A stretch of 64,000 bases of DNA from Afifella marina DSM 2698 (lineage in GTDB: Bacteria > Pseudomonadota > Alphaproteobacteria > Rhizobiales > Afifellaceae): assembly GCF_900102695.1 (NCBI RefSeq), contig NZ_FMVW01000005.1, positions 62,001 through 126,000 on the forward strand, in the 5' to 3' direction. The notes below the pieces were generated by a model that did no database searches, was not told the origin of the DNA, and saw only the letters and a list, made by a program, of their open reading frames with translations. The position numbers and the translations under genes are program-made. The number at the start of each line of letters is the position of its first letter. The stretch's first letter is position 1. Positions 1 through 64,000 of this stretch are shown here, piece after piece.

Positions 1-1
1 A

Positions 2-64
2 ACGGACGGTCTCGATTCCTCCACCGCCGGCCTCGTGGAGCGCTACCGGGCGCTGTCGCGGTAG
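2..64 (+). CDS. 3' end of an unrecognised gene (partial)
   Basis: An open + strand frame runs in from the left edge and ends at a TAG at 62-64. It encodes about 20 residues ending in VERYRALSR. It would overlap the end of the convergent isomerase gene by 22 bases, which is common for convergent genes in dense genomes. Too little is visible to name a family, and it could be a chance frame. Confidence 0.35.
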   Translation, partial: TDGLDSSTAGLVERYRALSR

Positions 65-825
65 GTCTTCATCCAGGAAAGGCCCGCCTCCACCGTCGTG
101 CGGGGGCGGTATTCGGCGCCGATCGCGCCCTGATAGCCGAGACGCTCGATCTCCGGCAAAAGCCAGGAATAGGCGACTTCGCCTTCGTCGGGCTCGTTGC
201 GTCCCGGCACGCCGGCGATCTGGATGTGGCCGAGCTTCGGCATCAGCGTCGCGACGCGGCGGGTGACATCGCCTTCCATGATCTGGGCGTGATAGCAGTC
301 GAACTGAAGCTTCATATTGTCGGCCGCCACCATGTCGATGATGCGTGCCGCTTCCGCGCTCGATGACAGAAAGTAGCCCGGTACGTCGCGTGCATTGATC
401 GGTTCGATCAGGACCGTGAGGCCGTGCCGCGCCGCCCGACCCGCGGCATAGGAGAGGGCGTTCACAAAAGCTTCCTTGCAGCGGCGGACAGGCGTTTCGT
501 CGTCGGCAATGCCGGCCATCACATGCACGGCGGTGCCGCCGAGATCGACGGCCCATTCGATCGCCTCATCGATCGCGGCGAGGGCTTCCTTCTCTCGCCC
601 GGGGAGTGCGGAAAGCCCAAATTCGCCGTCCTTACCGGTTCGCGTATTGAGGCCGAGAAGCGGCAGGCCGGTTTCGCGAAGCGCCTGTCTCAGCGTTTCG
701 CGTGACGCGTCATAAGGGAACTGAAACTCAACCGCGTCGAAACCTGACTTTTTCGCTGCGACGATTCGCTCCTCCAGTGGCCGGTCTGTCCATAAAAATC
801 CGAGATTGGCAGAGAGCTTGAGCAT
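43..825 (-). CDS. hyi: hydroxypyruvate isomerase-like TIM-barrel protein
   Basis: The 260-residue product matches the usual length of hydroxypyruvate isomerase (hydroxypyruvate to tartronate semialdehyde, glyoxylate/glycerate metabolism). It begins MLKLSANLGFLW, and a start there is preferred because the frame upstream reads as intergenic filler. Typical AP-endonuclease-2-like sugar isomerase segments are visible: FDAVEFQFPYD near residue 32, LIEPINARDVPGYF with the metal-binding Glu around residue 143, LQFDCYHAQ and GAEYRP near the end. The family also includes related sugar-acid isomerases, so the exact substrate is inferred. It is divergent from the cobalamin cluster and no other glyoxylate gene is in view. 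Confidence 0.8.
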   Translation of the reverse strand: MLKLSANLGFLWTDRPLEERIVAAKKSGFDAVEFQFPYDASRETLRQALRETGLPLLGLNTRTGKDGEFGLSALPGREKEALAAIDEAIEWAVDLGGTAVHVMAGIADDETPVRRCKEAFVNALSYAAGRAARHGLTVLIEPINARDVPGYFLSSSAEAARIIDMVAADNMKLQFDCYHAQIMEGDVTRRVATLMPKLGHIQIAGVPGRNEPDEGEVAYSWLLPEIERLGYQGAIGAEYRPRTTVEAGLSWMKTYRDSAR

Positions 826-1153
826 TTCACTTTTATCTTCAGCTATTTCCGTCGAAAAGAGCAGTCCACTTTTCGGCTGGCAAGTGGCCAAAAGGCTTCC
901 GTGATTGACGCGCCTTCCTTCGCTCTCTAGAGCCGGTTCAGGGATGGTCGCCCGTCGAAGGGCTGAAAACGATCTCGGGCGCGGCTGACCCCTACCGGGA
1001 GCCAAAACCGGGGCCGTCCAGCGCCACAGTTCCGCTGTGGGCGGGTCATCCGTTCGTTTTTGTGAAGGCCCGCCGTGACGCAGCCCTGCTTCCTCCCTGC
1101 TTTTGCGCCCATGCGCGGTCGCCTCGCCACCCGAAAATCGGAGGATTGAACGC
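826..1153. promoter_or_regulatory. divergent leader between hyi and the cobalamin operon, with hairpins
   Basis: This 328-base non-coding stretch separates two divergent genes and must hold both promoters. Two small hairpins are visible: GCCC/GGGC at 950-963, and a stronger CCACAG/CTGTGG stem with a five-base loop at 1024-1040. It was read specifically for a cobalamin riboswitch because it precedes a corrin operon. The conserved elements (AGGGAA, the CCCCGCAACTGT block and the CAGGAGACCTGCC B12 box) are not recognisable on either strand. A Shine-Dalgarno GGAGG sits at 1140-1144 before the GTG start of cbiX. Confidence 0.4.
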
Positions 1154-2293
1154 GTGTCGGAAAAACTCGGATTGATGATTTGCGGCCATGGCAGCCGCAA
1201 CAAAGCGGCGGTCGACGAATTTGCCCGTCTTGCAACGGAAGCGCGCAAGCTCTTCCCGCAATGGCCGGTCGAATACGGCTATCTGGAGTTCGCCGAACCG
1301 GTTCTGCGCACCGGCCTCGACAAGCTGGTGGATCTCGGTTGCACGCGCATTCTCGCCGTTCCAGGCATGCTGTTTGCCGCGGGTCACGCCAAGAACGACA
1401 TCCCCTCCGTCCTCAACACCTATCAGGCCGAGCGCGGCGTTCCGATCGATTATGGCCGCGATCTCGGCATCGATCCGCGTATGATCCGTGCCGCCTCCGA
1501 CCGCATCTCGGAAGCTCTCGCCGCGGCGCCCTCCGACGTGCCGTTGCATGAGACGCTTCTCGTCGTCGTCGGACGGGGCGCCTCCGATCCCGACGCCAAT
1601 TCCAATGTCTCCAAGATCACCCGCATGCTGTGGGAAGGCTTCGGTTTCGGCTGGGCGGAGACCGCTTATTCCGGCGTTACGTTCCCGCTCGTCGAGCCGG
1701 GCCTCGAACATGCGGCCAAGCTCGGCTACCGGCGCATCATCGTCTTCCCGTACTTCCTCTTCACCGGCGTCCTCGTCAGCCGCATCTATATGGCGACGGA
1801 TGCCGTGGCGGCACGTCATCCGGAGATCGAGTTCCTCAAGGCGGGCTATCTCAACGATCACCCGCAGGTGATCGCGACCATGGCCGACCGGGTCAACGAG
1901 ATCCTGAACGGCGCCAATCTGATGAACTGCCAGATGTGCAAATACCGGGAGCAGATCCTGGGCTTCGAGGCGGAGATCGGCCTGCCGCAGGAAAGCCACC
2001 ACCATCATGTGGAAGGGGTCGGCGCCGCCTGCGATCTGTGCAACGACGACGGCAGCTGCAACGGCCGCTGTCAGGACGAGCCGCACACGCACGGGCATGA
2101 CCACGACCACGGGGATCACCATCATGGGCACAGCCATGATCATGATCACGGACATTCTCACGATCACGATCATCAGCATTCTGGGCATGATCACGGCCAC
2201 AGCCATGATCACGACCATGGCCATGACCACCATCATCACCCTTATCCGCATGCCGATCACCCGCTCGGCCCGCGTTCGATGAAGCGGCACTGA
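1154..2293 (+). CDS. cbiX: sirohydrochlorin cobaltochelatase CbiX, long form with Cys and His-rich tail
   Basis: This enzyme inserts Co2+ into sirohydrochlorin, the early cobalt step of the oxygen-independent cobalamin route. The GTG start follows GGAGG by about nine bases, giving 379 residues. The N-terminal CbiX repeat starts [11 protein letters not shown], with catalytic His at residue 12. A second repeat begins near residue 135 ([10 protein letters not shown]). After the two chelatase halves comes an M-x-C-x-x-C motif (MNCQMC, about residues 257-262), reported in long CbiX proteins as an iron-sulfur ligand site. A further Cys cluster ([10 protein letters not shown]) and a tail of about 60 residues dominated by His, Asp and Gly (about 312-375) follow, probably for cobalt handling. 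It leads the corrin operon, six bases before cobH. Confidence 0.93.
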
Positions 2294-2299
2294 CAGAAC

Positions 2300-2929
2300 A
2301 TGGACTATCTGCGCGACGGCGCCGAAATCACGCGCCGCTCTTTTGCGATCATCGAAGCGGAATGCGAGTTGTCTGGGGTCCCTGCCGACCTCAGGCCGCT
2401 CGCCAAACGTGTGGTACATTCCGGTGGGATGCCCGATCTTGTCGCCGACCTCGCATGGTCGGAGGGGGCGGGTGCTGCGGGGCGTGCGGCTCTTGAAGCC
2501 GGCGCGCCGATCCTTTGCGATGTCGCTATGGTCGCGGCCGGGATTGCGCGGCGGCATCTTTCCGCCGGCAATCCGATCGAGGCGGCGGTTGCTCAGCCCG
2601 ATGTGGCGCGGCTCGCCGGCGAGCTGCAGACGACGCGGACAGCCGCAGGCTTTTCGGCTCTCGCCGATCGGCTTTCCGGTGCCATTGCCGTCATCGGAAA
2701 CGCGCCGACGGCTCTCTTCCATCTTCTCGAACTTGCCGAAGACCCCGCGTTGCGGCCGGCCTACGTCATCGGCTTCCCGGTCGGTTTCGTCGGCGCGGCG
2801 GAATCCAAGGAGGCCCTCATCGCCAATCGTCTCGGCTTGCCTTTCGTGGCGCTCCGAGGCCGGCGTGGCGGATCGGCGATGGCGGCTGCGGCGCTCAACG
2901 CGCTCATGATCGGTGAGGAGGCGGCATGA
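2300..2929 (+). CDS. cobH: precorrin-8X (cobalt-precorrin-8) methylmutase
   Basis: The 209-residue protein fits the CobH/CbiC family, which moves the C-11 methyl group to C-12 to give hydrogenobyrinate or cobyrinate. Visible family segments are RSFAIIEAE near residue 14, the catalytic-His region KRVVHSGG near residue 38, DVAMVAAGI near residue 72, IGNAPTALF near residue 131, and GFPVGFVGAAESKEAL, typical of the C-terminal half. The start is six bases after the cbiX stop, and the stop overlaps the cobL start by ATGA, so translation is probably coupled. Because CbiX is present, the substrate in the cell may be the cobalt-containing form (CbiC-like role). Confidence 0.95.
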   Translation: MDYLRDGAEITRRSFAIIEAECELSGVPADLRPLAKRVVHSGGMPDLVADLAWSEGAGAAGRAALEAGAPILCDVAMVAAGIARRHLSAGNPIEAAVAQPDVARLAGELQTTRTAAGFSALADRLSGAIAVIGNAPTALFHLLELAEDPALRPAYVIGFPVGFVGAAESKEALIANRLGLPFVALRGRRGGSAMAAAALNALMIGEEAA

Positions 2930-4170
2930 AACCCTGGCTTTTTGTCATCGGCATCGGTGAGGATGGTCTCGCCGGTCTTTCGGCCGCGGCTCAGCGGCTC
3001 ATCGATGATGCCGAAATCCTCATCGGCGGGGAACGCCATCTCGCCATGCTGCCCGAGGACGACCGGGAAAAACTCTCCTGGCCCAGCCCTTTAAGCGAAC
3101 TTGTGAGTCGTCTGACTGAGTATCGCGGACAGCGGGTGGTGGTGCTTGCCAGCGGCGATCCGATGCATTTCGGGATCGGCGCGACGCTTGCCCGCTCCAT
3201 TCCGCCCGAAGAGATGCTGATCGTTCCGGGCCTGTCGGCCTTCGCGCTCGCGGCTTCACGGCTCGCCTGGCCCTTGGAGCGCGTCGAGATGGTGACGCTG
3301 CATGGCCGGCCGATCGGCCGGCTCGCACTGTCCGTCTATCCCGGCGCGAAGATCCTGATCCTCTCGCATGACGGGACGACGCCGGCGGCCGTTGCCGCCT
3401 ATCTGACGGCGCGCGGTTTCGGCGACAGCCGCATGGTGGCGCTCGCCCATATGGGCGGGCCGAAGGAAACCGGCATCAAAGGTCGGGCGCGTGACTGGTC
3501 GGCGGAGACCGCCGATTTCCATACGCTCGCGGTCGAATGCGTCGTGGGACCCGACGCCCGCTTCCTGCCGCGCTCTGGGGGATTGCCGGACGATGCCTTT
3601 ACGCACGACGGCAAGATGACGAAGCGGGAAGTGCGTGCGGCCGCGATCGCGCGGCTCGCCCCGTTCCCCGGAGCTCTTCTCTGGGATATCGGCGCCGGTG
3701 CCGGATCGGTCGCCATCGAGTTCATGCGGGCGGCGCATCATGCGCGCGCGATCGCGCTCGAGCCGCGCCTGGAGCGGCGGGCCATGGCGGCGAAGAATGC
3801 CTTGGACCTCGGGGTGCCCGAACTCGACATTCGCGAGGGCGAGGCGCCGGAGGCGCTTGCGGACTGGCCCGCGCCCGATGCCGTCTTCGTGGGCGGTGGC
3901 GTGCGGCCGGAAACACTTGCACTGGCGCGTCGGGCCTTGAAGCCCGGCGGCCGGCTCGTCGTGCATGCGGTGACGCTTGAAAGCGAAGCCGTCCTTCTCG
4001 CCGAGCATCAAAGCTCAGGGGGTGAGCTTACGCGCCTTGCGGTCTCGCATGCGGAGGCGATCGGTCCGTATCACGGCTGGCGACCTGCGATGCCCGTCAC
4101 GCAATGGGCCTGGGTTAAGGGGAGCATTGGCGAAACCAGAATGGATGACGGAGGTCTGCTCCCGGTATGA
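2926..4170 (+). CDS. cobL: precorrin-6Y C5,15-methyltransferase (decarboxylating), CbiE-CbiT fusion
   Basis: The 414-residue two-domain enzyme methylates C-5 and C-15 and decarboxylates the C-12 acetate chain. The N-terminal half (about 1-200) is a tetrapyrrole methylase of CbiE type, with FVIGIGEDGLAGL at the start and LASGDPMHFGIG near residue 71. The C-terminal half (about 220-400) is a Rossmann methyltransferase of CbiT type, opening TKREVRAAAIARL and carrying the SAM-binding LLWDIGAGAGSVAIEFMR near residue 246. It overlaps cobH and cobI by four bases each. Proteins with both domains fused are normal in alphaproteobacteria. Confidence 0.95.
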   Translation: MKPWLFVIGIGEDGLAGLSAAAQRLIDDAEILIGGERHLAMLPEDDREKLSWPSPLSELVSRLTEYRGQRVVVLASGDPMHFGIGATLARSIPPEEMLIVPGLSAFALAASRLAWPLERVEMVTLHGRPIGRLALSVYPGAKILILSHDGTTPAAVAAYLTARGFGDSRMVALAHMGGPKETGIKGRARDWSAETADFHTLAVECVVGPDARFLPRSGGLPDDAFTHDGKMTKREVRAAAIARLAPFPGALLWDIGAGAGSVAIEFMRAAHHARAIALEPRLERRAMAAKNALDLGVPELDIREGEAPEALADWPAPDAVFVGGGVRPETLALARRALKPGGRLVVHAVTLESEAVLLAEHQSSGGELTRLAVSHAEAIGPYHGWRPAMPVTQWAWVKGSIGETRMDDGGLLPV

Positions 4171-4859
4171 GTGGCAAACTTTATGGCATTGGTGTCGGGC
4201 CCGGAGATCCGGAGCTCATCACCTTGAAGGCGGCGCGTATGATCGAAAGCGCCGAGGTGATCGCCTATCCCGCCCCCGATCCCGGCGAGAGTTTTGCGCG
4301 AGCGATCGCGGCAAAGCACATTGCAGCCGACACACGCGAGATCGTCATCCGCATCGCGATGCGCGCCGGACATGTCCCGAGCGAGCCCTATGACCTCGCC
4401 GCGGAGGCGATCGCCGCTGAGCTTGAAGAAGGCCGCGACGTGGTCGTGCTGTGTGAAGGCGATCCGTTCTTCTACGGCACCTTCATGTATCTGCACGACC
4501 GGCTGTGCCCGCGCTTCGGCTGCGAGATCGTGCCGGGGGTTTCTTCCCTCACCGCCGTTGCGGCGGCTGCGAGCCGGCCCCTGACACGGCGCACGGGCAC
4601 GCTCAACGTCTTTCCGGCAACGCTCGATCCGGCCATCCTCAAGGCGCGCCTCGGTGAAAGCGAAGCGGCGGCGATCTTGAAGGTTGGCCGTCATCTGCCG
4701 CAGCTCAAAGAGCTCATCGCCGATCTCGGGCGGCTCGACGAAGCTGTCTACGTCTCGCATGCGAGCCTGCCGCAGCAAAAGGTCGTGCCGCTTGCCGAGC
4801 TTGAAGCCGACGAGGCGCCTTATTTCTCGATGATCCTGATTGCGAAGGTTGAACGATGA
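4167..4859 (+). CDS. cobI: precorrin-2 C20-methyltransferase
   Basis: The 230-residue tetrapyrrole methylase adds the C-20 methyl group to precorrin-2 (or its cobalt form, CbiL role). The SAM-binding start YGIGVGPGDPELITLKAAR and the VVLCEGDPFFYGTFMYL loop near residue 92 are diagnostic. EIVPGVSSLTAVAAAAS near residue 118 and the AAILKVGRHL region in the second half also fit. Both ends overlap neighbours through ATGA. Whether it prefers the metal-free or cobalt substrate cannot be read directly; the CbiX in the same operon argues for the cobalt form. Confidence 0.94.
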   Translation: MSGKLYGIGVGPGDPELITLKAARMIESAEVIAYPAPDPGESFARAIAAKHIAADTREIVIRIAMRAGHVPSEPYDLAAEAIAAELEEGRDVVVLCEGDPFFYGTFMYLHDRLCPRFGCEIVPGVSSLTAVAAAASRPLTRRTGTLNVFPATLDPAILKARLGESEAAAILKVGRHLPQLKELIADLGRLDEAVYVSHASLPQQKVVPLAELEADEAPYFSMILIAKVER

Positions 4860-6679
4860 CGCCCGTCTTTCTCGCTTTGACCGAACGGGGCCTTGTGACC
4901 GCGAACAGGTTGCGGGAAGCGATCGGGGGCGACGTCCATGCCCTGAAAAAGGCCGTGGAAAGCGGTGCTGCTCCCGCCAATTGCGTCTTCGAGGATACGG
5001 GCGCGCATTGCCGGATGCTGTTTCAGGCCGGTCGGCCGATCGTCGGTATCTGTGCGGCCGGTATTCTGGTGCGCGTCCTTTCTCCGCTTCTCTCCGATAA
5101 GCGCAGTGAGCCTGCCGTCCTCGCTCTTTCCGAGGATGGTCGCACCGTGGTGCCGCTTCTCGGCGGCCATCACGGCGCGAACGGTCTGGCGCGGCAGATT
5201 GCGGCAAGGCTCTCCGGCTTTGCGGCCATCACCACGGCCGGCGATACCCGCTTCGGCATCGCCCTCGACGAGCCCCCGCACGGTTTTGCCCTCGCCAATC
5301 CGGAAGATGCCAAGGACGTGATGTCGGCATTTCTTGCCGGCGCCACGGTGGAGCTTGAAGGCGATTTGCCTTGGATCGAGGAAAGCGCCCTGCCGCGCGG
5401 GGCCGACAGCTCCGTGAAGCTCGTCGCCACGACCGAAGACAGAAAGGGCGACGCTCAGACCCTCGTCTATCACCCGAAGGCGCTCGCGATCGGTGTCGGC
5501 TGCGAGCGTGGCGCTGAGACGGAAGAGGTGATGAACCTCGTCCAGGAAACGCTCTCAGAAGCTGGGCTCTCTTTGCATTCGGTCGCCTGCCTCGTCTCTC
5601 TCGATCTGAAGGCGGACGAGACGGCGATCTTGGAAACCGCCAAGACGCTCGGCGTGCCTGCACGCTTCTTCACCGCCTCGCGCCTTGAGGAAGAGACGCC
5701 GCGGCTCGACAATCCTTCCGAGGCCGTCTTCCGCGAAGTTGGCACGCATGGGGTCGCCGAAGCGGCAGCCCTCGCCGCCGTCGGGCCCGAAGGGCTTCTC
5801 GTCGTCGCCAAGAAGAAAAGTGCACGTGCCACCTGCGCCATCGCCGAGGCGCCGGCGCCGATCGAGACGGCGTCCGTCGGCCGCGCCCGCGGCAAGCTTG
5901 CCGTGGTCGGCATTGGGCCGGGTGATGCGGAGTGGCGGACGCCACAGGCCGACGCGCTCATCGCGGGCGCCGATACGGTCATCGGCTATTCCTACTATCT
6001 GGACCTGATCGCTCCCCATATCACCGATAAGGTCCGCATCGATTCGCCGCTCGGTGAAGAGCGCGACCGCTGCCAGAAGGCGCTCGAACTCGCAGCCGAA
6101 GGTCGCTCGGTGGCGCTCATCTGCTCCGGCGATCCGGGCATTTATGCGATGGCCACGCTCGTTTGCGAGGTCTTGGAAGGCGCAGATCCCGCGTCTGCGG
6201 TGAAGCGTGTCGAGCTCATCGTGGCGCCGGGTATTTCAGCCTTCCAGGCCGCGGCCTCGCGCCTCGGTGCGCCGATGGGCCACGATTTCTGCCTCATCTC
6301 GCTGTCGGACCTTCTGACGCCGTGGGAGACCATCCGCTCGCGCGTCGAGGCGGCGGCGCAGGGCGATTTCGTCGTTGCCTTCTACAATCCGGTGTCGCAA
6401 CGCCGGCGGCATCAGCTTGCCGATTCCCGCGAGATCTTTCTCGCCCATCGCCCGGCGGAGACGCCGGTGGTGATTGCCCGGCTTCTCGGGCGGGAGGGCG
6501 AGCACTTGCATTTCACCACCCTCGGCGAATTGTCCGTCGACGACGTCGACATGATGAGCCTCGTCGTCGTCGGATCGTCGACGAGCCGGACCTTCACAGC
6601 AGGCGGACGCGAATTCCTTTTCACGCCGCGCGACTACCACCGCAAAGTTCAGGCCCCCGAAAAGGAGACGACAGCGTGA
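4856..6679 (+). CDS. cbiG-cobJ: CbiG-CobJ fusion: cobalt-precorrin-5A hydrolase plus precorrin-3B C17-methyltransferase
   Basis: The 607-residue fusion joins two cobalamin steps. Residues 1 to about 340 are CbiG: the N-terminal and middle parts carry GRPIVGICAAGILVRVL and VPLLGGHHGANGLA, and the CobE/CbiG C-terminal domain carries IGVGCERGAETEEV and FREVGTHGVAEAAAL. CbiG opens the delta-lactone and releases acetaldehyde in the oxygen-independent pathway. Residues from about 345 are CobJ/CbiH, the ring-contracting C-17 methyltransferase: KLAVVGIGPGDAEWRTPQA, VALICSGDPGIYAMA and VVAFYNPVSQRRRHQL. A full CbiG half, rather than just the short CobE domain of aerobic organisms, is informative about the route. 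It overlaps cobI (ATGA) and cobM (GTGA). Confidence 0.92.
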   Translation: MTPVFLALTERGLVTANRLREAIGGDVHALKKAVESGAAPANCVFEDTGAHCRMLFQAGRPIVGICAAGILVRVLSPLLSDKRSEPAVLALSEDGRTVVPLLGGHHGANGLARQIAARLSGFAAITTAGDTRFGIALDEPPHGFALANPEDAKDVMSAFLAGATVELEGDLPWIEESALPRGADSSVKLVATTEDRKGDAQTLVYHPKALAIGVGCERGAETEEVMNLVQETLSEAGLSLHSVACLVSLDLKADETAILETAKTLGVPARFFTASRLEEETPRLDNPSEAVFREVGTHGVAEAAALAAVGPEGLLVVAKKKSARATCAIAEAPAPIETASVGRARGKLAVVGIGPGDAEWRTPQADALIAGADTVIGYSYYLDLIAPHITDKVRIDSPLGEERDRCQKALELAAEGRSVALICSGDPGIYAMATLVCEVLEGADPASAVKRVELIVAPGISAFQAAASRLGAPMGHDFCLISLSDLLTPWETIRSRVEAAAQGDFVVAFYNPVSQRRRHQLADSREIFLAHRPAETPVVIARLLGREGEHLHFTTLGELSVDDVDMMSLVVVGSSTSRTFTAGGREFLFTPRDYHRKVQAPEKETTA

Positions 6680-7470
6680 CCAGTCTCGACAACAATCCCA
6701 CCGGCAAGGTGCATTTCATCGGTGCGGGGCCGGGCGCGCCGGACCTCATCACCGTGCGCGGGCTAAAGCTCATCGAAAGCTGCCCGGTCTGTCTTTATGC
6801 CGGTTCCCTCGTCCCGGAGGCGATCGTCGCCGCCGCCCCGAAGGATGCGCTCGTACGCGATACGGCGCCGATGGCGCTCGATGAGATCCTCGCCGTGATG
6901 GAAGAGGCTTGCCGCAAGGGCCAGGACGTCGCCCGCGTCCATTCCGGCGATCCCTCGCTTTATGGCGCGATCGCCGAACAGATCCGCAGGCTGAAAGAAC
7001 TCGGCATCGCCTATGACGTGACGCCGGGGGTTCCCGCCTTTGCGGCGGCCGCGGCAGCTCTCGGCCAGGAGCTCACCATTCCCGAGGTGAGCCAGTCGGT
7101 CATCATCACGCGCACCGCCATGCAATCGTCGAAGATGCCAGAGGGGGAGAACCTCGTCGCCTTCGCCAAGACCGGCGCGACTTTGGCCGTGCATCTTTCG
7201 GTGCGCAATCTTCTCGCGATCGAGCGTGATCTGACGCCGGTCGTCGGTGGTGATTGCCCCGTCATCGTCGCCTACCGCGTCGGCTGGCCGGATGAGGATT
7301 TCATCCGAACCGATCTCGCCAATGTGCGCGAGAAGGTGCGCGAAAAGAAGCTCACTCGGACCGCACTCATTTTCATCGGCCGGGCGCTCGATGCGGACGA
7401 ATTCCGCGACAGTGCGCTTTACGACGCGTCGCATTCGCACATTCTTCGCGCCGCGACGCGCGAAGCCTGA
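6676..7470 (+). CDS. cobM: precorrin-4 C11-methyltransferase
   Basis: The 264-residue product matches CobM/CbiF, which methylates C-11. The GTG start overlaps the preceding stop as GTGA, and upstream sequence in the same frame is shadow. Motifs are VHFIGAGPGAPDLITVRG at the start, CLYAGSLVPEAI near residue 38, RVHSGDPSLYGAIAEQ near residue 89, DVTPGVPAFAAAAAALG near residue 115 and the R-T-A segment VIITRTAMQSSKMP. It ends 13 bases before the convergent cobB, with no clear terminator between. Confidence 0.94.
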   Translation: MTSLDNNPTGKVHFIGAGPGAPDLITVRGLKLIESCPVCLYAGSLVPEAIVAAAPKDALVRDTAPMALDEILAVMEEACRKGQDVARVHSGDPSLYGAIAEQIRRLKELGIAYDVTPGVPAFAAAAAALGQELTIPEVSQSVIITRTAMQSSKMPEGENLVAFAKTGATLAVHLSVRNLLAIERDLTPVVGGDCPVIVAYRVGWPDEDFIRTDLANVREKVREKKLTRTALIFIGRALDADEFRDSALYDASHSHILRAATREA

Positions 7471-7483
7471 AGCTCTCCGCGTC

Positions 7484-8788
7484 TTACGAGGCGCGGTCGA
7501 TCACGTGCAGGAAGGAGCCCGATACGCTGCCGCGGCAGAGGCCAACCTCGCCAAGCGGCGTATCGGCAGCATCCCGGCTGTCGAAGAGGCGCTCCGCCGG
7601 CCCTTCGCTCACGATGCTGGCGTAGTGGAACTCATGTCCGCCGAGGGGGCCTGCGAAGGGCCTGTCGGCAAGCGGCGTCAGCCGACGGTAGCCGAGATGG
7701 AGGCGTCGCGCGGCAAAACTCGTCACGAGCGGCAGAAGCCCGAGCATCTCGTGCCGTTCCCCTTCGGCGTCGATCAACGCGTCGCCGAGGGTCATAAACC
7801 CCCCGCACTCCCCATAGATGAGCTGGCCTTTCGACGCCGCGTTGCGCATGGCCCGTTTGAAGGTCGTGGCCGCGGCGAGCTTTCCTGCATAAAGCTCCGG
7901 ATATCCGCCGGGCAGAAAGATCGCGCCCGCATCCTCGGCCGGCGCGTCGTCGGCGAGGGGTGAAAAGGTGGAGATCTCCGCACCGGAGGCGCGCCAGTCC
8001 GCGAGCCAATGCGGATAGGCGAAGCGGAAGGCGACGTCGTCCGCGATGGCGATTTTTTGGGCGAGCGGAGGAAGGTCGGCGGCGTTCGCGCGGCTGTCGC
8101 CGAGCGGTGCTGCCGCCTGGAGAAGGGTGTCGAGATCGACATGTTTCTCGATCAGTTCCGCCGATGCCTCGATGACCGCATCAAGTGTCTGATGCTCCTC
8201 CGCCTGGACCAGCCCCAGATGCCGTGACGGCAATGCCAATCGCTCATCGCGCGGCACGATACCGATCAGCGGCACCGATGTGCGTGCAAAGCCTTCCTGG
8301 ATCAGACCTTGGTGGCGTTCAGAGCCGGCGCGGTTGACGATCGCGCCGGCGAGCGAAAAGCCTTGGGCCATGCGCGCGAAACCTTCGGCCACGGCGGCCG
8401 TCGATTGCGACATGCCGTTGGCTGCGACGACGAGGAAGGTCGGAAACGCAAGGGTTGCGGCGAGGCTCGCGGTCGAGCCGAGACCGTTCGCTCCGCCGTC
8501 GTAAAGCCCCATCACCCCTTCCACGACGAGCACGTCCGCGCCGTCCGCCTGGCGGGCGGCGAGTGCGCGAAGCCGTTCCGGTCGCATGGCGAAGGGATCG
8601 AGATTGATCGCCGGCGCGCCTGAAGCCGCTTCCAGAAAGCGCGGGTCGATGTAATCGGGCCCGCATTTGGCGGCCTTCACCTTCTGCCCGCGTCGGATCA
8701 GGGCGCGGATGAGGCCTGCCGTCAGAACCGTCTTGCCGGAATGGCTGGAGCCTCCGGCGATGAGAAATGCCTTCGACCCGCCCTTCAT
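7484..8788 (-). CDS. cobB: cobyrinic acid a,c-diamide synthase
   Basis: The 434-residue ATP- and glutamine-dependent enzyme amidates the a and c side chains of (hydrogeno)cobyrinate. The N-terminal synthetase domain has a modified P-loop, LIAGGSSHSGKTVLTAG (residues 9-25), followed by KCGPDYIDPRFL and VVEGVMGLYDG. The C-terminal class I glutaminase domain has FLPGGYPELYA and LIYGECGGFM with the nucleophilic Cys, plus a late His region (GGHEFHYA). Its start overlaps the cobA stop by ATGA, so cobA and cobB form a - strand operon that meets the main corrin operon head-on. Confidence 0.95.
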   Translation of the reverse strand: MKGGSKAFLIAGGSSHSGKTVLTAGLIRALIRRGQKVKAAKCGPDYIDPRFLEAASGAPAINLDPFAMRPERLRALAARQADGADVLVVEGVMGLYDGGANGLGSTASLAATLAFPTFLVVAANGMSQSTAAVAEGFARMAQGFSLAGAIVNRAGSERHQGLIQEGFARTSVPLIGIVPRDERLALPSRHLGLVQAEEHQTLDAVIEASAELIEKHVDLDTLLQAAAPLGDSRANAADLPPLAQKIAIADDVAFRFAYPHWLADWRASGAEISTFSPLADDAPAEDAGAIFLPGGYPELYAGKLAAATTFKRAMRNAASKGQLIYGECGGFMTLGDALIDAEGERHEMLGLLPLVTSFAARRLHLGYRRLTPLADRPFAGPLGGHEFHYASIVSEGPAERLFDSRDAADTPLGEVGLCRGSVSGSFLHVIDRAS

Positions 8789-9657
8789 GCGGCGCCACCG
8801 GCCTCCTTGGCGTAGAGATCGAGGCCCGTGCCGAGAGGGTCCGGATCGAGCTTACGGCCTTGCAGAGCCCCGAGCCAGTCGAGGCCTTTGCGCAGCTTCA
8901 CCACTTCGCCGAGAACGACGAGGGCGGGCGGCTCCATCTTGGCCGCAGCGCAATCCTCGGCCGCGCGGCCAAGCACGGTTTCCAGGACGCGCTGGCGTGA
9001 CGTCGTCGCTTCGGAGACGATCGCCACAGCTTCGTCGGGCCCGCGCCCTGCCGCCATCAGCGCGTCGGCGATGCCGGCCAGATGCTTGATCGCCATATAC
9101 ATGACGATCACCGGTGAGGCTTTGGCAAGCGCCTGCCAGTCGATCGAGGAGGGGGTCAGCCCTGTCTGGTCATGGCCGGTGAGGAAGGTCACGACATGGT
9201 TGATGTCGCGGTGCGTCGAAGGAAAGCCCGCATAAGCGAGGCCGCCGACACCGGCCGTCACGCCCGGCACGATACGAAAGGGGATGTTGTGGGCAACGAG
9301 CGTCAGGGCTTCCTCGCCGCCGCGCCCGAAGATCAAGGGGTCACCGCCTTTGAGACGACAGACGCGCTTGCCCGCACGGGCGAGCTCGACGAGGTGCAGC
9401 GAGATATCGCGCTGCTTGGCCGAGGGTTTGCCGCCGCGTTTGCCAGCATATTCGATGACGGCACCCTGGCGCGCATATTTCAGCACGGAGGAATCGACGA
9501 GCGCGTCGTAGATGACATGATCGGTCTGAGCGAGGGCATTGGCAGCGTGCAACGTCATCAGACCGGGGTCGCCAGGACCAGCGCCGACGAGCCAGACATG
9601 GCCGGGTTCGAACTGGGGCAGGTCCGCAAAGAGGGGGGAGGGGGGCAGAGCGTCCAT
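8785..9657 (-). CDS. cobA: uroporphyrinogen-III C-methyltransferase (SUMT)
   Basis: The enzyme makes precorrin-2 from uroporphyrinogen III by methylating C-2 and C-7, the branch point to cobalamin (and siroheme). From the ATG at 9657 the product has 290 residues; a TTG ten codons upstream is possible but lacks a ribosome-binding site. Signature motifs are VWLVGAGPGDPGLMTLHA, VCRLKGGDPLIFGRGGEE, IVPGVTAGVGGLAYAGFPSTHR and IVMYMAIKHL. No siroheme dehydrogenase domain is attached, so it is the single-domain CobA type. It feeds the CbiX-led operon on the opposite strand. Confidence 0.95.
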   Translation of the reverse strand: MDALPPSPLFADLPQFEPGHVWLVGAGPGDPGLMTLHAANALAQTDHVIYDALVDSSVLKYARQGAVIEYAGKRGGKPSAKQRDISLHLVELARAGKRVCRLKGGDPLIFGRGGEEALTLVAHNIPFRIVPGVTAGVGGLAYAGFPSTHRDINHVVTFLTGHDQTGLTPSSIDWQALAKASPVIVMYMAIKHLAGIADALMAAGRGPDEAVAIVSEATTSRQRVLETVLGRAAEDCAAAKMEPPALVVLGEVVKLRKGLDWLGALQGRKLDPDPLGTGLDLYAKEAGGAA

Positions 9658-9798
9658 GTCACTCTTTTTGCAGGAGGAAAACGGCAAGACAAGTGCCTTC
9701 GCGGGCTTGCCTGCGCTGCATTCAAGGCGTTTTGATCAAAGCACAATCTGGCGGCGCGTTTCGGTCTATCGGTACACGCGGGAATGAATGGAGAGCTC

Positions 9799-10566
9799 AT
9801 GGCCAAGGTGATGATCCTCGGCGGTACGGCGGAGGCCGGAGAACTGGCGGCGCGGCTTGCGGGAGATACCCGTCTCGACACCGTCACCTCGCTCGCCGGG
9901 CTGACGCGTCTGCCCCAGGCGGTGGCAGGCAACGTGCGCCGTGGCGGGTTCGGCGGCCCCGACGGGCTTGCCCAGGCTCTGCGGGAGGGCGGTTATGACG
10001 CACTCGTCGACGCGACGCATCCTTTTGCCGCACGCATCGCGCAGCACGCCAAAGAGGCGGCCGAGATGGCGCAGGTGCCGCGCATCAAGCTCGTGCGCCC
10101 GGGGTTCGAACGCCGTCCGGACGATCATTTCATCGAGGTTGCCGATATGGCAGGGGCCGCAGCCTCGATTCCGCAGGGCGCGCGTGTCTTTCTCGCCGCG
10201 GGGCGTCGCGAAATCCGCGCCTTCGCGGAGCGTCAGGATCTGTGGTGCCTGATGCGCATGATCGAACCGCCGGTCGCCGGGGAGGAGTTTCCGCGCGGCG
10301 AGGTCATTTTGGGTCGCCCGCCCAACGATCCACAGGCCGAGATCGCGCTCTTCAAGGAACACGGAATCGAATGGATCGTGTCGAAAGATTCAGGCGGCCG
10401 CGCAAGCGCCAAGATCGAGGCGGCGCGCCTTTTGGGCCTGCCCGTCGTGCTGGTCCGCCGACCGAAACCGCCGGAAGGGCCGAAGGCGGCTCAGCTCGAA
10501 GCGATCCTCGAATGGCTGGAGACGACGCTCTTTGCCGCGGCCGACGCGCCGGCGTCGCTCAGCTGA
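9799..10566 (+). CDS. cobK: precorrin-6A (cobalt-precorrin-6A) reductase
   Basis: CobK/CbiJ reduces the macrocycle at C18/C19 with NADPH. The ATG at 9799 has GGAG five bases upstream and fits the family start (KVMILGGTAEAGELAARL), giving 255 residues; an in-frame ATG 15 bases earlier is less likely. Typical parts are ALVDATHPFAARIAQHA near residue 72, VFLAAGRREIRAF, LWCLMRMIEPP, and WIVSKDSGGRASAKIEAA near residue 193. It is divergent from cobA. Its last 76 bases overlap the end of the convergent amidotransferase gene. Confidence 0.93.
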   Translation: MAKVMILGGTAEAGELAARLAGDTRLDTVTSLAGLTRLPQAVAGNVRRGGFGGPDGLAQALREGGYDALVDATHPFAARIAQHAKEAAEMAQVPRIKLVRPGFERRPDDHFIEVADMAGAAASIPQGARVFLAAGRREIRAFAERQDLWCLMRMIEPPVAGEEFPRGEVILGRPPNDPQAEIALFKEHGIEWIVSKDSGGRASAKIEAARLLGLPVVLVRRPKPPEGPKAAQLEAILEWLETTLFAAADAPASLS

Positions 10567-11321
10567 GCCTTCGGTGAACGGCCGTCACGCGCGATCCAGC
10601 TGTCTAAAAAGCCGTCGAGCCACTGGCGCACGGGCGGATCGTAGCGGAACCATTTGGCCATGTGGTCGGGCCTTGGCCGCGCCCCTGGCAGGTTCATGCG
10701 CTCCGCGCCTCGCACCGTCCAGCGGCAGGCCATCGCATATGTGAGCTCGGAGTGGAATTGCACGCCGAAAGCGGCCGGACCGATTGAGAACGCCTGGTTT
10801 TGAAAGAGCTCTCCACGGGCGAGCAGCGTCGCGTCTGTCGGAAGGTCGAAGCCTTCGCGGTGCCATTGATAGACATGGCTCGGCCAGTCCATCATCGCGG
10901 CCCCTTCAGGCGTCGCGTCGAGCCGGTAGAAGCCGATCTCCGCGCAACCTTCGCAGTGGCTTTTGACCTCGCCGCCCAATGTCTTCACCAGCATCTGCGC
11001 GCCAAGGCAGATGCCGAGGAAGGGGGCTTCTTCCTTCAAAGGGATATTGATCCAGTCGATCTCGCGCTTGACGAAATCGTCGGTATCGTTGGCGCTCATC
11101 GGACCGCCGAAGATCACAGCGCCGCTGTGGTCCGCCATCGTCTCAGGCAGCGGATCGCCGAAGCGCGGCCGACGGATATCGAGCCGGTAGCCCTTCGCCT
11201 GCAGCATCTGGCCGAGCTTTCCAGGGCTCGATGTCTCCTGGTGCAGGACGACGAGCACGGGCCGTCTCGCGTCATCGTTCGGGGCCTGACGCGTCAGATA
11301 ATGGATCGTTGCATCACTCAT
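10491..11321 (-). CDS. class I glutamine amidotransferase-like protein
   Basis: The 276-residue protein has a class I amidotransferase triad: nucleophile in FLGICLGAQML (Cys105), and GVQFHSE (His190, Glu192). It resembles stand-alone GuaA-type amidotransferases found in many proteobacteria, which may act on glutamyl-type amides or serve an unknown synthase; no partner is evident. The start at 11321 (MSDATIHYLT) overlaps the TerB gene stop by eight bases, which favours it over an ATG nine codons upstream. The 3' end overlaps cobK by 76 bases, and its last 20 or so residues are Ala/Ser-rich and poorly conserved-looking. Confidence 0.82.
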   Translation of the reverse strand: MSDATIHYLTRQAPNDDARRPVLVVLHQETSSPGKLGQMLQAKGYRLDIRRPRFGDPLPETMADHSGAVIFGGPMSANDTDDFVKREIDWINIPLKEEAPFLGICLGAQMLVKTLGGEVKSHCEGCAEIGFYRLDATPEGAAMMDWPSHVYQWHREGFDLPTDATLLARGELFQNQAFSIGPAAFGVQFHSELTYAMACRWTVRGAERMNLPGARPRPDHMAKWFRYDPPVRQWLDGFLDSWIARDGRSPKAQLSDAGASAAAKSVVSSHSRIASS

Positions 11322-11793
11322 TGTGTGATTCGCGCTCGCTCTGAGCATGGCGCTCGGCCACGGCGAGCTTCAGGCCGATACGCGCATTGCGATCGACACC
11401 CAAAAGCTCGGCGACGCGCCAGACGAGATTGTCTTCGAATTCATGCACTTCGCCGTCAACATAGATGACTTCCCAGAGCCTTTCCACCGCGCGGATGCGC
11501 TCTTCGATGGTCATCTGCCGCTTCAGCACACTGGTGAAGCGGTAAAGGTCGATCGCTTCGGCGTCGACGCGCTCGGCCTCGGTGATCAGACGCTCCAGAT
11601 CGTCGCCGCTCAGACCGTAATCCGCCTTGAGAATTTCGCGCATACGCGCGCGCTCATCTTCGCCGGCAGCGCCATCGACGGCGACGCAATGGACGAGCAA
11701 TGCGGCAAAGGCGAGTCGCTGATCGTCGTCAGTGAAAGGGCGTTGTTGTTCTTCACCCTTGAAAGTCAGGAAGTTGCGCAGTGCATCGAGCAT
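11314..11793 (-). CDS. TerB-family (tellurite resistance B-like) protein
   Basis: The 159-residue all-helical acidic protein contains a TerB-like domain: LAFAALLVHCVAVDGAAGEDERARM in two pieces near residues 27-52, then RAVERLWEVIYVDGEVHEFEDNLV, with the conserved D-G-x-x-x-x-x-E pattern twice. Such proteins are thought to bind metal or act as membrane-associated adaptors; the real function is unknown. It lies 95 bases downstream of yhaN and is coupled to the amidotransferase, so it may be the third gene of a YhaO-YhaN operon. Stand-alone TerB genes are common in alphaproteobacteria, and tellurite resistance should not be assumed. Confidence 0.8.
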   Translation of the reverse strand: MLDALRNFLTFKGEEQQRPFTDDDQRLAFAALLVHCVAVDGAAGEDERARMREILKADYGLSGDDLERLITEAERVDAEAIDLYRFTSVLKRQMTIEERIRAVERLWEVIYVDGEVHEFEDNLVWRVAELLGVDRNARIGLKLAVAERHAQSERESHNE

Positions 11794-11888
11794 GGTCAGG
11801 TCCCTTTGGCGCTGAAGCTAGTGCAAGAGACGTGCCGTTGCCAGTGACGGCTTGGTAAGACAGCGCGAACCTTCGGGTATGACCCGTT

Positions 11889-14800
11889 CTAAATCTCGAT
11901 CAGATCGAGGTCTTGGCCGAGAGCCTGCTCGGCCGTTGCCACCACGCTTCTGTGATGGGTGAAGAGGATCGGCTGGAAATGGGCGCTCGAGGCTGCAAGC
12001 GTTTTGATGCCGGCTGCCGTGCGTTCATCGTCGAAGGTCTGGAAGAGATCGTCGCCGATAAACGGTGCCGGCTCGTTGTGGCGACAATAATCCTCCAGAA
12101 AGGCGAGGCGAAGGGCGAGATAGAGCTGATCGCGCGTCCCGTCGCTCAGCCCTGAAATCGTGATCTTCTCGCCGTTCTTGCGCACCGCTTTGAGTTCTGG
12201 CTCATCCGCCTCGTTGAGCTCCTGCGCGAGTGTTGCGAATGCGCCGTCGGTCAGCATGAAAAAGAGCGCGCCGGCGCGCTCCATCATCGGGTCGCTCTCT
12301 TTTGCCCGGTGATGCTCCATCGCGGCCGTCAGAAGCGTCGCCGAGAGTTTCAGGACCGCCCATTGGCGTGCTGCCTCGACGATCTCGACCTCTGCGGCGT
12401 GTTTTGCGAAGGCGGCGGCCTCCGAACCGGGCGCGCGTTCCAGGCGTTCGCGCTCGCCGCGCTTTTCGGCGAGACGGGCATAGAGTTCCGCCATCTCCTG
12501 GTCGAGCTGCTCTTCGTCCCGGCCCAGCGTTTCCATGTCGATCTCGGCGCGGCCGCGATCGAATGTGGCGAGTTCGGTCCGCACGGCGTCTTCGCCTGCG
12601 CCATCGGATATCTCTGCAAGGCGCTCCCGGCAGCGGGCAAGATCCGCCGCCAGCCGATCGCGTTCCCGTAGCCGCGCGATGAGCTCGCTCGGATCGGCCT
12701 CGGGGGTGGCGGTCAGCGCATCCTCGAGCGCCTTGCGGGCGCGCGCGCTGCTCTCCTCGCTCGCAAGGAGGGCCGCCTTTGCTTCTGCGAGTGCTGTATG
12801 GGCCGCGCGCCGTTGCGCCGCGTCGGTGCGGGCTTCCTGGACCCGCTCCTCGAGCAGCTTGATAGCGTGCCCGGCCGGAAGTCCTGCGAGCTCTGTCGCG
12901 ACCTCGGCGACGAGGGCTCCCACCTTTGTTTCGAACTCGCCGATGTCGCGGCGCATCCCGGCAACCCGACGCTCGCGGGCATCGCGCTCGCGCCTCAAAT
13001 CGGGCAGGCGCTCCCACAGGCGGATATTGGCGGCGGCCTCTGCGATCGTCGTCTTCGGCGACAGCCCGACCGCGCCTGCAGCCGTGCGAAAGTGTTCCTG
13101 CCAGAGGCGGTCTTGCTCGTTCAGCTTCGCCGTCTCGTCCTCAAGGCGCTTGATGCGCAACTCGGCGTCCTCGCGGCGCCCAGCGAGCGCGCGGCTCTCG
13201 CTCCAAATGGTGGCGAGCGTCCGCAGCCGCTCCTCGATGGCGCGTAGCAAGGCCGGCTGCGGCAGGGCTTTCGCCTCTTCAAGGCCGATGCCTTCGGCGA
13301 TCGCGGCAAGTGCCGGCCCAAGCTCATCGGACAGGCGCTGAAGAGCGGAAAGTTCGCTCTCTCGCTCAAGGAGGAGGCGCCGTTCGTCGAGAAGGCGGGA
13401 AATCTCACCACGCCATGCCATCATGTCGTCCGCGCCGAGAGGCGTTACGCCGCAATGGGCAAAGAGTTCATGATAGGCCCGTTCGGTATGCGTGAAGGCT
13501 TCGCGCACCTTCGCCTTTTGCCGCTCAAGCGCTTCTGCCTCACAGAGCTGCGTCTCATGCTCTGCCTCTTCGAGCGCCAGCCGAGCGAGGGTCTCAGCAC
13601 CCGCCAAAGCATGATCAGCCAGCCGGTCGGCTTCTTTCGTCAAAACTTCGAAGGTGGCGACCGCGTGTGTGGCGGTCTCTTCGGAAAGGGGAGCCGTCTC
13701 GCCGAGGAGGGGGCCACGAAGCCCGGCAAAAGCCCGGTCACGCAATCCGCGTGCTTCTTCGATCTCCGCGGTGCTGGGCGGTGCGGGCTTGCCGGCGACC
13801 GCGCTTTCGGGGCGGAGCGCTTCCTGCTCCTTGCGATTGCGCGTGAGGGCCTCTTCGACCTGGTGCAACTCGTCTGAAGCTGCCTTCAGCCGGTTGCGAT
13901 GATCGGCAAGCGTCTCGACGGACGGCAGTGCGACCGCAGCGATGCGACCGAGATCGTCGACCGGCGGGACGAGAGCTGCGGCGTTTTCGACGAGTTTTTG
14001 CCGCTGCACGAGGCAGCCGCGCTCAAGCTCTTCGCGCTTTTCCAGCTTTTTCAGATCCGGGCGCAGCGCCAGGAGCTGGTCTTCCCAGCGCCTTGGATCG
14101 ATCAATGGCGTTACCGGCGCTTCACGGGCAAGCTCCGTGAGAGCATCGCGCTCTTCCGCAAGGCGCTTTTCGGCCGTTTCCCGAGCGGCTTTGAGGCGCT
14201 GTCCCTCGCTGACGGCAGCTTCGAGCGCGGCAAGGGCGGCATCCGGCGGCTGCAGGCGTTCAAGATCGGTGGCGGCGATCCCGAGGCGGCCGCCAAGCTC
14301 TGCCATCTGCGCGGTGTAATCGTCGCGCTCGGCGATGACGCGGGGAAGGTCGCGCTGGCTCTTGGCATAGTCCCCCGAGTTTCCGTAAAGCGCGCTGATC
14401 GTCTCGGCCTTGTCGATGAGCGCCTGATCGACAGCGATGCCGGCGAGTTTTGCTTCCGCCACCTTCACGCGGTCCTGGGCCGCGCTCAGAGCCTCTTCGG
14501 CGCGGGCGGCCTCGTGCAGCCGGGCTTCCAGACGTTCGGCCGTGCCGGACGGATAGGGCGCAAGATCTGAGAAGTCGGCGAGCCGTGCCGTCTCTCGATC
14601 GATCTCCGCGACGGTCGGTTCGATCTGGCGCAGCCGCTGCAGCGTATGCAGTTTCTGACGAATTTTCGCGCGCGCAGAGGCCAGAGCCTCGTGTTCTTCC
14701 TGAAGCTCGTCGATGGCGCGGTTGAGATCGCGCCAGTCGCCGGCGCGCAGCTGGCTCGCGCGTTCCTCCTTACGCGCCTCCTCATGGCGGTCGCGGATCT

Positions 14801-15359
14801 GGTAGAAGAGGCGGTCTTTGGAGGCACGCGGCGCGAAGATGCGGGTGGCGTCTTCCTCCAGCTTGGCTTTGGTGGCGCGCAGATGCAAAAGCCCCGAAGC
14901 GGCGGCAAACAAGAGGCTGCCGAGTTCGCCCTCGGCGGCGAGCATGGCATCGGCGCCAGCGCGAAGTCGCGCTGAATCAAGGCCGAATGCCCGCTCGAAG
15001 ACATCGCGCGACAGACCGCCTGTGAAAGGCAGGAGTGTGTCGTCGCGCAACGGCGTTTCGCTGTCGTCGTCGGAGAGCAGCGTGAGTTTGCGTCCGCGCT
15101 TGCGCCTGAATGTGAGGCTCGTTCCGTCCCCCGTACGGAGGCTCGCTGCGACCCGGAGCGCTTTTGTCCCGTGCAGGAATTCAAAGCCGTTGGTTCGCTC
15201 GGGAAAGCCGAAGAGGAGGTCGGAGATGGCGGCTAGAGCGGAGGATTTGCCGGCTTCGTTGCGCCCATAGACGAGATGCAGCTTTGCCTCGTCGCGAAAG
15301 TTGATCTCCCGCTCGGAAAATGCGCCGTAGCGCAGCAGAGTGAGGCGCTCAAAGCGCAT
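11889..15359 (-). CDS. yhaN: YhaN-like SMC/Rad50-type AAA ATPase
   Basis: The 1156-residue ATPase pairs with the YhaO nuclease like Rad50 with Mre11 (SbcC with SbcD). Walker A GRNEAGKSS is at residues 32-40. A central region of about 850 residues is rich in Glu, Arg, Leu and Ala with heptad character, read as long coiled coils. The C-terminal ABC signature ISGLSDGTRDQLYLALRLA and Walker B PFIGDDLFQTFDDER follow. The ATG at 15359 is chosen by homology (MRFERLTLLRYGAFSE); an ATG two codons earlier is equally possible. It overlaps the yhaO stop by 11 bases. YhaN/YhaO are inferred to process DNA ends; some homologues sit in defence neighbourhoods. Confidence 0.9.
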   Translation of the reverse strand: MRFERLTLLRYGAFSEREINFRDEAKLHLVYGRNEAGKSSALAAISDLLFGFPERTNGFEFLHGTKALRVAASLRTGDGTSLTFRRKRGRKLTLLSDDDSETPLRDDTLLPFTGGLSRDVFERAFGLDSARLRAGADAMLAAEGELGSLLFAAASGLLHLRATKAKLEEDATRIFAPRASKDRLFYQIRDRHEEARKEERASQLRAGDWRDLNRAIDELQEEHEALASARAKIRQKLHTLQRLRQIEPTVAEIDRETARLADFSDLAPYPSGTAERLEARLHEAARAEEALSAAQDRVKVAEAKLAGIAVDQALIDKAETISALYGNSGDYAKSQRDLPRVIAERDDYTAQMAELGGRLGIAATDLERLQPPDAALAALEAAVSEGQRLKAARETAEKRLAEERDALTELAREAPVTPLIDPRRWEDQLLALRPDLKKLEKREELERGCLVQRQKLVENAAALVPPVDDLGRIAAVALPSVETLADHRNRLKAASDELHQVEEALTRNRKEQEALRPESAVAGKPAPPSTAEIEEARGLRDRAFAGLRGPLLGETAPLSEETATHAVATFEVLTKEADRLADHALAGAETLARLALEEAEHETQLCEAEALERQKAKVREAFTHTERAYHELFAHCGVTPLGADDMMAWRGEISRLLDERRLLLERESELSALQRLSDELGPALAAIAEGIGLEEAKALPQPALLRAIEERLRTLATIWSESRALAGRREDAELRIKRLEDETAKLNEQDRLWQEHFRTAAGAVGLSPKTTIAEAAANIRLWERLPDLRRERDARERRVAGMRRDIGEFETKVGALVAEVATELAGLPAGHAIKLLEERVQEARTDAAQRRAAHTALAEAKAALLASEESSARARKALEDALTATPEADPSELIARLRERDRLAADLARCRERLAEISDGAGEDAVRTELATFDRGRAEIDMETLGRDEEQLDQEMAELYARLAEKRGERERLERAPGSEAAAFAKHAAEVEIVEAARQWAVLKLSATLLTAAMEHHRAKESDPMMERAGALFFMLTDGAFATLAQELNEADEPELKAVRKNGEKITISGLSDGTRDQLYLALRLAFLEDYCRHNEPAPFIGDDLFQTFDDERTAAGIKTLAASSAHFQPILFTHHRSVVATAEQALGQDLDLIEI

Positions 15360-16608
15360 CGGCATCCTCCTCCGTGGCAAGGCGGACGCGGAGAAGATCG
15401 GCGGCTTCGGCAAGAAGGGCCGGCATATCTGCGCCGAGCGGTGCCGCCTCCGCACCCAGCCCACCGGGCAGCTTGGCCGCGATTTCGGCGACGATCCCCT
15501 GGGCCTGATCGAGGATCTCCGGATCGCGCACAAGCGCTTGCAGGAGCGGTTCGATATCGAGCTTCTGATCTGGATTGACCGTTTGTGCCGGTGTTGCCGA
15601 CTCGCTCACGCGCAGATCGAGCTTTTCCAGCCAGATGTCGGGGTGGCAGCGATGGCAGGCGGCCTGCACGTCGTCGACGAGATTGGCGCGATCGGCGATC
15701 AATCGCCGTCGCAGCGGCGAGGTGCCGGTGAGGCGGAGACGCAGGGCCAGGAGCCGGTCTTTCGCTGTCTCGGCATGGGTCGAGATACGTTCTTCCACGG
15801 CGGTTAGAAGCTGCGCCATGGTCTCGATGCCGCCGATATCGAGTGCGATCTCGGCAAAACGAGCCTCGTCGACCAGAAGCCGCTCTTTGTTTGTTACCTG
15901 CCCGTCCTCGACGGTGACGAGGACGGCGCCTTTTTCACCTGTCTCACGGATGGAGCGGGCCTGAAGATTGCCGGGGAAGACGATCGGCGGATCCTCGGCC
16001 ACGATCTCGAAATCGTGGACGTGCCCGAGCGCCCAATAATCATAGCCGCGCGCGGCGAGTTCTTCGGCGGAGCAGGGGGCGTAGCTCGCATGGGGAGGGC
16101 GCCCGGTCAGCGCCGTGTGAAGGACGCCAATGTTGAACTGGCCGGGGACGGGCGGTGGATAGGCGAGCGCGAGATTGTTGCGCTCCGCACGTTCACGAAA
16201 CCCCTGGCCGTGCAGAGCCACTTTGAGGTGGTCGATGCGGAAGCTCTCCGGCTTTGCCGTGTCGAAGGCGCGCACAGAGCCTGGAAGCGCGATGCTCTTT
16301 GTCACGACACTGTCGGCATCGTGATTGCCTTTGAGGAGAAAGACCGGGATGCCGGCGCGGTCGAGACGCGCCACCTCGCGGTTGAAGAAGAGGCCGACAT
16401 TGTTGTCGGGCCATTCGCCGTCATAGATATCGCCCGCAATGACGAGAAAGGCGACCTTGCGTTCGATCGCCTGGGCGACAAGGTTTTGGAATGCGCGGCG
16501 GATCGCCTCCGCAAAGCGCGCAGCGATTTCTGGATCCTTGACGCTCAGACCCTGCAGCGGGCTACCCAGATGCAGATCGGCGGCGTGCAGGAAAGTGAAG
16601 GATGCCAA
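15349..16608 (-). CDS. yhaO: YhaO-like (SbcD/Mre11-type) metallophosphoesterase nuclease
   Basis: The 419-residue calcineurin-like phosphoesterase has all the metal motifs of DNA nucleases: FLHAADLHLGSPL (residues 6-18), VIAGDIYDGEW near residue 56, LLKGNHDADS near residue 91, LHTALTG near residue 162 and YWALGHVHDFEI near residue 192. The start is a TTG preceded by GAGG at six bases. The remaining 200 residues form a C-terminal capping and ATPase-binding region. It is followed by and overlaps yhaN, and the two are read as a DNA double-strand-end processing complex. Confidence 0.9.
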   Translation of the reverse strand: MASFTFLHAADLHLGSPLQGLSVKDPEIAARFAEAIRRAFQNLVAQAIERKVAFLVIAGDIYDGEWPDNNVGLFFNREVARLDRAGIPVFLLKGNHDADSVVTKSIALPGSVRAFDTAKPESFRIDHLKVALHGQGFRERAERNNLALAYPPPVPGQFNIGVLHTALTGRPPHASYAPCSAEELAARGYDYWALGHVHDFEIVAEDPPIVFPGNLQARSIRETGEKGAVLVTVEDGQVTNKERLLVDEARFAEIALDIGGIETMAQLLTAVEERISTHAETAKDRLLALRLRLTGTSPLRRRLIADRANLVDDVQAACHRCHPDIWLEKLDLRVSESATPAQTVNPDQKLDIEPLLQALVRDPEILDQAQGIVAEIAAKLPGGLGAEAAPLGADMPALLAEAADLLRVRLATEEDADAL

Positions 16609-16803
16609 GAAATCCTCGTCGCAGACAAAGGGCGGATAGGCTCAGCTATGGGATGCGCGGGCGATGATCGCAAGCCGGCCTTTTGCCGGGACGGGTCGTC
16701 GCGCGACACCGTCGGTCGCGCTCCTGCCTCTTGAGGACCTTATCCCCTCTATGCAGATTGCCCCCAGGCGGGGCGCAGATCGATCACAACGGAGAGGTTC
16801 CCC

Positions 16804-17364
16804 ATGGCTCAGACACAACCGGATCCAGACGCGGTCGACAAACAAACCTCGGAATCCGCGCAGAACGGTGACGGCCGCTTCCGTATCGCCGATCTTTCGA
16901 GCTTTCACGCGGATCCGGACAAGTTCTTCGACTTTTCCTACCGGCAGACCCTGCACGATATGGTTCAGGCGGTGATCGAGGCCGAAGCGCCGGTGCGGGA
17001 AGATATCCTGGCGCAGCGTATCGCCCGCGCCCATGGCTGGCAGCGCACCGGCCGGCGCATTCGCGACCAGATCGCCAAACATCTGCGCGAGGTCGATCGT
17101 ACGGACGAATCGTCCGGCGACTTCCTGTGGAAGAAGGGAACAGTTGCGAGCCGCGTCGCCTACCGGCCGCCGGCAGGGCCTGCGCATCGCCGGGCCGTCG
17201 GCGAAATCGCCATTGCCGAACTGAGCGATGTGGTGGAGGCCAATCTGGCGCTGCTCGACGAGGATGATCCGCCGCTGGTGCTTGCCCGTCTCATCGATGT
17301 GGAGCGTCTGTCGGCGAGCGCCCGCTCTCGGCTCGAAGAGGCGATCGAACGCACAAGGCCGTAG
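16804..17364 (+). CDS. stand-alone DUF3320 domain protein
   Basis: The 186-residue protein has a core (about 45-110) with the pattern of DUF3320: LHDMVQAVIEAEAPVRED followed by LAQRIARAHGWQRTGRRI and a basic helix. This winged-helix-like domain is usually at the C-terminus of very large DUF4011-type helicases, so a short free-standing copy is unusual. The first 25 residues are polar and probably disordered; the end is Glu/Arg-rich. GGAGAGG lies seven bases before the ATG. It is divergent from yhaO (195-base gap) and convergent with the endonuclease gene 18 bases away. Function is unknown; a DNA- or protein-binding adaptor is an inference. Confidence 0.72.
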   Translation: MAQTQPDPDAVDKQTSESAQNGDGRFRIADLSSFHADPDKFFDFSYRQTLHDMVQAVIEAEAPVREDILAQRIARAHGWQRTGRRIRDQIAKHLREVDRTDESSGDFLWKKGTVASRVAYRPPAGPAHRRAVGEIAIAELSDVVEANLALLDEDDPPLVLARLIDVERLSASARSRLEEAIERTRP

Positions 17365-17382
17365 CTTGGGAGTGTCAGTCTC

Positions 17383-18477
17383 CTAAGGGTGGAGCTTTGC
17401 AGAGGTCATTTCGCTGTCGGCAGTCAGAAAGCGATAGCGCTGATCGAGATAGGATGCCCACGGATCGTCCGGACCGAGCTCGTCGATCAGAGGCCGAAAG
17501 AGCGCCTCGGTCGAACAGCTGACGAAGTCGCTCGGCGTTTGGAGAAGGCCGCTGAAGACGGCAAAGGCGTCCTTGCCGAATGGTCTAAGTGCCGGCGAGG
17601 TCACTTTGCGAAGTGCCAGGTTAGCGGACGGCGCGATATGCAGGACGCGGACCCGCTCCGCCCCTTCTTCTCGCGCTTTCTGCATTTGAAAGGCGAGCAT
17701 TTGCTGGCGCAGGAGCTGGTAAAACGGCTCGTAGAAGAAATCGTCAAGCGACAGACCGAGATCTGAGCGGATCGGCCCCTGGGGAGCGAAGGCGAGAGCT
17801 CCGTAACGCATGGTGCGGACGTCATGGCCGGTCGGATCGAGCGGCGCGCCGTATCGTTCGGTGTACTTCCATTCGATCAGCAGCGTCTCGCGTCGGCCCT
17901 GATGCTGGAAGGCGAGGCAGGCGTCGGCGCTGGTGCAATTCGCTCCGCGTGTGCGCCCTCCGGTTCCCGATCCCTTTGCGACTGACCGGCTCTCATTGAG
18001 ATAATCGCCGTCGATCCACTCGAAAGCGACATACCAGGGACGTCCTTCAGGCCCGGCTTCGACCGGCAGCATGTGGGGTTGGGGAATGTCGAGCGCCAGC
18101 GAGACGAGCCGTGACAGGACTTCGGGTCGTTCGGCGAGAGGCATCAAAAAGTTGAGACAGCACGCCTGCGATGAAAGCGCATGGTCTGCGGCGAGATGCC
18201 AGGTGATGCGGCGCTCAGAGAAATAGGCGGCGGCTTTGGTGCGAATCATCGGGGCGAGGTTGAGGCGCTCACCACCCGGCGTCAGCCAGAAATCATAGCC
18301 GCGATAGCCGATCCTGTCTGGGAATCTCTCACGAAAGTAAGCCGACTGGCTCTGCTTTTCGGACGCCGCAAACGAACGGGCGCGCACAAACTTCGGCGCC
18401 TTTTCCGTCACCGGACTGCCGGAGGGGTCGGCGCTGCACTTGGCTGGGCTTTTATGGATGCCTCCCGGGTTGGACAT
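17383..18477 (-). CDS. putative PD-(D/E)XK endonuclease, PGN_0703-like
   Basis: The 364-residue protein resembles the PGN_0703 family of putative restriction endonucleases. A likely nuclease core is the Asp of SADACLAF followed by LLIEWKYTERYG (E-x-K) about 18 residues later. RIGYRGYDFWLTPGGERLNLAP opens the conserved part near residue 60 (cited here in two overlapping readings), and FMPLAERPEVLSRLV follows. The ATG at 18477 is preferred because an upstream ATG at 18498 would start inside tRNA-Thr. No methylase or specificity subunit is beside it. Its placement against a tRNA gene and next to DUF3320 suggests an accessory insertion. The family assignment is from memory of the conserved pattern. 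Confidence 0.62.
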   Translation of the reverse strand: MSNPGGIHKSPAKCSADPSGSPVTEKAPKFVRARSFAASEKQSQSAYFRERFPDRIGYRGYDFWLTPGGERLNLAPMIRTKAAAYFSERRITWHLAADHALSSQACCLNFLMPLAERPEVLSRLVSLALDIPQPHMLPVEAGPEGRPWYVAFEWIDGDYLNESRSVAKGSGTGGRTRGANCTSADACLAFQHQGRRETLLIEWKYTERYGAPLDPTGHDVRTMRYGALAFAPQGPIRSDLGLSLDDFFYEPFYQLLRQQMLAFQMQKAREEGAERVRVLHIAPSANLALRKVTSPALRPFGKDAFAVFSGLLQTPSDFVSCSTEALFRPLIDELGPDDPWASYLDQRYRFLTADSEMTSAKLHP

Positions 18478-18487
18478 AGGGAGGCGA

Positions 18488-18563
18488 TGGTGCCGCATGC
18501 CGGACTCGAACCAGCGACCCCCTCATTACGAATGAGGTGCTCTACCAACTGAGCTAATGCGGC
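18488..18563 (-). tRNA. tRNA-Thr (anticodon CGU)
   Basis: The - strand folds as a complete cloverleaf. The acceptor stem is GCCGCAT at 18557-18563 with ATGCGGC at 18492-18498. The D-arm is TAGCTCAGTTGGTAGAGC. The anticodon stem CTCAT/ATGAG encloses the loop with anticodon CGT. The T-arm contains GGTTCGAGTCC. The discriminator A and an encoded CCA are at 18488-18491. The start of the putative endonuclease gene lies about ten bases past the 3' end. Confidence 0.97.
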
Positions 18564-18719
18564 CCGGCCGAGCCATGGCTCGGCGACAGGATGTCGTCGA
18601 TCGACACCGGGCATTGAGGGGCGGTGCCCCTTAGCGCGCCACCTCTTAGCGAAATGTGGGCGCGCGGGCAAGCGGGGAAGACACCCGTTTGCCATGCGCG
18701 TTCGTTATCGACGACAGTT

Positions 18720-20987
18720 TCAGAAAAGCCTGAAGCGGCTGCGCCCTGCCTCTTCTTCGGGCTTCTTTTCCTCTGGTCCTGGATCATCCGGCAGGCGCGG
18801 CCGATTGCCCTGGCTGCCGTTGGCGCGCTGCGAAGCGTCCTCATCCTCGGAATGGGCGTCCTTTGGCGCATCGACCGGAACGGGCGGTGCCTTCGGTGCC
18901 TCGCCCTTGCCCTCTGCCAAGGGGTCAGGCCGCTTGGGAGCCGTATTCGCCGATGCGGCCGGCGTTGGACTGGCCGGCGTTGGACTGGCCGGAGTGGGAC
19001 TGGCCGGAGTGGGACTGGCCGGTGTGGGAGTGGCCGGTGTGGGAGTGGCCGGTGTCGGAGTGGCCGGTGTCGGGCTCGCCGCAGGCGAGGCGATCGACGG
19101 TTTTTCATCCGCCGGTTTTGCGCCTGCGGACCGGCCGGCCGTGTTCTCGACAGCCTTGCTGTCGGGCGCGACTGGCGCCGCAAAAGATGTCGTAGCCTGT
19201 GAGCCCGCACTGCTCTCTTTCGGTTTCGTGGCATCCGTTGCTGCGGAGGTTTTGGCGCTCTCTGGGGCCGCGGTCGTCGTCGGCTTGTCGGTTGCTGCGG
19301 GTGCAGGCTCACGCGGTTTCGGCGGCTGGATGGCCCCCACCCCGGCTGCCGCTCCGGCCCCGCTAAGGATGGCGGTGGTCTTGGGAGGTTGCGGCTTTGC
19401 TGCCGTTGGTGGCGTGCCTGCGTCCGCACTGGCTTTGGGCTTGTCGGTAGATGGTGCTGCCGGCTTTTCGGCGTCAGCGGGTTTCGCCGCCGCGGTGGGT
19501 GCCGTCGTTGAACCCGCCGCAGGTGTGGTGGTGGTCTCGGGCTTTCCACCTGTCGGCTTGAACCGCGCTGTCGCCGGTCCGCTGGACGCAGATGCCGCGG
19601 AGACCGGGGTTGCGGTCAATGTCGGGGCCGGGCCCTCGTCGCGCAGGGGGCTGATCTCGCGCGGACGGAAGCTCGCCTCATCGATGTCGATGGTGCGGCG
19701 GCTCTCCGGTTCCTCGATCGGCACCTTCCATTCCACCGTGTCGATGCGGCCGGTCACCGGTGAAACCGGCGCCCATTCGTCGAGGATGACGCCATCGGCG
19801 GTCCAGGCCGGATCGCGCGGCGCATGCACGGCGCGTGACAGCCATTCGCGGGCGCGGCCGCGATCGCCATGCTCGCCTTCCTCGATTTCGGCCATCATCA
19901 GAAGCGCGTTCTGTGTCGGCCGGGTGCGGATCATCGGTAGAAGTGTCTCGCGGGCGCGCTCCCAGTCGCGCGAGCCGATTGCCGCGCGCGCCATCACCAT
20001 GCGCGCTGCATCCTCCTGCGGACGCAGCTTCATCAAGGTTTCGAGACGCTGGAAGCGGTCCCGGGCGGAATCGCCGGGGCGCACATTGGCGTAGGCGTCA
20101 GCAATGTCGGGATGCGGATTGGCCTTCCAGGTGGTCTCCAGAACGCGCGTGGCGCGACGAATGTCGCCGAGACGTGAGGAGAGGCGGCCGGCAAGAACTG
20201 CAGCCGGAACCAGACTCGGCTGCAGACCATGGGCCTCGAGCGCTGCTTCCTTGGCCTTGTCTGGCTGGCCGTCTTCCCAGTCGATTGCCTGAGCGGTCAG
20301 GATCACCGCGCGCAGGCGGCGCGCTTCCTTGCGATCGATGTCGCCGGTCTCGGCATAACGCGAAAGCGTCTTCAGTGCCTCTTCCCAGGAGCCTTCCGCC
20401 GTCTGATAGCGCATCAGGGCGCGCGAGGCCCAGGCGGCCGAAGGCGAGGTCTCGCGCGCCTGTTCGGCGAATGCGCGAGCCGTGTCGTGGTCGCCCTCGC
20501 GCGCTGCCTCGATGAACAGGCCTCTCAGGCCCACAATGCGCGTCCGTTCATGGCCGAGCATGCCCTTGAAGGCTTCGCGCGCCTTGGCGTGGTCGCCGCG
20601 CAGCTGCGCCGTCTGTGCCCGAAGCAGCAGAGCCAGAGGCTCGTCGTCGCGGCGTGTCAGGTCGTGAGATGCACGCTCGGCGGTGCGCAGATCTCCGGCG
20701 GCGACGGCGAGAAGGCCCGTCGACAGCGCCTCGCGCTGGCGGCGTTCGCGGCGGCGACGCCAGGATTGGCGGGCTTTCAGCGGGAAACGCAGGATGAGAA
20801 CGATCAGCCCGACGACGATGAAGCCGGCGGCGATTGCCAAGAGCGCCGCGAGAGCGGCGCGGGCAAGCCCGATCGTATAGGCCGTGTCGGCGAAGGTGAG
20901 GGTCACTTCGCCGGGGGCTTCCTTCAGCCAGGAGAAACCCAGCACGAAGGCGAAGACGACGGCGATGAGAATGAGGAAGCGAATCAT
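18720..20987 (-). CDS. hemY: HemY-like membrane TPR protein with long Ala/Pro/Thr tail
   Basis: The 755-residue protein begins with the HemY N-terminal region: one membrane helix at residues 2-18, a second near 40-68 (ALAALLAIAAGFIVVGLIVL), then a basic stretch and TPR-like helical repeats to about residue 400. HemY is linked to the late heme pathway and to Mic60 in alphaproteobacteria; its molecular role is not settled. From about residue 450 to the end it is low-complexity Ala/Pro/Thr/Lys, including eight tandem five-residue repeats, so it is far longer than usual HemY. It is the last gene of hemC-hemD-mic60-hemY, nine bases after mic60. Confidence 0.88.
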   Translation of the reverse strand: MIRFLILIAVVFAFVLGFSWLKEAPGEVTLTFADTAYTIGLARAALAALLAIAAGFIVVGLIVLILRFPLKARQSWRRRRERRQREALSTGLLAVAAGDLRTAERASHDLTRRDDEPLALLLRAQTAQLRGDHAKAREAFKGMLGHERTRIVGLRGLFIEAAREGDHDTARAFAEQARETSPSAAWASRALMRYQTAEGSWEEALKTLSRYAETGDIDRKEARRLRAVILTAQAIDWEDGQPDKAKEAALEAHGLQPSLVPAAVLAGRLSSRLGDIRRATRVLETTWKANPHPDIADAYANVRPGDSARDRFQRLETLMKLRPQEDAARMVMARAAIGSRDWERARETLLPMIRTRPTQNALLMMAEIEEGEHGDRGRAREWLSRAVHAPRDPAWTADGVILDEWAPVSPVTGRIDTVEWKVPIEEPESRRTIDIDEASFRPREISPLRDEGPAPTLTATPVSAASASSGPATARFKPTGGKPETTTTPAAGSTTAPTAAAKPADAEKPAAPSTDKPKASADAGTPPTAAKPQPPKTTAILSGAGAAAGVGAIQPPKPREPAPAATDKPTTTAAPESAKTSAATDATKPKESSAGSQATTSFAAPVAPDSKAVENTAGRSAGAKPADEKPSIASPAASPTPATPTPATPTPATPTPASPTPASPTPASPTPASPTPAASANTAPKRPDPLAEGKGEAPKAPPVPVDAPKDAHSEDEDASQRANGSQGNRPRLPDDPGPEEKKPEEEAGRSRFRLF
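18957..19076. repeat. eight tandem 15-base repeats inside hemY
   Basis: Eight copies of a 15-base unit beginning GGCCGG lie end to end. They come in pairs: copies 1-2 are identical, as are 3-4 and 5-6; copies 7-8 differ by one or two bases. They encode a PTPAT/PTPAS repeat (about residues 637-677). The 15-base period keeps the frame, so copy-number changes would lengthen or shorten the tail without breaking the gene. It is not a CRISPR: there are no spacers. Confidence 0.95.
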
Positions 20988-20996
20988 GTCAGGTCC

Positions 20997-23003
20997 TCAG
21001 CCGGCGGCGTTGAGGCGGGAGAGAGATTTCGCCCGCAGATCTTCCGCGAGCGCTTCCGCGTCGGCTCGAGCCTTGAGTTTTTCGGCCCAATCGGCGGAGG
21101 GTTGGCGAACGCCTTCAGGCAGGCTCTGCCATTCGGTGTAAGCCTCGTTGAGGCGACCGGCAGCGAGATCGGCCTCGATACGGGAGACAATGGCATCCGG
21201 TTCGTCGCCCTGGCGCGGCCCGGCGGGACGCACCTCCACGAGGCCTCGCGCACTTGCGATGAGCCGATCCATCACGCCGACATCCTCCTCGGGGGCGTCC
21301 GCGGCGCGCAGGATCTTCGGAACGTAGGTACGGAATTCCGCTGCGAGGGCTTCGCGCGTCGGCAGACCCTCCGCTGCGTGCGCCGACAGCGTCTCGCTCA
21401 CCGCGCCTTCCCCAGCAAAGCCAAAAACTGCCTCGAGCTCGGTTTCGTATGACTGGCCGCTTGCGACAGCGTCGGCGAAGGCTTCGGCGGCAACGGCCGG
21501 CGCAATCGCCGTCGCGTTTTCCATGCTTTCTTCAAGCTTCGTCATGCGCTGAGAAAGCTCTTCGAGTTGGGCTCGCGTCTCCTCGTCCGTGCTTTGCGTA
21601 TGCTGAAGCGCATTTTGCAGATCCGCAACGGAATCGCGCACATTCGACAGGTCGCTGCTGGCGGCCGCGCCGGAGACGCTCTGCTGCAGTGTGGTGAGCA
21701 TCTGCTGGTTGGTCGTCACCGCCTGTTGCAGCGGGCCAAGATCGACGGGTGCTGCGTTTTCCAGATCCCCAAGCCGCCCTGAAAGGTCGTCGAGACGGCC
21801 GGAGAGAGCCTGAAGCTCTCCTTGGCTGGCACCGGCGCCAGCCTGGGCGGGCGCGCTCTCGCCGCCGCCTGCTGCAGCGCTCATTTGCTCTTCGAGCGAA
21901 TTGATACGGTTGCGAAGATCATTGAGCGCAGTCGGTTCTGCCGACGCAGCGCCGTTTTGATCCGTGAGGTTTGCCACGGAACGCTGCAATTCTGAGACTT
22001 CCGCGCGGAGATCGTCCGATCCACCGCCCTCTGCCACAGCGGGCTGGTTCTGCAGAGCTTCAAGTTGTTCCTGAAGCTGCGCTTGCTCGTCCTGCAGGCG
22101 GGCAATTGCCGCATCGTTGCTGCCTGTTCCCGCCGTTGCGCCCGTTCCTCCGCCGCCATTGGTGCCCGGAAGCGTGACGCCGTATTGGGGACCATAGGTC
22201 TGCAGCGCCCAGGCGCCGCCAAGCGCAACACCGCCGCCGACGATGCCGGCGAGGAGGAGCCCGCCGAATCCCACTCCCCGCTTCGGCGGCTTGGGCGGGG
22301 GTGGCGTCTTGCCGGACGCGGATTTCTCGGGCCCCGGCTTCGGGGTGCCCTTGTTGACGTCTTTGTCTGCGCTGCTGGCGGCGCCCGTTTCCGTGCCCGT
22401 GCTCGGGATAGCCCCCGGCTTGCCCGTCGCCGTGCCAGTTGCGGCAGTGCCAGTTGCGGTCGCGCCAGCCGTTCCGGCAGCGCTCGTGCTGGAAGCGTTT
22501 TTGCCTGCAGCTCCCGGGGCGGTGGTCCTGCTGTCCGGCCTGGCCGGTTCCTTATCGGATGTCTTGTCCGAGGTCGCAGAAGTTTTGTCTGGGGTGGCCT
22601 TCTCCGCGGTGTTGGCCGATGTCGAGGGTTTCTCGCCGGCCTTCGCGGTCGCTGCACTTGATGCTGCCGCGGCACTGCCTTTCGCCGCTGCGTCCGTGCC
22701 GCTTGCGTTTGTTGCACTCGCGCTGTCGGCGCCCCGGCTTGCGGCGCCGGTCTTTACGGCATCCTCGCGCTGTGCGTTCTTGTCTTCCGATGGCTTTACG
22801 GGGCCGGCCGGTGCGCCGGTCTTCCCGGGCTCTTCCTGGCGTCCCTCGCGGTCAACCGCCATCTTCGGCGCTTCGTTCTTTTTGGGGTCGGCGGGGCCGC
22901 CCGCGGAGCTCTGCTTCACTTCTTCGGCCTTCAGATCGATTGTCACGGGTTTACGCTTGTCGCCCGAGGCGGACATACGCTTGTCCTCAGGTTGCCTGGC
23001 CAC
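20997..23003 (-). CDS. bacterial Mic60/mitofilin-family membrane protein
   Basis: The 668-residue protein has the layout of alphaproteobacterial Mic60: a long disordered Ala/Thr/Lys/Pro-rich N-terminus (1 to about 240), one transmembrane helix (FGGLLLAGIVGGGVALGGAW, about 246-265), a coiled-coil section (about 290-500, e.g. LQDEQAQLQEQLEALQ), and a C-terminal mitofilin-like region with LNEAYTEWQSLPEGVRQ. Mic60 shapes intracytoplasmic or cristae-like membranes. The GTG at 23003 has AGGAGG five bases upstream; an ATG nine codons later with GAGG is an alternative. It sits between hemD and hemY, the conserved context for this family. Confidence 0.85.
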   Translation of the reverse strand: MARQPEDKRMSASGDKRKPVTIDLKAEEVKQSSAGGPADPKKNEAPKMAVDREGRQEEPGKTGAPAGPVKPSEDKNAQREDAVKTGAASRGADSASATNASGTDAAAKGSAAAASSAATAKAGEKPSTSANTAEKATPDKTSATSDKTSDKEPARPDSRTTAPGAAGKNASSTSAAGTAGATATGTAATGTATGKPGAIPSTGTETGAASSADKDVNKGTPKPGPEKSASGKTPPPPKPPKRGVGFGGLLLAGIVGGGVALGGAWALQTYGPQYGVTLPGTNGGGGTGATAGTGSNDAAIARLQDEQAQLQEQLEALQNQPAVAEGGGSDDLRAEVSELQRSVANLTDQNGAASAEPTALNDLRNRINSLEEQMSAAAGGGESAPAQAGAGASQGELQALSGRLDDLSGRLGDLENAAPVDLGPLQQAVTTNQQMLTTLQQSVSGAAASSDLSNVRDSVADLQNALQHTQSTDEETRAQLEELSQRMTKLEESMENATAIAPAVAAEAFADAVASGQSYETELEAVFGFAGEGAVSETLSAHAAEGLPTREALAAEFRTYVPKILRAADAPEEDVGVMDRLIASARGLVEVRPAGPRQGDEPDAIVSRIEADLAAGRLNEAYTEWQSLPEGVRQPSADWAEKLKARADAEALAEDLRAKSLSRLNAAG

Positions 23004-23103
23004 CTGCCCCTCCTGCAGCTGAAAGCCGATCGCGGCGATCGGTTCCTCAATTGTTATGCCCTAATGCGGGCGTTGGTGGAACGCCTCGCCCAATTCCGCC
23101 GAC

Positions 23104-23838
23104 CTATCCGTCGCAAGATGACCCTTGATAGTGGGCGATCATGTCAAAGAGCGAAGCCTGATCGGGGCGATCTGACACAATGACCGGACCGCGGGCAATG
23201 GGTCTGAGCGGCGCGGCGGCCTGGTCGGAGAGGCAGAAGCAGACGATGTTCGCGCCAAGCGGCGTCAGCCCGGCAGCTTCCAGAGTGCGTGCGAAGGTGG
23301 CGGCACTTTGCTGTGAATAGATGAGAATACCGGCCTCTTCGCCTGAGGCCAGCATGTCGCGGGCCCGGCTTTTCAGCTCGGTGACCGGCTCCGAACGATA
23401 GATTTCTCGCAAAACCACATCGAAGCCTGCGGCCGCCAGCTTGTCTTCAAGTGCGCCGGCGCGGCTGTTGGCGGCGAGGTAGAGGACGGGCCCGTCTTCG
23501 GGCTTCAGTGTTTCGCGAGCCAGCACGGCAAGTGCGTTCACGTCGCCGCCGGCGCTGCGCACGTCTGGGAAGCCGAGGTGATGACCTTCGGCGGCCGTGC
23601 GGTCGCCTACCGCAAGCAATGGCAGATGCTGCAGGCGGGCGAGTTCCGCATGGGCGGCAAGCGCCCGCACTGCATTCGCGCTCGTCACCAGCACCGCTTG
23701 GAACTCGTCCTCCGGCAGGGGTGCCTGAAGGGGCACCACTGCAAGGGCCGGCGAACGCACCACCTCATGGCCGAGAGCAATCAGCGTATGGGCCGTGCGG
23801 CTGCCATCAGGTTCGGGGCGGGTGACGACGAGACGCAT
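23104..23838 (-). CDS. hemD: uroporphyrinogen-III synthase
   Basis: The 244-residue protein cyclises hydroxymethylbilane to uroporphyrinogen III, the precursor of both heme and the corrin ring built by the cluster at 1-10 kb. HemD is poorly conserved in sequence. The recognisable parts are the start MRLVVTRPEPDGSRTAHTL, AVLVTSANAVRAL near residue 48, VGDRTAAEGHHLGF near residue 77 and ILIYSQQSAATFARTL near residue 171. Its ATG overlaps the hemC stop by one base, and a 100-base gap precedes mic60. Confidence 0.92.
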   Translation of the reverse strand: MRLVVTRPEPDGSRTAHTLIALGHEVVRSPALAVVPLQAPLPEDEFQAVLVTSANAVRALAAHAELARLQHLPLLAVGDRTAAEGHHLGFPDVRSAGGDVNALAVLARETLKPEDGPVLYLAANSRAGALEDKLAAAGFDVVLREIYRSEPVTELKSRARDMLASGEEAGILIYSQQSAATFARTLEAAGLTPLGANIVCFCLSDQAAAPLRPIARGPVIVSDRPDQASLFDMIAHYQGSSCDG

Positions 23839-24764
23839 CAGGCGATCCCGATCTTGGCCAACAGTTCGGCAGAGGCGCGGCCGCGCACCTCGGCACCCGT
23901 CTCGCGACCGATCTTTTCTGCGTCTGTGGCCGAGCCTTCGGCGGAGCCTTCCAGAACTTCCGTGCCGTCGGGTGAAAGCAGAAGGCCTCGGAAGGAGAGC
24001 TTATCGCCGTTCACTTGTGCCCAACCGGCGATCGGTGTGCGGCAGGATCCATCCAAGGTGTCGAGGAAGGCGCGCTCGCAGGTGACGGCAGACGCTGTCT
24101 CGGCATGGCCGATCTTGTCTAGGAGATCGCGCATCTTGGCATCGTCGTCGCGGCACTCGATGACCACTGCGCCCTGACCACAAGCCGGCGGGAATTCCAA
24201 CGGATCGAGAAGCGCCGTCGCATGGCTGTCGACACCGAGGCGGCACATGCCGGCATAGGCAAGCAGCGTCGCGTCGAGTTCGCCGTCCTCGACCTTCTGG
24301 ATGCGGGTCGGCAAATTGCCGCGCAGAAGCGTGATCTCGAGGTCGGGTCTGGCCCGCCGCAACAGCGCTTCGCGGCGCAAGGAGGCAGTCCCGAAGCGAG
24401 CGCCCTCGGGCAGATTTTCAAGGCCGCCGCCATGATGCGAAATGACTGCGTCGCGAACGTCTGCGCGGGGCAGATAGGCAGCAAGCGTCAGCCCTTCCGG
24501 CAGGCGCGTCGGCATATCCTTGGCGGAATGCACGGCAATATCGATGGATTTATCGATCAGCGCCTCTTCGATCTCTTTGGTGAAGAGGCCTTTGCCACCC
24601 GCTTCCAGCAGTGCACGATTTTGAATGCGGTCGCCTGAGGTCTTGATGACGACGATCTCGATGTCGGCTTCGTCGATCCCAGTCGCGACCAGCGCGTCAC
24701 GCGTCGCATGCGCCTGCCATAGAGCCAGGCCGCTGCCGCGTGTCCCAATTCTGAGCCGTTCCAT
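23838..24764 (-). CDS. hemC: hydroxymethylbilane synthase (porphobilinogen deaminase)
   Basis: The 308-residue enzyme joins four porphobilinogen units. It opens LRIGTRGSGLALWQA, has the catalytic region KGLFTKEIEEAL and DIAVHSAKDMPT (residues 58-85), and TASLRREALLRRARPDL, the substrate-binding Arg segment near residue 126. Cys241 in LDGSCRTPIAGWA is the attachment site of the dipyrromethane cofactor. It is the first gene of hemC-hemD-mic60-hemY and is divergent from tsaD across 63 bases, which must contain both promoters. Confidence 0.97.
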   Translation of the reverse strand: MERLRIGTRGSGLALWQAHATRDALVATGIDEADIEIVVIKTSGDRIQNRALLEAGGKGLFTKEIEEALIDKSIDIAVHSAKDMPTRLPEGLTLAAYLPRADVRDAVISHHGGGLENLPEGARFGTASLRREALLRRARPDLEITLLRGNLPTRIQKVEDGELDATLLAYAGMCRLGVDSHATALLDPLEFPPACGQGAVVIECRDDDAKMRDLLDKIGHAETASAVTCERAFLDTLDGSCRTPIAGWAQVNGDKLSFRGLLLSPDGTEVLEGSAEGSATDAEKIGRETGAEVRGRASAELLAKIGIA

Positions 24765-24827
24765 TTGCCCCTTCAGCTTAGCCGGTGCTACACGCCTAGG
24801 GTCTAATCAGCCAAGGGGATAAGTGCA

Positions 24828-25922
24828 ATGGACCCGGTCCTCCCCGGCGTCCCCCCAGGCGCCGCATCGAGCGTGCTCGGCATCGAAACGAGCTGCGACG
24901 AAACCGCCGCATCCGTCGTTGCTCGGGGCCCGGACGGGAAGGGAAAAATCCTTTCAAATGCGGTGTTCAGCCAGATCGCGGAGCATTCCGCCTTTGGCGG
25001 GGTGGTGCCGGAAATCGCAGCGCGCGCGCATGTGGAAGCGCTCGATGGCATCATTGCCGCAGCCCTTGCGGATGCGGACAAACGCCTTTGCGATGTCGAT
25101 GCGATTGCCGTGACGTCCGGGCCGGGCCTCATCGGTTGTCTGCTCGTCGGGGTGACCACGGCGCGGGCGCTTGCCGCCGCGGCCGGCCTTCCGCTTCTCG
25201 GAATCAATCATTTGGAGGGCCATGCGCTCACCCCCGTCCTCACCGATGACGTTGCCTTTCCCTATCTGCTTCTCCTCGTCTCCGGAGGACATACGCAGCT
25301 CGTCGCCGTCGAAGGCTATGGCCGCTACCGGCGCCTCGGTTCCACAATCGACGATGCGCTCGGTGAAGCTTTCGACAAGACGGCAAAGCTTCTTGGTCTT
25401 GGCTATCCGGGCGGCCCGGAAGTGGAGAAGCGCGCCCTCAGAGGAGATCCGAACCGCTTCAACTTGCCGCGCCCCCTTTTCGGTACGAAAGGCTGCGACT
25501 TTTCCTTTTCCGGGCTGAAGACGGCCCTTCGGATCAAGGCGGAGGCACTGGTTCCGCTGTCGGAGAAAGATGTCGATGATCTTTGCGCCGGCTTCCAGGC
25601 GGCAGTGGCAGCAATCGTTTCCGAACGCACAGCCCATGCGCTCAGAGTGCAGCCGTGGAACGCCCTCGTCGTCGCCGGCGGCGTTGCCGCCAATCAGGCC
25701 GTCCGTTCCGCACTGTCCGAGCTTGCCGACAAGGCTGGCATCGCTTTCGTCGCGCCGAGATCGGACCTTTGCACCGACAATGCGGCGATGATCGCCTGGG
25801 CGGGGCTCATGCGCCTCGGTGCAGGCGAGGCGCTCGAAGACATTGTGGCGCGTCCGCGCTGGCCGCTCGATCAGGCTGCGGAACCGCTTCTCGGATCCGG
25901 CCGTCACGGAGCAAGAGTTTAA
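24828..25922 (+). CDS. tsaD: tRNA N6-adenosine threonylcarbamoyltransferase
   Basis: The 364-residue TsaD (Gcp/Kae1) carries out the last step of t6A37 formation on ANN-reading tRNAs. The ASKHA fold motifs are [16 protein letters not shown] (residues 17-32), [14 protein letters not shown], and the iron-binding HxxxH in NHLEGHAL (His128 and His132). [11 protein letters not shown] near residue 150 and [15 protein letters not shown] near the end complete the set. The first 15 residues are an ordinary variable leader. Its stop overlaps the gpsA start (TAATG), a gene order common in alphaproteobacteria. Confidence 0.96.
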
Positions 25923-26926
25923 TGAGCAGGCCTTTTCGTAAAGTCGCTGTCGCGGGAGCCGGCGCTTTCGGCACCGCACTCGCTCTTGTTGCAGAGCGTG
26001 CCGGTGCTTCGGTGACGCTCTGGACGATCGACGCAGCAGCCGCTGAGCGAATGGCGGAAAGCCGGGAAAATAGCGATTTTCTGCCCGGGCCGCGGCTGCC
26101 GGAGACGATCGCCGTCACCAGCGATATGGCGCGCCTCGGCGACGCCGATTGCGTGCTTCTCGTCGTCCCGTCGCAAGCCACCCGGTCGCTGCTGACTGGA
26201 ATCGGCGCAACGCTTTCTGAGGATGCCGTGGTTGTCGCCTGTGCCAAGGGCATCGAGCAGGAGACCGGCGCGCTTCAGGGTGAGATCGTGCGGGCGGCGC
26301 TGCCGGAACACCAGATCGGGGCATTGTCGGGTCCGGGCTATGCCGCGGAGATCGCCAGAGGTCTTCCGACCGCCGTCACGGTTGCAGCAAGCGAAATTGC
26401 CGTTGCCGAGCGCGTCGCGGCGACGCTCTCCTCCGATAGTTTCAGAGCCTATGCGAGCGATGACATCATCGGCGCGGAGCTTGGCGGTTCGCTCAAGAAC
26501 GTCATCGCCATCGCCGCCGGCATCGTCGAGGGCCGCCGGCTCGGCGAGAGCGCCCGCGCCGCCCTCGTTACTCGCGGTCTTGCCGAAATGAGCCGTCTCG
26601 GCGCTCGGATGGGCGCCCGCCCCGAGACGTTCATGGGACTTTCCGGTTTGGGCGATCTCATGCTGACGGCGATGAGCCGCCAATCTCGCAATACGAGCTT
26701 CGGCATTGCCCTGGCCGAGGGCCGATCCGTTGCTGAGTTGACCGCGCCGGACAAGCCGCTCGCGGAAGGCGCCTTCACGGCCGCCATCGCCGCGCGTCTC
26801 GCCCGCGAGCACGGCATCGACATGCCGATCACGAGTGCCGTCGCGGCGGTGCTCTCCGGCAGGCTTGCCCTCGACGAGGCGATCGCAGCCCTGGTCTCGC
26901 GACCCTTGAAGCAGGAGATTGCTTGA
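25922..26926 (+). CDS. gpsA: glycerol-3-phosphate dehydrogenase [NAD(P)+]
   Basis: The 334-residue enzyme makes sn-glycerol 3-phosphate for phospholipid synthesis. The Rossmann motif VAVAGAGAFGTALA is at residues 9-22. Other family markers are VVVACAKGIEQETG near residue 103, the IGALSGPGYAAEIARG segment near 131 and the catalytic-Lys region ELGGSLKNVIAIAAGIVEG near residue 183, then GLSGLGDLMLTA near 239. Its ATG shares a base with the tsaD stop. Confidence 0.96.
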   Translation: MSRPFRKVAVAGAGAFGTALALVAERAGASVTLWTIDAAAAERMAESRENSDFLPGPRLPETIAVTSDMARLGDADCVLLVVPSQATRSLLTGIGATLSEDAVVVACAKGIEQETGALQGEIVRAALPEHQIGALSGPGYAAEIARGLPTAVTVAASEIAVAERVAATLSSDSFRAYASDDIIGAELGGSLKNVIAIAAGIVEGRRLGESARAALVTRGLAEMSRLGARMGARPETFMGLSGLGDLMLTAMSRQSRNTSFGIALAEGRSVAELTAPDKPLAEGAFTAAIAARLAREHGIDMPITSAVAAVLSGRLALDEAIAALVSRPLKQEIA

Positions 26927-26968
26927 GGCACGAAGACGGACCGCTGCAAATCCTTGAAAGGGGTGGGT

Positions 26969-27406
26969 ATGGCCTATTGGCTGTTTAAGTCGGAGCCGCA
27001 CAAATGGTCATGGGACGACCAGGTCAAAAAAGGTGCGAGCGGACAGGAATGGGATGGCGTGCGCAATTACCAGGCGCGCAATTTCATGCGCCAGATGAAA
27101 ACCGGCGAGCGCGGATTCTTCTATCATTCGAACGAAGGCAAAGCGGTCGTCGGCGTGGTCGAGATCGTGGCCGAGGCGCATCCCGATTCAACCGACGAAA
27201 GCGGGAAATGGGAGTGCGTGGACATCAAGGCCGTGGCGCCGTTGAAGGAGCCCGTGTCGCTCGAGACAATCAAGGCCGACGAACGCCTCGCCGAGATGGT
27301 GCTCGTCAAAAACTCACGCCTGTCCGTGCAGCCGGTCAGCGACGATGAATTCGCGATGATCTGCCGGCTCGGCGGGCTGGTGGTCGAGGACGTTAAAGCC
27401 GGTTAA
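26969..27406 (+). CDS. EVE-domain protein (thymocyte nuclear protein 1-like)
   Basis: The 145-residue protein is almost all EVE domain, a PUA-like fold that in related proteins reads modified bases in nucleic acids. It shows the family start AYWLFKSEPHKWSWDDQ, VRNYQARNFMRQMKTGERGF near residue 34 and FYHSNEGKAVVGVVEIV near residue 54. The ATG at 26969 follows a purine-rich GGGGTGGG tract; an in-frame TTG upstream is less likely. It is downstream of gpsA, 42 bases away, and may share its transcript. Free-standing EVE proteins are common in alphaproteobacteria. Confidence 0.9.
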   Translation: MAYWLFKSEPHKWSWDDQVKKGASGQEWDGVRNYQARNFMRQMKTGERGFFYHSNEGKAVVGVVEIVAEAHPDSTDESGKWECVDIKAVAPLKEPVSLETIKADERLAEMVLVKNSRLSVQPVSDDEFAMICRLGGLVVEDVKAG

Positions 27407-27472
27407 GAGCTGGCGCGACGATTTTATGGGGTTGCGGGGCGGTACCGATCCGCCTTGCGTGGGGGAGACGGA

Positions 27473-27889
27473 ATGGCCTTTGCCGGAATCAATTATTTCG
27501 CCGTCATTGTGGCCGGGTTCGCCGCATTCGGCTTCGGCGCCATTTATTACGCGGTGCTGGCGAAGCCGTTTACCGCCGCGACCGGCCTCATCCAGGTGAA
27601 GGTGGACGATGGCGATGAAAACGTCGATCGCACGCCGCTTCTCGTTTCGCTCACCGGCGAGATCTTTATGGCTTGGATGCTCGCAGGCCTCATCGGTCAT
27701 ATCGGTGAGGTCTCGATTGTCACCGGCCTCGCTTCAGGCTTCTTCGTGTGGTCAGGGTTCATCCTGGTGCCGCTTGTCGTCAACCACCGCTACCAGATCA
27801 TGCCGTGGACGCTCACCTTTATCGATTCCGGCCACTGGCTTGGTGTCGTCATGCTCCAGGGCCTCATCATCGGCGCGTTCGGGACGTAA
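27473..27889 (+). CDS. DUF1761 membrane protein (first of a tandem pair)
   Basis: The 138-residue protein has four predicted membrane helices, near residues 5-25, 55-75, 80-100 and 117-135. It fits DUF1761: INYFAVIVAGFAAFGFGAIYY at the start (quoted part 20), LTGEIFMAWMLAGLIGH in the middle, and GVVMLQGLIIGAFG at the end. GGGGAGACGGA lies directly before the ATG; an in-frame start six codons upstream is less likely. A second DUF1761 gene follows after 36 bases. Function is unknown. Confidence 0.78.
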   Translation: MAFAGINYFAVIVAGFAAFGFGAIYYAVLAKPFTAATGLIQVKVDDGDENVDRTPLLVSLTGEIFMAWMLAGLIGHIGEVSIVTGLASGFFVWSGFILVPLVVNHRYQIMPWTLTFIDSGHWLGVVMLQGLIIGAFGT

Positions 27890-27925
27890 CGTCCGAGCGA
27901 CCAAAGACGGCCACGGAGAACACTT

Positions 27926-28339
27926 TTGCAATTCGGCAGCATGAATTACTGGGCGATCCCGCTTGCCACGGTTTTCGGCTTCCTCGCCCACCTCCTGTTT
28001 CTGCGGATGTTCTCAGGCTTCCAGGGCTTTGTGGGCGATGCCAAGGGCTCACCTGCAGCTGGCGCCCCCGCGGTTCTGCGGCAGATCCTGGTTTTCGTCC
28101 TTATCTTGATGATGGCCTACGTCCTCGCCGGGGCGATTGGACATCTCGGACCCGGTCAGACGACGATCGGCAACGGCGTCATTTCCGCAGCAATTCTCTG
28201 GGTGGGCTTTGTCGCCACGACGTCCGGGGTCAACGGCGTTCTCGCCGGGCAACCTGCGCGACAGATTTTTATGACGATCGGCCGCTGGCTTTCCGTCCTC
28301 GTCGTCGAAGGCTTTTGTCTCGGCGTTTTCGGGGCATGA
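27926..28339 (+). CDS. DUF1761 membrane protein (second of a tandem pair)
   Basis: The 137-residue protein has the same four-helix plan as its upstream neighbour (NYWAIPLATVFGFLAHLLFL, VFVLILMMAYVLAGAIGH, ISAAILWVGFVATTSG, LVVEGFCLGVFG) but low identity to it. This is an old tandem duplication or two family members brought together. A TTG start with GGAG seven bases upstream is favoured; an ATG five codons later lacks a ribosome-binding site. Function is unknown, and the pair may act together in the membrane. Confidence 0.72.
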   Translation: MQFGSMNYWAIPLATVFGFLAHLLFLRMFSGFQGFVGDAKGSPAAGAPAVLRQILVFVLILMMAYVLAGAIGHLGPGQTTIGNGVISAAILWVGFVATTSGVNGVLAGQPARQIFMTIGRWLSVLVVEGFCLGVFGA

Positions 28340-28423
28340 AGGCCTGCCCTGGTCACCAATTCGAAGTGCTCGATATTATGTACGAAAGTGCGAGGGCCGT
28401 GGCATGGACAGCCGCGGCCGCCT

Positions 28424-28436
28424 CGGCATAATGCCG
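28424..28436. promoter_or_regulatory. short palindrome upstream of acs
   Basis: CGGCAT and ATGCCG flank a single A, a perfect 13-base palindrome 50 bases before the acs start. It is placed where an operator or core-promoter element could be, but palindromes this short also occur by chance. The rest of the 147-base gap holds the acs ribosome-binding site, GGGGAGG. Confidence 0.25.
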
Positions 28437-28486
28437 CGGTATAAACCGGACTGTAAGGTCCGACACAACCTTGGGGAGGCTCATCC

Positions 28487-30445
28487 ATGTCTGACGCGAA
28501 AGTACATTCCGTGACGCCCGAATGGGCCGAGCGTGCCTTCATCGATTGGGACAAGTACCAGGAAATGTACGCCCGGTCCGTTGAAGACCCGAACGGTTTC
28601 TGGGGTGAGCAGGCGCAGCGCATCGACTGGATCAAGCCCTTCACCAAGGTGAAGAACACGTCCTACGACTACCACAACGTGTCGATCAAATGGTTCGAGG
28701 ACGGCACGCTCAACGCCTCGGTCAATTGCATCGACCGCCATCTTGCCGATCGCGCCGATCAGGTTGCCATCATCTGGGAGGGCGACGAGCCTTCCGACGA
28801 CAAGCACATCACCTATCGCCAGCTTCACGAATATGTCTGCCGCCTCGCCAATGTGATGAAGGCGCATGGCGTGAAGAAGGGCGACCGGGTAACGATCTAT
28901 ATGCCGATGATCCCCGAGGCGGCCTATGCGATGCTCGCCTGCGCCCGCATTGGCGCCATTCATTCCGTCGTCTTCGGAGGCTTTTCGCCGGATTCCTTGG
29001 CGAATCGTATCGAGGATTGCCGCTCCGATTTCGTCATCACGTCCGATGAGGGCGTGCGCGGTGGTCGCAAAATCCCGCTAAAGGCGAACACCGACAAGGC
29101 CATCGAACGCGCCGAAAAGGATGGCGCTTCAGTGCGCAACGTTCTCGTCGTGAAGCGCACTGGCGGTGATGTCGCTATGAAAGAAGGCCGCGATCTCTGG
29201 TATCATGAGGAGATCGAAAAGGTCGAAGCAGATTGTCCGCCCGAGGAGATGGGCGCCGAAGATCCGCTCTTCATCCTCTATACCTCAGGCTCGACCGGAA
29301 AGCCGAAGGGCGTGATGCACACGACCGGCGGCTATATGGTCTATACCTCCATCACCCACCAATACGTCTTCGATTATCACGACGGCGACATCTACTGGTG
29401 CACGGCCGATGTCGGCTGGGTGACGGGCCATTCCTACATTGTCTATGGGCCGCTCGCGAACGGCGCGACGACGCTCATGTTCGAAGGCGTACCGAACTAT
29501 CCTTCGGGCTCGCGCTTCTGGGAAGTCTGCGACAAGCACGGCGTCAATATCTTCTATACCGCGCCGACCGCCATCCGTGCCCTGATGGGTGCCGGCGACG
29601 AGGCGGTGACGAAGACCTCGCGCAAATCCCTGCGGCTTCTCGGCTCCGTTGGCGAGCCGATCAATCCGGAAGCCTGGGAGTGGTATTATCGCGTCGTCGG
29701 CGAGGAGCGCTGCCCGGTGGTCGATACCTGGTGGCAGACGGAGACGGGCGGCATTTTGATTACGCCGCTGCCGGGCGCCATTGCGCAAAAACCCGGTTCG
29801 GCCACGAAGCCCTTCTTTGGGGTACAGCCGGCGGTCGTCGACAATGAGGGCAACCTTCTCGAGGGCGCGACGGAAGGCAATCTCGTCATTCTCGATTCCT
29901 GGCCCGGCCAGATGCGCACGGTCTATGGCGATCACGATCGTTTCGTGCAGACCTATTTCGCCACCTATAAGGGCAATTACTTCACCGGTGACGGGTGCCG
30001 GCGCGACGCCGACGGTGACTACTGGATCACGGGTCGCGTCGACGACGTGCTCAACGTCTCCGGCCACCGCATGGGCACGGCGGAGGTGGAATCTGCGCTG
30101 GTCGCCCATCCGAAAGTGTCGGAAGCGGCCGTCGTCGGCTATCCGCACAACATCAAGGGTCAGGGCATCTATTGCTATGTCACCCTGATGGCTGGAGAGG
30201 AGCCGACGGACGAGTTGAAAAAGGAGCTCAGAAATTGGGTGCGCTCCGAGATCGGCCCGATCGCTTCTCCGGACCTCATCCAGTTCGCGCCGGGTCTGCC
30301 GAAGACGCGCTCCGGCAAGATCATGCGACGCATTCTTAGAAAAATCGCCGAGGATGATTTCTCCAATCTCGGAGACACGTCCACCCTCGCTGAACCCGCT
30401 GTCGTCGACGATCTCGTTGAGCATCGGCAGAACCGCGCCGGCTGA
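28487..30445 (+). CDS. acs: acetyl-CoA synthetase
   Basis: The 652-residue enzyme activates acetate to acetyl-CoA through acetyl-AMP. The start [19 protein letters not shown] is family-typical. The AMP-binding loop [11 protein letters not shown] begins at about residue 265. [16 protein letters not shown] near residue 413, [15 protein letters not shown] and the terminal [13 protein letters not shown] follow; Lys611 in SGK is the lysine acetylated to switch off this family. A strong GGGGAGG precedes the ATG. The length matches the family, and a hairpin follows the gene. Confidence 0.97.
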
Positions 30446-30474
30446 GGAAGAGGCTTTCGGTCTGACACGCCTGG

Positions 30475-30495
30475 TGCCGGCGCCTCGCGCCGGCA
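30475..30495 (+). terminator. hairpin downstream of acs
   Basis: TGCCGGCGC and GCGCCGGCA form a perfect nine-base stem with a three-base loop, 30 bases after the acs stop. A T-rich run (AATTTTCTT) lies about 14 bases further on rather than directly after the stem, so it is a plausible but not classical intrinsic terminator. Confidence 0.5.
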
Positions 30496-30604
30496 TCGTC
30501 GCCGACGAATTTTCTTAAATTCTCAACCAAACCAGAGAGTTTTTCGTCTGATCTCCGGCGACGGCAGCATAATCACTGCAAAATCAGGGCTCTGGGGGCT
30601 TTGA

Positions 30605-31111
30605 ATGCGGATTGTGCAGAAGTGGGCGGTGGCTCTTGCCGTCGTCGCAGCCGTTGCGCTTGCCGGTGTGGCTGAGGCGCGGGAGCCGGTGCCGTTCAAG
30701 GACAGTTATCGTCCCGGAACGATCGTCGTCAAAACCAAGGAGCGCCGGCTTTACCTCGTCATGCGCGGCGGCCAGGCTTTGCGCTACACCGTTGGCGTCG
30801 GTCGGCGTGGCAAGCAATGGGAGGGGCGCACGCGCATTTCGCGCAAGGTGGTCGATCCCACCTTCTCTCCGCCCAAGGAAGTCAAACACGACATTCCCTC
30901 GCTGCCGGATCTGATCCCGCCCGGCCCGAAAAACCCGCTCGGACCGCGCGCCATGACGCTTGCCGGCGGCGAATACGCCATCCACGGCACCAACCGGCCG
31001 AAATCGGTTGGTGGCTTCGTCTCTTATGGCTGCATCCGCATGTACAACCGGGACGTGGTCGATCTCTTCGAGCGCGTGCGCGTCGGGACGCCGGTCGTCG
31101 TCCTGCCCTAA
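30605..31111 (+). CDS. L,D-transpeptidase (YkuD family), exported
   Basis: The 168-residue protein carries a signal peptide (AVALAVVAAVALAGVAEA, about residues 8-25) and one YkuD domain. The catalytic motif is complete: HGTN with His127, then SYGCIRM with Ser140, Cys143 as nucleophile and Arg145. Such enzymes make 3-3 cross-links in peptidoglycan or attach proteins to it. No LysM or peptidoglycan-binding domain is present. It stands alone between acs and the glutamate dehydrogenase gene. Confidence 0.93.
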   Translation: MRIVQKWAVALAVVAAVALAGVAEAREPVPFKDSYRPGTIVVKTKERRLYLVMRGGQALRYTVGVGRRGKQWEGRTRISRKVVDPTFSPPKEVKHDIPSLPDLIPPGPKNPLGPRAMTLAGGEYAIHGTNRPKSVGGFVSYGCIRMYNRDVVDLFERVRVGTPVVVLP

Positions 31112-31312
31112 CGCCAGTCGCTCGTTTTCATCGCTTTTCGGGACCTATGCGGGGCGTCGTCCAATAACGATCGCGGCATGCAGCATTTGGCTCTTGCCGG
31201 ATGGCGGCCGGGGTGCATGTCTTGCCTCAGAGATAGGCCGGCCCCGGGCGGACGGGCGCTATTGCGTCCCTTTCGCGCGTCAGGCGGCTGAAAGAAGAGG
31301 CGAGGAGACCCA

Positions 31313-34300
31313 ATGCCCGACCGCTACGAGCCAGAAAAGAAAAAACGCATCGAAGATGCCACAGCGAGGCTTGAGGCAGAGGCCGAAGAGGCGGGAATCG
31401 ACGCCGCGCCACTCAAACGCTTCGCTGAGATCTTTTTTGCACATGCCGCGGGCGAGGATATCACCGTTTATCCGGCCGAAAGCCTGGCGGGCATTGCCAA
31501 GGCCGCTTTCGCTTTCATCGCTCAGCGCGACGCCAATGTGCCGAAGGTTAGCCTGAGAGACATCGATGCGGCCGACGAGCGCGGCCGCCCCGTTACCGCG
31601 ATCGATATCGTCGGCAAGAACCGGCCGTTTATCTTCGATTCAGTCCTCGGTGAGATCCAGGCGGCCGGCCAGCCGATCCATCTCGTCCTGCATCCGATCT
31701 TTGAAGTGTCGCGCGACGAGGCAGGCCGCCTGATTGAGTTCGCAGCCGCGGGCGCGGAATCAAAGGGCCGGCCAAACCGGGAGAGCTTTCTGCATATCGA
31801 GATTGCACGCCTCCCCGACGAGGCGGCGAAAAGCGAGCTCGCGGCGTCTTTGAAACGCCTTCTGCAGGAAGTGCGGGTTGCGACCGAAGACTGGCGCGCC
31901 ATGCGCGACCGCTTGCGCATGGCAATCCGAGATTACCGCGTCGACCCGCCAGAGCTCGACGAGGATGAACTGGAAGAGGCGATCGCCCTTTTGGAATGGC
32001 TCGAGGACGACAATTTCACTTTCCTGGGTACGCGCGAGTTCACCTACGAGCAGGATTCGGGCGGCGCACTCGACCACGCCCATGGTGAGGGGCTCGGCTT
32101 GCTGCGCGACCCCGAGGTAAAAGTACTGCGCCGTGGCACCGAACTCGTCACCATGACGCCGCAGATCCAGGAATTCCTGATGAGCCCGGAGCCGCTCATC
32201 ATCATGAAGGCCAATGTCCGTGCGCGCGTGCATCGCCGCGACCATATGGACTATATCGGCGTCAAGATTTTCGACGACCACAACCGCGTGACGGGGGAAT
32301 TGCGCGTCGTTGGCCTGTTCACCTCAAGCGCGTTCACCCGCTCCGTCCAATCGATTCCCTATATCCGCCGCAAGGTCGATCAGATCCTGAAGCGCGCGGG
32401 CTTCGACCCCTTCAGCCATTCCGGCCGCACGCTCCTAAACATTCTGGAGAGTTTTCCGCGCACCGAGCTTTTCCAGGCCGATCTTTCCACGCTCTACGAT
32501 CAGGCGATGGCTGTCCTGCATCTGCAGGAGCGTCCGCGCGTGCGTGCACTCAGCCGGGCCGACAAGTTCGGCCGCTTCGTCTCCGTCCTCGTCTATGTGC
32601 CGAGAGACCATTATTCCTCCGACATCCGTGCCAAAATCGGCGAGGCGCTGGCGGAGATGTATGACGGGCGGATCTCCGCCGCCTATCCGGCTTTCCCAGA
32701 GGGCCATCTCGCCCGCGTGCATTTCATCGTGGCGCGTGAGGCCCGCGACCCAGAAACGGCTCCCGTGGATCCGGATCAGGGTGAGGTCGAGGCGCGCATT
32801 CGAGCCATCACCCGCACCTTCGAAGACGGGCTGCGCGAGGCGCTCGCCAACGCCTTTCCGCAGCGAACCGAGCTCTTCGGAGAGTATCGGGAAGCCTTCG
32901 GGCGCGAATATCAGGCGGCCTTCACCCCGCAAGATGCCGTTGAAGACATCCGCATCGGTCGTGAGCTTTCCGACCGGTCGGTGATTGCAGCGCATTTTCA
33001 CCGGCGCATTGCCGGCGGATTGAGGCGCACGGCTTTGCGCTTCCATCATCTCGAGGCGCCGATCCCGTTGTCGCGACGCGTGCCGCTTCTGGAAAATCTC
33101 GGTTTCGCGGTCGTCAACGAGCGCACCTATCTGGTTCGTCCGGCGACCGGCTCGGCCGTTTATATCCATGACATGACGCTTGCCGCCAAGGATGAAGCGG
33201 GTTCCGGCGAGGTCGACCCTGTCGGCGATGCCGCTTCACGGCTCCAGGAGGCGATCAGTGCCGTTTGGGCTGGACGCGCCGACAATGACGGCTTCAACGC
33301 GCTTGTCCTCTCCGCCGGCATCACCTGGCGCGAGGCTGCGCTGCTGCGCACCATCGGGCGGTATCTGCGGCAGACCCAGCTTCCTTATTCGCTCGACTAC
33401 ATCTGGCACACGCTCGGCCGCAACGCGCTTTTGGCACGCCTTCTCGTGGACCGCTTCCGGGCGCGTTTCGATCCCACGATCGAGGATCGTGAGGCCGCCG
33501 AGGCTGATGCGGAAAAAGCGCTAGATGGTCCGCTCGACCGCGTGGACAGTCTCGACGAGGATACGATTCTGCGCGCCTATCGCGCCGTCATTCTCGCGAC
33601 CAAGCGGACCGATTATTTCCAGAGGGATGCCGCAGGCGCGCCGCCGCTCGCCATCACCATCAAACTCAAGCCGCGTGACCTCGCTTTCCTCACGCCGCCT
33701 CGTCCGTTCCGCGAGATTTTTGTGCATTCACCACAAGTCGAAGGTGTGCATATGCGGTTCGGACCCGTCGCCCGTGGGGGTCTCAGGTGGTCGGATCGGC
33801 CGCAAGATTTTCGCGTTGAGGTTCTCGGTCTCGTCAAGGCACAGCAGGTGAAGAACGCCGTTATCGTGCCGGTCGGAGCGAAGGGCGGATTCTTCCCACG
33901 GCTCCTGCCGGCGGAAGGCAGCCGCGAGGAAATCTTCGAAGCGGGACGCGACGCTTATGTCGCCTTCGTCGATCGGTTGCTTGCACTCACCGACGATCTT
34001 GAGGGTGACGAGGTCATTCCGCCTGAAGACGTCGTACGTCACGACGAGGACGATCCATACCTTGTCGTTGCAGCCGACAAGGGCACGGCAACCTTCTCCG
34101 ATACAGCCAACGCCGTCTCAGAGGCTCATGGGTTCTGGCTCGGCGATGCTTTCGCCTCCGGCGGCTCGGCCGGCTATGACCACAAGGAAATGGGTATTAC
34201 TGCCCGCGGCGCGTGGGAGGCGGTGAAGCGACATTTCCGCGAGGTCGACCACGATATCCAGAGCGAGCCCTTTACGGTCGCCGGCGTCGGCGACATGTCG

Positions 34301-36223
34301 GGCGATGTCTTTGGCAATGGTATGCTGCTGTCGCGTTCGATCCGGCTCGTCGCCGCCTTCGACCACCGTGACATCTTCATCGATCCCGATCCAGACCTCG
34401 AGGCGAGCTTCAAGGAGCGTCAGCGGCTGTTCGAACTCCCGCGCTCGTCGTGGAAGGATTACGACACGAGCCTCGTCTCCAAGGGCGGTGGTGTCTTCTC
34501 GCGCCATGACAAGACTGTGCCGCTTTCGCCCGAGATCTGTGCGCTTCTGGGCCTTTCCGGTACATCGGCGCGCCCCAATGAGGTCATCCGCGCCATTTTG
34601 AAGGCGCAGGTCGATCTTTTGTGGTTCGGCGGCATCGGCACCTATGTGCGGGCGCCGCACGAGAGCGATGCCGAAGTGGGCGACAAGACGAACGACCAGA
34701 TCCGCGTCACCTCTGCAGAGGTCGGTGCGAGGGTGGTCGGGGAAGGTGCCAATCTCGGCATGACGCCCCAGGCGCGTGTCGATTACGGCCTGCGCGGCGG
34801 GCGCTGCAATTCCGATGCGATCGACAATTCCGGTGGCGTCAACTCCTCCGATCTTGAGGTCAATATCAAGATTGCTCTGGCGCCCTCGCTAAGGTCGGGC
34901 AAGCTGGAGCTGGAGGAGCGCAACCGTTGTCTGGCCGCGATGACCGACCAGGTCGCCGACCTCGTTTTACGCAACAATATCCAACAGACACTCGCCATCA
35001 GTCTGGAACAGATGCGCGGCCTCGACGCCCTCGCCAATCAGGCGCGTTTCATGAACGAACTTGAAGCGGCGGGCCGACTCGATCGGGCGGTGGAAGTCTT
35101 GCCGGACAATTCCACGCTGTCGGAGCGCCAAGCTCAGCGCCGGCCACTGACCCGGGCGGAGATTGGCGTTCTTCTCTCCTACGCCAAGATCGTTCTCTTT
35201 GATGAACTCGTGGCAAGCGACATCCCCGACGATGAATATCTCGCGCGCGAACTCTTCCGCTATTTCCCGGAGAATATGCAGGAGCGGTTTGGCGATGAGA
35301 TTTCAGGACATCGTCTGAGGCGGGAGATCATCGCCACGCAGCTCGCCAATTCGCTCATCAACCGCGGCGGGCCCACCGCGATCGTTCGGCTGCGAGACCG
35401 CACAGGCGCGACGCCGGCCGACATCACCCGGGCTTACACGGCCGTACGCGATGCTTTCTCCATGCAGCGCCTGCATGCGGAACTCGAAGCCCTCGACAAC
35501 AAGATTGGCGGCCAGCTGCAGCTTGAGCTCTATCTGAGGGTGCAGGATGTGCTTCTCGACCGCATCGGCTGGTTCCTGCGCAATGTCGATCTCCGGTCGG
35601 GCATTGGTGCTGTGGTTGAGCGTTTTCAGGAGACGCTGGAGGCGTTGCGACAATTGCTGCCCGACCTCCTGCCGGAATTCGCCGCAAATGCGGTCAAGTC
35701 GCGGAAAGCCTGGCTCGTCGAGGCAGGCGTTCCGGATGAGCTTGCCGAGGAGCTCGCCATCCTGCCCGAACTTGCCAACGCGATCGATGTGGCACTCATC
35801 GCGGAACGCTGCGACCGACCGATCGAAGCAGCTGCAGCTGCCTATTTCGAAGTCGCCGATCGCTTCTGCTTTTCCAGGCTGGAGGCGATGATCCTCGCTG
35901 TCGAAAGTCCCGATTATTACGAGAATCTGGCGACTGAGAAAGCGCGTGATCAGCTCGCCTCCGCGCACCGCGTGCTCGCTCTCGACGTTCTCTCCTATGC
36001 CAACGGAGGGTTCCCGGACGTCTCCGCCTGGGAAGCGGAATATGGCCGCAATGTCAGCGCGACCGCGAGCCGGGTTGCCGTGATCCTCGCCGATGGCCGT
36101 GCGACGACGGCCAAGGCCACCGTCGCGGCGAGCCTTCTCGCTGAGCTTGCGGAACAGCAGGCGGACCTTGCAGGCCGCCTGCCGTCGTCGAAGATCAATG
36201 CCGGAAGTGGCGAAGGCCTGTGA
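31313..36223 (+). CDS. gdhB: large NAD-dependent glutamate dehydrogenase (180-kDa class)
   Basis: The 1636-residue enzyme converts glutamate to 2-oxoglutarate with NAD+, mainly for amino-acid catabolism. The long N-terminal part (about 1-680) holds the ACT-like regulatory segments of this class. The catalytic domain follows, with the substrate Lys region [13 protein letters not shown] (Lys near residue 857) and [15 protein letters not shown] near residue 936. The NAD-binding domain follows ([15 protein letters not shown] near 991, [18 protein letters not shown] near 1143). The C-terminal helical region, typical of the family, completes the length. The 3' end overlaps convergent purH by 29 bases. 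Confidence 0.95.
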
Positions 36224-37799
36224 ATACCATCGCAAGACCTGCCTCGTCGGCGGCGTCGATCACTTCCTGATCGCGCAGCGATCCGCCTGGCTGAATAACT
36301 GCCGTGGCGCCCGCTTCGGCGGCGGCCAGAAGCCCGTCGGCGAAGGGGAAGAAGGCATCCGAGGCGACGACAGAGCCACGGGTCAGAGCGTCTTCCAGCC
36401 CTGCGGCCCGGGTCGCTTCCTGCGCCTTCCAGGCGGCAATGCGGGCGGAATCGACGCGGCTCATCTGGCCAGCGCCGATGCCGACAGCGGCTCCGTCTTT
36501 CGCATAGACGATCGCATTCGATTTCACATGTTTGCAGATACGGAAGGCAAAGATGAGATCGGCGAGCTCCTGCTCGGTCGGTTCGCGCTTCGTGACCACT
36601 TTGAGATCCGCCATCTTGACCTGAGCGGCATCGATCTCTTGGACCAGAAGGCCTCCGGCAATCGACTTCACCATCATGCCTGTCGCCGGCATGGCGGAGC
36701 CCGTCAGAAGCACACGGAGGTTGGCCTTCGCCTTGAGGATCTGGAGTGCCTCCTCATCGGCGTCGGGCGCGATGACGACCTCAGTGAAGAGAGCGGTGAT
36801 GGCCTTGGCCGCAGCCTCGTCGAGCTTCCGGTTCGCGGCGACGACGCCGCCGTAGGCGGATACGGGATCGCAGATCAGCGCTTTGGCATGTGCCTCTGCC
36901 AACGTGTCCGCGACAGCGACGCCGCAGGGATTGGCGTGCTTGATAATGGCGATCGCCGGCCTTTCCGGGTCGAGATCGGCGGCAAGCTGGAAGGCTGCGT
37001 CGGCATCGCTCAAATTGTTGTAGGAAAGCGGCTTGCCGTTGACGAGGCGGGCATTGGCCGCGCCGGGTTTGCTCTTGTCGGTCGAATAAAGCGCCGCCTT
37101 CTGATGCGGATTCTCGCCATAGCGGAGCTCCGATGCGCGCGTTGCGGCGAACACCATACGCTCGGGGAACTCCGTCTCCGACTGCTCGGCGAACCAGGTG
37201 GAGATCGCCGCATCGTAGGCGCCGGTGCGCGCAAAGGCTTTTGCCGCAAGCTCGCGGCGCAACGCCTTGTCGACACCGCCCGCGGCGACGGCCTCGGCGA
37301 CACGGCCATAATCAGCCGGATCGGTCACAACGGCAACAAAGGCGGCATTCTTGGCCGCGGCGCGGATCATCGCCGGTCCGCCGATGTCGATATTTTCGAT
37401 GATCTCGAGTGCGTCACTGCTTTTGGCGGCCGTCTCTTCGAAGGGATAAAGGTTGATCGCGACAAGATCGATCGGCCCGATCCCGTGCTCCTGCATTGCA
37501 GCCTGGTGCTCGGCGTCGTCGCGGATCGCAAGGATGCCGCCATGGACCGCCGGATGCAGCGTCTTCACGCGCCCGTCCATGATCTCAGGAAACCCGGTCA
37601 CTTCGCTCACGTCCTTGACCGGCAGTCCGACCTCTTTGAGCGCCCGGGCCGTGCCACCGGTCGACAGGATTTCGGCGCCGGCGGTAACGAGCGCCTTGGC
37701 GAACTCGACCGCTCCGGTCTTATCGGAAAGAGATATAAGGGCGCGTTTGACGACAACGCGTTCAGGACCGGAAGAGCCCTTTTTGGAAGAAACCGACAT
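36195..37799 (-). CDS. purH: bifunctional AICAR transformylase / IMP cyclohydrolase
   Basis: The 534-residue enzyme carries out the last two steps of IMP synthesis. The ATG at 37799 (MSVSSKKGS) gives the family length; upstream sequence in frame is not conserved-looking. The N-terminal MGS-like cyclohydrolase domain has [18 protein letters not shown] and [15 protein letters not shown]. The C-terminal transformylase has [27 protein letters not shown] (catalytic Lys-His) and [11 protein letters not shown]-like sequence near residue 490. It is the last gene of the - strand run htpX, rsmB, heparinase-like gene, purH. Confidence 0.96.
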
Positions 37800-37851
37800 G
37801 GTGAGCCTCGGGGACGTCGCGAAGAATGGAAGAGCGTCCGGTCTTAATCCC

Positions 37852-39525
37852 TCAGGCGAGGCGCGCAAGTCTCCAGGCGACAGCGTGTGCATCGCCGACC
37901 TCGCCGCTCACCACAATCTGCAGGCTGCGGCCGGACCCTCTGGACAGAGAAAAAATCGTGCTTTCCTCAAGAGCCAGAGGTTGATCGGCGGTGAAGCGCC
38001 AGACTGCGCCGTCGGACAGAACGAGATCGATATGCGGCGGCAGGTCCGTGTCTTCGGGCACTTCGACCCCGACGCTCGGCTCCAGATGAAAGCGGATGTC
38101 GAAGGGGGTTCGCTCTGAACCATTTCCCTCAAAGAGGTCACGCCCTTCCAGCGTGAGACCGTCGCCTGAGAGGACAAGCTGGCGCCTGTGCACGAAACCC
38201 AGAGTCTTTGCGTAGCCGTCATGGGATAGTTCGAGCAAAATCGTGCCGTCTTTCTCCTGGCGGCGGTTTCTCTCGACACGCTTCGGTCCGCTGACAAGGA
38301 GGACGCGTTCCCCTTCGGCTTCCAATCGGCTCGAGGACGTATCGGCGAGCGTGGCTGTGGAATGCGCCGCTGTCAGGCGCGCGGCGCGCCTCAGGGCTTC
38401 ATAGCGGGCGCGGGGTGCTCCACAATTGATGATAAGGCGCTGACCGTTGTGGGAGAATTCGAAGGCGAGGGTGCCGGCATGCGCTTCGGCACTGAAGGCG
38501 AGCGGCGGCGGCGTGCCGGCATCGACGATCAAGGCCGCGTCCCCGGCTTCGAGGCGTTCGAAGGCCGAGTAGGGGGCGGAGGCGACGGGTTTGCCGAGTG
38601 CCTCGTCATAGGCCAGCACGGTGGAGAGCTGATCGCGGCCGCCCGCGGACGCACCGTTGAACTGGGCAAAGGCGCCGTCGGCATGGCGGAAGAAACGCAG
38701 CATCGGCATGGCGCGGTCGATCGCACCCAGGATCGCTTCCGGGGGGTGCTGGCCGCGCGCCACCACCGTCTGGCGCAGGGGCAGAAGGTCGAGAAGCGCT
38801 TCCAGGATCGCCGCGGGAGAGCGGGAGATATGGCCGCCATCGGGCAGGAATTGCACGCCAATCTCGTGACTTACACGCTCCAGCCCACGCTTGGCGTGGC
38901 GTTCCTGACGCGACAGGCAAAGCCCGGCCATGGCAAGTGCAATCGCGACCTGCAGGCGCGGGAGGCCCGGCTCGGCGGCATAGAAGGATTTGCGCAGGAA
39001 ATGCGCGTGGCGCAGCATGGAGCGCACGTAAAGGCGGTAGAAATCGTGGTCGGCGCCTTCGAGCACCAGCGCCGATTGCGACAGAAGCGACATGGTGCGC
39101 CGGGCCACCACCGGTGGTTCCCAGGCGACGGCATGATGGCGCCTTTCGGCACTCATCCAATCGTGCACGATGACCTGCGCATTGGAGCGGGCAACCGGTG
39201 TGGCGGCCGCCTTCAGGTGCCGCAGCCAGCCGAAGCCGTGCAGCTCTTCAGCCCAGTCCGAGCTTGGCGGGATCATTTCGAAGGGCGACTTTCCCTTCGT
39301 TTCAACCCATTGTCCTGCAAAGGAAAATCGGCCCGAATAGACCTCTTCCGCGATCGTCGGATCGGCGGTTCTGAGGTCGGGCGGGGCAATCAAAAGCTGT
39401 GATCTGCCGCCGCCACCGATGAAAGCGGGTGTTCCGATGAGCGTGCCCAAGCGGAGACGGCGGCTCACGCGTTCGGCGCGTGAGAGCGTCAGCCTCCATC
39501 GGTCGCTCGAGGCCAGGGGTGCCAT
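37852..39525 (-). CDS. heparinase II/III family protein
   Basis: The 557-residue protein fits the alphaproteobacterial heparinase II/III-like family found beside rsmB and purH. The N-terminal half is alpha-helical, with WHPWPR-like sugar-lyase elements less obvious here but [11 protein letters not shown] and [21 protein letters not shown] visible near residue 225. The C-terminal half is beta-rich ([36 protein letters not shown]). The fold class includes polysaccharide lyases; the substrate is unknown and no signal peptide is evident. It starts 81 bases after rsmB, probably in one transcript. Confidence 0.82.
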
Positions 39526-39606
39526 ATTATTGGCGCGTAACGGGGTTTGCGATTCTTGGCAAGCGAGGCGGGAGGCCCGGAAACCGCGCGCCCACTGCTT
39601 TTTCGC

Positions 39607-41139
39607 TCAATTGAGCCGCCGCCAGCGGGCGGCGAAGAAGCCGTCGACGCCGCGCGCGTCGCCACCAAACGCCATTCCAGGCAGCGAGCGGAAGAAACCC
39701 TCAGGCGTGCAAAAGTCCTGAAGCTCGGGGAATTCCGCGGTCTTGAGCGGCATCGGCTCGAACATGTCGTGGCTCTTGGTAAAAATGTGGGCCTGCTCCT
39801 CGCCCTCCTCGAGCTCAAGAGAACAGGTGGCATAAACGAGAATCCCGCCTGGTTTCAGCCAGTTAGCGGCCTGCGCCAGCATCTTTTGCTGGAGCTCGCG
39901 CAGCGTCACGATGTCGTCTTCGCGCTTCGTCCACGGCAGATCCGGATGCCTGCGAATGGTGCCCGTCGCCGAGCAAGGCGCGTCGAGAAGGATAAAATCG
40001 AAGGATTCCGCGGGCTGGAAGGAAAAAACGTCAGCCTCGGCGAATTCCGCCGAGAGACGCAATCTTTCAAGATTGCCCTTGAGCCGGCGCATGCGCGAGG
40101 CGGATTTCTCCACCGCGGTGACGATGGCACCGGCGGCTGCAAGCTGCGCTGTCTTGCCGCCGGGTGCGGCACAGAGATCGGCAACGCGCTTGCCCGAGAT
40201 ATCCCCGAGGAGACGGGCGGGGATTGCGGCGGCCGCATCCTGCACCCACCAATCCCCGCTGTCGTAGCCGGGGAGTTTGGAAACGGTGTGGAGGCGATCG
40301 AGACGGATGCTGCCATTCGGCAGAAGATCGCCCGACAGACGTTCGGCAAGTTCGGCCGGATCGGATTTCGGCGTCAGATCGAGCGGCGGTGCGTCGGCAT
40401 GGGCGGCAAGGATCGCGGCGGTGCGCTCCGGACCCCAGTTTTTCTCCCATCGCGCGATCAGCCAGTCGGGCGCGCCCTTCACGGAAGCCGCGGAGGCCAG
40501 GATCTCGCTGCGCTCGCGGGCGATGCGGCGCAGCACGGAATTGACGAGCCCCTTGGTCTTGGCGGTGCGCCGGTCGCGGCCGGCCGCCGTCACGGCGAGA
40601 TTGATCGCCGCGTGGTCGGGGACGTCGAGATATAGGATTTGCGTGGCACCAAGATGCAGGAGTGCGGACAGGCGGTGGGCTTTCTCATCGAGCGGGCGTT
40701 CCAGGCGCTTGCGGATCGCATCCTCGATGGCGCCGCGGTGGCGCAGCGCCGCATCGAGGATCGCGCGCACGAGCCCCTTGTCCTGCGCCGACAGGGCACG
40801 AAAGCCCGGCGCGCCGCCGGCCTCCAGAAGGGGGCCGAGAGGAGAGCCGTCGCGCACCACTTTGAGCAGGATGGCGGTCGCGGCATCGCGTGCGGCAAGG
40901 CCTGGAGGGCCAGGCTGGGCCGTGCCTCTTCCACTCGTCTTGGCGCTCGTCTTGGCGCCCGTCTTTCTCAAGCCCTTGCCTCCGCTGTTGCCTATGCTGC
41001 TGCCTGCGCTGTTGCCGCGGCCATTGCCTGCGCTCTGGCCTGCGCCAGGGCGTTGCGGCTGCGGCCGGGATGCGGCGCGGCTTTCCTGCGTGTCGTGCGG
41101 TTCGCGGACATCGCGACGCGCGCTCTCGTCAGCGCTCAT
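39607..41139 (-). CDS. rsmB: 16S rRNA m5C967 methyltransferase RsmB
   Basis: The 510-residue protein has an N-terminal NusB-like RNA-binding domain (from LAARDAATAILLKVVRDG, about residue 80) and a C-terminal SAM-dependent m5C methyltransferase. Motifs are VADLCAAPGGKTAQLA, FDFILLDAPCSATGTIRRHPD (quoted core DAPCSATG) and LVYATCSLELEEGEEQ, the two catalytic cysteines being those of APCS and ATCS. The first 80 or so residues are an unusual Gly/Ser/Asn/Arg/Gln-rich leader with no conserved look; the real start could be a later GTG or TTG. It lies downstream of htpX, across 284 bases. Confidence 0.92.
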   Translation of the reverse strand: MSADESARRDVREPHDTQESRAASRPQPQRPGAGQSAGNGRGNSAGSSIGNSGGKGLRKTGAKTSAKTSGRGTAQPGPPGLAARDAATAILLKVVRDGSPLGPLLEAGGAPGFRALSAQDKGLVRAILDAALRHRGAIEDAIRKRLERPLDEKAHRLSALLHLGATQILYLDVPDHAAINLAVTAAGRDRRTAKTKGLVNSVLRRIARERSEILASAASVKGAPDWLIARWEKNWGPERTAAILAAHADAPPLDLTPKSDPAELAERLSGDLLPNGSIRLDRLHTVSKLPGYDSGDWWVQDAAAAIPARLLGDISGKRVADLCAAPGGKTAQLAAAGAIVTAVEKSASRMRRLKGNLERLRLSAEFAEADVFSFQPAESFDFILLDAPCSATGTIRRHPDLPWTKREDDIVTLRELQQKMLAQAANWLKPGGILVYATCSLELEEGEEQAHIFTKSHDMFEPMPLKTAEFPELQDFCTPEGFFRSLPGMAFGGDARGVDGFFAARWRRLN

Positions 41140-41423
41140 GAGCGGCTCGCCGATTCTCTGTCGTCATCCTGTCTTCCTAACCGCGCGACCTGCTCTTGGC
41201 CATCGTCGCATCGCAGCCCTGCGGCAGCCACGCCGCAAAGCGACGGCGCCACCCCAGGGATGGCGCCGTTCAAAGCTTCCTTCTGCGTGTCGCATGCAGG
41301 AATGGTCAAAAGATGGTCGCGTCTGCCCTATGGTGGGCGATGCCGGTCTTTCCGGCCGGCGCGCTCACCCCATTCGGCCACTCACCCCACTCGACCACTC
41401 AGCTACTCAGCAACCCAGCGCGC
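41140..41423. other. htpX-rsmB intergenic region
   Basis: This 284-base gap separates two - strand genes. It contains a strong nine-base inverted repeat, listed separately, and a run of degenerate CCACTC/CAGCTACTCAGC-type short repeats near 41370-41425. The rsmB promoter is presumably here, but no clear core promoter was recognised. No small gene with a ribosome-binding site was found. Confidence 0.5.
41243..41269. terminator. strong hairpin between htpX and rsmB
   Basis: ACGGCGCCA and TGGCGCCGT are perfect nine-base arms with a nine-base spacer. No T-run follows on either strand, so it may be an attenuator, a transcript-end stabiliser or a terminator needing Rho rather than a classical intrinsic terminator. 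Confidence 0.4.
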
Positions 41424-42518
41424 TCAGCCCCAGGGGCCGCGGCGCTTGCGGCCGGTCTGCGGCACCGTGCCCGTGGTTGCGCCGCCGCGTGCCGGCTCAC
41501 TCCTGATGGATCCCTGGGCCGTCGATCCGCGCGCGGGCGTCCCTTCTCCGCTCGATCCCCAAGGGCCGGACGATGCACCCGGGCCCGACGATGCACCCGG
41601 GCCCGACGATGCCCACGGGGCCGCCGCCGGCTCCATTGCGGGGCGGGAGGATTGGCGCGGAATTTCTGGCCCGCCGCCGCCTGAGGCCATCTCCTGCAAG
41701 GCGGCGATGCGGTTTTCCGTCGAGGGGTGCGTGGAGAAGAGGTTGTCCATGCGCGCACCCGACAGGGGATTGATGATGAAGAGATGCGCGGAAGCGGGAT
41801 TTTGCTCCGCACTCATCATCGGACGGCGCTTTGCGGAACCCGCGATCTTGCCGAGCGCGGAGGCGAGCCAGAGCGGATTGCCGGCGATCGCCGCCCCGTC
41901 GCGGTCGGCGGAATATTCGCGCGTGCGCGAGATCGCCATCTGCACCAGCATCGCGGCGAAGGGCGCCGTCAGCGCGGCGAGGAGCACGCCCGCGAAACCG
42001 AAAGGCGAATTGTTGTCGCGCGAGCCACCGAAGAAGAGGGCGAAATTGCCGAGCATGGAAATCGCACCGGCGAGCGTCGCCGTGATCGTCATCGTCAAGG
42101 TGTCGCGGTTTTTCACATGGGCGAGCTCATGCGCCATGACGCCCGCCACCTCTTCGTGGCTGAGCTGCTGCAACAGCCCGGTCGTCGCCGCGACCGCTGC
42201 GTTTTCCGGATTGCGGCCGGTGGCGAAGGCGTTCGGCTGGTCGCTGTCGATGAGATAGACTTTCGGCATGGGCAGATCCGCGCGCTCTGCAAGCTGGCGG
42301 ATCATGCCGACGAAGTCGGGCGCCGAACGTTCGTCGACCTCATGCGCATTGTGCATTTTGAGGACGAGCTTGTCGGCGTTCCAATAGGAAAAGAGGTTCA
42401 TGCCGGCGGCGACGAGAAAGGCGATGAAGGCACCTCCGGAACCGCCGACGAGATAGCCGACGCCCATGAAAAGGGCGGTCAGGGCGGCCAGCAACATGGC
42501 CGTCTTCATCATGTTCAT
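41424..42518 (-). CDS. htpX: membrane zinc metalloprotease HtpX, with extended tail
   Basis: The 364-residue M48-family protease degrades misfolded membrane proteins. The ATG at 42518 ([19 protein letters not shown]) is family-typical and has GGAG nine bases upstream. Two N-terminal helices (about 5-45) precede the catalytic HELAH (His130, Glu131, His134). Two more hydrophobic helices (about 141-190) follow, and EYSAD provides the third zinc ligand, Glu201. The conserved part ends near residue 280; the remaining 85 residues are Gly/Ser/Pro/Ala-rich with GASSGP repeats and a basic GRKRRGPWG end, longer than in most homologues. Confidence 0.95.
41569..41622. repeat. 18-base tandem repeat in the htpX tail
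   Basis: Two identical 18-base units (GACGATGCACCCGGGCCC) and a third diverged copy encode the SSGPGA repeats of the HtpX C-terminal extension. The period keeps the reading frame, so slippage would change only tail length. Confidence 0.9.
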
Positions 42519-42941
42519 CGTCTTTTGCTCCGACCCACAAATGGCGTGTCTGCATATTTTGGGTGTCGAGGAGCCGGCTTCAATCCGCAACTCGAACGAG
42601 GCGGAGAAAGCCACGTCAAATCAGGTTCTTCAGCCGTCATCGAACAGTCATCCCAGTCTCCGGAGGACGCGTTCGTCGGTTCTTCTGCACAATTTTCCAG
42701 CATTCGGGGCGCACCCGGAAGGCGCCGAACGCACTTTGGATTCACCTCGGCAAGATCTCTGACGCAACGTCACGCAAGCCCGGCACCAGTTATCTTGTGA
42801 ACCTTGCCGCCGTTGCACGGTCGGTTTTGGGCGAATTGGCAGGGCGGAGCAGGCTTTCGGTAAAAACGCTGGAAGCGGGCTCGCCGCGAATTCTCACGAA
42901 CCGTCCCACGAAGTTCTGCAACGTCACCTCGAGGGGGTTAC
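42519..42941. other. divergent htpX / chemotaxis-gene intergenic region
   Basis: This 423-base stretch has no convincing gene: the open frames crossing it lack ribosome-binding sites and protein-like composition. It holds a possible htpX promoter (listed) and, at its right end, the ribosome-binding site GAGGGGG of the chemotaxis receptor. A GGCGC/GCGCC inverted repeat lies near 42700-42720. Nothing else is recognised. Confidence 0.5.
42555..42583 (-). promoter_or_regulatory. possible htpX promoter
   Basis: On the - strand TTGAAG (42578-42583) and AAAATA (42555-42560) are separated by 17 bases and lie 37 bases before the htpX start. The spacing suits a sigma-70 promoter, and the -35 resembles the CTTGAA of heat-shock promoters, which would fit htpX. 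The match is modest. Confidence 0.3.
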
Positions 42942-45005
42942 ATGTCGAAGTTTCGGTCGATCGGGTTACGTCTCGCCCTGGCGAGCGTCGGCCTTATCGC
43001 TTTTCTTTTAATCATCGGGATCGCCACGATCTCCACTTTCGTCACGAATTCGGTCAACGAGCTGGCGACGCAGCGGCTGGAAGAGACCGGGCAGGCGCAA
43101 GCGCAGAATGTGCGCAGCCGGCTCGGCGGAATGATGCAGACCGCCAAGACCCTCGACAGTTCGGTCGAGGCGTTGATGGAGACGGGGTATCGTGAACGCG
43201 CCGGCGCAACGCGGCTCCTGGAGCAGATGATGGAGCGGGATGCCGCTCTCGCGGGAGCCTGGCTCGTGTTCGAGCCGAACCTCTTCGACGGACGCGACGC
43301 AGAGCTGGCAGGCCAGGCCGGCGTCAAGACGCAGACCGCAACCGGCCGCTTTGCACCCTATTACTACAATTACGGTTCCGGCCTGCAGGCGACGAGCGCG
43401 GGAAACACCGATCTGCCGTGGTATCAGGAGCCTTTCCAGAGCGGCCGCGCCTTCATGACGGACCCGACGATCTACACGATCGACGGCAAGGACATCATGC
43501 TGGCTTCGGCCGCGTTTCCGCTCGAGGTCGATGGGAAGACGGTCGGCGTAGCGGGCGTCGATATCGAGCTTTCGGGTCTTTCGAAGGAATTTGGCGCGAT
43601 CCATCCTTATGATGTCGGCCATGTGCGCCTCGTGTCGCATGGCGGGTTGTGGACGGCGACGGACGAAGCGGAAAATCTCGGCAAGTCCGTCCGCGAGACG
43701 GCGCCGGAGCTGGCGACCGGGATCGACAAGGCGCTGAGTGAGGGAACCCGGCAGCTCGTGCGTGACGAGGCTGGTATCCTTCACATTATCGTACCGACGC
43801 CGATCCAGGATTTCGGGCGCAATTGGGCGGTCATCGTCTCGGTGCCGGAGGCGGTTATCCTGCGCCCGGCGCACCAGCTGTCGCAATGGCTCGTGATCGG
43901 AGGATTGGCGCTGGTGGTGCTGCTTGGGGCGGTGCTTGCGCTCCTGACGCACCGCATGATCCGCCGGCCGCTGGCACGCAGCGTCGGCACGATCCGCGCG
44001 CTCCAGGGCGGGCATCTCGATACGCCGATCGTCGATACCGACCGTAACGACGAGATCGGCGACATCAACAGCGCCCTTTCCGATTTCAAGGTGAGCATGA
44101 TCAAGGCGGAAGAACTTGCCGCCGAGCAGACCCGCGAGCGGGAGCTGAGGGAAAAGCGGGCAAGCCGGATCGAGGCGCTCAACGCCCGCTTCGACGAGGC
44201 GGTTTCGGAAATTCTCGAAACGGTCGGGGCGTCCGCCACGACACTCAAGCTCACCGCTCAGAACATGTCGGCGATCGCGGAGGAAACGAGCAGCCAGGCG
44301 ACCACGGTTGCCGCCGCTTCCGAACAGGCCTCGACGAATGTGCAGACCGTCTCGGCCGCGGCCGAAGAATTGTCGTCCTCCGTCCAGGAAATTGCCCGTC
44401 AGGTGCAGCAATCGACCGACATGGCGAAGACCGTGAGCGACAGTGCCGAGCAGAGCCGCGGCGTGGTGCAGGGGCTTGCCGCCTCTGTGAAGAAGATCGA
44501 CGAGGTCGTGCACCTGATCGCCGATATCGCCAACCAGACGAACCTGCTTGCGCTCAATGCGACGATCGAGGCGGCGAGAGCCGGCGAATCCGGCAAGGGC
44601 TTTGCGGTCGTTGCCGCCGAGGTGAAAAGCCTCGCCACGCAGACGGCGAAGGCCACCGAAGACATCAGCCGGCAGATCGGCGATGTGCAGACCGGAACGG
44701 GCAGCGCCGTGGAGGCGATCGAGAATATCGTCGCCGCCATTCAGGAGGTGAGCGAGGTCACTGTCGCGATCGCCGGATCGGTGGAAGAGCAGAACGTGGC
44801 CACCCAGGAGATCGCCCGCAACGTCCATGAGGCGGCGTCCGGCACCCAGGAGGTGTCGAGCACCATCGTCGGCGTGACGCAGGCGGCGGGCGAGACGGGC
44901 TCCGCTTCGGGCCAGGTGCTGTCGGCCGCCGAGGAGCTCAACCAGCATGCCGGCTCGCTGCGGGCCATGGTGCGCGAATTCCTGGAGGATGTGCGCGCCG
45001 CGTAA
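42942..45005 (+). CDS. methyl-accepting chemotaxis protein
   Basis: The 687-residue receptor has a first membrane helix at about residues 10-32, a periplasmic sensor of about 270 residues, and a second helix near 312-335 ([18 protein letters not shown]). A HAMP domain (about 335-385) and a cytoplasmic signalling domain follow. The sensor contains [10 protein letters not shown] and [25 protein letters not shown] (two adjoining stretches), a double-Cache pattern for small-molecule binding. The signalling tip reads [20 protein letters not shown] near residue 525. It lacks a C-terminal CheR-binding pentapeptide. No che genes are adjacent, so it is an orphan receptor. Confidence 0.95.
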
Positions 45006-45048
45006 GGGGCGGCAGGTCGCCTCACCGAAAAGATATCCGAAGCTCTCT

Positions 45049-45075
45049 CCCGGTCGGTCGAAATGACCGGCCGGG
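45049..45075 (+). terminator. hairpin downstream of the chemotaxis receptor
   Basis: Two 11-base arms (CCCGGTCGGTC and GACCGGCCGGG) pair with a single wobble around a GAAAT loop, 43 bases after the receptor stop. The following ATTGCT is only weakly T-rich. Confidence 0.5.
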
Positions 45076-45123
45076 ATTGCTAGATATCGATGCGTGACGA
45101 GGCGATCAGCCAGGGAGACGAGG

Positions 45124-45366
45124 ATGAACGAGGCTTCGAACAAATCCTCCGAAGAGGGAATTCAGGCCGAAACGGCGGCGCCGCGCCGTGAGCTTCCGGA
45201 GGCCGCCAAACGAGCTCTCGCCGAAGCCGAAGAGCGCCGCAGACAAGAGGCCGAGGCGCGTGCCGCCGCAGAGGCGGCCCGGGCCAAAGAATTGAACGGG
45301 GCAGAAGGCCCCGAGCCGGTGCGCTTCGGCGACTGGGAGCGCAAAGGCCGCGCGATCGATTTTTGA
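45124..45366 (+). CDS. DUF1674 protein (SdhAF4-like succinate dehydrogenase assembly factor)
   Basis: The 80-residue protein ends in the diagnostic GPEPVRFGDWERKGRAIDF of DUF1674, the family of the SDHAF4/Sdh8 assembly factor that protects flavinylated SdhA. The first 60 residues are charged and Ala/Glu-rich. GGAGACGAGG precedes the ATG. It is 9 kb from sdhA here. It converges with the DUF2442 gene, with a hairpin between. The role in SdhA maturation is inferred from the family. Confidence 0.85.
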   Translation: MNEASNKSSEEGIQAETAAPRRELPEAAKRALAEAEERRRQEAEARAAAEAARAKELNGAEGPEPVRFGDWERKGRAIDF

Positions 45367-45368
45367 AT

Positions 45369-45392
45369 CCTGATCAGGGCAAATTGATCAGG
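45369..45392. terminator. hairpin between convergent DUF1674 and DUF2442 genes
   Basis: CCTGATCA and TGATCAGG pair perfectly across an eight-base spacer, and the right arm overlaps the DUF2442 stop. On the - strand a short A/T-rich stretch follows. It probably separates the two convergent transcripts. Confidence 0.45.
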
Positions 45393-45897
45393 GGGAAGAC
45401 GAGCCGGCGTGTTTGCCGGCTTCAAAGCCGCGACAGGCGAGGGCCACGACGCGGGGGATCGGGCTTTGCGATGCGACATAGCCTTGGATCGCTCTCAGGC
45501 TGCGGCCGAGCTCGGCTGCTGCGGCGTGACGGGTGAGATTATTGCGCCTCAAGAACGCCTCGAAATCGGCCCCGGTCATCTGTTCTTCCGCGAGACGTTC
45601 CACGCTCGTGGCAGCCATATCGATCCGGCCGCCATCCCATTCGAGCGTCTCACCCTCATCGGCAAGAACGAGGTCGGCGAAAAGGGCAGGATCGTCGCGA
45701 AGCGGCGCGTAAATCCTGAACTGGCCGATCAGCGGCGAGAGGTCGATGATTTCAGAACGGCCCCGGCGCGGCCCTTCTGCCCAGTCCACCGCAACACTGA
45801 GACCGGCAAGGGGACGAGCCGCCGCAAGGCGTGGCATTGGCCTCGGATCCCGGCCCGAAGCTTGAGGCAAGGACTCAATCGCGCTCATTGTACTCAC
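45388..45897 (-). CDS. DUF2442 protein with helix-turn-helix-like C-terminus
   Basis: The 169-residue protein has a DUF2442 domain (about 30-105: LAGLSVAVDWAEG, IIDLSPLIGQF, IYAPLRDDPALFADLVL, LEWDGGRIDMAA) and a C-terminal part. The C-terminal FEAFLRRNNLTRHAAAAELG followed by RSLRAIQGYVASQSPIP reads as a helix-turn-helix. DUF2442 genes commonly follow DUF4160 genes, a pair proposed to be toxin-antitoxin-like, with DUF2442 as the likely DNA-binding regulator. Its start overlaps the DUF4160 gene by up to 23 bases. Confidence 0.8.
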   Translation of the reverse strand: MSTMSAIESLPQASGRDPRPMPRLAAARPLAGLSVAVDWAEGPRRGRSEIIDLSPLIGQFRIYAPLRDDPALFADLVLADEGETLEWDGGRIDMAATSVERLAEEQMTGADFEAFLRRNNLTRHAAAAELGRSLRAIQGYVASQSPIPRVVALACRGFEAGKHAGSSSP

Positions 45898-46108
45898 CCC
45901 ATTTTTGCATCAGCAGTGCCTTGTTCTTCCCCGCCCATTCCAGTGCCTCTTTCGTTCCGCCCACTGGGGACGAGCCGCGGGTGATCTGCAATGAGCGGAT
46001 ATCGACGACGCATGACCATCCATGACTCTTCAAGTGAAAATGGGGAGGAAGATGGTCGTCAGCGTAAATCACCAGCTTGCACGCCGCGAAGGACTGAACG
46101 GTCGGCAT
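45875..46108 (-). CDS. DUF4160 protein
   Basis: The 77-residue protein starts MPTVQSFAACKLVIYADDH and contains the family motif DHLPPHFH (Asp18 to His25), a conserved His-rich patch of unknown role. The ATG at 46108 matches family length; an in-frame start ten codons earlier would place a perfect palindrome inside the gene. It overlaps the downstream DUF2442 gene. Whether it is a toxin, an enzyme or something else has not been shown, and catalytic activity cannot be read from the sequence. Confidence 0.82.
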   Translation of the reverse strand: MPTVQSFAACKLVIYADDHLPPHFHLKSHGWSCVVDIRSLQITRGSSPVGGTKEALEWAGKNKALLMQKWGEYNERD

Positions 46109-46121
46109 GTGTGAACCCAAT

Positions 46122-46140
46122 CTATGCAATGATTGCATAG
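46122..46140. promoter_or_regulatory. perfect palindrome upstream of the DUF4160/DUF2442 genes
   Basis: CTATGCAA and TTGCATAG form perfect eight-base arms around TGA, ending 13 bases before the DUF4160 start. The position, AT-rich composition and symmetry fit an operator for a dimeric helix-turn-helix protein, with the DUF2442 protein as the obvious candidate. The surrounding 156-base gap (46109-46264) holds nothing else recognised. Confidence 0.55.
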
Positions 46141-46264
46141 TTTTCCAGATGGGGAACGACGTCCAGCGCCTTTATGATCGCGCGGTCCGACCGATTTCAA
46201 TCGACTGCGCTCCCCGCAGGCAATCGCATATTGTCAATTAACCGGCATCCGCTATTATAGGAAC

Positions 46265-46723
46265 ATGTTCCTATTGCGATTCGCCCTGTCGGTTTCGGTT
46301 CTTTTCTCGACGGCCTTTCCGGCTGCAGCGGGTTCCGAGCTGCCGGGGCTCTACCGGGCGGTGGTGGAGCGTGTCGTCGATGGCGATACGCTGGCGGTGC
46401 GGGCGACGATCTGGCTCGACCAGGAGGTGCGGGTTCTGGTGCGGCTTCGCGGCATCGACGCGCCGGAGCTTCGCGCGCGTTGCCTGGCGGAAAAGTTGCA
46501 GGCTCTGGCGGCGACGGATGCGCTCGCCGCGCTCGTCACCGATCCGGCCGTCACCTTGAGCGAGGTGGAGGGCGACAAATATGGCGGGCGGGTGGTTGCG
46601 GATGTGCGCGATGCGAAGGGCCGCGATCTCGGCGCGCTGCTGCTGCAGGAGGGGCTGGTGCGGGCCTATGCCGGCGGCCATCGCGATAGCTGGTGCGGAC
46701 AGCTTTCACTCAAGGGCGAGTGA
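46265..46723 (+). CDS. secreted thermonuclease-like (SNase) protein
   Basis: The 152-residue protein has a signal peptide (LLRFALSVSVLFSTAFPAAA, cleavage near residue 22) and one staphylococcal-nuclease domain: VVERVVDGDTLAVRA (residues 33-47), VRLRGIDAPELRARC with the catalytic Arg and Asp/Glu, and a late GLVRAYAGG. Such proteins degrade DNA or RNA outside the cytoplasm. The ATG follows a TATAGGAAC stretch with a weak GGAA. It stands alone and is convergent with the TPM operon. Confidence 0.86.
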   Translation: MFLLRFALSVSVLFSTAFPAAAGSELPGLYRAVVERVVDGDTLAVRATIWLDQEVRVLVRLRGIDAPELRARCLAEKLQALAATDALAALVTDPAVTLSEVEGDKYGGRVVADVRDAKGRDLGALLLQEGLVRAYAGGHRDSWCGQLSLKGE

Positions 46724-46749
46724 GCCCCGATGTTCGACGAGGCGGCGGC

Positions 46750-46775
46750 GGGGCGGCGGCTTGGCCGGCCGCCCC
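46750..46775 (+). terminator. GC-rich hairpin after the nuclease gene
   Basis: GGGGCGGC and GCCGCCCC pair across ten bases, 26 bases after the nuclease stop. No T-run follows directly. A near-perfect direct repeat (GCCCCGATCTCTGA and GCCCCGATTTCTGA) occupies 46771-46784 and 46805-46818 of the same gap. Confidence 0.4.
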
Positions 46776-46830
46776 GATCTCTGACATGCCTCGTTTTCTG
46801 ACGCGCCCCGATTTCTGATGCCGGTTGGCT

Positions 46831-47523
46831 TCAGACTTCGACGAGCTTGTCGGGCAGTTCGTTGGGATTTTCCGCGCCCGCGGGAATATGCTCGGCGAGG
46901 ATTTTTCCGCAGGCTGAGATCGCCTTTACCAGGCCGTCGGCAAGGGCACCCTTGCGGCTGTCCTCGATGAGCTCGGCCACGATCTCGTCCCAGATGCTCT
47001 GGTCGACATGGGCGTCGATGCCCTGATCGGCGATGATCGCCGCATAGCGTTCCGCCACGGACACGAAGATCAGGATGCCGGTGCGGCCGGCGGTTTCGTG
47101 GAGATTGTGGGCCATGAATTGCTGCATGGCGTGGCGTTCGGCGCGCTGGCGGCGGACGAATTCCGGCACCAGGAGGGGCCGGAGCGAGGGCAGCGAGGCG
47201 AGGAGCCCGAGAAGGATCACGAGCACGATCTGGCCGGCCGCGACGACGCGCGCATCGAGGCCGTCGCCCCAGAGGTCCGCCGATTGAGCGAGCCATTCAT
47301 TGCCGGGCGCAGGCGCCGTGAGCCAGGCTTCGGCGAGCGGGTAGAGAAAGGCGACGGCAATGCCGGCAAAGAGGCTGGCAAGGGCCGCCCAGAGAAGCGG
47401 GATGAAGCGATAGCTGTCGCTCGTCTCTGCCGCCACGGCGAAGATCTCGCCGGAGGTGCCGCTTTCGGCCGCGCGGATCGCTTCGGCGACGCGGGTGTGT
47501 TCGGTGGGATCGAGAATGGCCAT
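46831..47523 (-). CDS. TPM-domain membrane protein (LemA/TPM operon, gene 3)
   Basis: The 230-residue protein has a split TPM-type domain with two membrane helices inserted near residues 40-65 and 97-118 (VVAAGQIVLVILLGLLAS). The C-terminal part reads TGILIFVSVAERYAAIIADQ, then a helical end. It is the last gene of lemA-TPM-TPM, nine bases after its neighbour. This gene trio is widespread. The TPM fold is linked to photosystem II repair in plants, but the bacterial role is unknown. Confidence 0.82.
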   Translation of the reverse strand: MAILDPTEHTRVAEAIRAAESGTSGEIFAVAAETSDSYRFIPLLWAALASLFAGIAVAFLYPLAEAWLTAPAPGNEWLAQSADLWGDGLDARVVAAGQIVLVILLGLLASLPSLRPLLVPEFVRRQRAERHAMQQFMAHNLHETAGRTGILIFVSVAERYAAIIADQGIDAHVDQSIWDEIVAELIEDSRKGALADGLVKAISACGKILAEHIPAGAENPNELPDKLVEV

Positions 47524-47532
47524 GTCCGTCTC

Positions 47533-48276
47533 CTACCAGCTGCCCGACGAGCCGCCGCCGCCGAAGGAGCCGCCGCCGCCGGAAAATCCGCCGCCGCCGC
47601 CGCCGCCAAAGCCGCCGCCGTAATTGTTGAGGCCCCCGATAAAGCCGCCGGTGCGGCGCCGGCCGCGCCCGCGCGGCCCGAAGAGGCCGGAGAACATGAT
47701 GATGAAGAAGACCGCCATGAAGATCATGGTGACGATGGCGGGGCCCATATCGCCTTGCGGCTCACGCTCCTTGGCGCGCTCCACCCAGGCTGCGCGGTCG
47801 CCGGCGAGGACGGTGACGATGTCTTCGACGCCGCGCTTGATGCCGCCTGGAAAATCGCCCGCCTTGAAGCGGGGGATGATGGAGCCTTCGATGATGAGTT
47901 TGGAGATCGCATCGGTGAGGGTGGGCTCAAGGCCGTAGCCGACCTCGATCCTCACCTGGCGCTCGTTGGGCGCGACGAGGAGAAGGACGCCGTTGTCCTT
48001 GTCCTTCTGCCCGATTTGCCAGGCGCGGCCGAGATCGACGCCATATTGCTCGATGGAGCGGCCGTCGAGAGAGGGGACGGTGGCGATCACGAGCTGGTCG
48101 GAGGTTTTCTTTTCGAGATCGTCGGAAAGGGCGACGAGCTCCGCCTCCTGCGTCGGCGAGAGGAGATCGGCCGCATCGACGACGCGGCCGGTGAGTTTCG
48201 GGAAATCCTGGGCGGCGGCCGGCGCGACAAAGGCCGGCGCAGCGAGGATCAGAAAAGCAGCAATAAGGGCGCGCAA
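47533..48276 (-). CDS. exported TPM-domain protein, YgcG family (LemA/TPM operon, gene 2)
   Basis: The 247-residue protein starts with a signal peptide (LIAAFLILAAPAFVAPAAA, about 4-22). A TPM domain follows (about 25-160: LTGRVVDAADLLSPTQEAEL, LVIATVPSLDGRSIEQYGVD, NGVLLLVAPNERQVRIEVG). Then come one membrane helix (AIVTMIFMAVFFIIMFSGLF, about 179-198) and a very Gly-rich tail ending GGSSGSW. The tail is typical of this family. It is 18 bases after lemA. Confidence 0.88.
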   Translation of the reverse strand: MRALIAAFLILAAPAFVAPAAAQDFPKLTGRVVDAADLLSPTQEAELVALSDDLEKKTSDQLVIATVPSLDGRSIEQYGVDLGRAWQIGQKDKDNGVLLLVAPNERQVRIEVGYGLEPTLTDAISKLIIEGSIIPRFKAGDFPGGIKRGVEDIVTVLAGDRAAWVERAKEREPQGDMGPAIVTMIFMAVFFIIMFSGLFGPRGRGRRRTGGFIGGLNNYGGGFGGGGGGGFSGGGGSFGGGGSSGSW

Positions 48277-48294
48277 AACGTCTCTCGTCTCAGA

Positions 48295-48990
48295 TCAATT
48301 GCCGGTGCCGGTCGCGGGCTCGTTGGCCGGCTGGTTCTCGTTGGCGGGAGCGGTCTCGTTGGCCGGGGCATTGAAATTCACCCCCGGCGCATTGCTGCCG
48401 CCGAAATCGACCTGCGGGGCGTTGGCGTTTTCAGGTGCGGTCTCGAAATTCGCCATGGGCTCGTAGCCGGAATAAAGCGTCGCCGCCCAGAGCCGGCCCG
48501 GGAAGGTCTTGAGCTCGGTGTTGTATTTGCGCACGGCCTCGATGTAGTCGCGGCGCGCCACCGCGATGCGGTTTTCCGTGCCTTCGAGCTGCGATTGCAG
48601 CGCCAGGAAGTTCTGGTTGGATTTGAGATCGGGATAATTCTCGGTGATGGCGAGAAGCCGGCCGAGGGCGGCGCCGAGCTCGCCCTGCGCCTCCTGATAG
48701 CGGCGCATGGCTTCCGGATCCGTCGGATCGACGTTGAGATTGGTCTGCGTCGCCTTGGAGCGGGCCTCCACGACGGAGGTCAGGACGTCTTTTTCCTGCC
48801 GGGCAAAGCCCTTCACCGTCTCAACGAGGTTCGGGACGAGATCGGCACGGCGCTGATACTGGTTCTCGACCTGGCTCCAGGCGGCCTTCGCCTGTTCCTC
48901 GTAGGTCGGAATGGTGTTGACGCCGCAAGAGGCGAGAAAGATGGCCACGAAGCCGATGAAAGCGATGCGAAGGCCGGTGAGCGGGCGCAT
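48295..48990 (-). CDS. lemA: LemA family lipoprotein (LemA/TPM operon, gene 1)
   Basis: The 231-residue protein has a lipoprotein signal: a hydrophobic stretch to FLASC with the lipid-attached Cys at residue 22. The LemA domain follows (QAKAAWSQVENQYQRRADLV, VETVKGFARQEKDVLTSVVE, YNTELKTFPGRLWA). The last 50 residues are Asn/Ala/Pro/Glu-rich and repetitive. LemA proteins are helical surface or periplasmic proteins of unknown role that travel with TPM proteins, as here. The ATG at 48990 follows GGAGGTTTTC, a clear ribosome-binding site. Confidence 0.9.
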   Translation of the reverse strand: MRPLTGLRIAFIGFVAIFLASCGVNTIPTYEEQAKAAWSQVENQYQRRADLVPNLVETVKGFARQEKDVLTSVVEARSKATQTNLNVDPTDPEAMRRYQEAQGELGAALGRLLAITENYPDLKSNQNFLALQSQLEGTENRIAVARRDYIEAVRKYNTELKTFPGRLWAATLYSGYEPMANFETAPENANAPQVDFGGSNAPGVNFNAPANETAPANENQPANEPATGTGN

Positions 48991-49100
48991 GAAAACCTCC
49001 GGTGAGTGCGGGCGAAAGGTAGTGCCGCATGTTTGGGGCGCAAGCGACAATCGTGGGTGATTTGGCCAAAAGGTGGGAATTTGCCGCGGATTGCACCCGC

Positions 49101-49508
49101 CTAAGCGCCGGCACGGCGTCCTGCGAGAAGCCAATAGACGAAGGCGCCGACCGTGCCCGCGGCGGCGAAGATGGCAATGTCGGAGAATTCGGACGCCGGC
49201 GGCCCGGCAATACCGAGGATGGTCGCGGCCGAGCCGACCACCGCGCCGAAGACGAGATGCAGGATGAGCGAGCGCCAGCCGAAGCTTTCGGCAAACAAGA
49301 TCATCAGGAAGGAGGGGATGCCTGCGACGGCGCCGACGACAAAGGCCGCGAAGAAGGAGACGAGGGCCGCCTTGAAGGCGTAATCCTGAAGCGGCTCACC
49401 GGGATGAAGCTCCGGCGGGACGGAGAAATACAGAACCGTCGCCGCCGCCCAGCAGGCGGCGATGAAAGCGATCGGTATGAGGAGGATGATCCGCCAGATC
49501 CGGGCCAT
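49101..49508 (-). CDS. hypothetical four-helix membrane protein
   Basis: The 135-residue protein has about four membrane helices (IWRIILLIPIAFIAACWAAA near 4-23, ALVSFFAAFVVGAVAGIPSF near 48-67, SLILHLVFGAVVGSAATILG, FAAAGTVGAFVYWLLAG). No family is recognised. It begins 11 bases after rlmN on the same strand, so it is probably co-transcribed. It ends 110 bases before lemA. Composition is like its neighbours. Confidence 0.65.
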   Translation of the reverse strand: MARIWRIILLIPIAFIAACWAAATVLYFSVPPELHPGEPLQDYAFKAALVSFFAAFVVGAVAGIPSFLMILFAESFGWRSLILHLVFGAVVGSAATILGIAGPPASEFSDIAIFAAAGTVGAFVYWLLAGRRAGA

Positions 49509-49519
49509 GCCGGAGGCGC

Positions 49520-50776
49520 TCAGCCTTCCGCCGCAAGCGCCGGCGCTGTTTCGCGCTCGCGCTTTTTGAGGCGCTCGCTAGCGCTCTTCAACTGGCCGCA
49601 GGCGGCGAAGATGTCACGCCCGCGCGGGGTGCGGATCGGCGAGGCGTAGCCGGCGCGGTTCACCACCTCGGCGAAACGCTCGATCTGATCCCAGTCGGAG
49701 CATTGATAGGGGCTACCGGGCCAGGGATTGAACGGGATGAGATTGATTTTCGCCGGGATGCCTTTGAGGAGCCGCACGAGCTCCTTCGCCTCGGCGAGCG
49801 AATCGTTGATGCCCTCCAGCATCACATATTCGAAGGTGATGCGCCGGGCGTTCGACAGGCCCGGATAGGCGCGGCAGGCGTCGAGAAGCTCGGCGATCGG
49901 CCATTTGCGGTTGATCGGCACGATCTCGTCGCGAAGATCGTCGCGCACGGCATGGAGCGAAATCGCCAGCATGCAGCCGATCTCCTCACCGGTGCGGAAA
50001 ATGCCGGGCACCACGCCCGAAGTCGACAGCGTGATGCGCCGCTTCGACAGGGACAGGCCCTCGCCATCGGAGGCGATCAGAAGCGCGTCGCGCACATTCT
50101 CGAAATTATAAAGCGGCTCGCCCATGCCCATCATGACGATGTTGGAGACGAGGCGGCCTTCCGTCGGGACGATCGCTCCCTGCGGCGTGGCGAGATCGGG
50201 AAAATCGCCGATGCGCTCGCGTGCCACCAGGATCTGCGAGACGATCTCGCCGGGCGTCAGGTTGCGCACGAGCTTCTGCGTGCCGGTGTGGCAGAAGGTG
50301 CAGTTCAAGGTGCAGCCGACCTGGCTCGACACGCAGAGCGTGCCGCGGCCCTCTTCGGGGATATAGACGGTTTCCACATCGACCGGGCGGCCCGCCGTCG
50401 GGCCGGGACGATCGGCGCCTTGCGCCGGAAACCGCATCAGCCATTTGCGCGTGCCGTCGACGGAAATCTGCTCGGAGACGATTTCCGGGCGGGCAATGGC
50501 AAAGGTGTCGCCGAGAGCGGCGCGCAGCTCCTTGCCCATATTGGTCATGGCGTCGAAGGAGGTGGCGCCGCGCAGATAGAGCCAGTGCCAGAGCTGGTTG
50601 ACGCGCATGCGGCGCTGCCGTTCCGGCACGCCAATTTCGCCCAGCGCATCGGCGAGCTCCTCGCGGCTCAGGCCGACGAGGGAGCGGCGGACGGCGGAAA
50701 CATCCGTGGAAAGCGGCTGTGCAGACGCGTCGAAGCGCGGCGCAGCCGCGGGTGTGGCAAGGCTCATATCGTTCAT
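49520..50776 (-). CDS. rlmN: dual-specificity 23S rRNA/tRNA m2A methyltransferase RlmN
   Basis: The 418-residue radical-SAM enzyme methylates C2 of A2503 in 23S rRNA and A37 in some tRNAs. The iron-sulfur motif is CTLNCTFC (Cys155, Cys159, Cys162 from the ATG at 50776). Family segments include [40 protein letters not shown] and [18 protein letters not shown] 13 codons upstream also opens the frame but is less likely. Neither start has a strong ribosome-binding site. Confidence 0.95.
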
Positions 50777-50822
50777 GGCGGTGTCGAAGGTGGGTCTTAG
50801 CACAGGCTCATGCAAACGAAAA

Positions 50823-50845
50823 CGGACCGCCCGCAGGACGGTCCG
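50823..50845 (-). terminator. intrinsic terminator of the IalB gene
   Basis: CGGACCG and CGGTCCG form a perfect seven-base stem around a nine-base loop. On the - strand it is followed by TTTTCGTTT. It lies 26 bases after the IalB stop and just before rlmN, so it ends the IalB transcript. Confidence 0.78.
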
Positions 50846-50870
50846 CTTCGAAAATCTCGGCTTGTGGCCG

Positions 50871-51368
50871 TTATTTACATTCGGAAGCGACCTTGTTGCT
50901 CGCCGCCGTCACCCCGGAAAGGGAGAATTGATAGCTCGTCTCGTTGCCGCGGCGCGATGTCCCGGTCACCGTCATCTGGCGCCCGCTCTTCATCGCCGCA
51001 TAGAGCTGCGGCTCCTCGGCCTCGTTCAGAAGCCAGGCGCTGTCGCCCTTGGTGAACATCGTGAACTTCTTGCCGTCGATGTCGACGGTCACCGTCGACT
51101 TGTCCTCAAAGGCGTAGCCGACGACGAAATTCGCCTCATGGCCAATGTTCTCAGCCGGACTTGTGCGCACGAAGAAGGCGACTTTGCCGTGATTGAGATT
51201 CGACGGCATCTCCTTCTTCGGAGTTGAGTGGATGAAGCAGACGGTGCCCTTGTCGCCCGGATAGCTCCAGGCCGTCCAATCGTTGAACTGACCCAGCGAA
51301 TTCGGCGTCTGAGCGAAGGCTGCGGTCGCGACGATCAAAAAGAGGCTCGTCAGAAATGTCCTTAGCAT
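50871..51368 (-). CDS. invasion-associated locus B (IalB) family protein, exported
   Basis: The 165-residue protein begins [19 protein letters not shown], a signal peptide cut near residue 19. The IalB-type beta-rich domain follows ([60 protein letters not shown]). A Cys pair (in VCFI and SECK) probably forms a disulfide. The family is named for a Bartonella factor but is widespread in free-living alphaproteobacteria, so a virulence role is not implied. It is monocistronic. Confidence 0.85.
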
Positions 51369-51580
51369 GCCTGTCCCGCAATCGATGGTTTCTACGAAGC
51401 CGCGCCGCATCGGCGAGGCGTCGGTCGTGATGGTCGCTCTAGAGATGCGTCATCGTGGTTACTAAATCATGAACCGAGCGTAGGCCACAGGCGAAGCCTG
51501 CCGGCATCCGTTTGACCGGCTCGATGCCGGGAGTGTTGTTTGGGAAAAAACGGCCAGATTTTGACGGAGGGGGCGTTTCC
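51369..51580. other. intergenic region between IalB and DUF1232 genes
   Basis: The 212 bases hold the IalB upstream region and the DUF1232 gene's downstream end. Small open frames here have no ribosome-binding site. A GCCGG-rich imperfect inverted repeat lies near 51495-51530. Nothing else is recognised. Confidence 0.4.
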
Positions 51581-51958
51581 TCAGGCTTCGGCGCCCACTT
51601 CTTCCTCAAGTGCCGTCGTTGCGGCGGTGCGATGCTCCTCGCGAATGGAGGAGGAGACGGCGGCCAGCGCTGCAGCCAGAACCGAGGCGTCGTCGAGAAA
51701 ACCAAGGCCGACGATGAAATCCGGCACGAGGTCGAAGGGGGAGACGAAATAAGCGAGGGCTGCGACCACCGTCAGCTTGGCGCGTGTCGGCGTGCGCGGA
51801 TCGAGCATGGCGTAATAGGCCGACACAACTTCGTGCATGAAGGGAATTGTGCGCAGCGCCTTCCTGACCGTCGGCCAGAACCGGCGCTTGATTTCCGCTT
51901 CCTTGTCGGCCGCATCCTCCGGGCCGAGAATCTCGATATCAGGTACCGTACGTGCCAT
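51581..51958 (-). CDS. DUF1232 (YkvA-like) protein
   Basis: The 125-residue protein contains the DUF1232 core: YYAMLDPRTPTRAKLTVVAA followed by LAYFVSPFDLVPDFIVGLGF and LDDASVLAAALAAV. Such proteins have one or two membrane-associated helices and unknown function. The ATG at 51958 (MARTVPDIEIL) fits the family; the frame upstream is poor-quality sequence. It is divergent from the dehydrogenase gene across 127 bases. Confidence 0.85.
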   Translation of the reverse strand: MARTVPDIEILGPEDAADKEAEIKRRFWPTVRKALRTIPFMHEVVSAYYAMLDPRTPTRAKLTVVAALAYFVSPFDLVPDFIVGLGFLDDASVLAAALAAVSSSIREEHRTAATTALEEEVGAEA

Positions 51959-52085
51959 CTGGCGCTCCCATCTGATCGTGTTCAATTGGGGCGCGAGTGG
52001 TCCTTTCGCAAGACGCGGGGCTTGGCTAAGAGGAGGCTGAGCGAGGGAGAAGAGCCCGCCCGGCGGGTTTAAAGGGGAGGACAGA

Positions 52086-52871
52086 ATGCAGCTCAATTCC
52101 GATATCGCAGCGATCGTGACCGGCGGGGCTTCGGGCCTCGGCGAGGCGACGGCGCGCATGCTCGCCCATCAGGGCGTGCGGGTGACGATCTTCGACATGA
52201 ACGAGGAGCGCGGCCGGATGACGGCGGGCGACATCGCCGGAACGTTCGTGCCGGTCGACGTGACCGATGCCGCAAGCGTCGCGGCGGGCTTCGAGGCAGC
52301 GCGCAAGGCGCATGGCGTGGAGCGCATCCTGGTGAATTGCGCCGGCATCGCGCTCGGGCGCAAGACGCTTGGCACCGACCGCAAGACGGGCGAGCTCAAG
52401 GCGCACGACATGGCCTCGTTCCGCAAGGTGGTGGAGGTCAACCTCATCGGCACCTACCAGATGATCGCGCAATCGGTTCCGGAGATGTCGCAGTTGCAGC
52501 CGATCACGGCGGACGGCTGCCGGGGCGTCATCGTCATGACCTCTTCGGTGGCGGCGACGGACGGGCAGATCGGCCAGGCGGCCTATGCCGCCTCCAAGGG
52601 CGGCGTTCTCGGCATGACGCTGCCGGTCGCGCGCGACCTCACCGAATACGGCATTCGCGTCTGCGCCATTCAGCCCGGCGTGTTCGAGACGCCGATGGTC
52701 TCCGGCATGCCGGAGAAAGTGCGCGAGAGCCTCGCCGCCGGCGTGCCGTTTCCGAAACGTCTCGGTCAGGCGCACGAATATGCGCATGTCGTGAAGTTCA
52801 TCTGCGAGAACGATTATATGAACGGCGAATCGATCCGCCTCGATGGAGCGATCCGCCTCGCGCCGCGGTGA
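52086..52871 (+). CDS. short-chain dehydrogenase, 3-hydroxyacyl-CoA dehydrogenase type-2-like
   Basis: The 261-residue protein is a classical SDR. It has cofactor-binding VTGGASGLGEATARM (residues 11-25), NCAGIA near residue 84, and the catalytic Ser154 (TSSVAATDG), Tyr167 and Lys171 (YAASKGG). The pattern of the NAD-binding part (IFDMNEERG) and the long insert KTLGTDRKTGELKAHDM fit the HSD17B10/type-2 3-hydroxyacyl-CoA dehydrogenase group, which oxidises 3-hydroxyacyl-CoA in beta-oxidation. GGGAGGACAG precedes the ATG. It is not in an operon with other beta-oxidation genes. Confidence 0.88.
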   Translation: MQLNSDIAAIVTGGASGLGEATARMLAHQGVRVTIFDMNEERGRMTAGDIAGTFVPVDVTDAASVAAGFEAARKAHGVERILVNCAGIALGRKTLGTDRKTGELKAHDMASFRKVVEVNLIGTYQMIAQSVPEMSQLQPITADGCRGVIVMTSSVAATDGQIGQAAYAASKGGVLGMTLPVARDLTEYGIRVCAIQPGVFETPMVSGMPEKVRESLAAGVPFPKRLGQAHEYAHVVKFICENDYMNGESIRLDGAIRLAPR

Positions 52872-52952
52872 GGGGGCGGGTGCAGACGCCTGCACCGGCG
52901 AAAGCCGGTGCGGTTGTCCGGTGTGATTTGCGCGGTGGATGGGCAGGTCAGC

Positions 52953-53420
52953 TTACCGCGTCCGCAAGACGAGGAATGCTGCAAACGCCCGCTTTGCTTG
53001 AGCGGGGACCCTATCGAACCTGTCCAGCACAGCTTCTGTCTGCTCGATATCAAGCAAAACGTCAGATTTGTAGAAAGTTTCGCTCGGATCGTAATCGGCA
53101 ATTTGCCGTTTCTCCTGCATTGCGACGAAGCGCAGTGCAAAGTCCTGCAATTCTTGCGGAAAGCCAACTAACGCAGATGTGTTGTTGCATCGGCTTTTCG
53201 CCGTTCCGTGATCGAGTGCGCGATAGGCCTGAAGCCAAGCGGCATCGCTGCGGGCCGACCCGGTTCCACCGATAAACAGATCCGCAGTTGTCTTCGCCAG
53301 GGTGTGAAAGAGCGCGTAATAGACCGAGCTGGTGGCGCGTCTCAGATTCGCCTGGCGCGGCTTGCCATGGCCAGATCGGGTGAGATCTCGCGCAGTTTCG
53401 AGCAGGTCACGCGGCTTCAC
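52953..53420 (-). CDS. HEPN-like protein
   Basis: The 155-residue all-helical protein has the look of a HEPN domain: ANLRRATSSVYYALFHTLA (about 25-42), then AAWLQAYRALDHGTAKSRC. HEPN proteins are often RNases in toxin-antitoxin or defence modules, with an R-x4-6-H active site. Here the nearest match is R67-ALD-H71, one residue short, so catalysis is doubtful. The partner gene immediately upstream overlaps it by 14 bases. Family assignment is by pattern only and should be checked by structure. Confidence 0.6.
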   Translation of the reverse strand: MKPRDLLETARDLTRSGHGKPRQANLRRATSSVYYALFHTLAKTTADLFIGGTGSARSDAAWLQAYRALDHGTAKSRCNNTSALVGFPQELQDFALRFVAMQEKRQIADYDPSETFYKSDVLLDIEQTEAVLDRFDRVPAQAKRAFAAFLVLRTR

Positions 53421-53709
53421 CCATCAGACCCTTCGCCTCGTTGCGTGCGATGAACGAAAACAACGGAAACCCGAACTCGCCAAGGTCGCGCAGCTTCGGA
53501 AGGATATGACGTGTCAACATCGATAGCTTGCCTGCGTCGACGTCCTTGGCGTGTCCGTCGAAGATCACATCGATCCGGATGAGATCGTCGCCGTCGCGAC
53601 CGCTTTCCTCCCGCACATTGATCTGCACGATCCGCATGTCGGCGAGTTCAGTCGCGAACACGTCCTTCACAAGGTTGCGTATGTCGCTGCCCCTGAACTT
53701 ATGCGGCAT
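53407..53709 (-). CDS. small protein paired with the HEPN-like gene
   Basis: The 100-residue protein (KFRGSDIRNLVKDVFATEL, then IVQINVREESGRDGDDLIRI, FSFIARNEAKGL at the end) is alpha/beta in character and acidic in the middle. It does not show the G-S-x10-D-x-D motif of the minimal nucleotidyltransferases that often pair with HEPN proteins. The gene overlaps the HEPN-like gene by 14 bases. It is preceded by an AT-rich stretch (53720-53755) that stands out from the GC-rich surroundings. Antitoxin-like function is an inference from context. Confidence 0.6.
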   Translation of the reverse strand: MPHKFRGSDIRNLVKDVFATELADMRIVQINVREESGRDGDDLIRIDVIFDGHAKDVDAGKLSMLTRHILPKLRDLGEFGFPLFSFIARNEAKGLMGEAA

Positions 53710-53719
53710 GGCAAGTAAC

Positions 53720-53755
53720 CTGCACTGACAAATATCTATATGTGTACGTTACGCC
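53720..53755 (-). promoter_or_regulatory. AT-rich promoter candidate of the HEPN-like pair
   Basis: This short stretch contains ATATAGATATTTG on the - strand, 12-45 bases before the partner-gene start, and is much richer in A and T than its neighbours. A -10-like TATAGAT can be read; no convincing -35 was found. Confidence 0.3.
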
Positions 53756-53943
53756 GTTCTCTAGGCGCCGACAATGAGAAACCCGCGCGACGAAACAGGC
53801 TGGCGAAGGGCGGCTGGTCGATATTTGGCTCGCTCTGCGCCGAATAACTCCGCTTTGCTTGGGCCTCCGCTGACGGATGATCGCGGTCACGCTCGGATGG
53901 TGCCGAAGGCCTTCCTGCCGCAGGTAAGCTTTGCTCTGGCCAC

Positions 53944-53967
53944 AAAAAAGGGGCGCCGGAGCGCCCC
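53944..53967 (-). terminator. intrinsic terminator directly after sdhA
   Basis: GGGGCGC and GCGCCCC pair around a four-base loop (53950-53967). On the - strand the stem is followed by TTTTTT. It begins about 28 bases after the sdhA stop. It ends the sdhCDA transcript without an sdhB gene. The rest of the gap (53756-53943) holds no recognised gene. Confidence 0.85.
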
Positions 53968-53994
53968 TTTCGCGAACTCTGATGTCGGGCGGCG

Positions 53995-55854
53995 TCAGTA
54001 GACGCGCTTCTTCGGCTCGATATAGGGCACGTCGTTCGACATGGTGTAGGTGTGCACCGGCCGGTCTTCGAGGCGCACCGTGTGGGCGGCATCGTCGATG
54101 AAGGCGAGGCTGTGCTTCATCCAGTTCTGGTCGTCGCGCTCCGGGAAATCCTCGCGCGCGTGGGCGCCGCGGCTTTCGTGCCGGTTGGCGGCCGCTTCCA
54201 TCGTCACCACCGCCTGGGTGATGAGGTTCTGGAATTCCATCGTCTCGACGAGATCGCTGTTCCAGATGAGGGAGCGGTCGGTGACGCCGATGTCTTCGGC
54301 GCCGCGCCAGACTTCGTCGATCAGCTTGCGGCCTTCCTCGAGCACCGGGCCGTCGCGGAAGACGGCGCAGTTCGACTGCATCACCTTCTGCATGCGGTCG
54401 CGCAGCGCCGCCGTCGGCGTGCCGCCCTTGGCGTAGCGGGCGCGGTCGAGACGGGAGAGCGCGAAATCGTCGGAGCCCGCGGGAAGATCCGGATGGCGCT
54501 CGCCGGGGGTCACCGTTTCGGCGCAGCGATCGCCGACGGCCCGGCCGAAGACGACGAGGTCGATGAGCGAGTTGGAGCCGAGGCGGTTGGCGCCGTGGAC
54601 GGAGACGCAGGCGGCCTCGCCGACGGCCATCAGGCCCGGCACGACGGTATCGGGATCGCCGCCGACCTTGGTCAGCACTTCGCCGTGATAGTTCGTCGGC
54701 ACGCCGCCCATATTGTAGTGGACGGTCGGGAGGACCGGGATCGGCTCCTTGGTGACGTCGACGCCAGCGAAGATTTTTGCGGTTTCAGAGATGCCCGGCA
54801 GGCGCTCGTGCAGGACGGCCGGATCGAGATGCTCAAGGTGCAGCTCGATATGGTCCTTCTCCTTGCCGACGCCGCGGCCTTCGCGGATTTCGATGGTCAT
54901 GGCGCGCGAAACGACGTCGCGGGAGGCGAGATCCTTCGCGGACGGCGCGTAACGCTCCATGAAGCGCTCGCCTTCGGAGTTCGTCAGATAGCCGCCCTCG
55001 CCGCGCGAGCCCTCGGTGATGAGGCAGCCGGCGCCATAGATGCCGGTCGGGTGGAACTGCACGAATTCCATGTCCTGCAGCGGCAGGCCGGCGCGCAAGA
55101 CCATGCCGTTGCCGTCGCCGGTGCAGATATGCGCCGAGGTGCAGGAGAAATAGGCGCGGCCGTAACCGCCGGTCGCCAGAATCGTCTTATGGGCGCGGAA
55201 GCGGTGGAGAGAGCCGTCTTCCAGGCAGAGCGCGATGACGCCGCGGCACTGGCCTTCGTCCATGATCAGATCGATGGCGAAATATTCGATGTAGAATTCC
55301 GCCGAATGCTTCAGCGCCTGGCCGTACATGGTGTGCAGCATGGCGTGGCCGGTGCGGTCGGCGGCGGCGCAGGTGCGCTGTGCCGTGCCTTCGCCGAAGC
55401 GGGTGGTCATGCCGCCGAAGGGACGCTGATAGATCTTGCCCTCTTCGGTGCGCGAGAAGGGCACGCCCCAATGCTCGAGCTCGTAGACGGCTTTCGGCGC
55501 GTTGCGGCAGAGATATTCGATGGCGTCCTGGTCGCCGAGCCAGTCCGACCCTTTGACGGTGTCGTACATGTGCCAGCGCCAGTCGTCCTCGCCCATATTG
55601 CCGAGGGCCGCCGAGATGCCGCCCTGGGCGGCGACCGTGTGGGAGCGGGTCGGGAAGACCTTGCTGATGCAGGCGGTCTTGAGGCCGGCCTGCGAGGCGC
55701 CGAGTGCTGCCCGAAGGCCCGCGCCGCCCGCACCGATGACAACCACGTCGAAGGCATGGTCGATGATCGGATAGGCTTTGCCGTTTTGTTTGGGGGCGCT
55801 TGTCGCGCCGTTCGATTGTCCGTTCTGGCCGTTGGTCGCCAAGTCAGCCTCCAA
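53995..55854 (-). CDS. sdhA: succinate dehydrogenase flavoprotein subunit
   Basis: The 619-residue SdhA oxidises succinate to fumarate in complex II. The N-terminus has an extra polar stretch (1 to about 30) before the FAD-binding [20 protein letters not shown]. The FAD-linked His is His72 in [26 protein letters not shown], the active-site segment [18 protein letters not shown] and the Arg-rich DRPVHTYTM end are typical. It overlaps sdhD by 11 bases. Unusually for this order, a terminator follows and no sdhB is present downstream. Confidence 0.97.
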
Positions 55855-56218
55855 GGGCGATGATCAGGATGGAAAGGATGCCGAGGATGGCCATCGCGTA
55901 GGTGAAGAGGGTGTTGGCGAGATAGCTCAACACCTTCACACCTTCGTGGTGGATGTAATCCTCGATCACCGATTCCATGCCGATGCGCATGTGCAAAGAG
56001 AGATTGAAGGTGAGGCCGATGAGGATCGCCGCGATGAAGGGGTTGGCGATGCGGTCATGGGCCGTCTGGTAATCCGCCCCGACGAGGGAGGCGAGGATCA
56101 AGAGGAAGGCGAGAACCAGCGGGATGTTGGCGAAGGCCGTGATCCGCTGCTGGATGAAATGGCCGGTGCCCTCCTTGGCGGAGCCGCGGCCGCGGGCTTT
56201 TGCAAGCGGTGTGCGCAT
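55844..56218 (-). CDS. sdhD: succinate dehydrogenase membrane anchor subunit
   Basis: The 124-residue subunit has three membrane helices (about 33-50, 61-80 and 97-121). It contains [19 protein letters not shown], SdhD-like quinone-site sequence, and [19 protein letters not shown] in the second half. It lies between sdhC (12 bases) and sdhA (overlap). With SdhC it anchors complex II and binds heme b and ubiquinone. Confidence 0.92.
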
Positions 56219-56230
56219 GACGGGGCCTTT

Positions 56231-56626
56231 CTAGAGGGCGAGGAGGATGACGATCCACAAAAGCAGGGTGAGGCCGACGGAGCCGGCGAGCGACGCCCAG
56301 GCGAGCTTCTGCGTCACGGGCTTGTCGTAGCCTGCGCCCGTGTCCCAGATGAAGTGGCGGATGGCGCCCATCAGATGCTGCATGAGCACCCAGGTGTAGC
56401 CGAAGAGGACCAGCCAGCCGAAGGGCGAGCCGAAGAACCAAGTCGCCCAGCCATAGGCTTCCGGCCCCAAAGCGAGGGCGACGATCCAGCCAATGAAGAA
56501 AAGCGAGCCGATATAAAGGCCGATGCCGGTGATGCGGTGCAAGATCGAGGTGACCATGGTGATCGGCCAGCGGTAGATCTGCGTGAAGGGCGACAGTGGT
56601 CGCTGTCGTTCAGTCAAATCTTTCAT
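56231..56626 (-). CDS. sdhC: succinate dehydrogenase cytochrome b556 subunit
   Basis: The 131-residue subunit carries the SdhC signature RPLSPFTQIYRWPITMVTSI and LHRITGIGLYIGSLFFIGW (two adjoining stretches, residues 8-47). The heme-ligand region is HLMGAIRHFIWDTG. Three membrane helices are predicted. It is the first gene of sdhCDA. The 163-base gap upstream contains a CATGCC/GGCATG palindrome (56698-56710) that may be part of its control region. Confidence 0.94.
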   Translation of the reverse strand: MKDLTERQRPLSPFTQIYRWPITMVTSILHRITGIGLYIGSLFFIGWIVALALGPEAYGWATWFFGSPFGWLVLFGYTWVLMQHLMGAIRHFIWDTGAGYDKPVTQKLAWASLAGSVGLTLLLWIVILLAL

Positions 56627-56789
56627 CGAGCGCTCCTTGGCCCCTTCATAACGTGCCGGTCGGGTGTTGCAAACGCGCCGGTGGGATAATGCTCATACAT
56701 GCCAGGCATGCGACGATTGGCTTTGCTCCGGCGCGCGCAAGCAAAGTCGCCGGCGCGAAGACATGCTGTGCTCTTTGTGCGACCGTTCA

Positions 56790-57008
56790 TCAATAGTCGC
56801 TTAAGCGAAAATCGTCTCCTGCACTTTCGGCCTGCCAGTCGCCGTCGACGTCCTTGACGATCGCCTGGGCGCAGATCGTGCGCTTCGCCTCCGTGTCGAA
56901 GGTCATGGAGGGGGCGCCGTGCAATTGCCAGCCGCCATTGAGGGCGGCGGAGACGCGCTTGCAGAAGGCGGCGTCGTCGGGGCCGGTGAGAAGACGGTAG
57001 AGCTTCAT
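56790..57008 (-). CDS. DUF1737 protein
   Basis: The 72-residue protein starts MKLYRLLTGPDDAAFCKRVS and continues AALNGGWQLHGAPSMTFD, the DUF1737 pattern. Its ATG overlaps the stop of the lyase gene (ATGA), so it is translated with it. It has two cysteines (CKRV and TICAQA). Function is unknown; similar small genes accompany CoA-ester lyases in other alphaproteobacteria. Confidence 0.82.
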   Translation of the reverse strand: MKLYRLLTGPDDAAFCKRVSAALNGGWQLHGAPSMTFDTEAKRTICAQAIVKDVDGDWQAESAGDDFRLSDY

Positions 57009-57874
57009 GCTTGATCTCTGTCGGCGATTGCACGCGCTCTGGCAAGCAGGCTTTCGGTGACATGTAAATGCAGCCTTTCGACCATGCGTCCGTCGATGCC
57101 GATCGCGCCCTTGCCGGCATGTTCCGGCCGGGCGAAGGCGGCAACGATCGTCTCGGCTTCGGCGATCTCTTCGGCGCTCGGCGCAAAGATGCGGTTCGCG
57201 GTCTCGATCTGGCGGGGATGGATGAGGCTCTTGCCGTCGAAGCCGAGGGCGCGCGCCTGAGCGCATTCGGCCTCGAGACGGGCGTTGTCGCCGAAATCGT
57301 TCAAGACGCCGTCGATGGCGACAAGCCCATAGGCGCGGGCGGCGGCGATGACGCTCATCATCCAGGGCAGGAAGGCGCCGCGATCCGGGTCCGGCCTGAC
57401 GCCCGTCTCCTTGGCGAGATCGTTGAGGCCGAGGACGAAGCCTTTGAGCGGCAGTCTTTGCGACGAGGCGGCGATTTCGGCGAGGTTGAGAAGCGCCTTC
57501 GGCGTCTCGATCATCGCCCAGAGCGCGGTGCGCTCCAGCGCGTCGGCCTGGTCGAGCGCGTCGGCGAGGATTTTGAGATCCGCCGCGCTTTCTACCTTCG
57601 GGACGAGAATGCCCTGCGGGCGCGCGGCGAGGGCGGCGAGAAGATCCTCCGTCGCCCATTGGCTCGAAAGACCGTTGATGCGCAAGATGACGGGTGCAGA
57701 GAAAGGCTCGGCGAGAGCATCGCGCAGCGCCTCGCGGGCGTCGTTCTTGGCGTCGGGGGCGACGGCGTCTTCGAGATCGACGATGATGGCGTCGGCGGCA
57801 AGGCCGCGCGCCTTGGCGAGAGCGCGGGGCTTGTCGGCCGGGACGTAAATGAGCGAGCGGAAGACAGGCGGCAT
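57005..57874 (-). CDS. CitE-like CoA-ester lyase (HpcH/HpaI family)
   Basis: The 289-residue protein belongs to the citrate lyase beta-like family, which cleaves or hydrolyses acyl-CoA esters such as malyl- or citramalyl-CoA. Typical parts are FRSLIYVPADKPRALAKARG at the start, DAIIVDLEDAVAPDAKNDAR near residue 28, ILRINGLSSQWATEDL, LVPKVESAADL with a metal-binding Glu, IETPKALLNL and GFDGKSLIHPRQIE. The exact substrate cannot be told. It is downstream of hbd and coupled to DUF1737. Confidence 0.88.
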   Translation of the reverse strand: MPPVFRSLIYVPADKPRALAKARGLAADAIIVDLEDAVAPDAKNDAREALRDALAEPFSAPVILRINGLSSQWATEDLLAALAARPQGILVPKVESAADLKILADALDQADALERTALWAMIETPKALLNLAEIAASSQRLPLKGFVLGLNDLAKETGVRPDPDRGAFLPWMMSVIAAARAYGLVAIDGVLNDFGDNARLEAECAQARALGFDGKSLIHPRQIETANRIFAPSAEEIAEAETIVAAFARPEHAGKGAIGIDGRMVERLHLHVTESLLARARAIADRDQA

Positions 57875-57973
57875 GGGTCGTCTCCGAGAATCGTGTCCGG
57901 TTCGGGTGGAGGCCGCAGTCCCGGCCTGGCGCGGCCCGCGATCAGTCTTGCGGCGCGCGCGAGATGGCGGGGC

Positions 57974-58855
57974 TCAGCGGGTCGGGACCGGCTCGTCGCT
58001 GCGGTAATCGTAAAAGCCGCGGCCCGCCTTGCGGCCGAGCCAGCCGGCCTCGACATATTTCACCAGGAGCGGGCAGGGGCGGTATTTGGAATCGGCCAGC
58101 CCCTCGTAGAGCATCTGCATGATCGACAGGCAGGTATCGAGACCGATGAAATCGGCAAGCTGCAAGGGGCCCATCGGGTGGTGCGCGCCAAGCCGCATCG
58201 CCGTGTCGATCGCCTCCACATTGCCGACGCCTTCATAGAGCGTGTAGATCGCCTCGTTGATCATCGGCATCAGGATGCGGTTGACCATGAAGGCGGGAAA
58301 ATCTTCCGCCACCGCGATCTTCTTGCCGAGCGAGGTGACGAAGCGCTTCGCCTCTTCGAAGGTCGTATCTTCCGTCGCGATGCCGCGTACGAGCTCGGCG
58401 AGCTCCATCACCGGCACCGGATTCATGAAATGCATGCCGATGAAGCGCTCGGCGCGGTCGGTCGCGGCGGCAAGCCGGGTGATCGAAATCGACGAGGTGT
58501 TGGTGGCGATCATCGCCTCGGGATCGAGGATCGGACAGACCTCGGCGAACACCTTGCGCTTGACCGCCTCGTCTTCCGTCGCCGCCTCGATGAGAAGGTC
58601 GGCCGGCGCCAATCCTTCGACGCCCTTGGCGGGACGCACACGGGCGAGCGCCGCCTGACGCTCTTCTTCGCTGATGCGGCCGGAGGAGCGCTGACGGGCG
58701 AGCGTGCCTTCCAGGGTGGCGAGCCCCGCCTGCAGCCGGTCGGGTGAAATATCGTGCAGAATCACATCGTAACCGGCCAAAGCGCAGACATGGGCAATGC
58801 CTGCGCCCATCTGGCCTGCACCCACTATGGCGACCGTCTTGATCTCATCTGCCAT
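57974..58855 (-). CDS. hbd: 3-hydroxybutyryl-CoA dehydrogenase
   Basis: The 293-residue enzyme oxidises 3-hydroxybutyryl-CoA to acetoacetyl-CoA (or the reverse in butanoate/PHB metabolism). The NAD-binding GAGQMGAGIAHVCALAGYDV is at residues 12-31. Catalytic-His segment FIGMHFMNPVPVMEL near residue 137, INEAIYTLYEGVG near 206 and MGPLQLADFIGLDTCLSIM follow, then GLGRKAGRGFYDY-like end (AGWLGRKAGRGFYDYR). It follows etfA, a common order in this group. The length fits the single-domain family. Confidence 0.95.
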   Translation of the reverse strand: MADEIKTVAIVGAGQMGAGIAHVCALAGYDVILHDISPDRLQAGLATLEGTLARQRSSGRISEEERQAALARVRPAKGVEGLAPADLLIEAATEDEAVKRKVFAEVCPILDPEAMIATNTSSISITRLAAATDRAERFIGMHFMNPVPVMELAELVRGIATEDTTFEEAKRFVTSLGKKIAVAEDFPAFMVNRILMPMINEAIYTLYEGVGNVEAIDTAMRLGAHHPMGPLQLADFIGLDTCLSIMQMLYEGLADSKYRPCPLLVKYVEAGWLGRKAGRGFYDYRSDEPVPTR

Positions 58856-58940
58856 GGATCATCTCTGTTGCTGGTGCTTGCCTCGAATATCGAGCAAGCT
58901 TCGGAAAAGGGGAAGTGTGCGTCGCAACATTTTCCGCGTT

Positions 58941-58980
58941 GCAACGGGCCCCTCTTGACGCAGGAAGGAGGGGCCGTTGC
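58941..58980. terminator. long hairpin between etfA and hbd
   Basis: GCAACGGGCCCCTC (58941-58954) pairs with GAGGGGCCGTTGC (58968-58980) apart from one bulged G, around a 13-base loop. There is no T-run on either strand. It lies in the 152-base etfA-hbd gap and may partly separate their expression. Confidence 0.5.
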
Positions 58981-59007
58981 TCTGGTTTGCGGCGGCTACG
59001 ATTTATA

Positions 59008-59952
59008 TCATGCAGCGCTCTTGTCGAGCTCTGCGGTGAGCTCCGGCAGCGCCGTGAACAGATCTGCGACGAGACCGTAATCGGCGACCTGGAAAATCGG
59101 CGCCTCCTCGTCTTTGTTGATCGCCACGATGACTTTGGAATCCTTCATCCCCGCCAGATGCTGGATAGCACCGGAGATGCCGCAGGCGATGTAAAGATCG
59201 GGCGCCACGATCTTGCCGGTCTGGCCCACCTGCCAGTCGTTGGGGGCGTAGCCCGCATCGACCGCGGCCCGGCTGGCGCCGACCGCCGCGCCGAGCTTGT
59301 CGGCGAAGGGCAGCATGACCTCTTCGAACTTCTCCTTGGAGCCGAGCGCACGCCCGCCGGAGACGATGATCTTGGCGGCGGCGAGTTCCGGGCGTTCGCT
59401 TTCCTGGATCTTGGCACTGAGATAGCGCGATTTTCCGAGATCGGCCGGGGCCGACACCGTCTCGATCAGCGCTTCGCCGCCGGCTTCGGCCGCCTGGAAG
59501 GCGGATGTGCGCACCGTCACCACTTTCTTGGCGTCTTTCGCCTTCACCGTCTGGATGGCGTTGCCGGCATAGATCGGGCGCTTGAACGTGTCGGGCGCCA
59601 CGACCTCGACGATGTCGGAGACCTGCATCACGTCGAGGAGGGCAGCAACGCGCGGCATGACGTTCTTGCCGCCGGTGGTGGCGGGGGCGAGAACGGCGTC
59701 ATAATCGCCGGCGAGGCCCGCAACCAGATCCGCCATCGGCTCTGCCAGATGATGGGCGAGCGCCTCGTCTTCGGCGATAAGCACCTTGGCGACGCCCGCA
59801 AGCTTCGCCGCCTCTTCGGCCGCCGGGCGCACATCCTTGCCGGCCACGAGAATGTGAACGTCTCCGCCCATCTCCTTGGCGGCGGTGAGCGCCTTGGCGG
59901 TCGCCTCGTTGAGGCTCTGATTGTCGTGTTCTGCGACGAGTAGAATGGTCAT
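59008..59952 (-). CDS. etfA: electron transfer flavoprotein alpha subunit
   Basis: The 314-residue subunit carries FAD and passes electrons from acyl-CoA dehydrogenases to ETF-quinone oxidoreductase. The N-terminal half has [20 protein letters not shown]. The C-terminal FAD domain has [40 protein letters not shown] and [20 protein letters not shown] followed by [14 protein letters not shown]. It is 11 bases downstream of etfB. Confidence 0.97.
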
Positions 59953-59963
59953 TTCGCGATCCC

Positions 59964-60713
59964 TCAGAGTACGCCCGCTTCGTTTTTGAGTTTTTCGACG
60001 AGTTCGGCTGGGGAACCCACCATGACGCCGGCCTGGCGCTTCGCCGGCTCGCGCGTCTCCACGACTTCGAGGCGCGGCGTGAGATCGACGCCGTAATCGT
60101 CGGCCGTCTTCGTCTCGATCGGCTTCTTCTTCGCCTTCATGATGTTGGGAAGCGAGGCGTAACGCGGCTGGTTGAGGCGCAGATCGGCCGTGACCACCGC
60201 CGGCAGAGCGATCGAGAGGGTTTCAAGACCGCCGTCGATCTCGCGGGTGACTTCCGCTTCCTCGCCCTTGATCTGTAGTTCCTTCAGGAAGGTGCCCTGC
60301 GACCAGCCGAGAAGGGCCGCAAGCATCTGGCCCGTCTGATTGCAATCGTCGTCGATCGCCTGCTTGCCCATGATGACGAGGCCGGGCGCTTCGGCCTCGA
60401 CGATCGCTTTCAGGATCTTGGCGACGGCGAGCGGCTCCACGGTGCCGTCCGCCTGGACGAGAATGCCGCGATCGGCCCCCATGGCGAGCGCCGTGCGGAT
60501 CGTCTCCTGCGATTGCGAGGGACCGACGGAGACGATGACGATCTCCTCGGCGCTGCCTGCCTCCTTGAGGCGAATGGCTTCTTCGACCGCGATCTCGTCG
60601 AAGGGATTCATCGACATCTTCACATTGGCGAGGTCGACGCCGGTGCCATCGGCCTTGACGCGCGCCTTCACGTTGTAGTCGAGCACTCGCTTGACCGGGA
60701 CGAGAACTTTCAT
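59964..60713 (-). CDS. etfB: electron transfer flavoprotein beta subunit
   Basis: The 249-residue subunit begins [20 protein letters not shown]. It has [19 protein letters not shown] near residue 35, the AMP-binding region [20 protein letters not shown] near residue 126 and [20 protein letters not shown] near residue 175, the ETF-beta signature with its Lys/Arg recognition loop. It forms an operon with etfA and probably hbd. It is divergent from msrA across 177 bases. Confidence 0.97.
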
Positions 60714-60890
60714 CAGGCAATCTCCCTTGTTTGCCCCCGGTTAGCGTTGCTCACCGACGGTGGCAAGAGAGCGCACCCCAAAGTTTCCGTTAACGTCAGC
60801 CTCCGTTCGTGCGTCAAAGCCGCGTGAGGCGCCTCGTCGCAGGCGGCGAGCTGCACCATATCGGCGTAAGGACGCTCGTGAGGTTTTGTC

Positions 60891-61574
60891 ATGAAAGCCA
60901 TTTTTGCTGCCGTCGCAGCTTTCGCCATGCTTGCCCTCGCAACCGCCGCCGGGGCGCAGGAGGGGGCGCAAGAGAAGGCGGGCCAGGCGCCGGGGGGCCA
61001 AGAAACCGCCATCTTCGCCGGCGGCTGTTTCTGGTGCGTGGAAGCCGATTTTGACAAGGTGCCGGGCGTCAAGGAGACGATCTCCGGCTTCACCGGCGGG
61101 GAGGTGCGCAATCCGACCTATCATCAAGTCTCGGCCGGCGGGACGGGCCACAAAGAGGCGGTGAAGATCACCTACGATCCAAGTGTCGTCAGCTACGAAA
61201 AGCTTCTCGACGTCTTCTGGCATTCCGTCGATCCGACCGATGCGGGCGGGCAGTTCTGCGACCGCGGCGACAGCTACACGACGGCGATCTTTGCGCTCGA
61301 CGATGAGCAGCTTAAGGCCGCCAAAGCCTCCAAGACGGCGACCGAAAAAGAGCTCGGCCAGAAAATCGTGACGGAGATCGAGGGGGCCGGAGAATTCTGG
61401 CCGGCGGAGGCCTATCACCAGAACTATTACAAGAGCGACGAGCGCATCCTGTCGCGCTTCGGCTACGTCACCAAGGCCTATGCCTATAAGGGCTACCGTG
61501 AAGGCTGCGGCCGCGATCAGCGGCTGAAGCAATTGTGGGGCTCAGAGTCTCTGCGCGGGATCAAGCAGAGCTGA
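60891..61574 (+). CDS. msrA: peptide methionine sulfoxide reductase MsrA, exported form
   Basis: The 227-residue protein repairs S-methionine sulfoxide in proteins. A signal peptide (AIFAAVAAFAMLALATAAGA, residues 3-22) indicates a periplasmic enzyme. The catalytic GGCFWCVE places the nucleophilic Cys at residue 46. GEVRNPTYHQVSAGGTGHKE and FWPAEAYHQNYY are typical. The C-terminal CGRD may hold the resolving Cys. GAGG lies several bases before the ATG. Confidence 0.95.
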   Translation: MKAIFAAVAAFAMLALATAAGAQEGAQEKAGQAPGGQETAIFAGGCFWCVEADFDKVPGVKETISGFTGGEVRNPTYHQVSAGGTGHKEAVKITYDPSVVSYEKLLDVFWHSVDPTDAGGQFCDRGDSYTTAIFALDDEQLKAAKASKTATEKELGQKIVTEIEGAGEFWPAEAYHQNYYKSDERILSRFGYVTKAYAYKGYREGCGRDQRLKQLWGSESLRGIKQS

Positions 61575-61605
61575 GGGTCGCAGCCGGTTTCTTCAGAAGG
61601 CAGGT

Positions 61606-61944
61606 TCAGGGCGTGCGCGGGGCGAAGAGGATGATCGCGGTGCCGAGAAGGCAAACGCCCGCCCCCATCAGATCCCAGCGGTCCGGCCTGAGCCCTTCGA
61701 CGCTCCACAGCCAGAGAAGCGAGGCGGCGATATAAACGCCGCCATAGGCGGCATAAGCGCGCCCGGCCGCATCCGTCCCAACGAAGGTCAGCGCCGAGGC
61801 GAAGACGAGCAAAGAGACGAGGCCCGGCGCCAGCCACCAGACCGATCGGTCGAGCCGCAGCCAGGCCCAGAAGGCGAAGCAGCCGGCGATCTCGGCAATC
61901 GCCGCGACGACATAGGCGAGGGCAGTCTGCAACGCGGGCTCCAT
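61606..61944 (-). CDS. YnfA/UPF0060 family membrane protein
   Basis: The 112-residue protein has four membrane helices ([20 protein letters not shown] near residue 8, [54 protein letters not shown]) and [12 protein letters not shown]-type UPF0060 sequence. The family is related to small multidrug transporters, but its substrate is unknown. Starts at 61968 (MARRKPFAM) and 61944 are both possible; the latter gives the usual length. It converges with msrA. Confidence 0.88.
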
Positions 61945-62184
61945 GGCGAATGGCTTTCGCCGTGCCATAGCCGATCGGCGCAGGCAGGCCAAACCGCGGA
62001 AAGGCAGAGGCGCGATCGGGGGCTTCTCAAATCTTCCCGAACAAGAGGCCTGCAATTAGTTGTGCGGCTCTCATCCCTCTTCGTAGCGGGTTATCCGGGC
62101 GCCAAAACCCGCCCTTGGAAGGCTTATCGCCTTTCCCTTTTTCGCCCGGCTTGTGCTATTCTTTCGATGCGAGGAGTTTCAACT
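61945..62184. other. upstream region of the YnfA-like and VbhA-like genes
   Basis: The 240-base gap between two divergent genes carries no convincing open frame. It holds the ribosome-binding site GAGGAG of the VbhA-like gene and, presumably, both promoters; none could be assigned with confidence. Confidence 0.35.
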
Positions 62185-62397
62185 ATGAACGTCGAGCAAA
62201 AGCGCCGGGACCGATCGCCCGAAGCCGTCGAGCGCCGTCGGCGCGCCGTCGAAGAGGCGGCGGCCGCAAACTATCGTCAGGGTCTGTCGCCGAGCCCCGC
62301 TTACGCCGCCGCCATGGAGCAATTCGTGTCTGGCGAGATCACCATGGACGAGCTGCACGCCATCGGTGTGCGGTCCACGTCGGTCGGCCGGACATGA
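62185..62397 (+). CDS. VbhA-like antitoxin-family small protein
   Basis: The 70-residue protein resembles VbhA/FicA-type antitoxins, which block Fic AMP-transferases: RRRAVEEAAAANYRQGLSPS followed by AMEQFVSGEITMDELHAIGV. In VbhA the inhibitory helix carries an (S/T)xxxE(G/N) motif. Here the corresponding region reads NYRQGL, with Gln in place of Glu, so inhibition may be lost or altered. GAGGAG is eight bases before the ATG. No Fic gene is in the window. It is followed by a strong terminator. Confidence 0.6.
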   Translation: MNVEQKRRDRSPEAVERRRRAVEEAAAANYRQGLSPSPAYAAAMEQFVSGEITMDELHAIGVRSTSVGRT

Positions 62398-62424
62398 AAA
62401 AGCCCCGTCGAAACGGGGCTTTTT
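62397..62424. terminator. bidirectional intrinsic terminator
   Basis: AGCCCCGT and ACGGGGCT pair around a CGAA loop, flanked by A4 on the left and T5 on the right. It starts at the end of the VbhA-like gene and could stop transcription from both sides. Confidence 0.9.
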
Positions 62425-62539
62425 GCTGACACCGTGACCAGCTTGTCATCGCCCATCACAGCGGCCCTTACGGGACTTAAATCCCGGATTTCTCCGGGGC
62501 CACCCGAGAAATGGGCTTCTCTGCCCGTTTTGTCAAATC

Positions 62540-62956
62540 TTACATGCCAAGAGATCGGCGAATGCACTCGCGAATTTCTTCCATCTTTTCTGCGGGTAAT
62601 ACGCGAATATCGTAGTCTCGTTCACCTTGGTTGTTTTTGCCGCGGTCGAGCAGCTTCAGGCGGTGAAATGCAACGCATATGATCATGTCTGCCTTCACCC
62701 ACATGGTTGGTTGGGCGTAGGGAAACGGCAGCGGTGGATCCAATTCCAGAATACAATTGTATGGCTGCAGGGTTCTGGGCCTTGTCGTGCTCAAAGGCAC
62801 GATCGTGCACAATTGTTCTCTTCCAGGAAGGGGCGGAGATACCACGATCGCGGGACGTCGCTTCCGCATCTCAGGGACACGGAAGCCTTCGTTGAGATCA
62901 ACGCGAAGAATAGTCCCGATTTGCGGATGACGCAGGATGCCCATAAAGAACATCAT
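62540..62956 (-). CDS. PemK/MazF-like toxin-family protein
   Basis: The 138-residue protein has the PemK/MazF pattern: IGTILRVDLNEGFRVPEMRK, then RRPAIVVSPPLPGREQLCTI with the conserved Arg-Pro, VPLSTTRP and a late WVKADMI segment. MazF-like enzymes cleave RNA at short motifs and are normally held by an antitoxin encoded just upstream. Here the 127 bases upstream contain no such gene, so the partner is elsewhere, lost, or the divergent-looking VbhA-like gene nearby is unrelated. The local sequence is AT-richer than the surroundings. Starts at 62956 or 62944 are possible. Confidence 0.7.
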   Translation of the reverse strand: MMFFMGILRHPQIGTILRVDLNEGFRVPEMRKRRPAIVVSPPLPGREQLCTIVPLSTTRPRTLQPYNCILELDPPLPFPYAQPTMWVKADMIICVAFHRLKLLDRGKNNQGERDYDIRVLPAEKMEEIRECIRRSLGM

Positions 62957-63083
62957 TTGTCATAATTCTGGGATGAAGAAAGTAGGCTTTATGGCCGCAA
63001 TATAATTCCTGCAGATTCTGTCGTTTAACGTTCGATCTGAGCATTATGATCCAGATCTCGACGCCTGGGCGCTGTGATCTGGC

Positions 63084-63782
63084 TCAGCGCGGCAAAGCGC
63101 GGTCGAAGAGGGGGACGCCGCGGCGGCGGAGCGGCACGACGAGAGCGGCGCCGAGGGCGAAGCCGCCGATATGCGCCCACCAGCCGATATTGCTCGATTG
63201 CGGCGTCGACATCGCAAGGTTGGCGATCTGAAAGACGAGCCAGGCGCCGAGCAAGATGAAAGCGGGAAGGCGCAGGGGGATGCGGCCGAAGGCCAGCACC
63301 CAGAGTTTGACCCGCGGATGCAGGATCAGATAGCCGCCGACGATGGCCGCGACCGCACCCGAAGCGCCGATGAGGGGTGCCTCGGAGGAGGGGTTGGCGA
63401 GCGTGTAGATGTAGCCTGAGCCCGCCGCGCCCAAGACATAGAAGAGGAGATAGCGCAGGTGGCCGAGCGCATCTTCGATGTTGTCGCCGAAGATCCACAA
63501 GAACAGCATGTTGCCGCCGAGATGGATGATGTTGCCGTGCAGGAAGGCATAGGTGAGGAAGCTCAGCTCTTCCGGGATCAGCACGAAGCTCGGCGGCAAT
63601 TCGGCGATGTCGTTGACGACGGAGGGGATGAGGCCGAGCGAGATCGCCGCCATCTCTACGCGCGCCGCATCAAAGCCGCCTGTTAGGAAGAAGCATGCTG
63701 CCGTGATCGCGATGATCGACCAATTGACATAGGGTCGGCTGACATAGGCGAGCGGGTTCGCGTCGTGAAACGGCAGGAACAT
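63084..63782 (-). CDS. rhomboid family intramembrane serine protease
   Basis: The 232-residue membrane protease has about six helices. The catalytic Ser141 lies in GASGAVAAIVGG and the His204 in WWAHIGGFALG. SFLTYAFLHGNIIHLGGNML carries the conserved H-x(4)-H-x(2)-x-N oxyanion-side motif. Rhomboids cut within or near membrane helices. It lies between the PemK-like gene and the cobalamin adenosyltransferase. Confidence 0.92.
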   Translation of the reverse strand: MFLPFHDANPLAYVSRPYVNWSIIAITAACFFLTGGFDAARVEMAAISLGLIPSVVNDIAELPPSFVLIPEELSFLTYAFLHGNIIHLGGNMLFLWIFGDNIEDALGHLRYLLFYVLGAAGSGYIYTLANPSSEAPLIGASGAVAAIVGGYLILHPRVKLWVLAFGRIPLRLPAFILLGAWLVFQIANLAMSTPQSSNIGWWAHIGGFALGAALVVPLRRRGVPLFDRALPR

Positions 63783-63817
63783 CGCTCAACCTGGGTTCGA
63801 GCCGCCGCGCCGCAGCA

Positions 63818-64000
63818 TCAGCGGTTCTGGCCCGGCACCCAGAGGACATCGGTTTCGCCCTTGTCGTTCACCCAGCGGGCGGCGACGAAGAGGAAATCGG
63901 ACAGCCGGTTCAGATACTGGATTGCCGGAGCGGCGACCTTTTCCGGCTCTTGGTCCGCCAGGGCGACGACAAGGCGTTCGGCGCGGCGCGCGACGGTGCG
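63818..64000 (-). CDS. C-terminus of PduO-type cob(I)alamin adenosyltransferase (partial)
   Basis: The last 60 codons of a gene that continues beyond the right edge. The protein end has [20 protein letters not shown], then [20 protein letters not shown] and [12 protein letters not shown], the C-terminal part of ATP:corrinoid adenosyltransferases of the PduO/MMAB type. It attaches the adenosyl group to Co(I) corrinoids, completing the coenzyme whose ring is built by the cluster at the other end of the window. Confidence 0.92.

What the first reader, a model, noticed from the sequence alone, without database searches (positions are those of the whole stretch)
11314..18563. Nuclease-rich accessory block next to tRNA-Thr
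YhaO/YhaN, a TerB-like protein, a free-standing DUF3320 protein and a PD-(D/E)XK putative endonuclease lie together, bounded on one side by tRNA-Thr(CGU). DUF3320 is normally the tail of large DUF4011 helicases in defence loci, and PGN_0703-like proteins are annotated as putative restriction enzymes. No helicase, methylase or integrase is visible, so if this is a defence module it is of an unusual, reduced type. The two small genes and YhaO/YhaN are divergently arranged, which weakens a single-system reading.
Basis: partly seen in the sequence, partly recalled or inferred. Interest (0 to 1): 0.55.

Follow-up and report, generated by a model that had tools for sequence, protein, structure and literature searches.

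The report
Shrunken phage-defence protein beside nuclease pair
A small gene that looks like the cut-off tail of a large anti-phage protein sits, still kept by selection, beside a YhaO/YhaN nuclease pair, and full-length versions of that protein sit beside similar nuclease genes in some other bacteria, which suggests a working partnership.

Summary
The accessory block is yhaN, yhaO, a free-standing DUF3320 gene and a PD-(D/E)XK endonuclease (11889 to about 18478). TerB and tRNA-Thr are core neighbours. Three of five genus genomes carry the block.

Free-standing DUF3320 is exceptional. In 397 order and 398 phylum genomes the other matches lie in large ORFs or in broken or contig-edge ones, bar one spurious hit. 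The 186-aa protein corresponds to the C-terminus of the DUF4011-helicase-nuclease-DUF3320 protein that NCBIfam calls anti-phage ProA, and is under purifying selection (dN/dS 0.06-0.07).

Full-length ProA-type genes recurrently lie beside SbcD/YhaO-like genes, usually with an SbcC/YhaN partner: 6 of 63 genome loci, 10 of 21 partly selected plasmid loci. On three Mesorhizobium plasmids the layout is divergent, as here, so divergence does not weaken the link. Against direct descent, the window's YhaO groups with solo YhaOs; a small crude control alone shows no enrichment.

The endonuclease is probably separate: its nearest relatives lie between type III Res and Mod, and none was found in 65 DUF3320 loci.

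Best reading: a reduced, selected derivative of a ProA-YhaON association plus an unrelated orphan nuclease. Function untested.

The parts
11889..15365 (-). yhaN, Rad50/SbcC-like ATPase (1158 aa from this start; the longest ORF runs to 15533)
   Evidence: AAA_27 220.5 bits; GRNEAGKS and LSDGTRDQ motifs; dN/dS 0.12-0.14
15349..16608 (-). yhaO, Mre11/SbcD-like phosphoesterase (419 aa)
   Evidence: Metallophos 48.3 bits; DLHLG, GDIYD, GNHD, GHVH and PGN motifs; dN/dS 0.12-0.13
16609..16803 (.). divergent intergenic region between yhaO and the DUF3320 gene
   Evidence: 96% and 95% identical to G001 and G002, against 90/87% for yhaO and 96/90% for the DUF3320 gene; the cobA-cobK intergenic region is as conserved (99/95%) and TerB-yhaN less (87/87%), so nothing special is shown; no Rfam match
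16804..17364 (+). free-standing DUF3320 gene, 186 aa, matching the C-terminal tail of ProA-type proteins
   Evidence: PF11784 74.6 bits; NF058533 positions 1743-1903 of 1903, 101.9 bits; dN/dS 0.06-0.07; binomial p 4e-9 against neutrality
17383..18478 (-). PD-(D/E)XK endonuclease (REase-ARP family), start uncertain; solitary relative of a type III R-M operon gene
   Evidence: PF22558 141.4 bits; D192, E209, K211, Q261 and R264 (P0002 numbering) invariant in 9 sequences; dN/dS 0.16-0.18; frameshifted in G001
18488..18563 (-). tRNA-Thr(CGT), boundary of the variable interval, not part of the module
   Evidence: ARAGORN; sequence similarity to G003, G004, G007, G008 and G009 stops by eye at its 3' end; no second copy of its last 24 nt in the window
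11314..11793 (-). TerB-family gene, core neighbour, not part of the module
   Evidence: kept beside GATase-cobK-cobA in G003, G004 and G007

Best explanation
The DUF3320 gene is what remains of a ProA-type anti-phage protein (DUF4011, SF1 helicase, Vsr-like nuclease, DUF3320) after loss of everything but its C-terminal tail, and it has been kept by selection beside YhaO-YhaN, a Mre11/Rad50-like nuclease-ATPase pair. Proposed mechanism: DUF3320 (described in print as overlapping a winged helix-turn-helix) binds DNA and/or YhaO-YhaN and helps direct or control that nuclease at DNA ends, in DNA repair or invader defence. Shown: homology to the ProA tail, intact motifs, purifying selection, and recurrent adjacency of full-length relatives to such nuclease genes, in operons or in the same divergent layout. 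Inferred: the deletion event, DNA binding, physical or functional coupling, and a defence role. The endonuclease is separate cargo related to an accessory gene of type III restriction operons.
For: P0001 matches only positions 1743-1903 of ProA NF058533 and 1389-1532 of PADLOC PDC-S37. Other short frames looked at are contig-edge or broken tails (L276), except a 233-aa fragment next to an IS6 transposase in R. leguminosarum 9B. Purifying selection: dN/dS 0.06-0.07, stronger than on yhaN/yhaO; p 4e-9. Linkage: L205, L227, L257 (fragment), L176 and L177 within 2.5 kb plus L238 as an operon, 6 of 63 genome loci; 0.13-0.19 expected under an assumed 2-3 such genes per 5 Mb, P 2e-7 to 2e-6 for five. 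Plasmids: 9 of 21 fetched loci within 2.5 kb plus L279. Same divergent layout in L273, L274, L275, L280 and L227. Related ProA tails have either an SbcD/SbcC-type or a YhaO/YhaN-type partner. The four linked large proteins scanned against NCBIfam pass the ProA cut-off of 1500: L205 2161.5, L273 2144, L279 2189.9, L176 1631.3.
Against: The window's YhaO nests among solo alphaproteobacterial YhaOs (66% to G136) and is only 33-37% identical to the linked YhaOs of Mesorhizobium, Bosea, G213 and G364 and 44-47% to those of R. beringeri and Paraburkholderia, so the cluster is not a direct descendant of those modules. A crude control is weak: an SbcCD pair anywhere in the locus in 1 of 19 unrelated loci against 8 of 65, Fisher p 0.68; the case rests on immediate adjacency and orientation. 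The Poisson figure ignores relatedness. L141, L257 and L277 show only the SbcD-like gene or a fragment. YhaON is mostly solo: of 25 regions fetched for YhaN, DUF3320 was found only in L176 and L177, both picked for it. Most ProA-type loci have no such neighbour. G000 keeps a full ProA elsewhere, G001 and G002 show no second DUF3320 match. Both structure predictions failed (pLDDT 39.6 and 33.7). No expression or phage data.
Confidence: 0.48

Rival explanations
1. The small DUF3320 protein is simply a transcriptional regulator of the divergently transcribed yhaO-yhaN operon, using a winged helix left over from a defence protein.
For: Divergent layout with 195 nt between start codons and conserved intergenic DNA; wHTH overlap stated in PMC3710099 (passage).
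Against: The intergenic conservation is no higher than at cobA-cobK. In Bosea, R. beringeri, R. phaseoli and G213/G308 the partner genes are co-directional with the large DUF3320 gene, where a regulator role is less natural.
Confidence: 0.2
2. Unlinked cargo: a variable interval next to tRNA-Thr gathered a YhaON pair, a ProA fragment and a type III-associated nuclease independently; the adjacency has no functional meaning.
For: The interval holds quite different genes in G003 and G004. The window's YhaO belongs to a mainly solo clade. ProA fragments and splits do arise beside insertion sequences. The endonuclease has no tie to the rest. The small control does not separate linked from unlinked loci by presence alone.
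Against: Purifying selection on the DUF3320 gene; the same gene order and orientation recurs with full-length proteins; immediate adjacency well above a random expectation.
Confidence: 0.24
3. A four-gene reduced defence system including the endonuclease.
For: All four genes are shared by G000-G002 in the same order. The endonuclease's active-site residues are intact and its dN/dS is 0.16-0.18.
Against: The endonuclease is broken in G001 while its neighbours are intact; no relative was found beside DUF3320 or YhaON in the other loci scanned; nearest relatives are in type III operons.
Confidence: 0.05
4. A decaying remnant without function.
For: Only about the last tenth of a protein of about 1990 aa is left.
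Against: dN/dS 0.06-0.07 over three species, p 4e-9 for one pair; intact frame in all three.
Confidence: 0.03

Closest known systems
Anti-phage protein ProA (NCBIfam NF058533) / PADLOC candidate PDC-S37
   Same: The 186-aa protein matches its last 161 positions. G000 carries a complete ProA elsewhere (2160.9 bits), next to a GmrSD_N protein.
   Different: No DUF4011, helicase or MTES_1575 nuclease part. The models describe one protein; the nuclease-pair neighbour is not part of them.
YhaO/YhaN and SbcD/SbcC (Mre11/Rad50-like)
   Same: Five phosphoesterase motifs, and Walker A and signature-like motifs.
   Different: Most YhaON regions fetched have no DUF3320 neighbour.
Type III restriction-modification operons with an extra REase-ARP gene (G004 C7; Phenylobacterium plasmid pA)
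   Same: The endonuclease is 54-59% identical, with the same catalytic residues.
   Different: There it lies between Res and Mod with touching ends; in the window it stands alone.
Hhe anti-phage protein (NF042953)
   Same: Matches the helicase-nuclease half of ProA-type proteins.
   Different: The four linked proteins scanned score 754-1046 bits, below its cut-off of 2000; the window gene lacks that half.

Membership tests
ProA anti-phage protein (NF058533) | whole-protein score above the curated cut-off of 1500 bits | tested here: not met
   101.9 bits, positions 1743-1903 only
ProA anti-phage protein (NF058533) | DUF4011, SF1 helicase and MTES_1575 nuclease domains | tested here: not met
   only DUF3320 found; full set present in L273
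DUF3320 (PF11784) | score above gathering cut-off | tested here: met
   74.6 bits against 25, positions 1-50 of 50
winged helix-turn-helix | predicted wHTH fold | tested here: inconclusive
   AlphaFold2 with 2 sequences gave pLDDT 39.6; fold taken from a passage of PMC3710099
YhaO/YhaN pair | phosphoesterase motifs and Rad50-type ATPase motifs in adjacent overlapping genes | tested here: met
   a Walker B pattern tried did not match as written
REase-ARP / PD-(D/E)XK nuclease (PF22558) | score above cut-off and catalytic D...ExK | tested here: met
   141.4 bits against 27; D192, E209, K211 invariant in 9 sequences
Type III restriction-modification system | Res and Mod genes alongside | tested here: not met
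   none recognised in the block; G000's Mod of this kind is on C21 and truncated
tRNA-integrated genomic island | integrase and duplicated tRNA 3' end | tested here: not met
   no integrase recognised in the block by eye; no second copy of the last 24 nt with up to 3 mismatches; two further 15-nt matches with 2 mismatches, at 22734 and 41452, not clearly above chance
Anti-phage defence system | protection against phage | not testable with these tools
   needs phage challenge

The most novel reading that the evidence does not exclude
ProA-type helicase-nucleases and Mre11/Rad50-like pairs (SbcD/SbcC-like or YhaO/YhaN) form a multi-gene anti-invader system, not described in the papers searched here, that is joined through the DUF3320 domain; and the window shows a minimal natural form in which DUF3320 alone, without helicase or nuclease, still serves YhaO-YhaN.
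Probability: 0.25. Interest if true: 0.68.

Novelty: new variant of a known kind. Interest (0 to 1): 0.5.

Why it matters
ProA is filed as a single protein, and the paper searches here turned up no study that ties YhaO/YhaN to it. A recurrent, partner-swapping neighbourhood between them would give both a testable partner. The small DUF3320 protein is a natural experiment: it asks directly what the tail domain does once helicase and nuclease are gone.

Tried and rejected
Integration at tRNA-Thr: no second copy of the tRNA end and no integrase recognised. A conserved RNA or operator in the yhaO-DUF3320 gap: no Rfam match; fold z-scores -0.44, -0.93, 0.13 and -2.00; conservation matched by another intergenic region. 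Structures of P0001 and P0002: both models too poor for a fold search, so none was run. Viral relatives: none for P0002 or P0001; one ProA-like gene with the profile, on a contig whose other reading frames look partly phage-like by eye. A type III system elsewhere in G000 as partner of the endonuclease: the C21 locus is 94% identical to G004's over about 8 kb, but homology stops inside Mod and no endonuclease is found there; the window endonuclease is only 54-59% identical to G004's, so it is not the missing piece.

What was left out of counts: L258 (canonical SbcCD, convergent, 3.8 kb away) was not counted as linked; L248 fell below the threshold; matches G351 (judged spurious), G855 and G852 (short, broken or contig-edge) were not in the 63 loci; several of the 63 end at contig edges, so absence of a neighbour there is not proof. 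L176 and L177 are two species with identical YhaO. Plasmid linkage is not an unbiased rate: 21 of 64 DUF3320 records were fetched, several because hits lay close together. My notes hold two slips corrected here: an in-frame stop in the G002 endonuclease (it lies at the natural end) and 28 YhaN regions (25 were fetched for YhaN).

Papers: DUF3320, DUF4011 (33), YhaO with YhaN (36), DUF3320 with SbcC/SbcD (83), PDC-S37 (84) and combined searches gave no paper whose listing showed a link between ProA-type proteins and YhaO/YhaN or SbcCD; only open PubMed Central text was searched. REase-ARP and PGN_0703 gave nothing. Passages only were read in PMC3710099 and PMC10250203; all other papers were seen only as search listings.
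Full report
What is there. The region 11314-18563 encodes TerB, YhaN, YhaO, a free-standing DUF3320 protein, a PD-(D/E)XK protein of family REase-ARP and tRNA-Thr(CGT). yhaO and yhaN overlap and read on the minus strand; the DUF3320 gene reads on the plus strand, 195 nt from yhaO; the endonuclease reads back toward it and the two stops are 18 nt apart. The YhaO motifs and the Walker A and signature-like motifs of YhaN are present, and so are the nuclease residues D192, E209, K211, Q261 and R264, in the numbering of P0002, across nine sequences.

What belongs together. TerB is beside GATase, cobK and cobA also in G003, G004 and G007, and tRNA-Thr is beside hemY in the eight genomes looked at (G000-G004, G007-G009), so both are treated as core. 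Between them G000, G001 and G002 share the four accessory genes; G003 and G004 of the same genus hold other genes. yhaO has a close match in G000-G002, a 55% match in G009 and a 28% partial match in G010, of 11 family genomes. The DUF3320 gene is in 3 of 11 family genomes. The interval is variable, but I recognised no integrase and found no attachment repeat.

How unusual the DUF3320 gene is. In 397 order genomes, 33 hold a match and there are 36 matches; five sit in frames under 500 aa: the three of this genus, G210 and G351. In 398 phylum genomes, 40 hold a match and there are 42 matches; three besides the window, G997, G855 and G852, are under 500 aa. On inspection G210, G997 and G852 have further pieces of the large gene in other frames upstream, G855 begins near a contig edge, and I judge G351 spurious. 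On plasmids, L276 is a broken large gene, and one 233-aa form lies next to an IS6 transposase on R. leguminosarum plasmid pRL9b2; not all 64 plasmid records were looked at. The window protein corresponds to positions 1743-1903 of the 1903 of ProA, and G000 also has a complete ProA on contig C4 (2160.9 bits, cut-off 1500), next to a GmrSD_N protein. Tail identity between the two is 61%.

It is selected. dN/dS of the DUF3320 gene is 0.06-0.07 between the three species; yhaN and yhaO 0.12-0.14; cobA and cobK 0.01-0.03. The endonuclease has 0.18 between G000 and G002 and 0.16 for its later part against G001, where it is frameshifted. For DUF3320, G000 to G001, 4 of 24 changes alter the protein, p 4e-9 under neutrality.

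The link with nuclease pairs. I scanned 65 loci with DUF3320 matches outside the window's cluster for YhaO/SbcD-like and YhaN/SbcC-like genes. Eight held one: L205, L227, L238, L257, L258, L176, L177 and L141. Measuring gaps over 63 genome loci (window trio not counted) gave five within 2.5 kb: L205, L227, L257 (a fragment), L176 and L177 (two species, identical YhaO). L238 adds an operon with the ATPase gene in between, making 6 of 63. About 0.13-0.19 would be expected for an assumed two or three such genes per 5 Mb; P for five is 2e-7 to 2e-6. This ignores relatedness. A cruder comparison does not separate the sets: an SbcCD pair anywhere in the locus in 1 of 19 unrelated control loci (289 kb) against 8 of 65, Fisher p 0.68. 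The argument therefore rests on immediate adjacency, orientation and recurrence. On plasmids, 9 of 21 fetched loci were within 2.5 kb and L279 adds an operon; this set is partly selected. Of the 64 plasmid records with a DUF3320 match, at least 13 are adjacent, ten by annotation or HMM and three by hit coordinates. In L141, L257 and L277 only the SbcD-like gene or a fragment is seen.

Layout. In Bosea, R. phaseoli, R. beringeri, Mesorhizobium 131-3-5 and G213/G308 the genes are co-directional. In Mesorhizobium AR10, M. loti NZP2037, M. amorphae, Paraburkholderia phymatum and G364 the large gene is divergent from yhaO-yhaN, as in the window. Closely related ProA tails are partnered by either the SbcD/SbcC type or the YhaO/YhaN type, which argues for a functional tie rather than common inheritance alone.

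Evidence against simple descent. In a 45-row YhaO tree the window trio sits among solo YhaOs, and the linked label needs nine changes, at least eight of them forced by well-supported branches. The window's yhaO is 66% identical to that of G136, 33-34% to those of the Mesorhizobium plasmids, 34-37% to those of G364, G213 and Bosea, and 44-47% to those of R. beringeri and Paraburkholderia. The DUF3320 trio, however, lies in the clade of 34 tails that contains the rhizobial ProAs. The cluster is therefore an independent instance of the association, or one with a replaced partner. YhaN itself is common: by my count 84 of 357 order genomes have a match over 100 bits in the list, and of 25 regions fetched for YhaN, DUF3320 was found only in L176 and L177, which had been picked for it.

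The endonuclease. P0002 has matches in 7 of 397 order genomes and the family PF22558 in 8 of 385 class genomes. Its nearest relatives found, in G004 and on a Phenylobacterium plasmid, lie between type III Res and Mod with touching ends; another, in G347, sits on a 3.7-kb contig without them. No relative was found in the DUF3320 or YhaN loci scanned. G000 has a truncated copy of the G004-like type III locus on C21 without it. It is best regarded as separate cargo.

Mechanism and limits. DUF3320 is described as overlapping a winged helix-turn-helix (PMC3710099, passage read); the structure predictions here failed, so this was not tested. That the protein binds DNA, acts with YhaO-YhaN or protects against phage is inference. 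No paper listed in the open-library searches showed a link between these genes; the closed literature was not searched.

Noticed in passing
G000:C4 (L021) 11363-19370: The same genome carries a complete ProA (1981 aa) directly after a GmrSD_N protein, a likely second defence locus.
   Followed up: partly
G000:C21 (L196) 1317-10269 against L018: A type III restriction locus 94% identical to that of G004, but homology stops inside Mod; Res and the endonuclease were not found there.
   Followed up: partly
L129, L130, L132: Distant REase-ARP relatives form a two-gene cassette with a partner of 239-247 aa that looks conserved by eye.
   Followed up: no
L275 9544-12189, L280 13630-16251, L274 9726-12416: A further AAA ATPase of about 870-900 aa lies next to the 3' end of the large DUF3320 gene (on the opposite strand in L274) in loci that also have YhaO-YhaN, a possible fourth gene.
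   Followed up: no
L263, L264, L265: SbcD/SbcC-like pairs close to those linked with ProA also occur without it on rhizobial plasmids; in L265 a toxin-antitoxin pair follows directly.
   Followed up: no
L285 4025-12531: In R. leguminosarum Vaf-108 an IS21 element lies between a DUF4011 gene and a DUF3320 gene, apparently splitting one ProA-type gene.
   Followed up: no
window 18720-19800: The HemY-like protein has a long Pro/Thr/Ala repeat tail; DNA identity to G001 and G002 over this part is about 70%, gaps counted, while neighbouring genes are near 90%.
   Followed up: no
L016 6634-7113: The TerB gene of G001 stops four codons earlier than in G000.
   Followed up: partly
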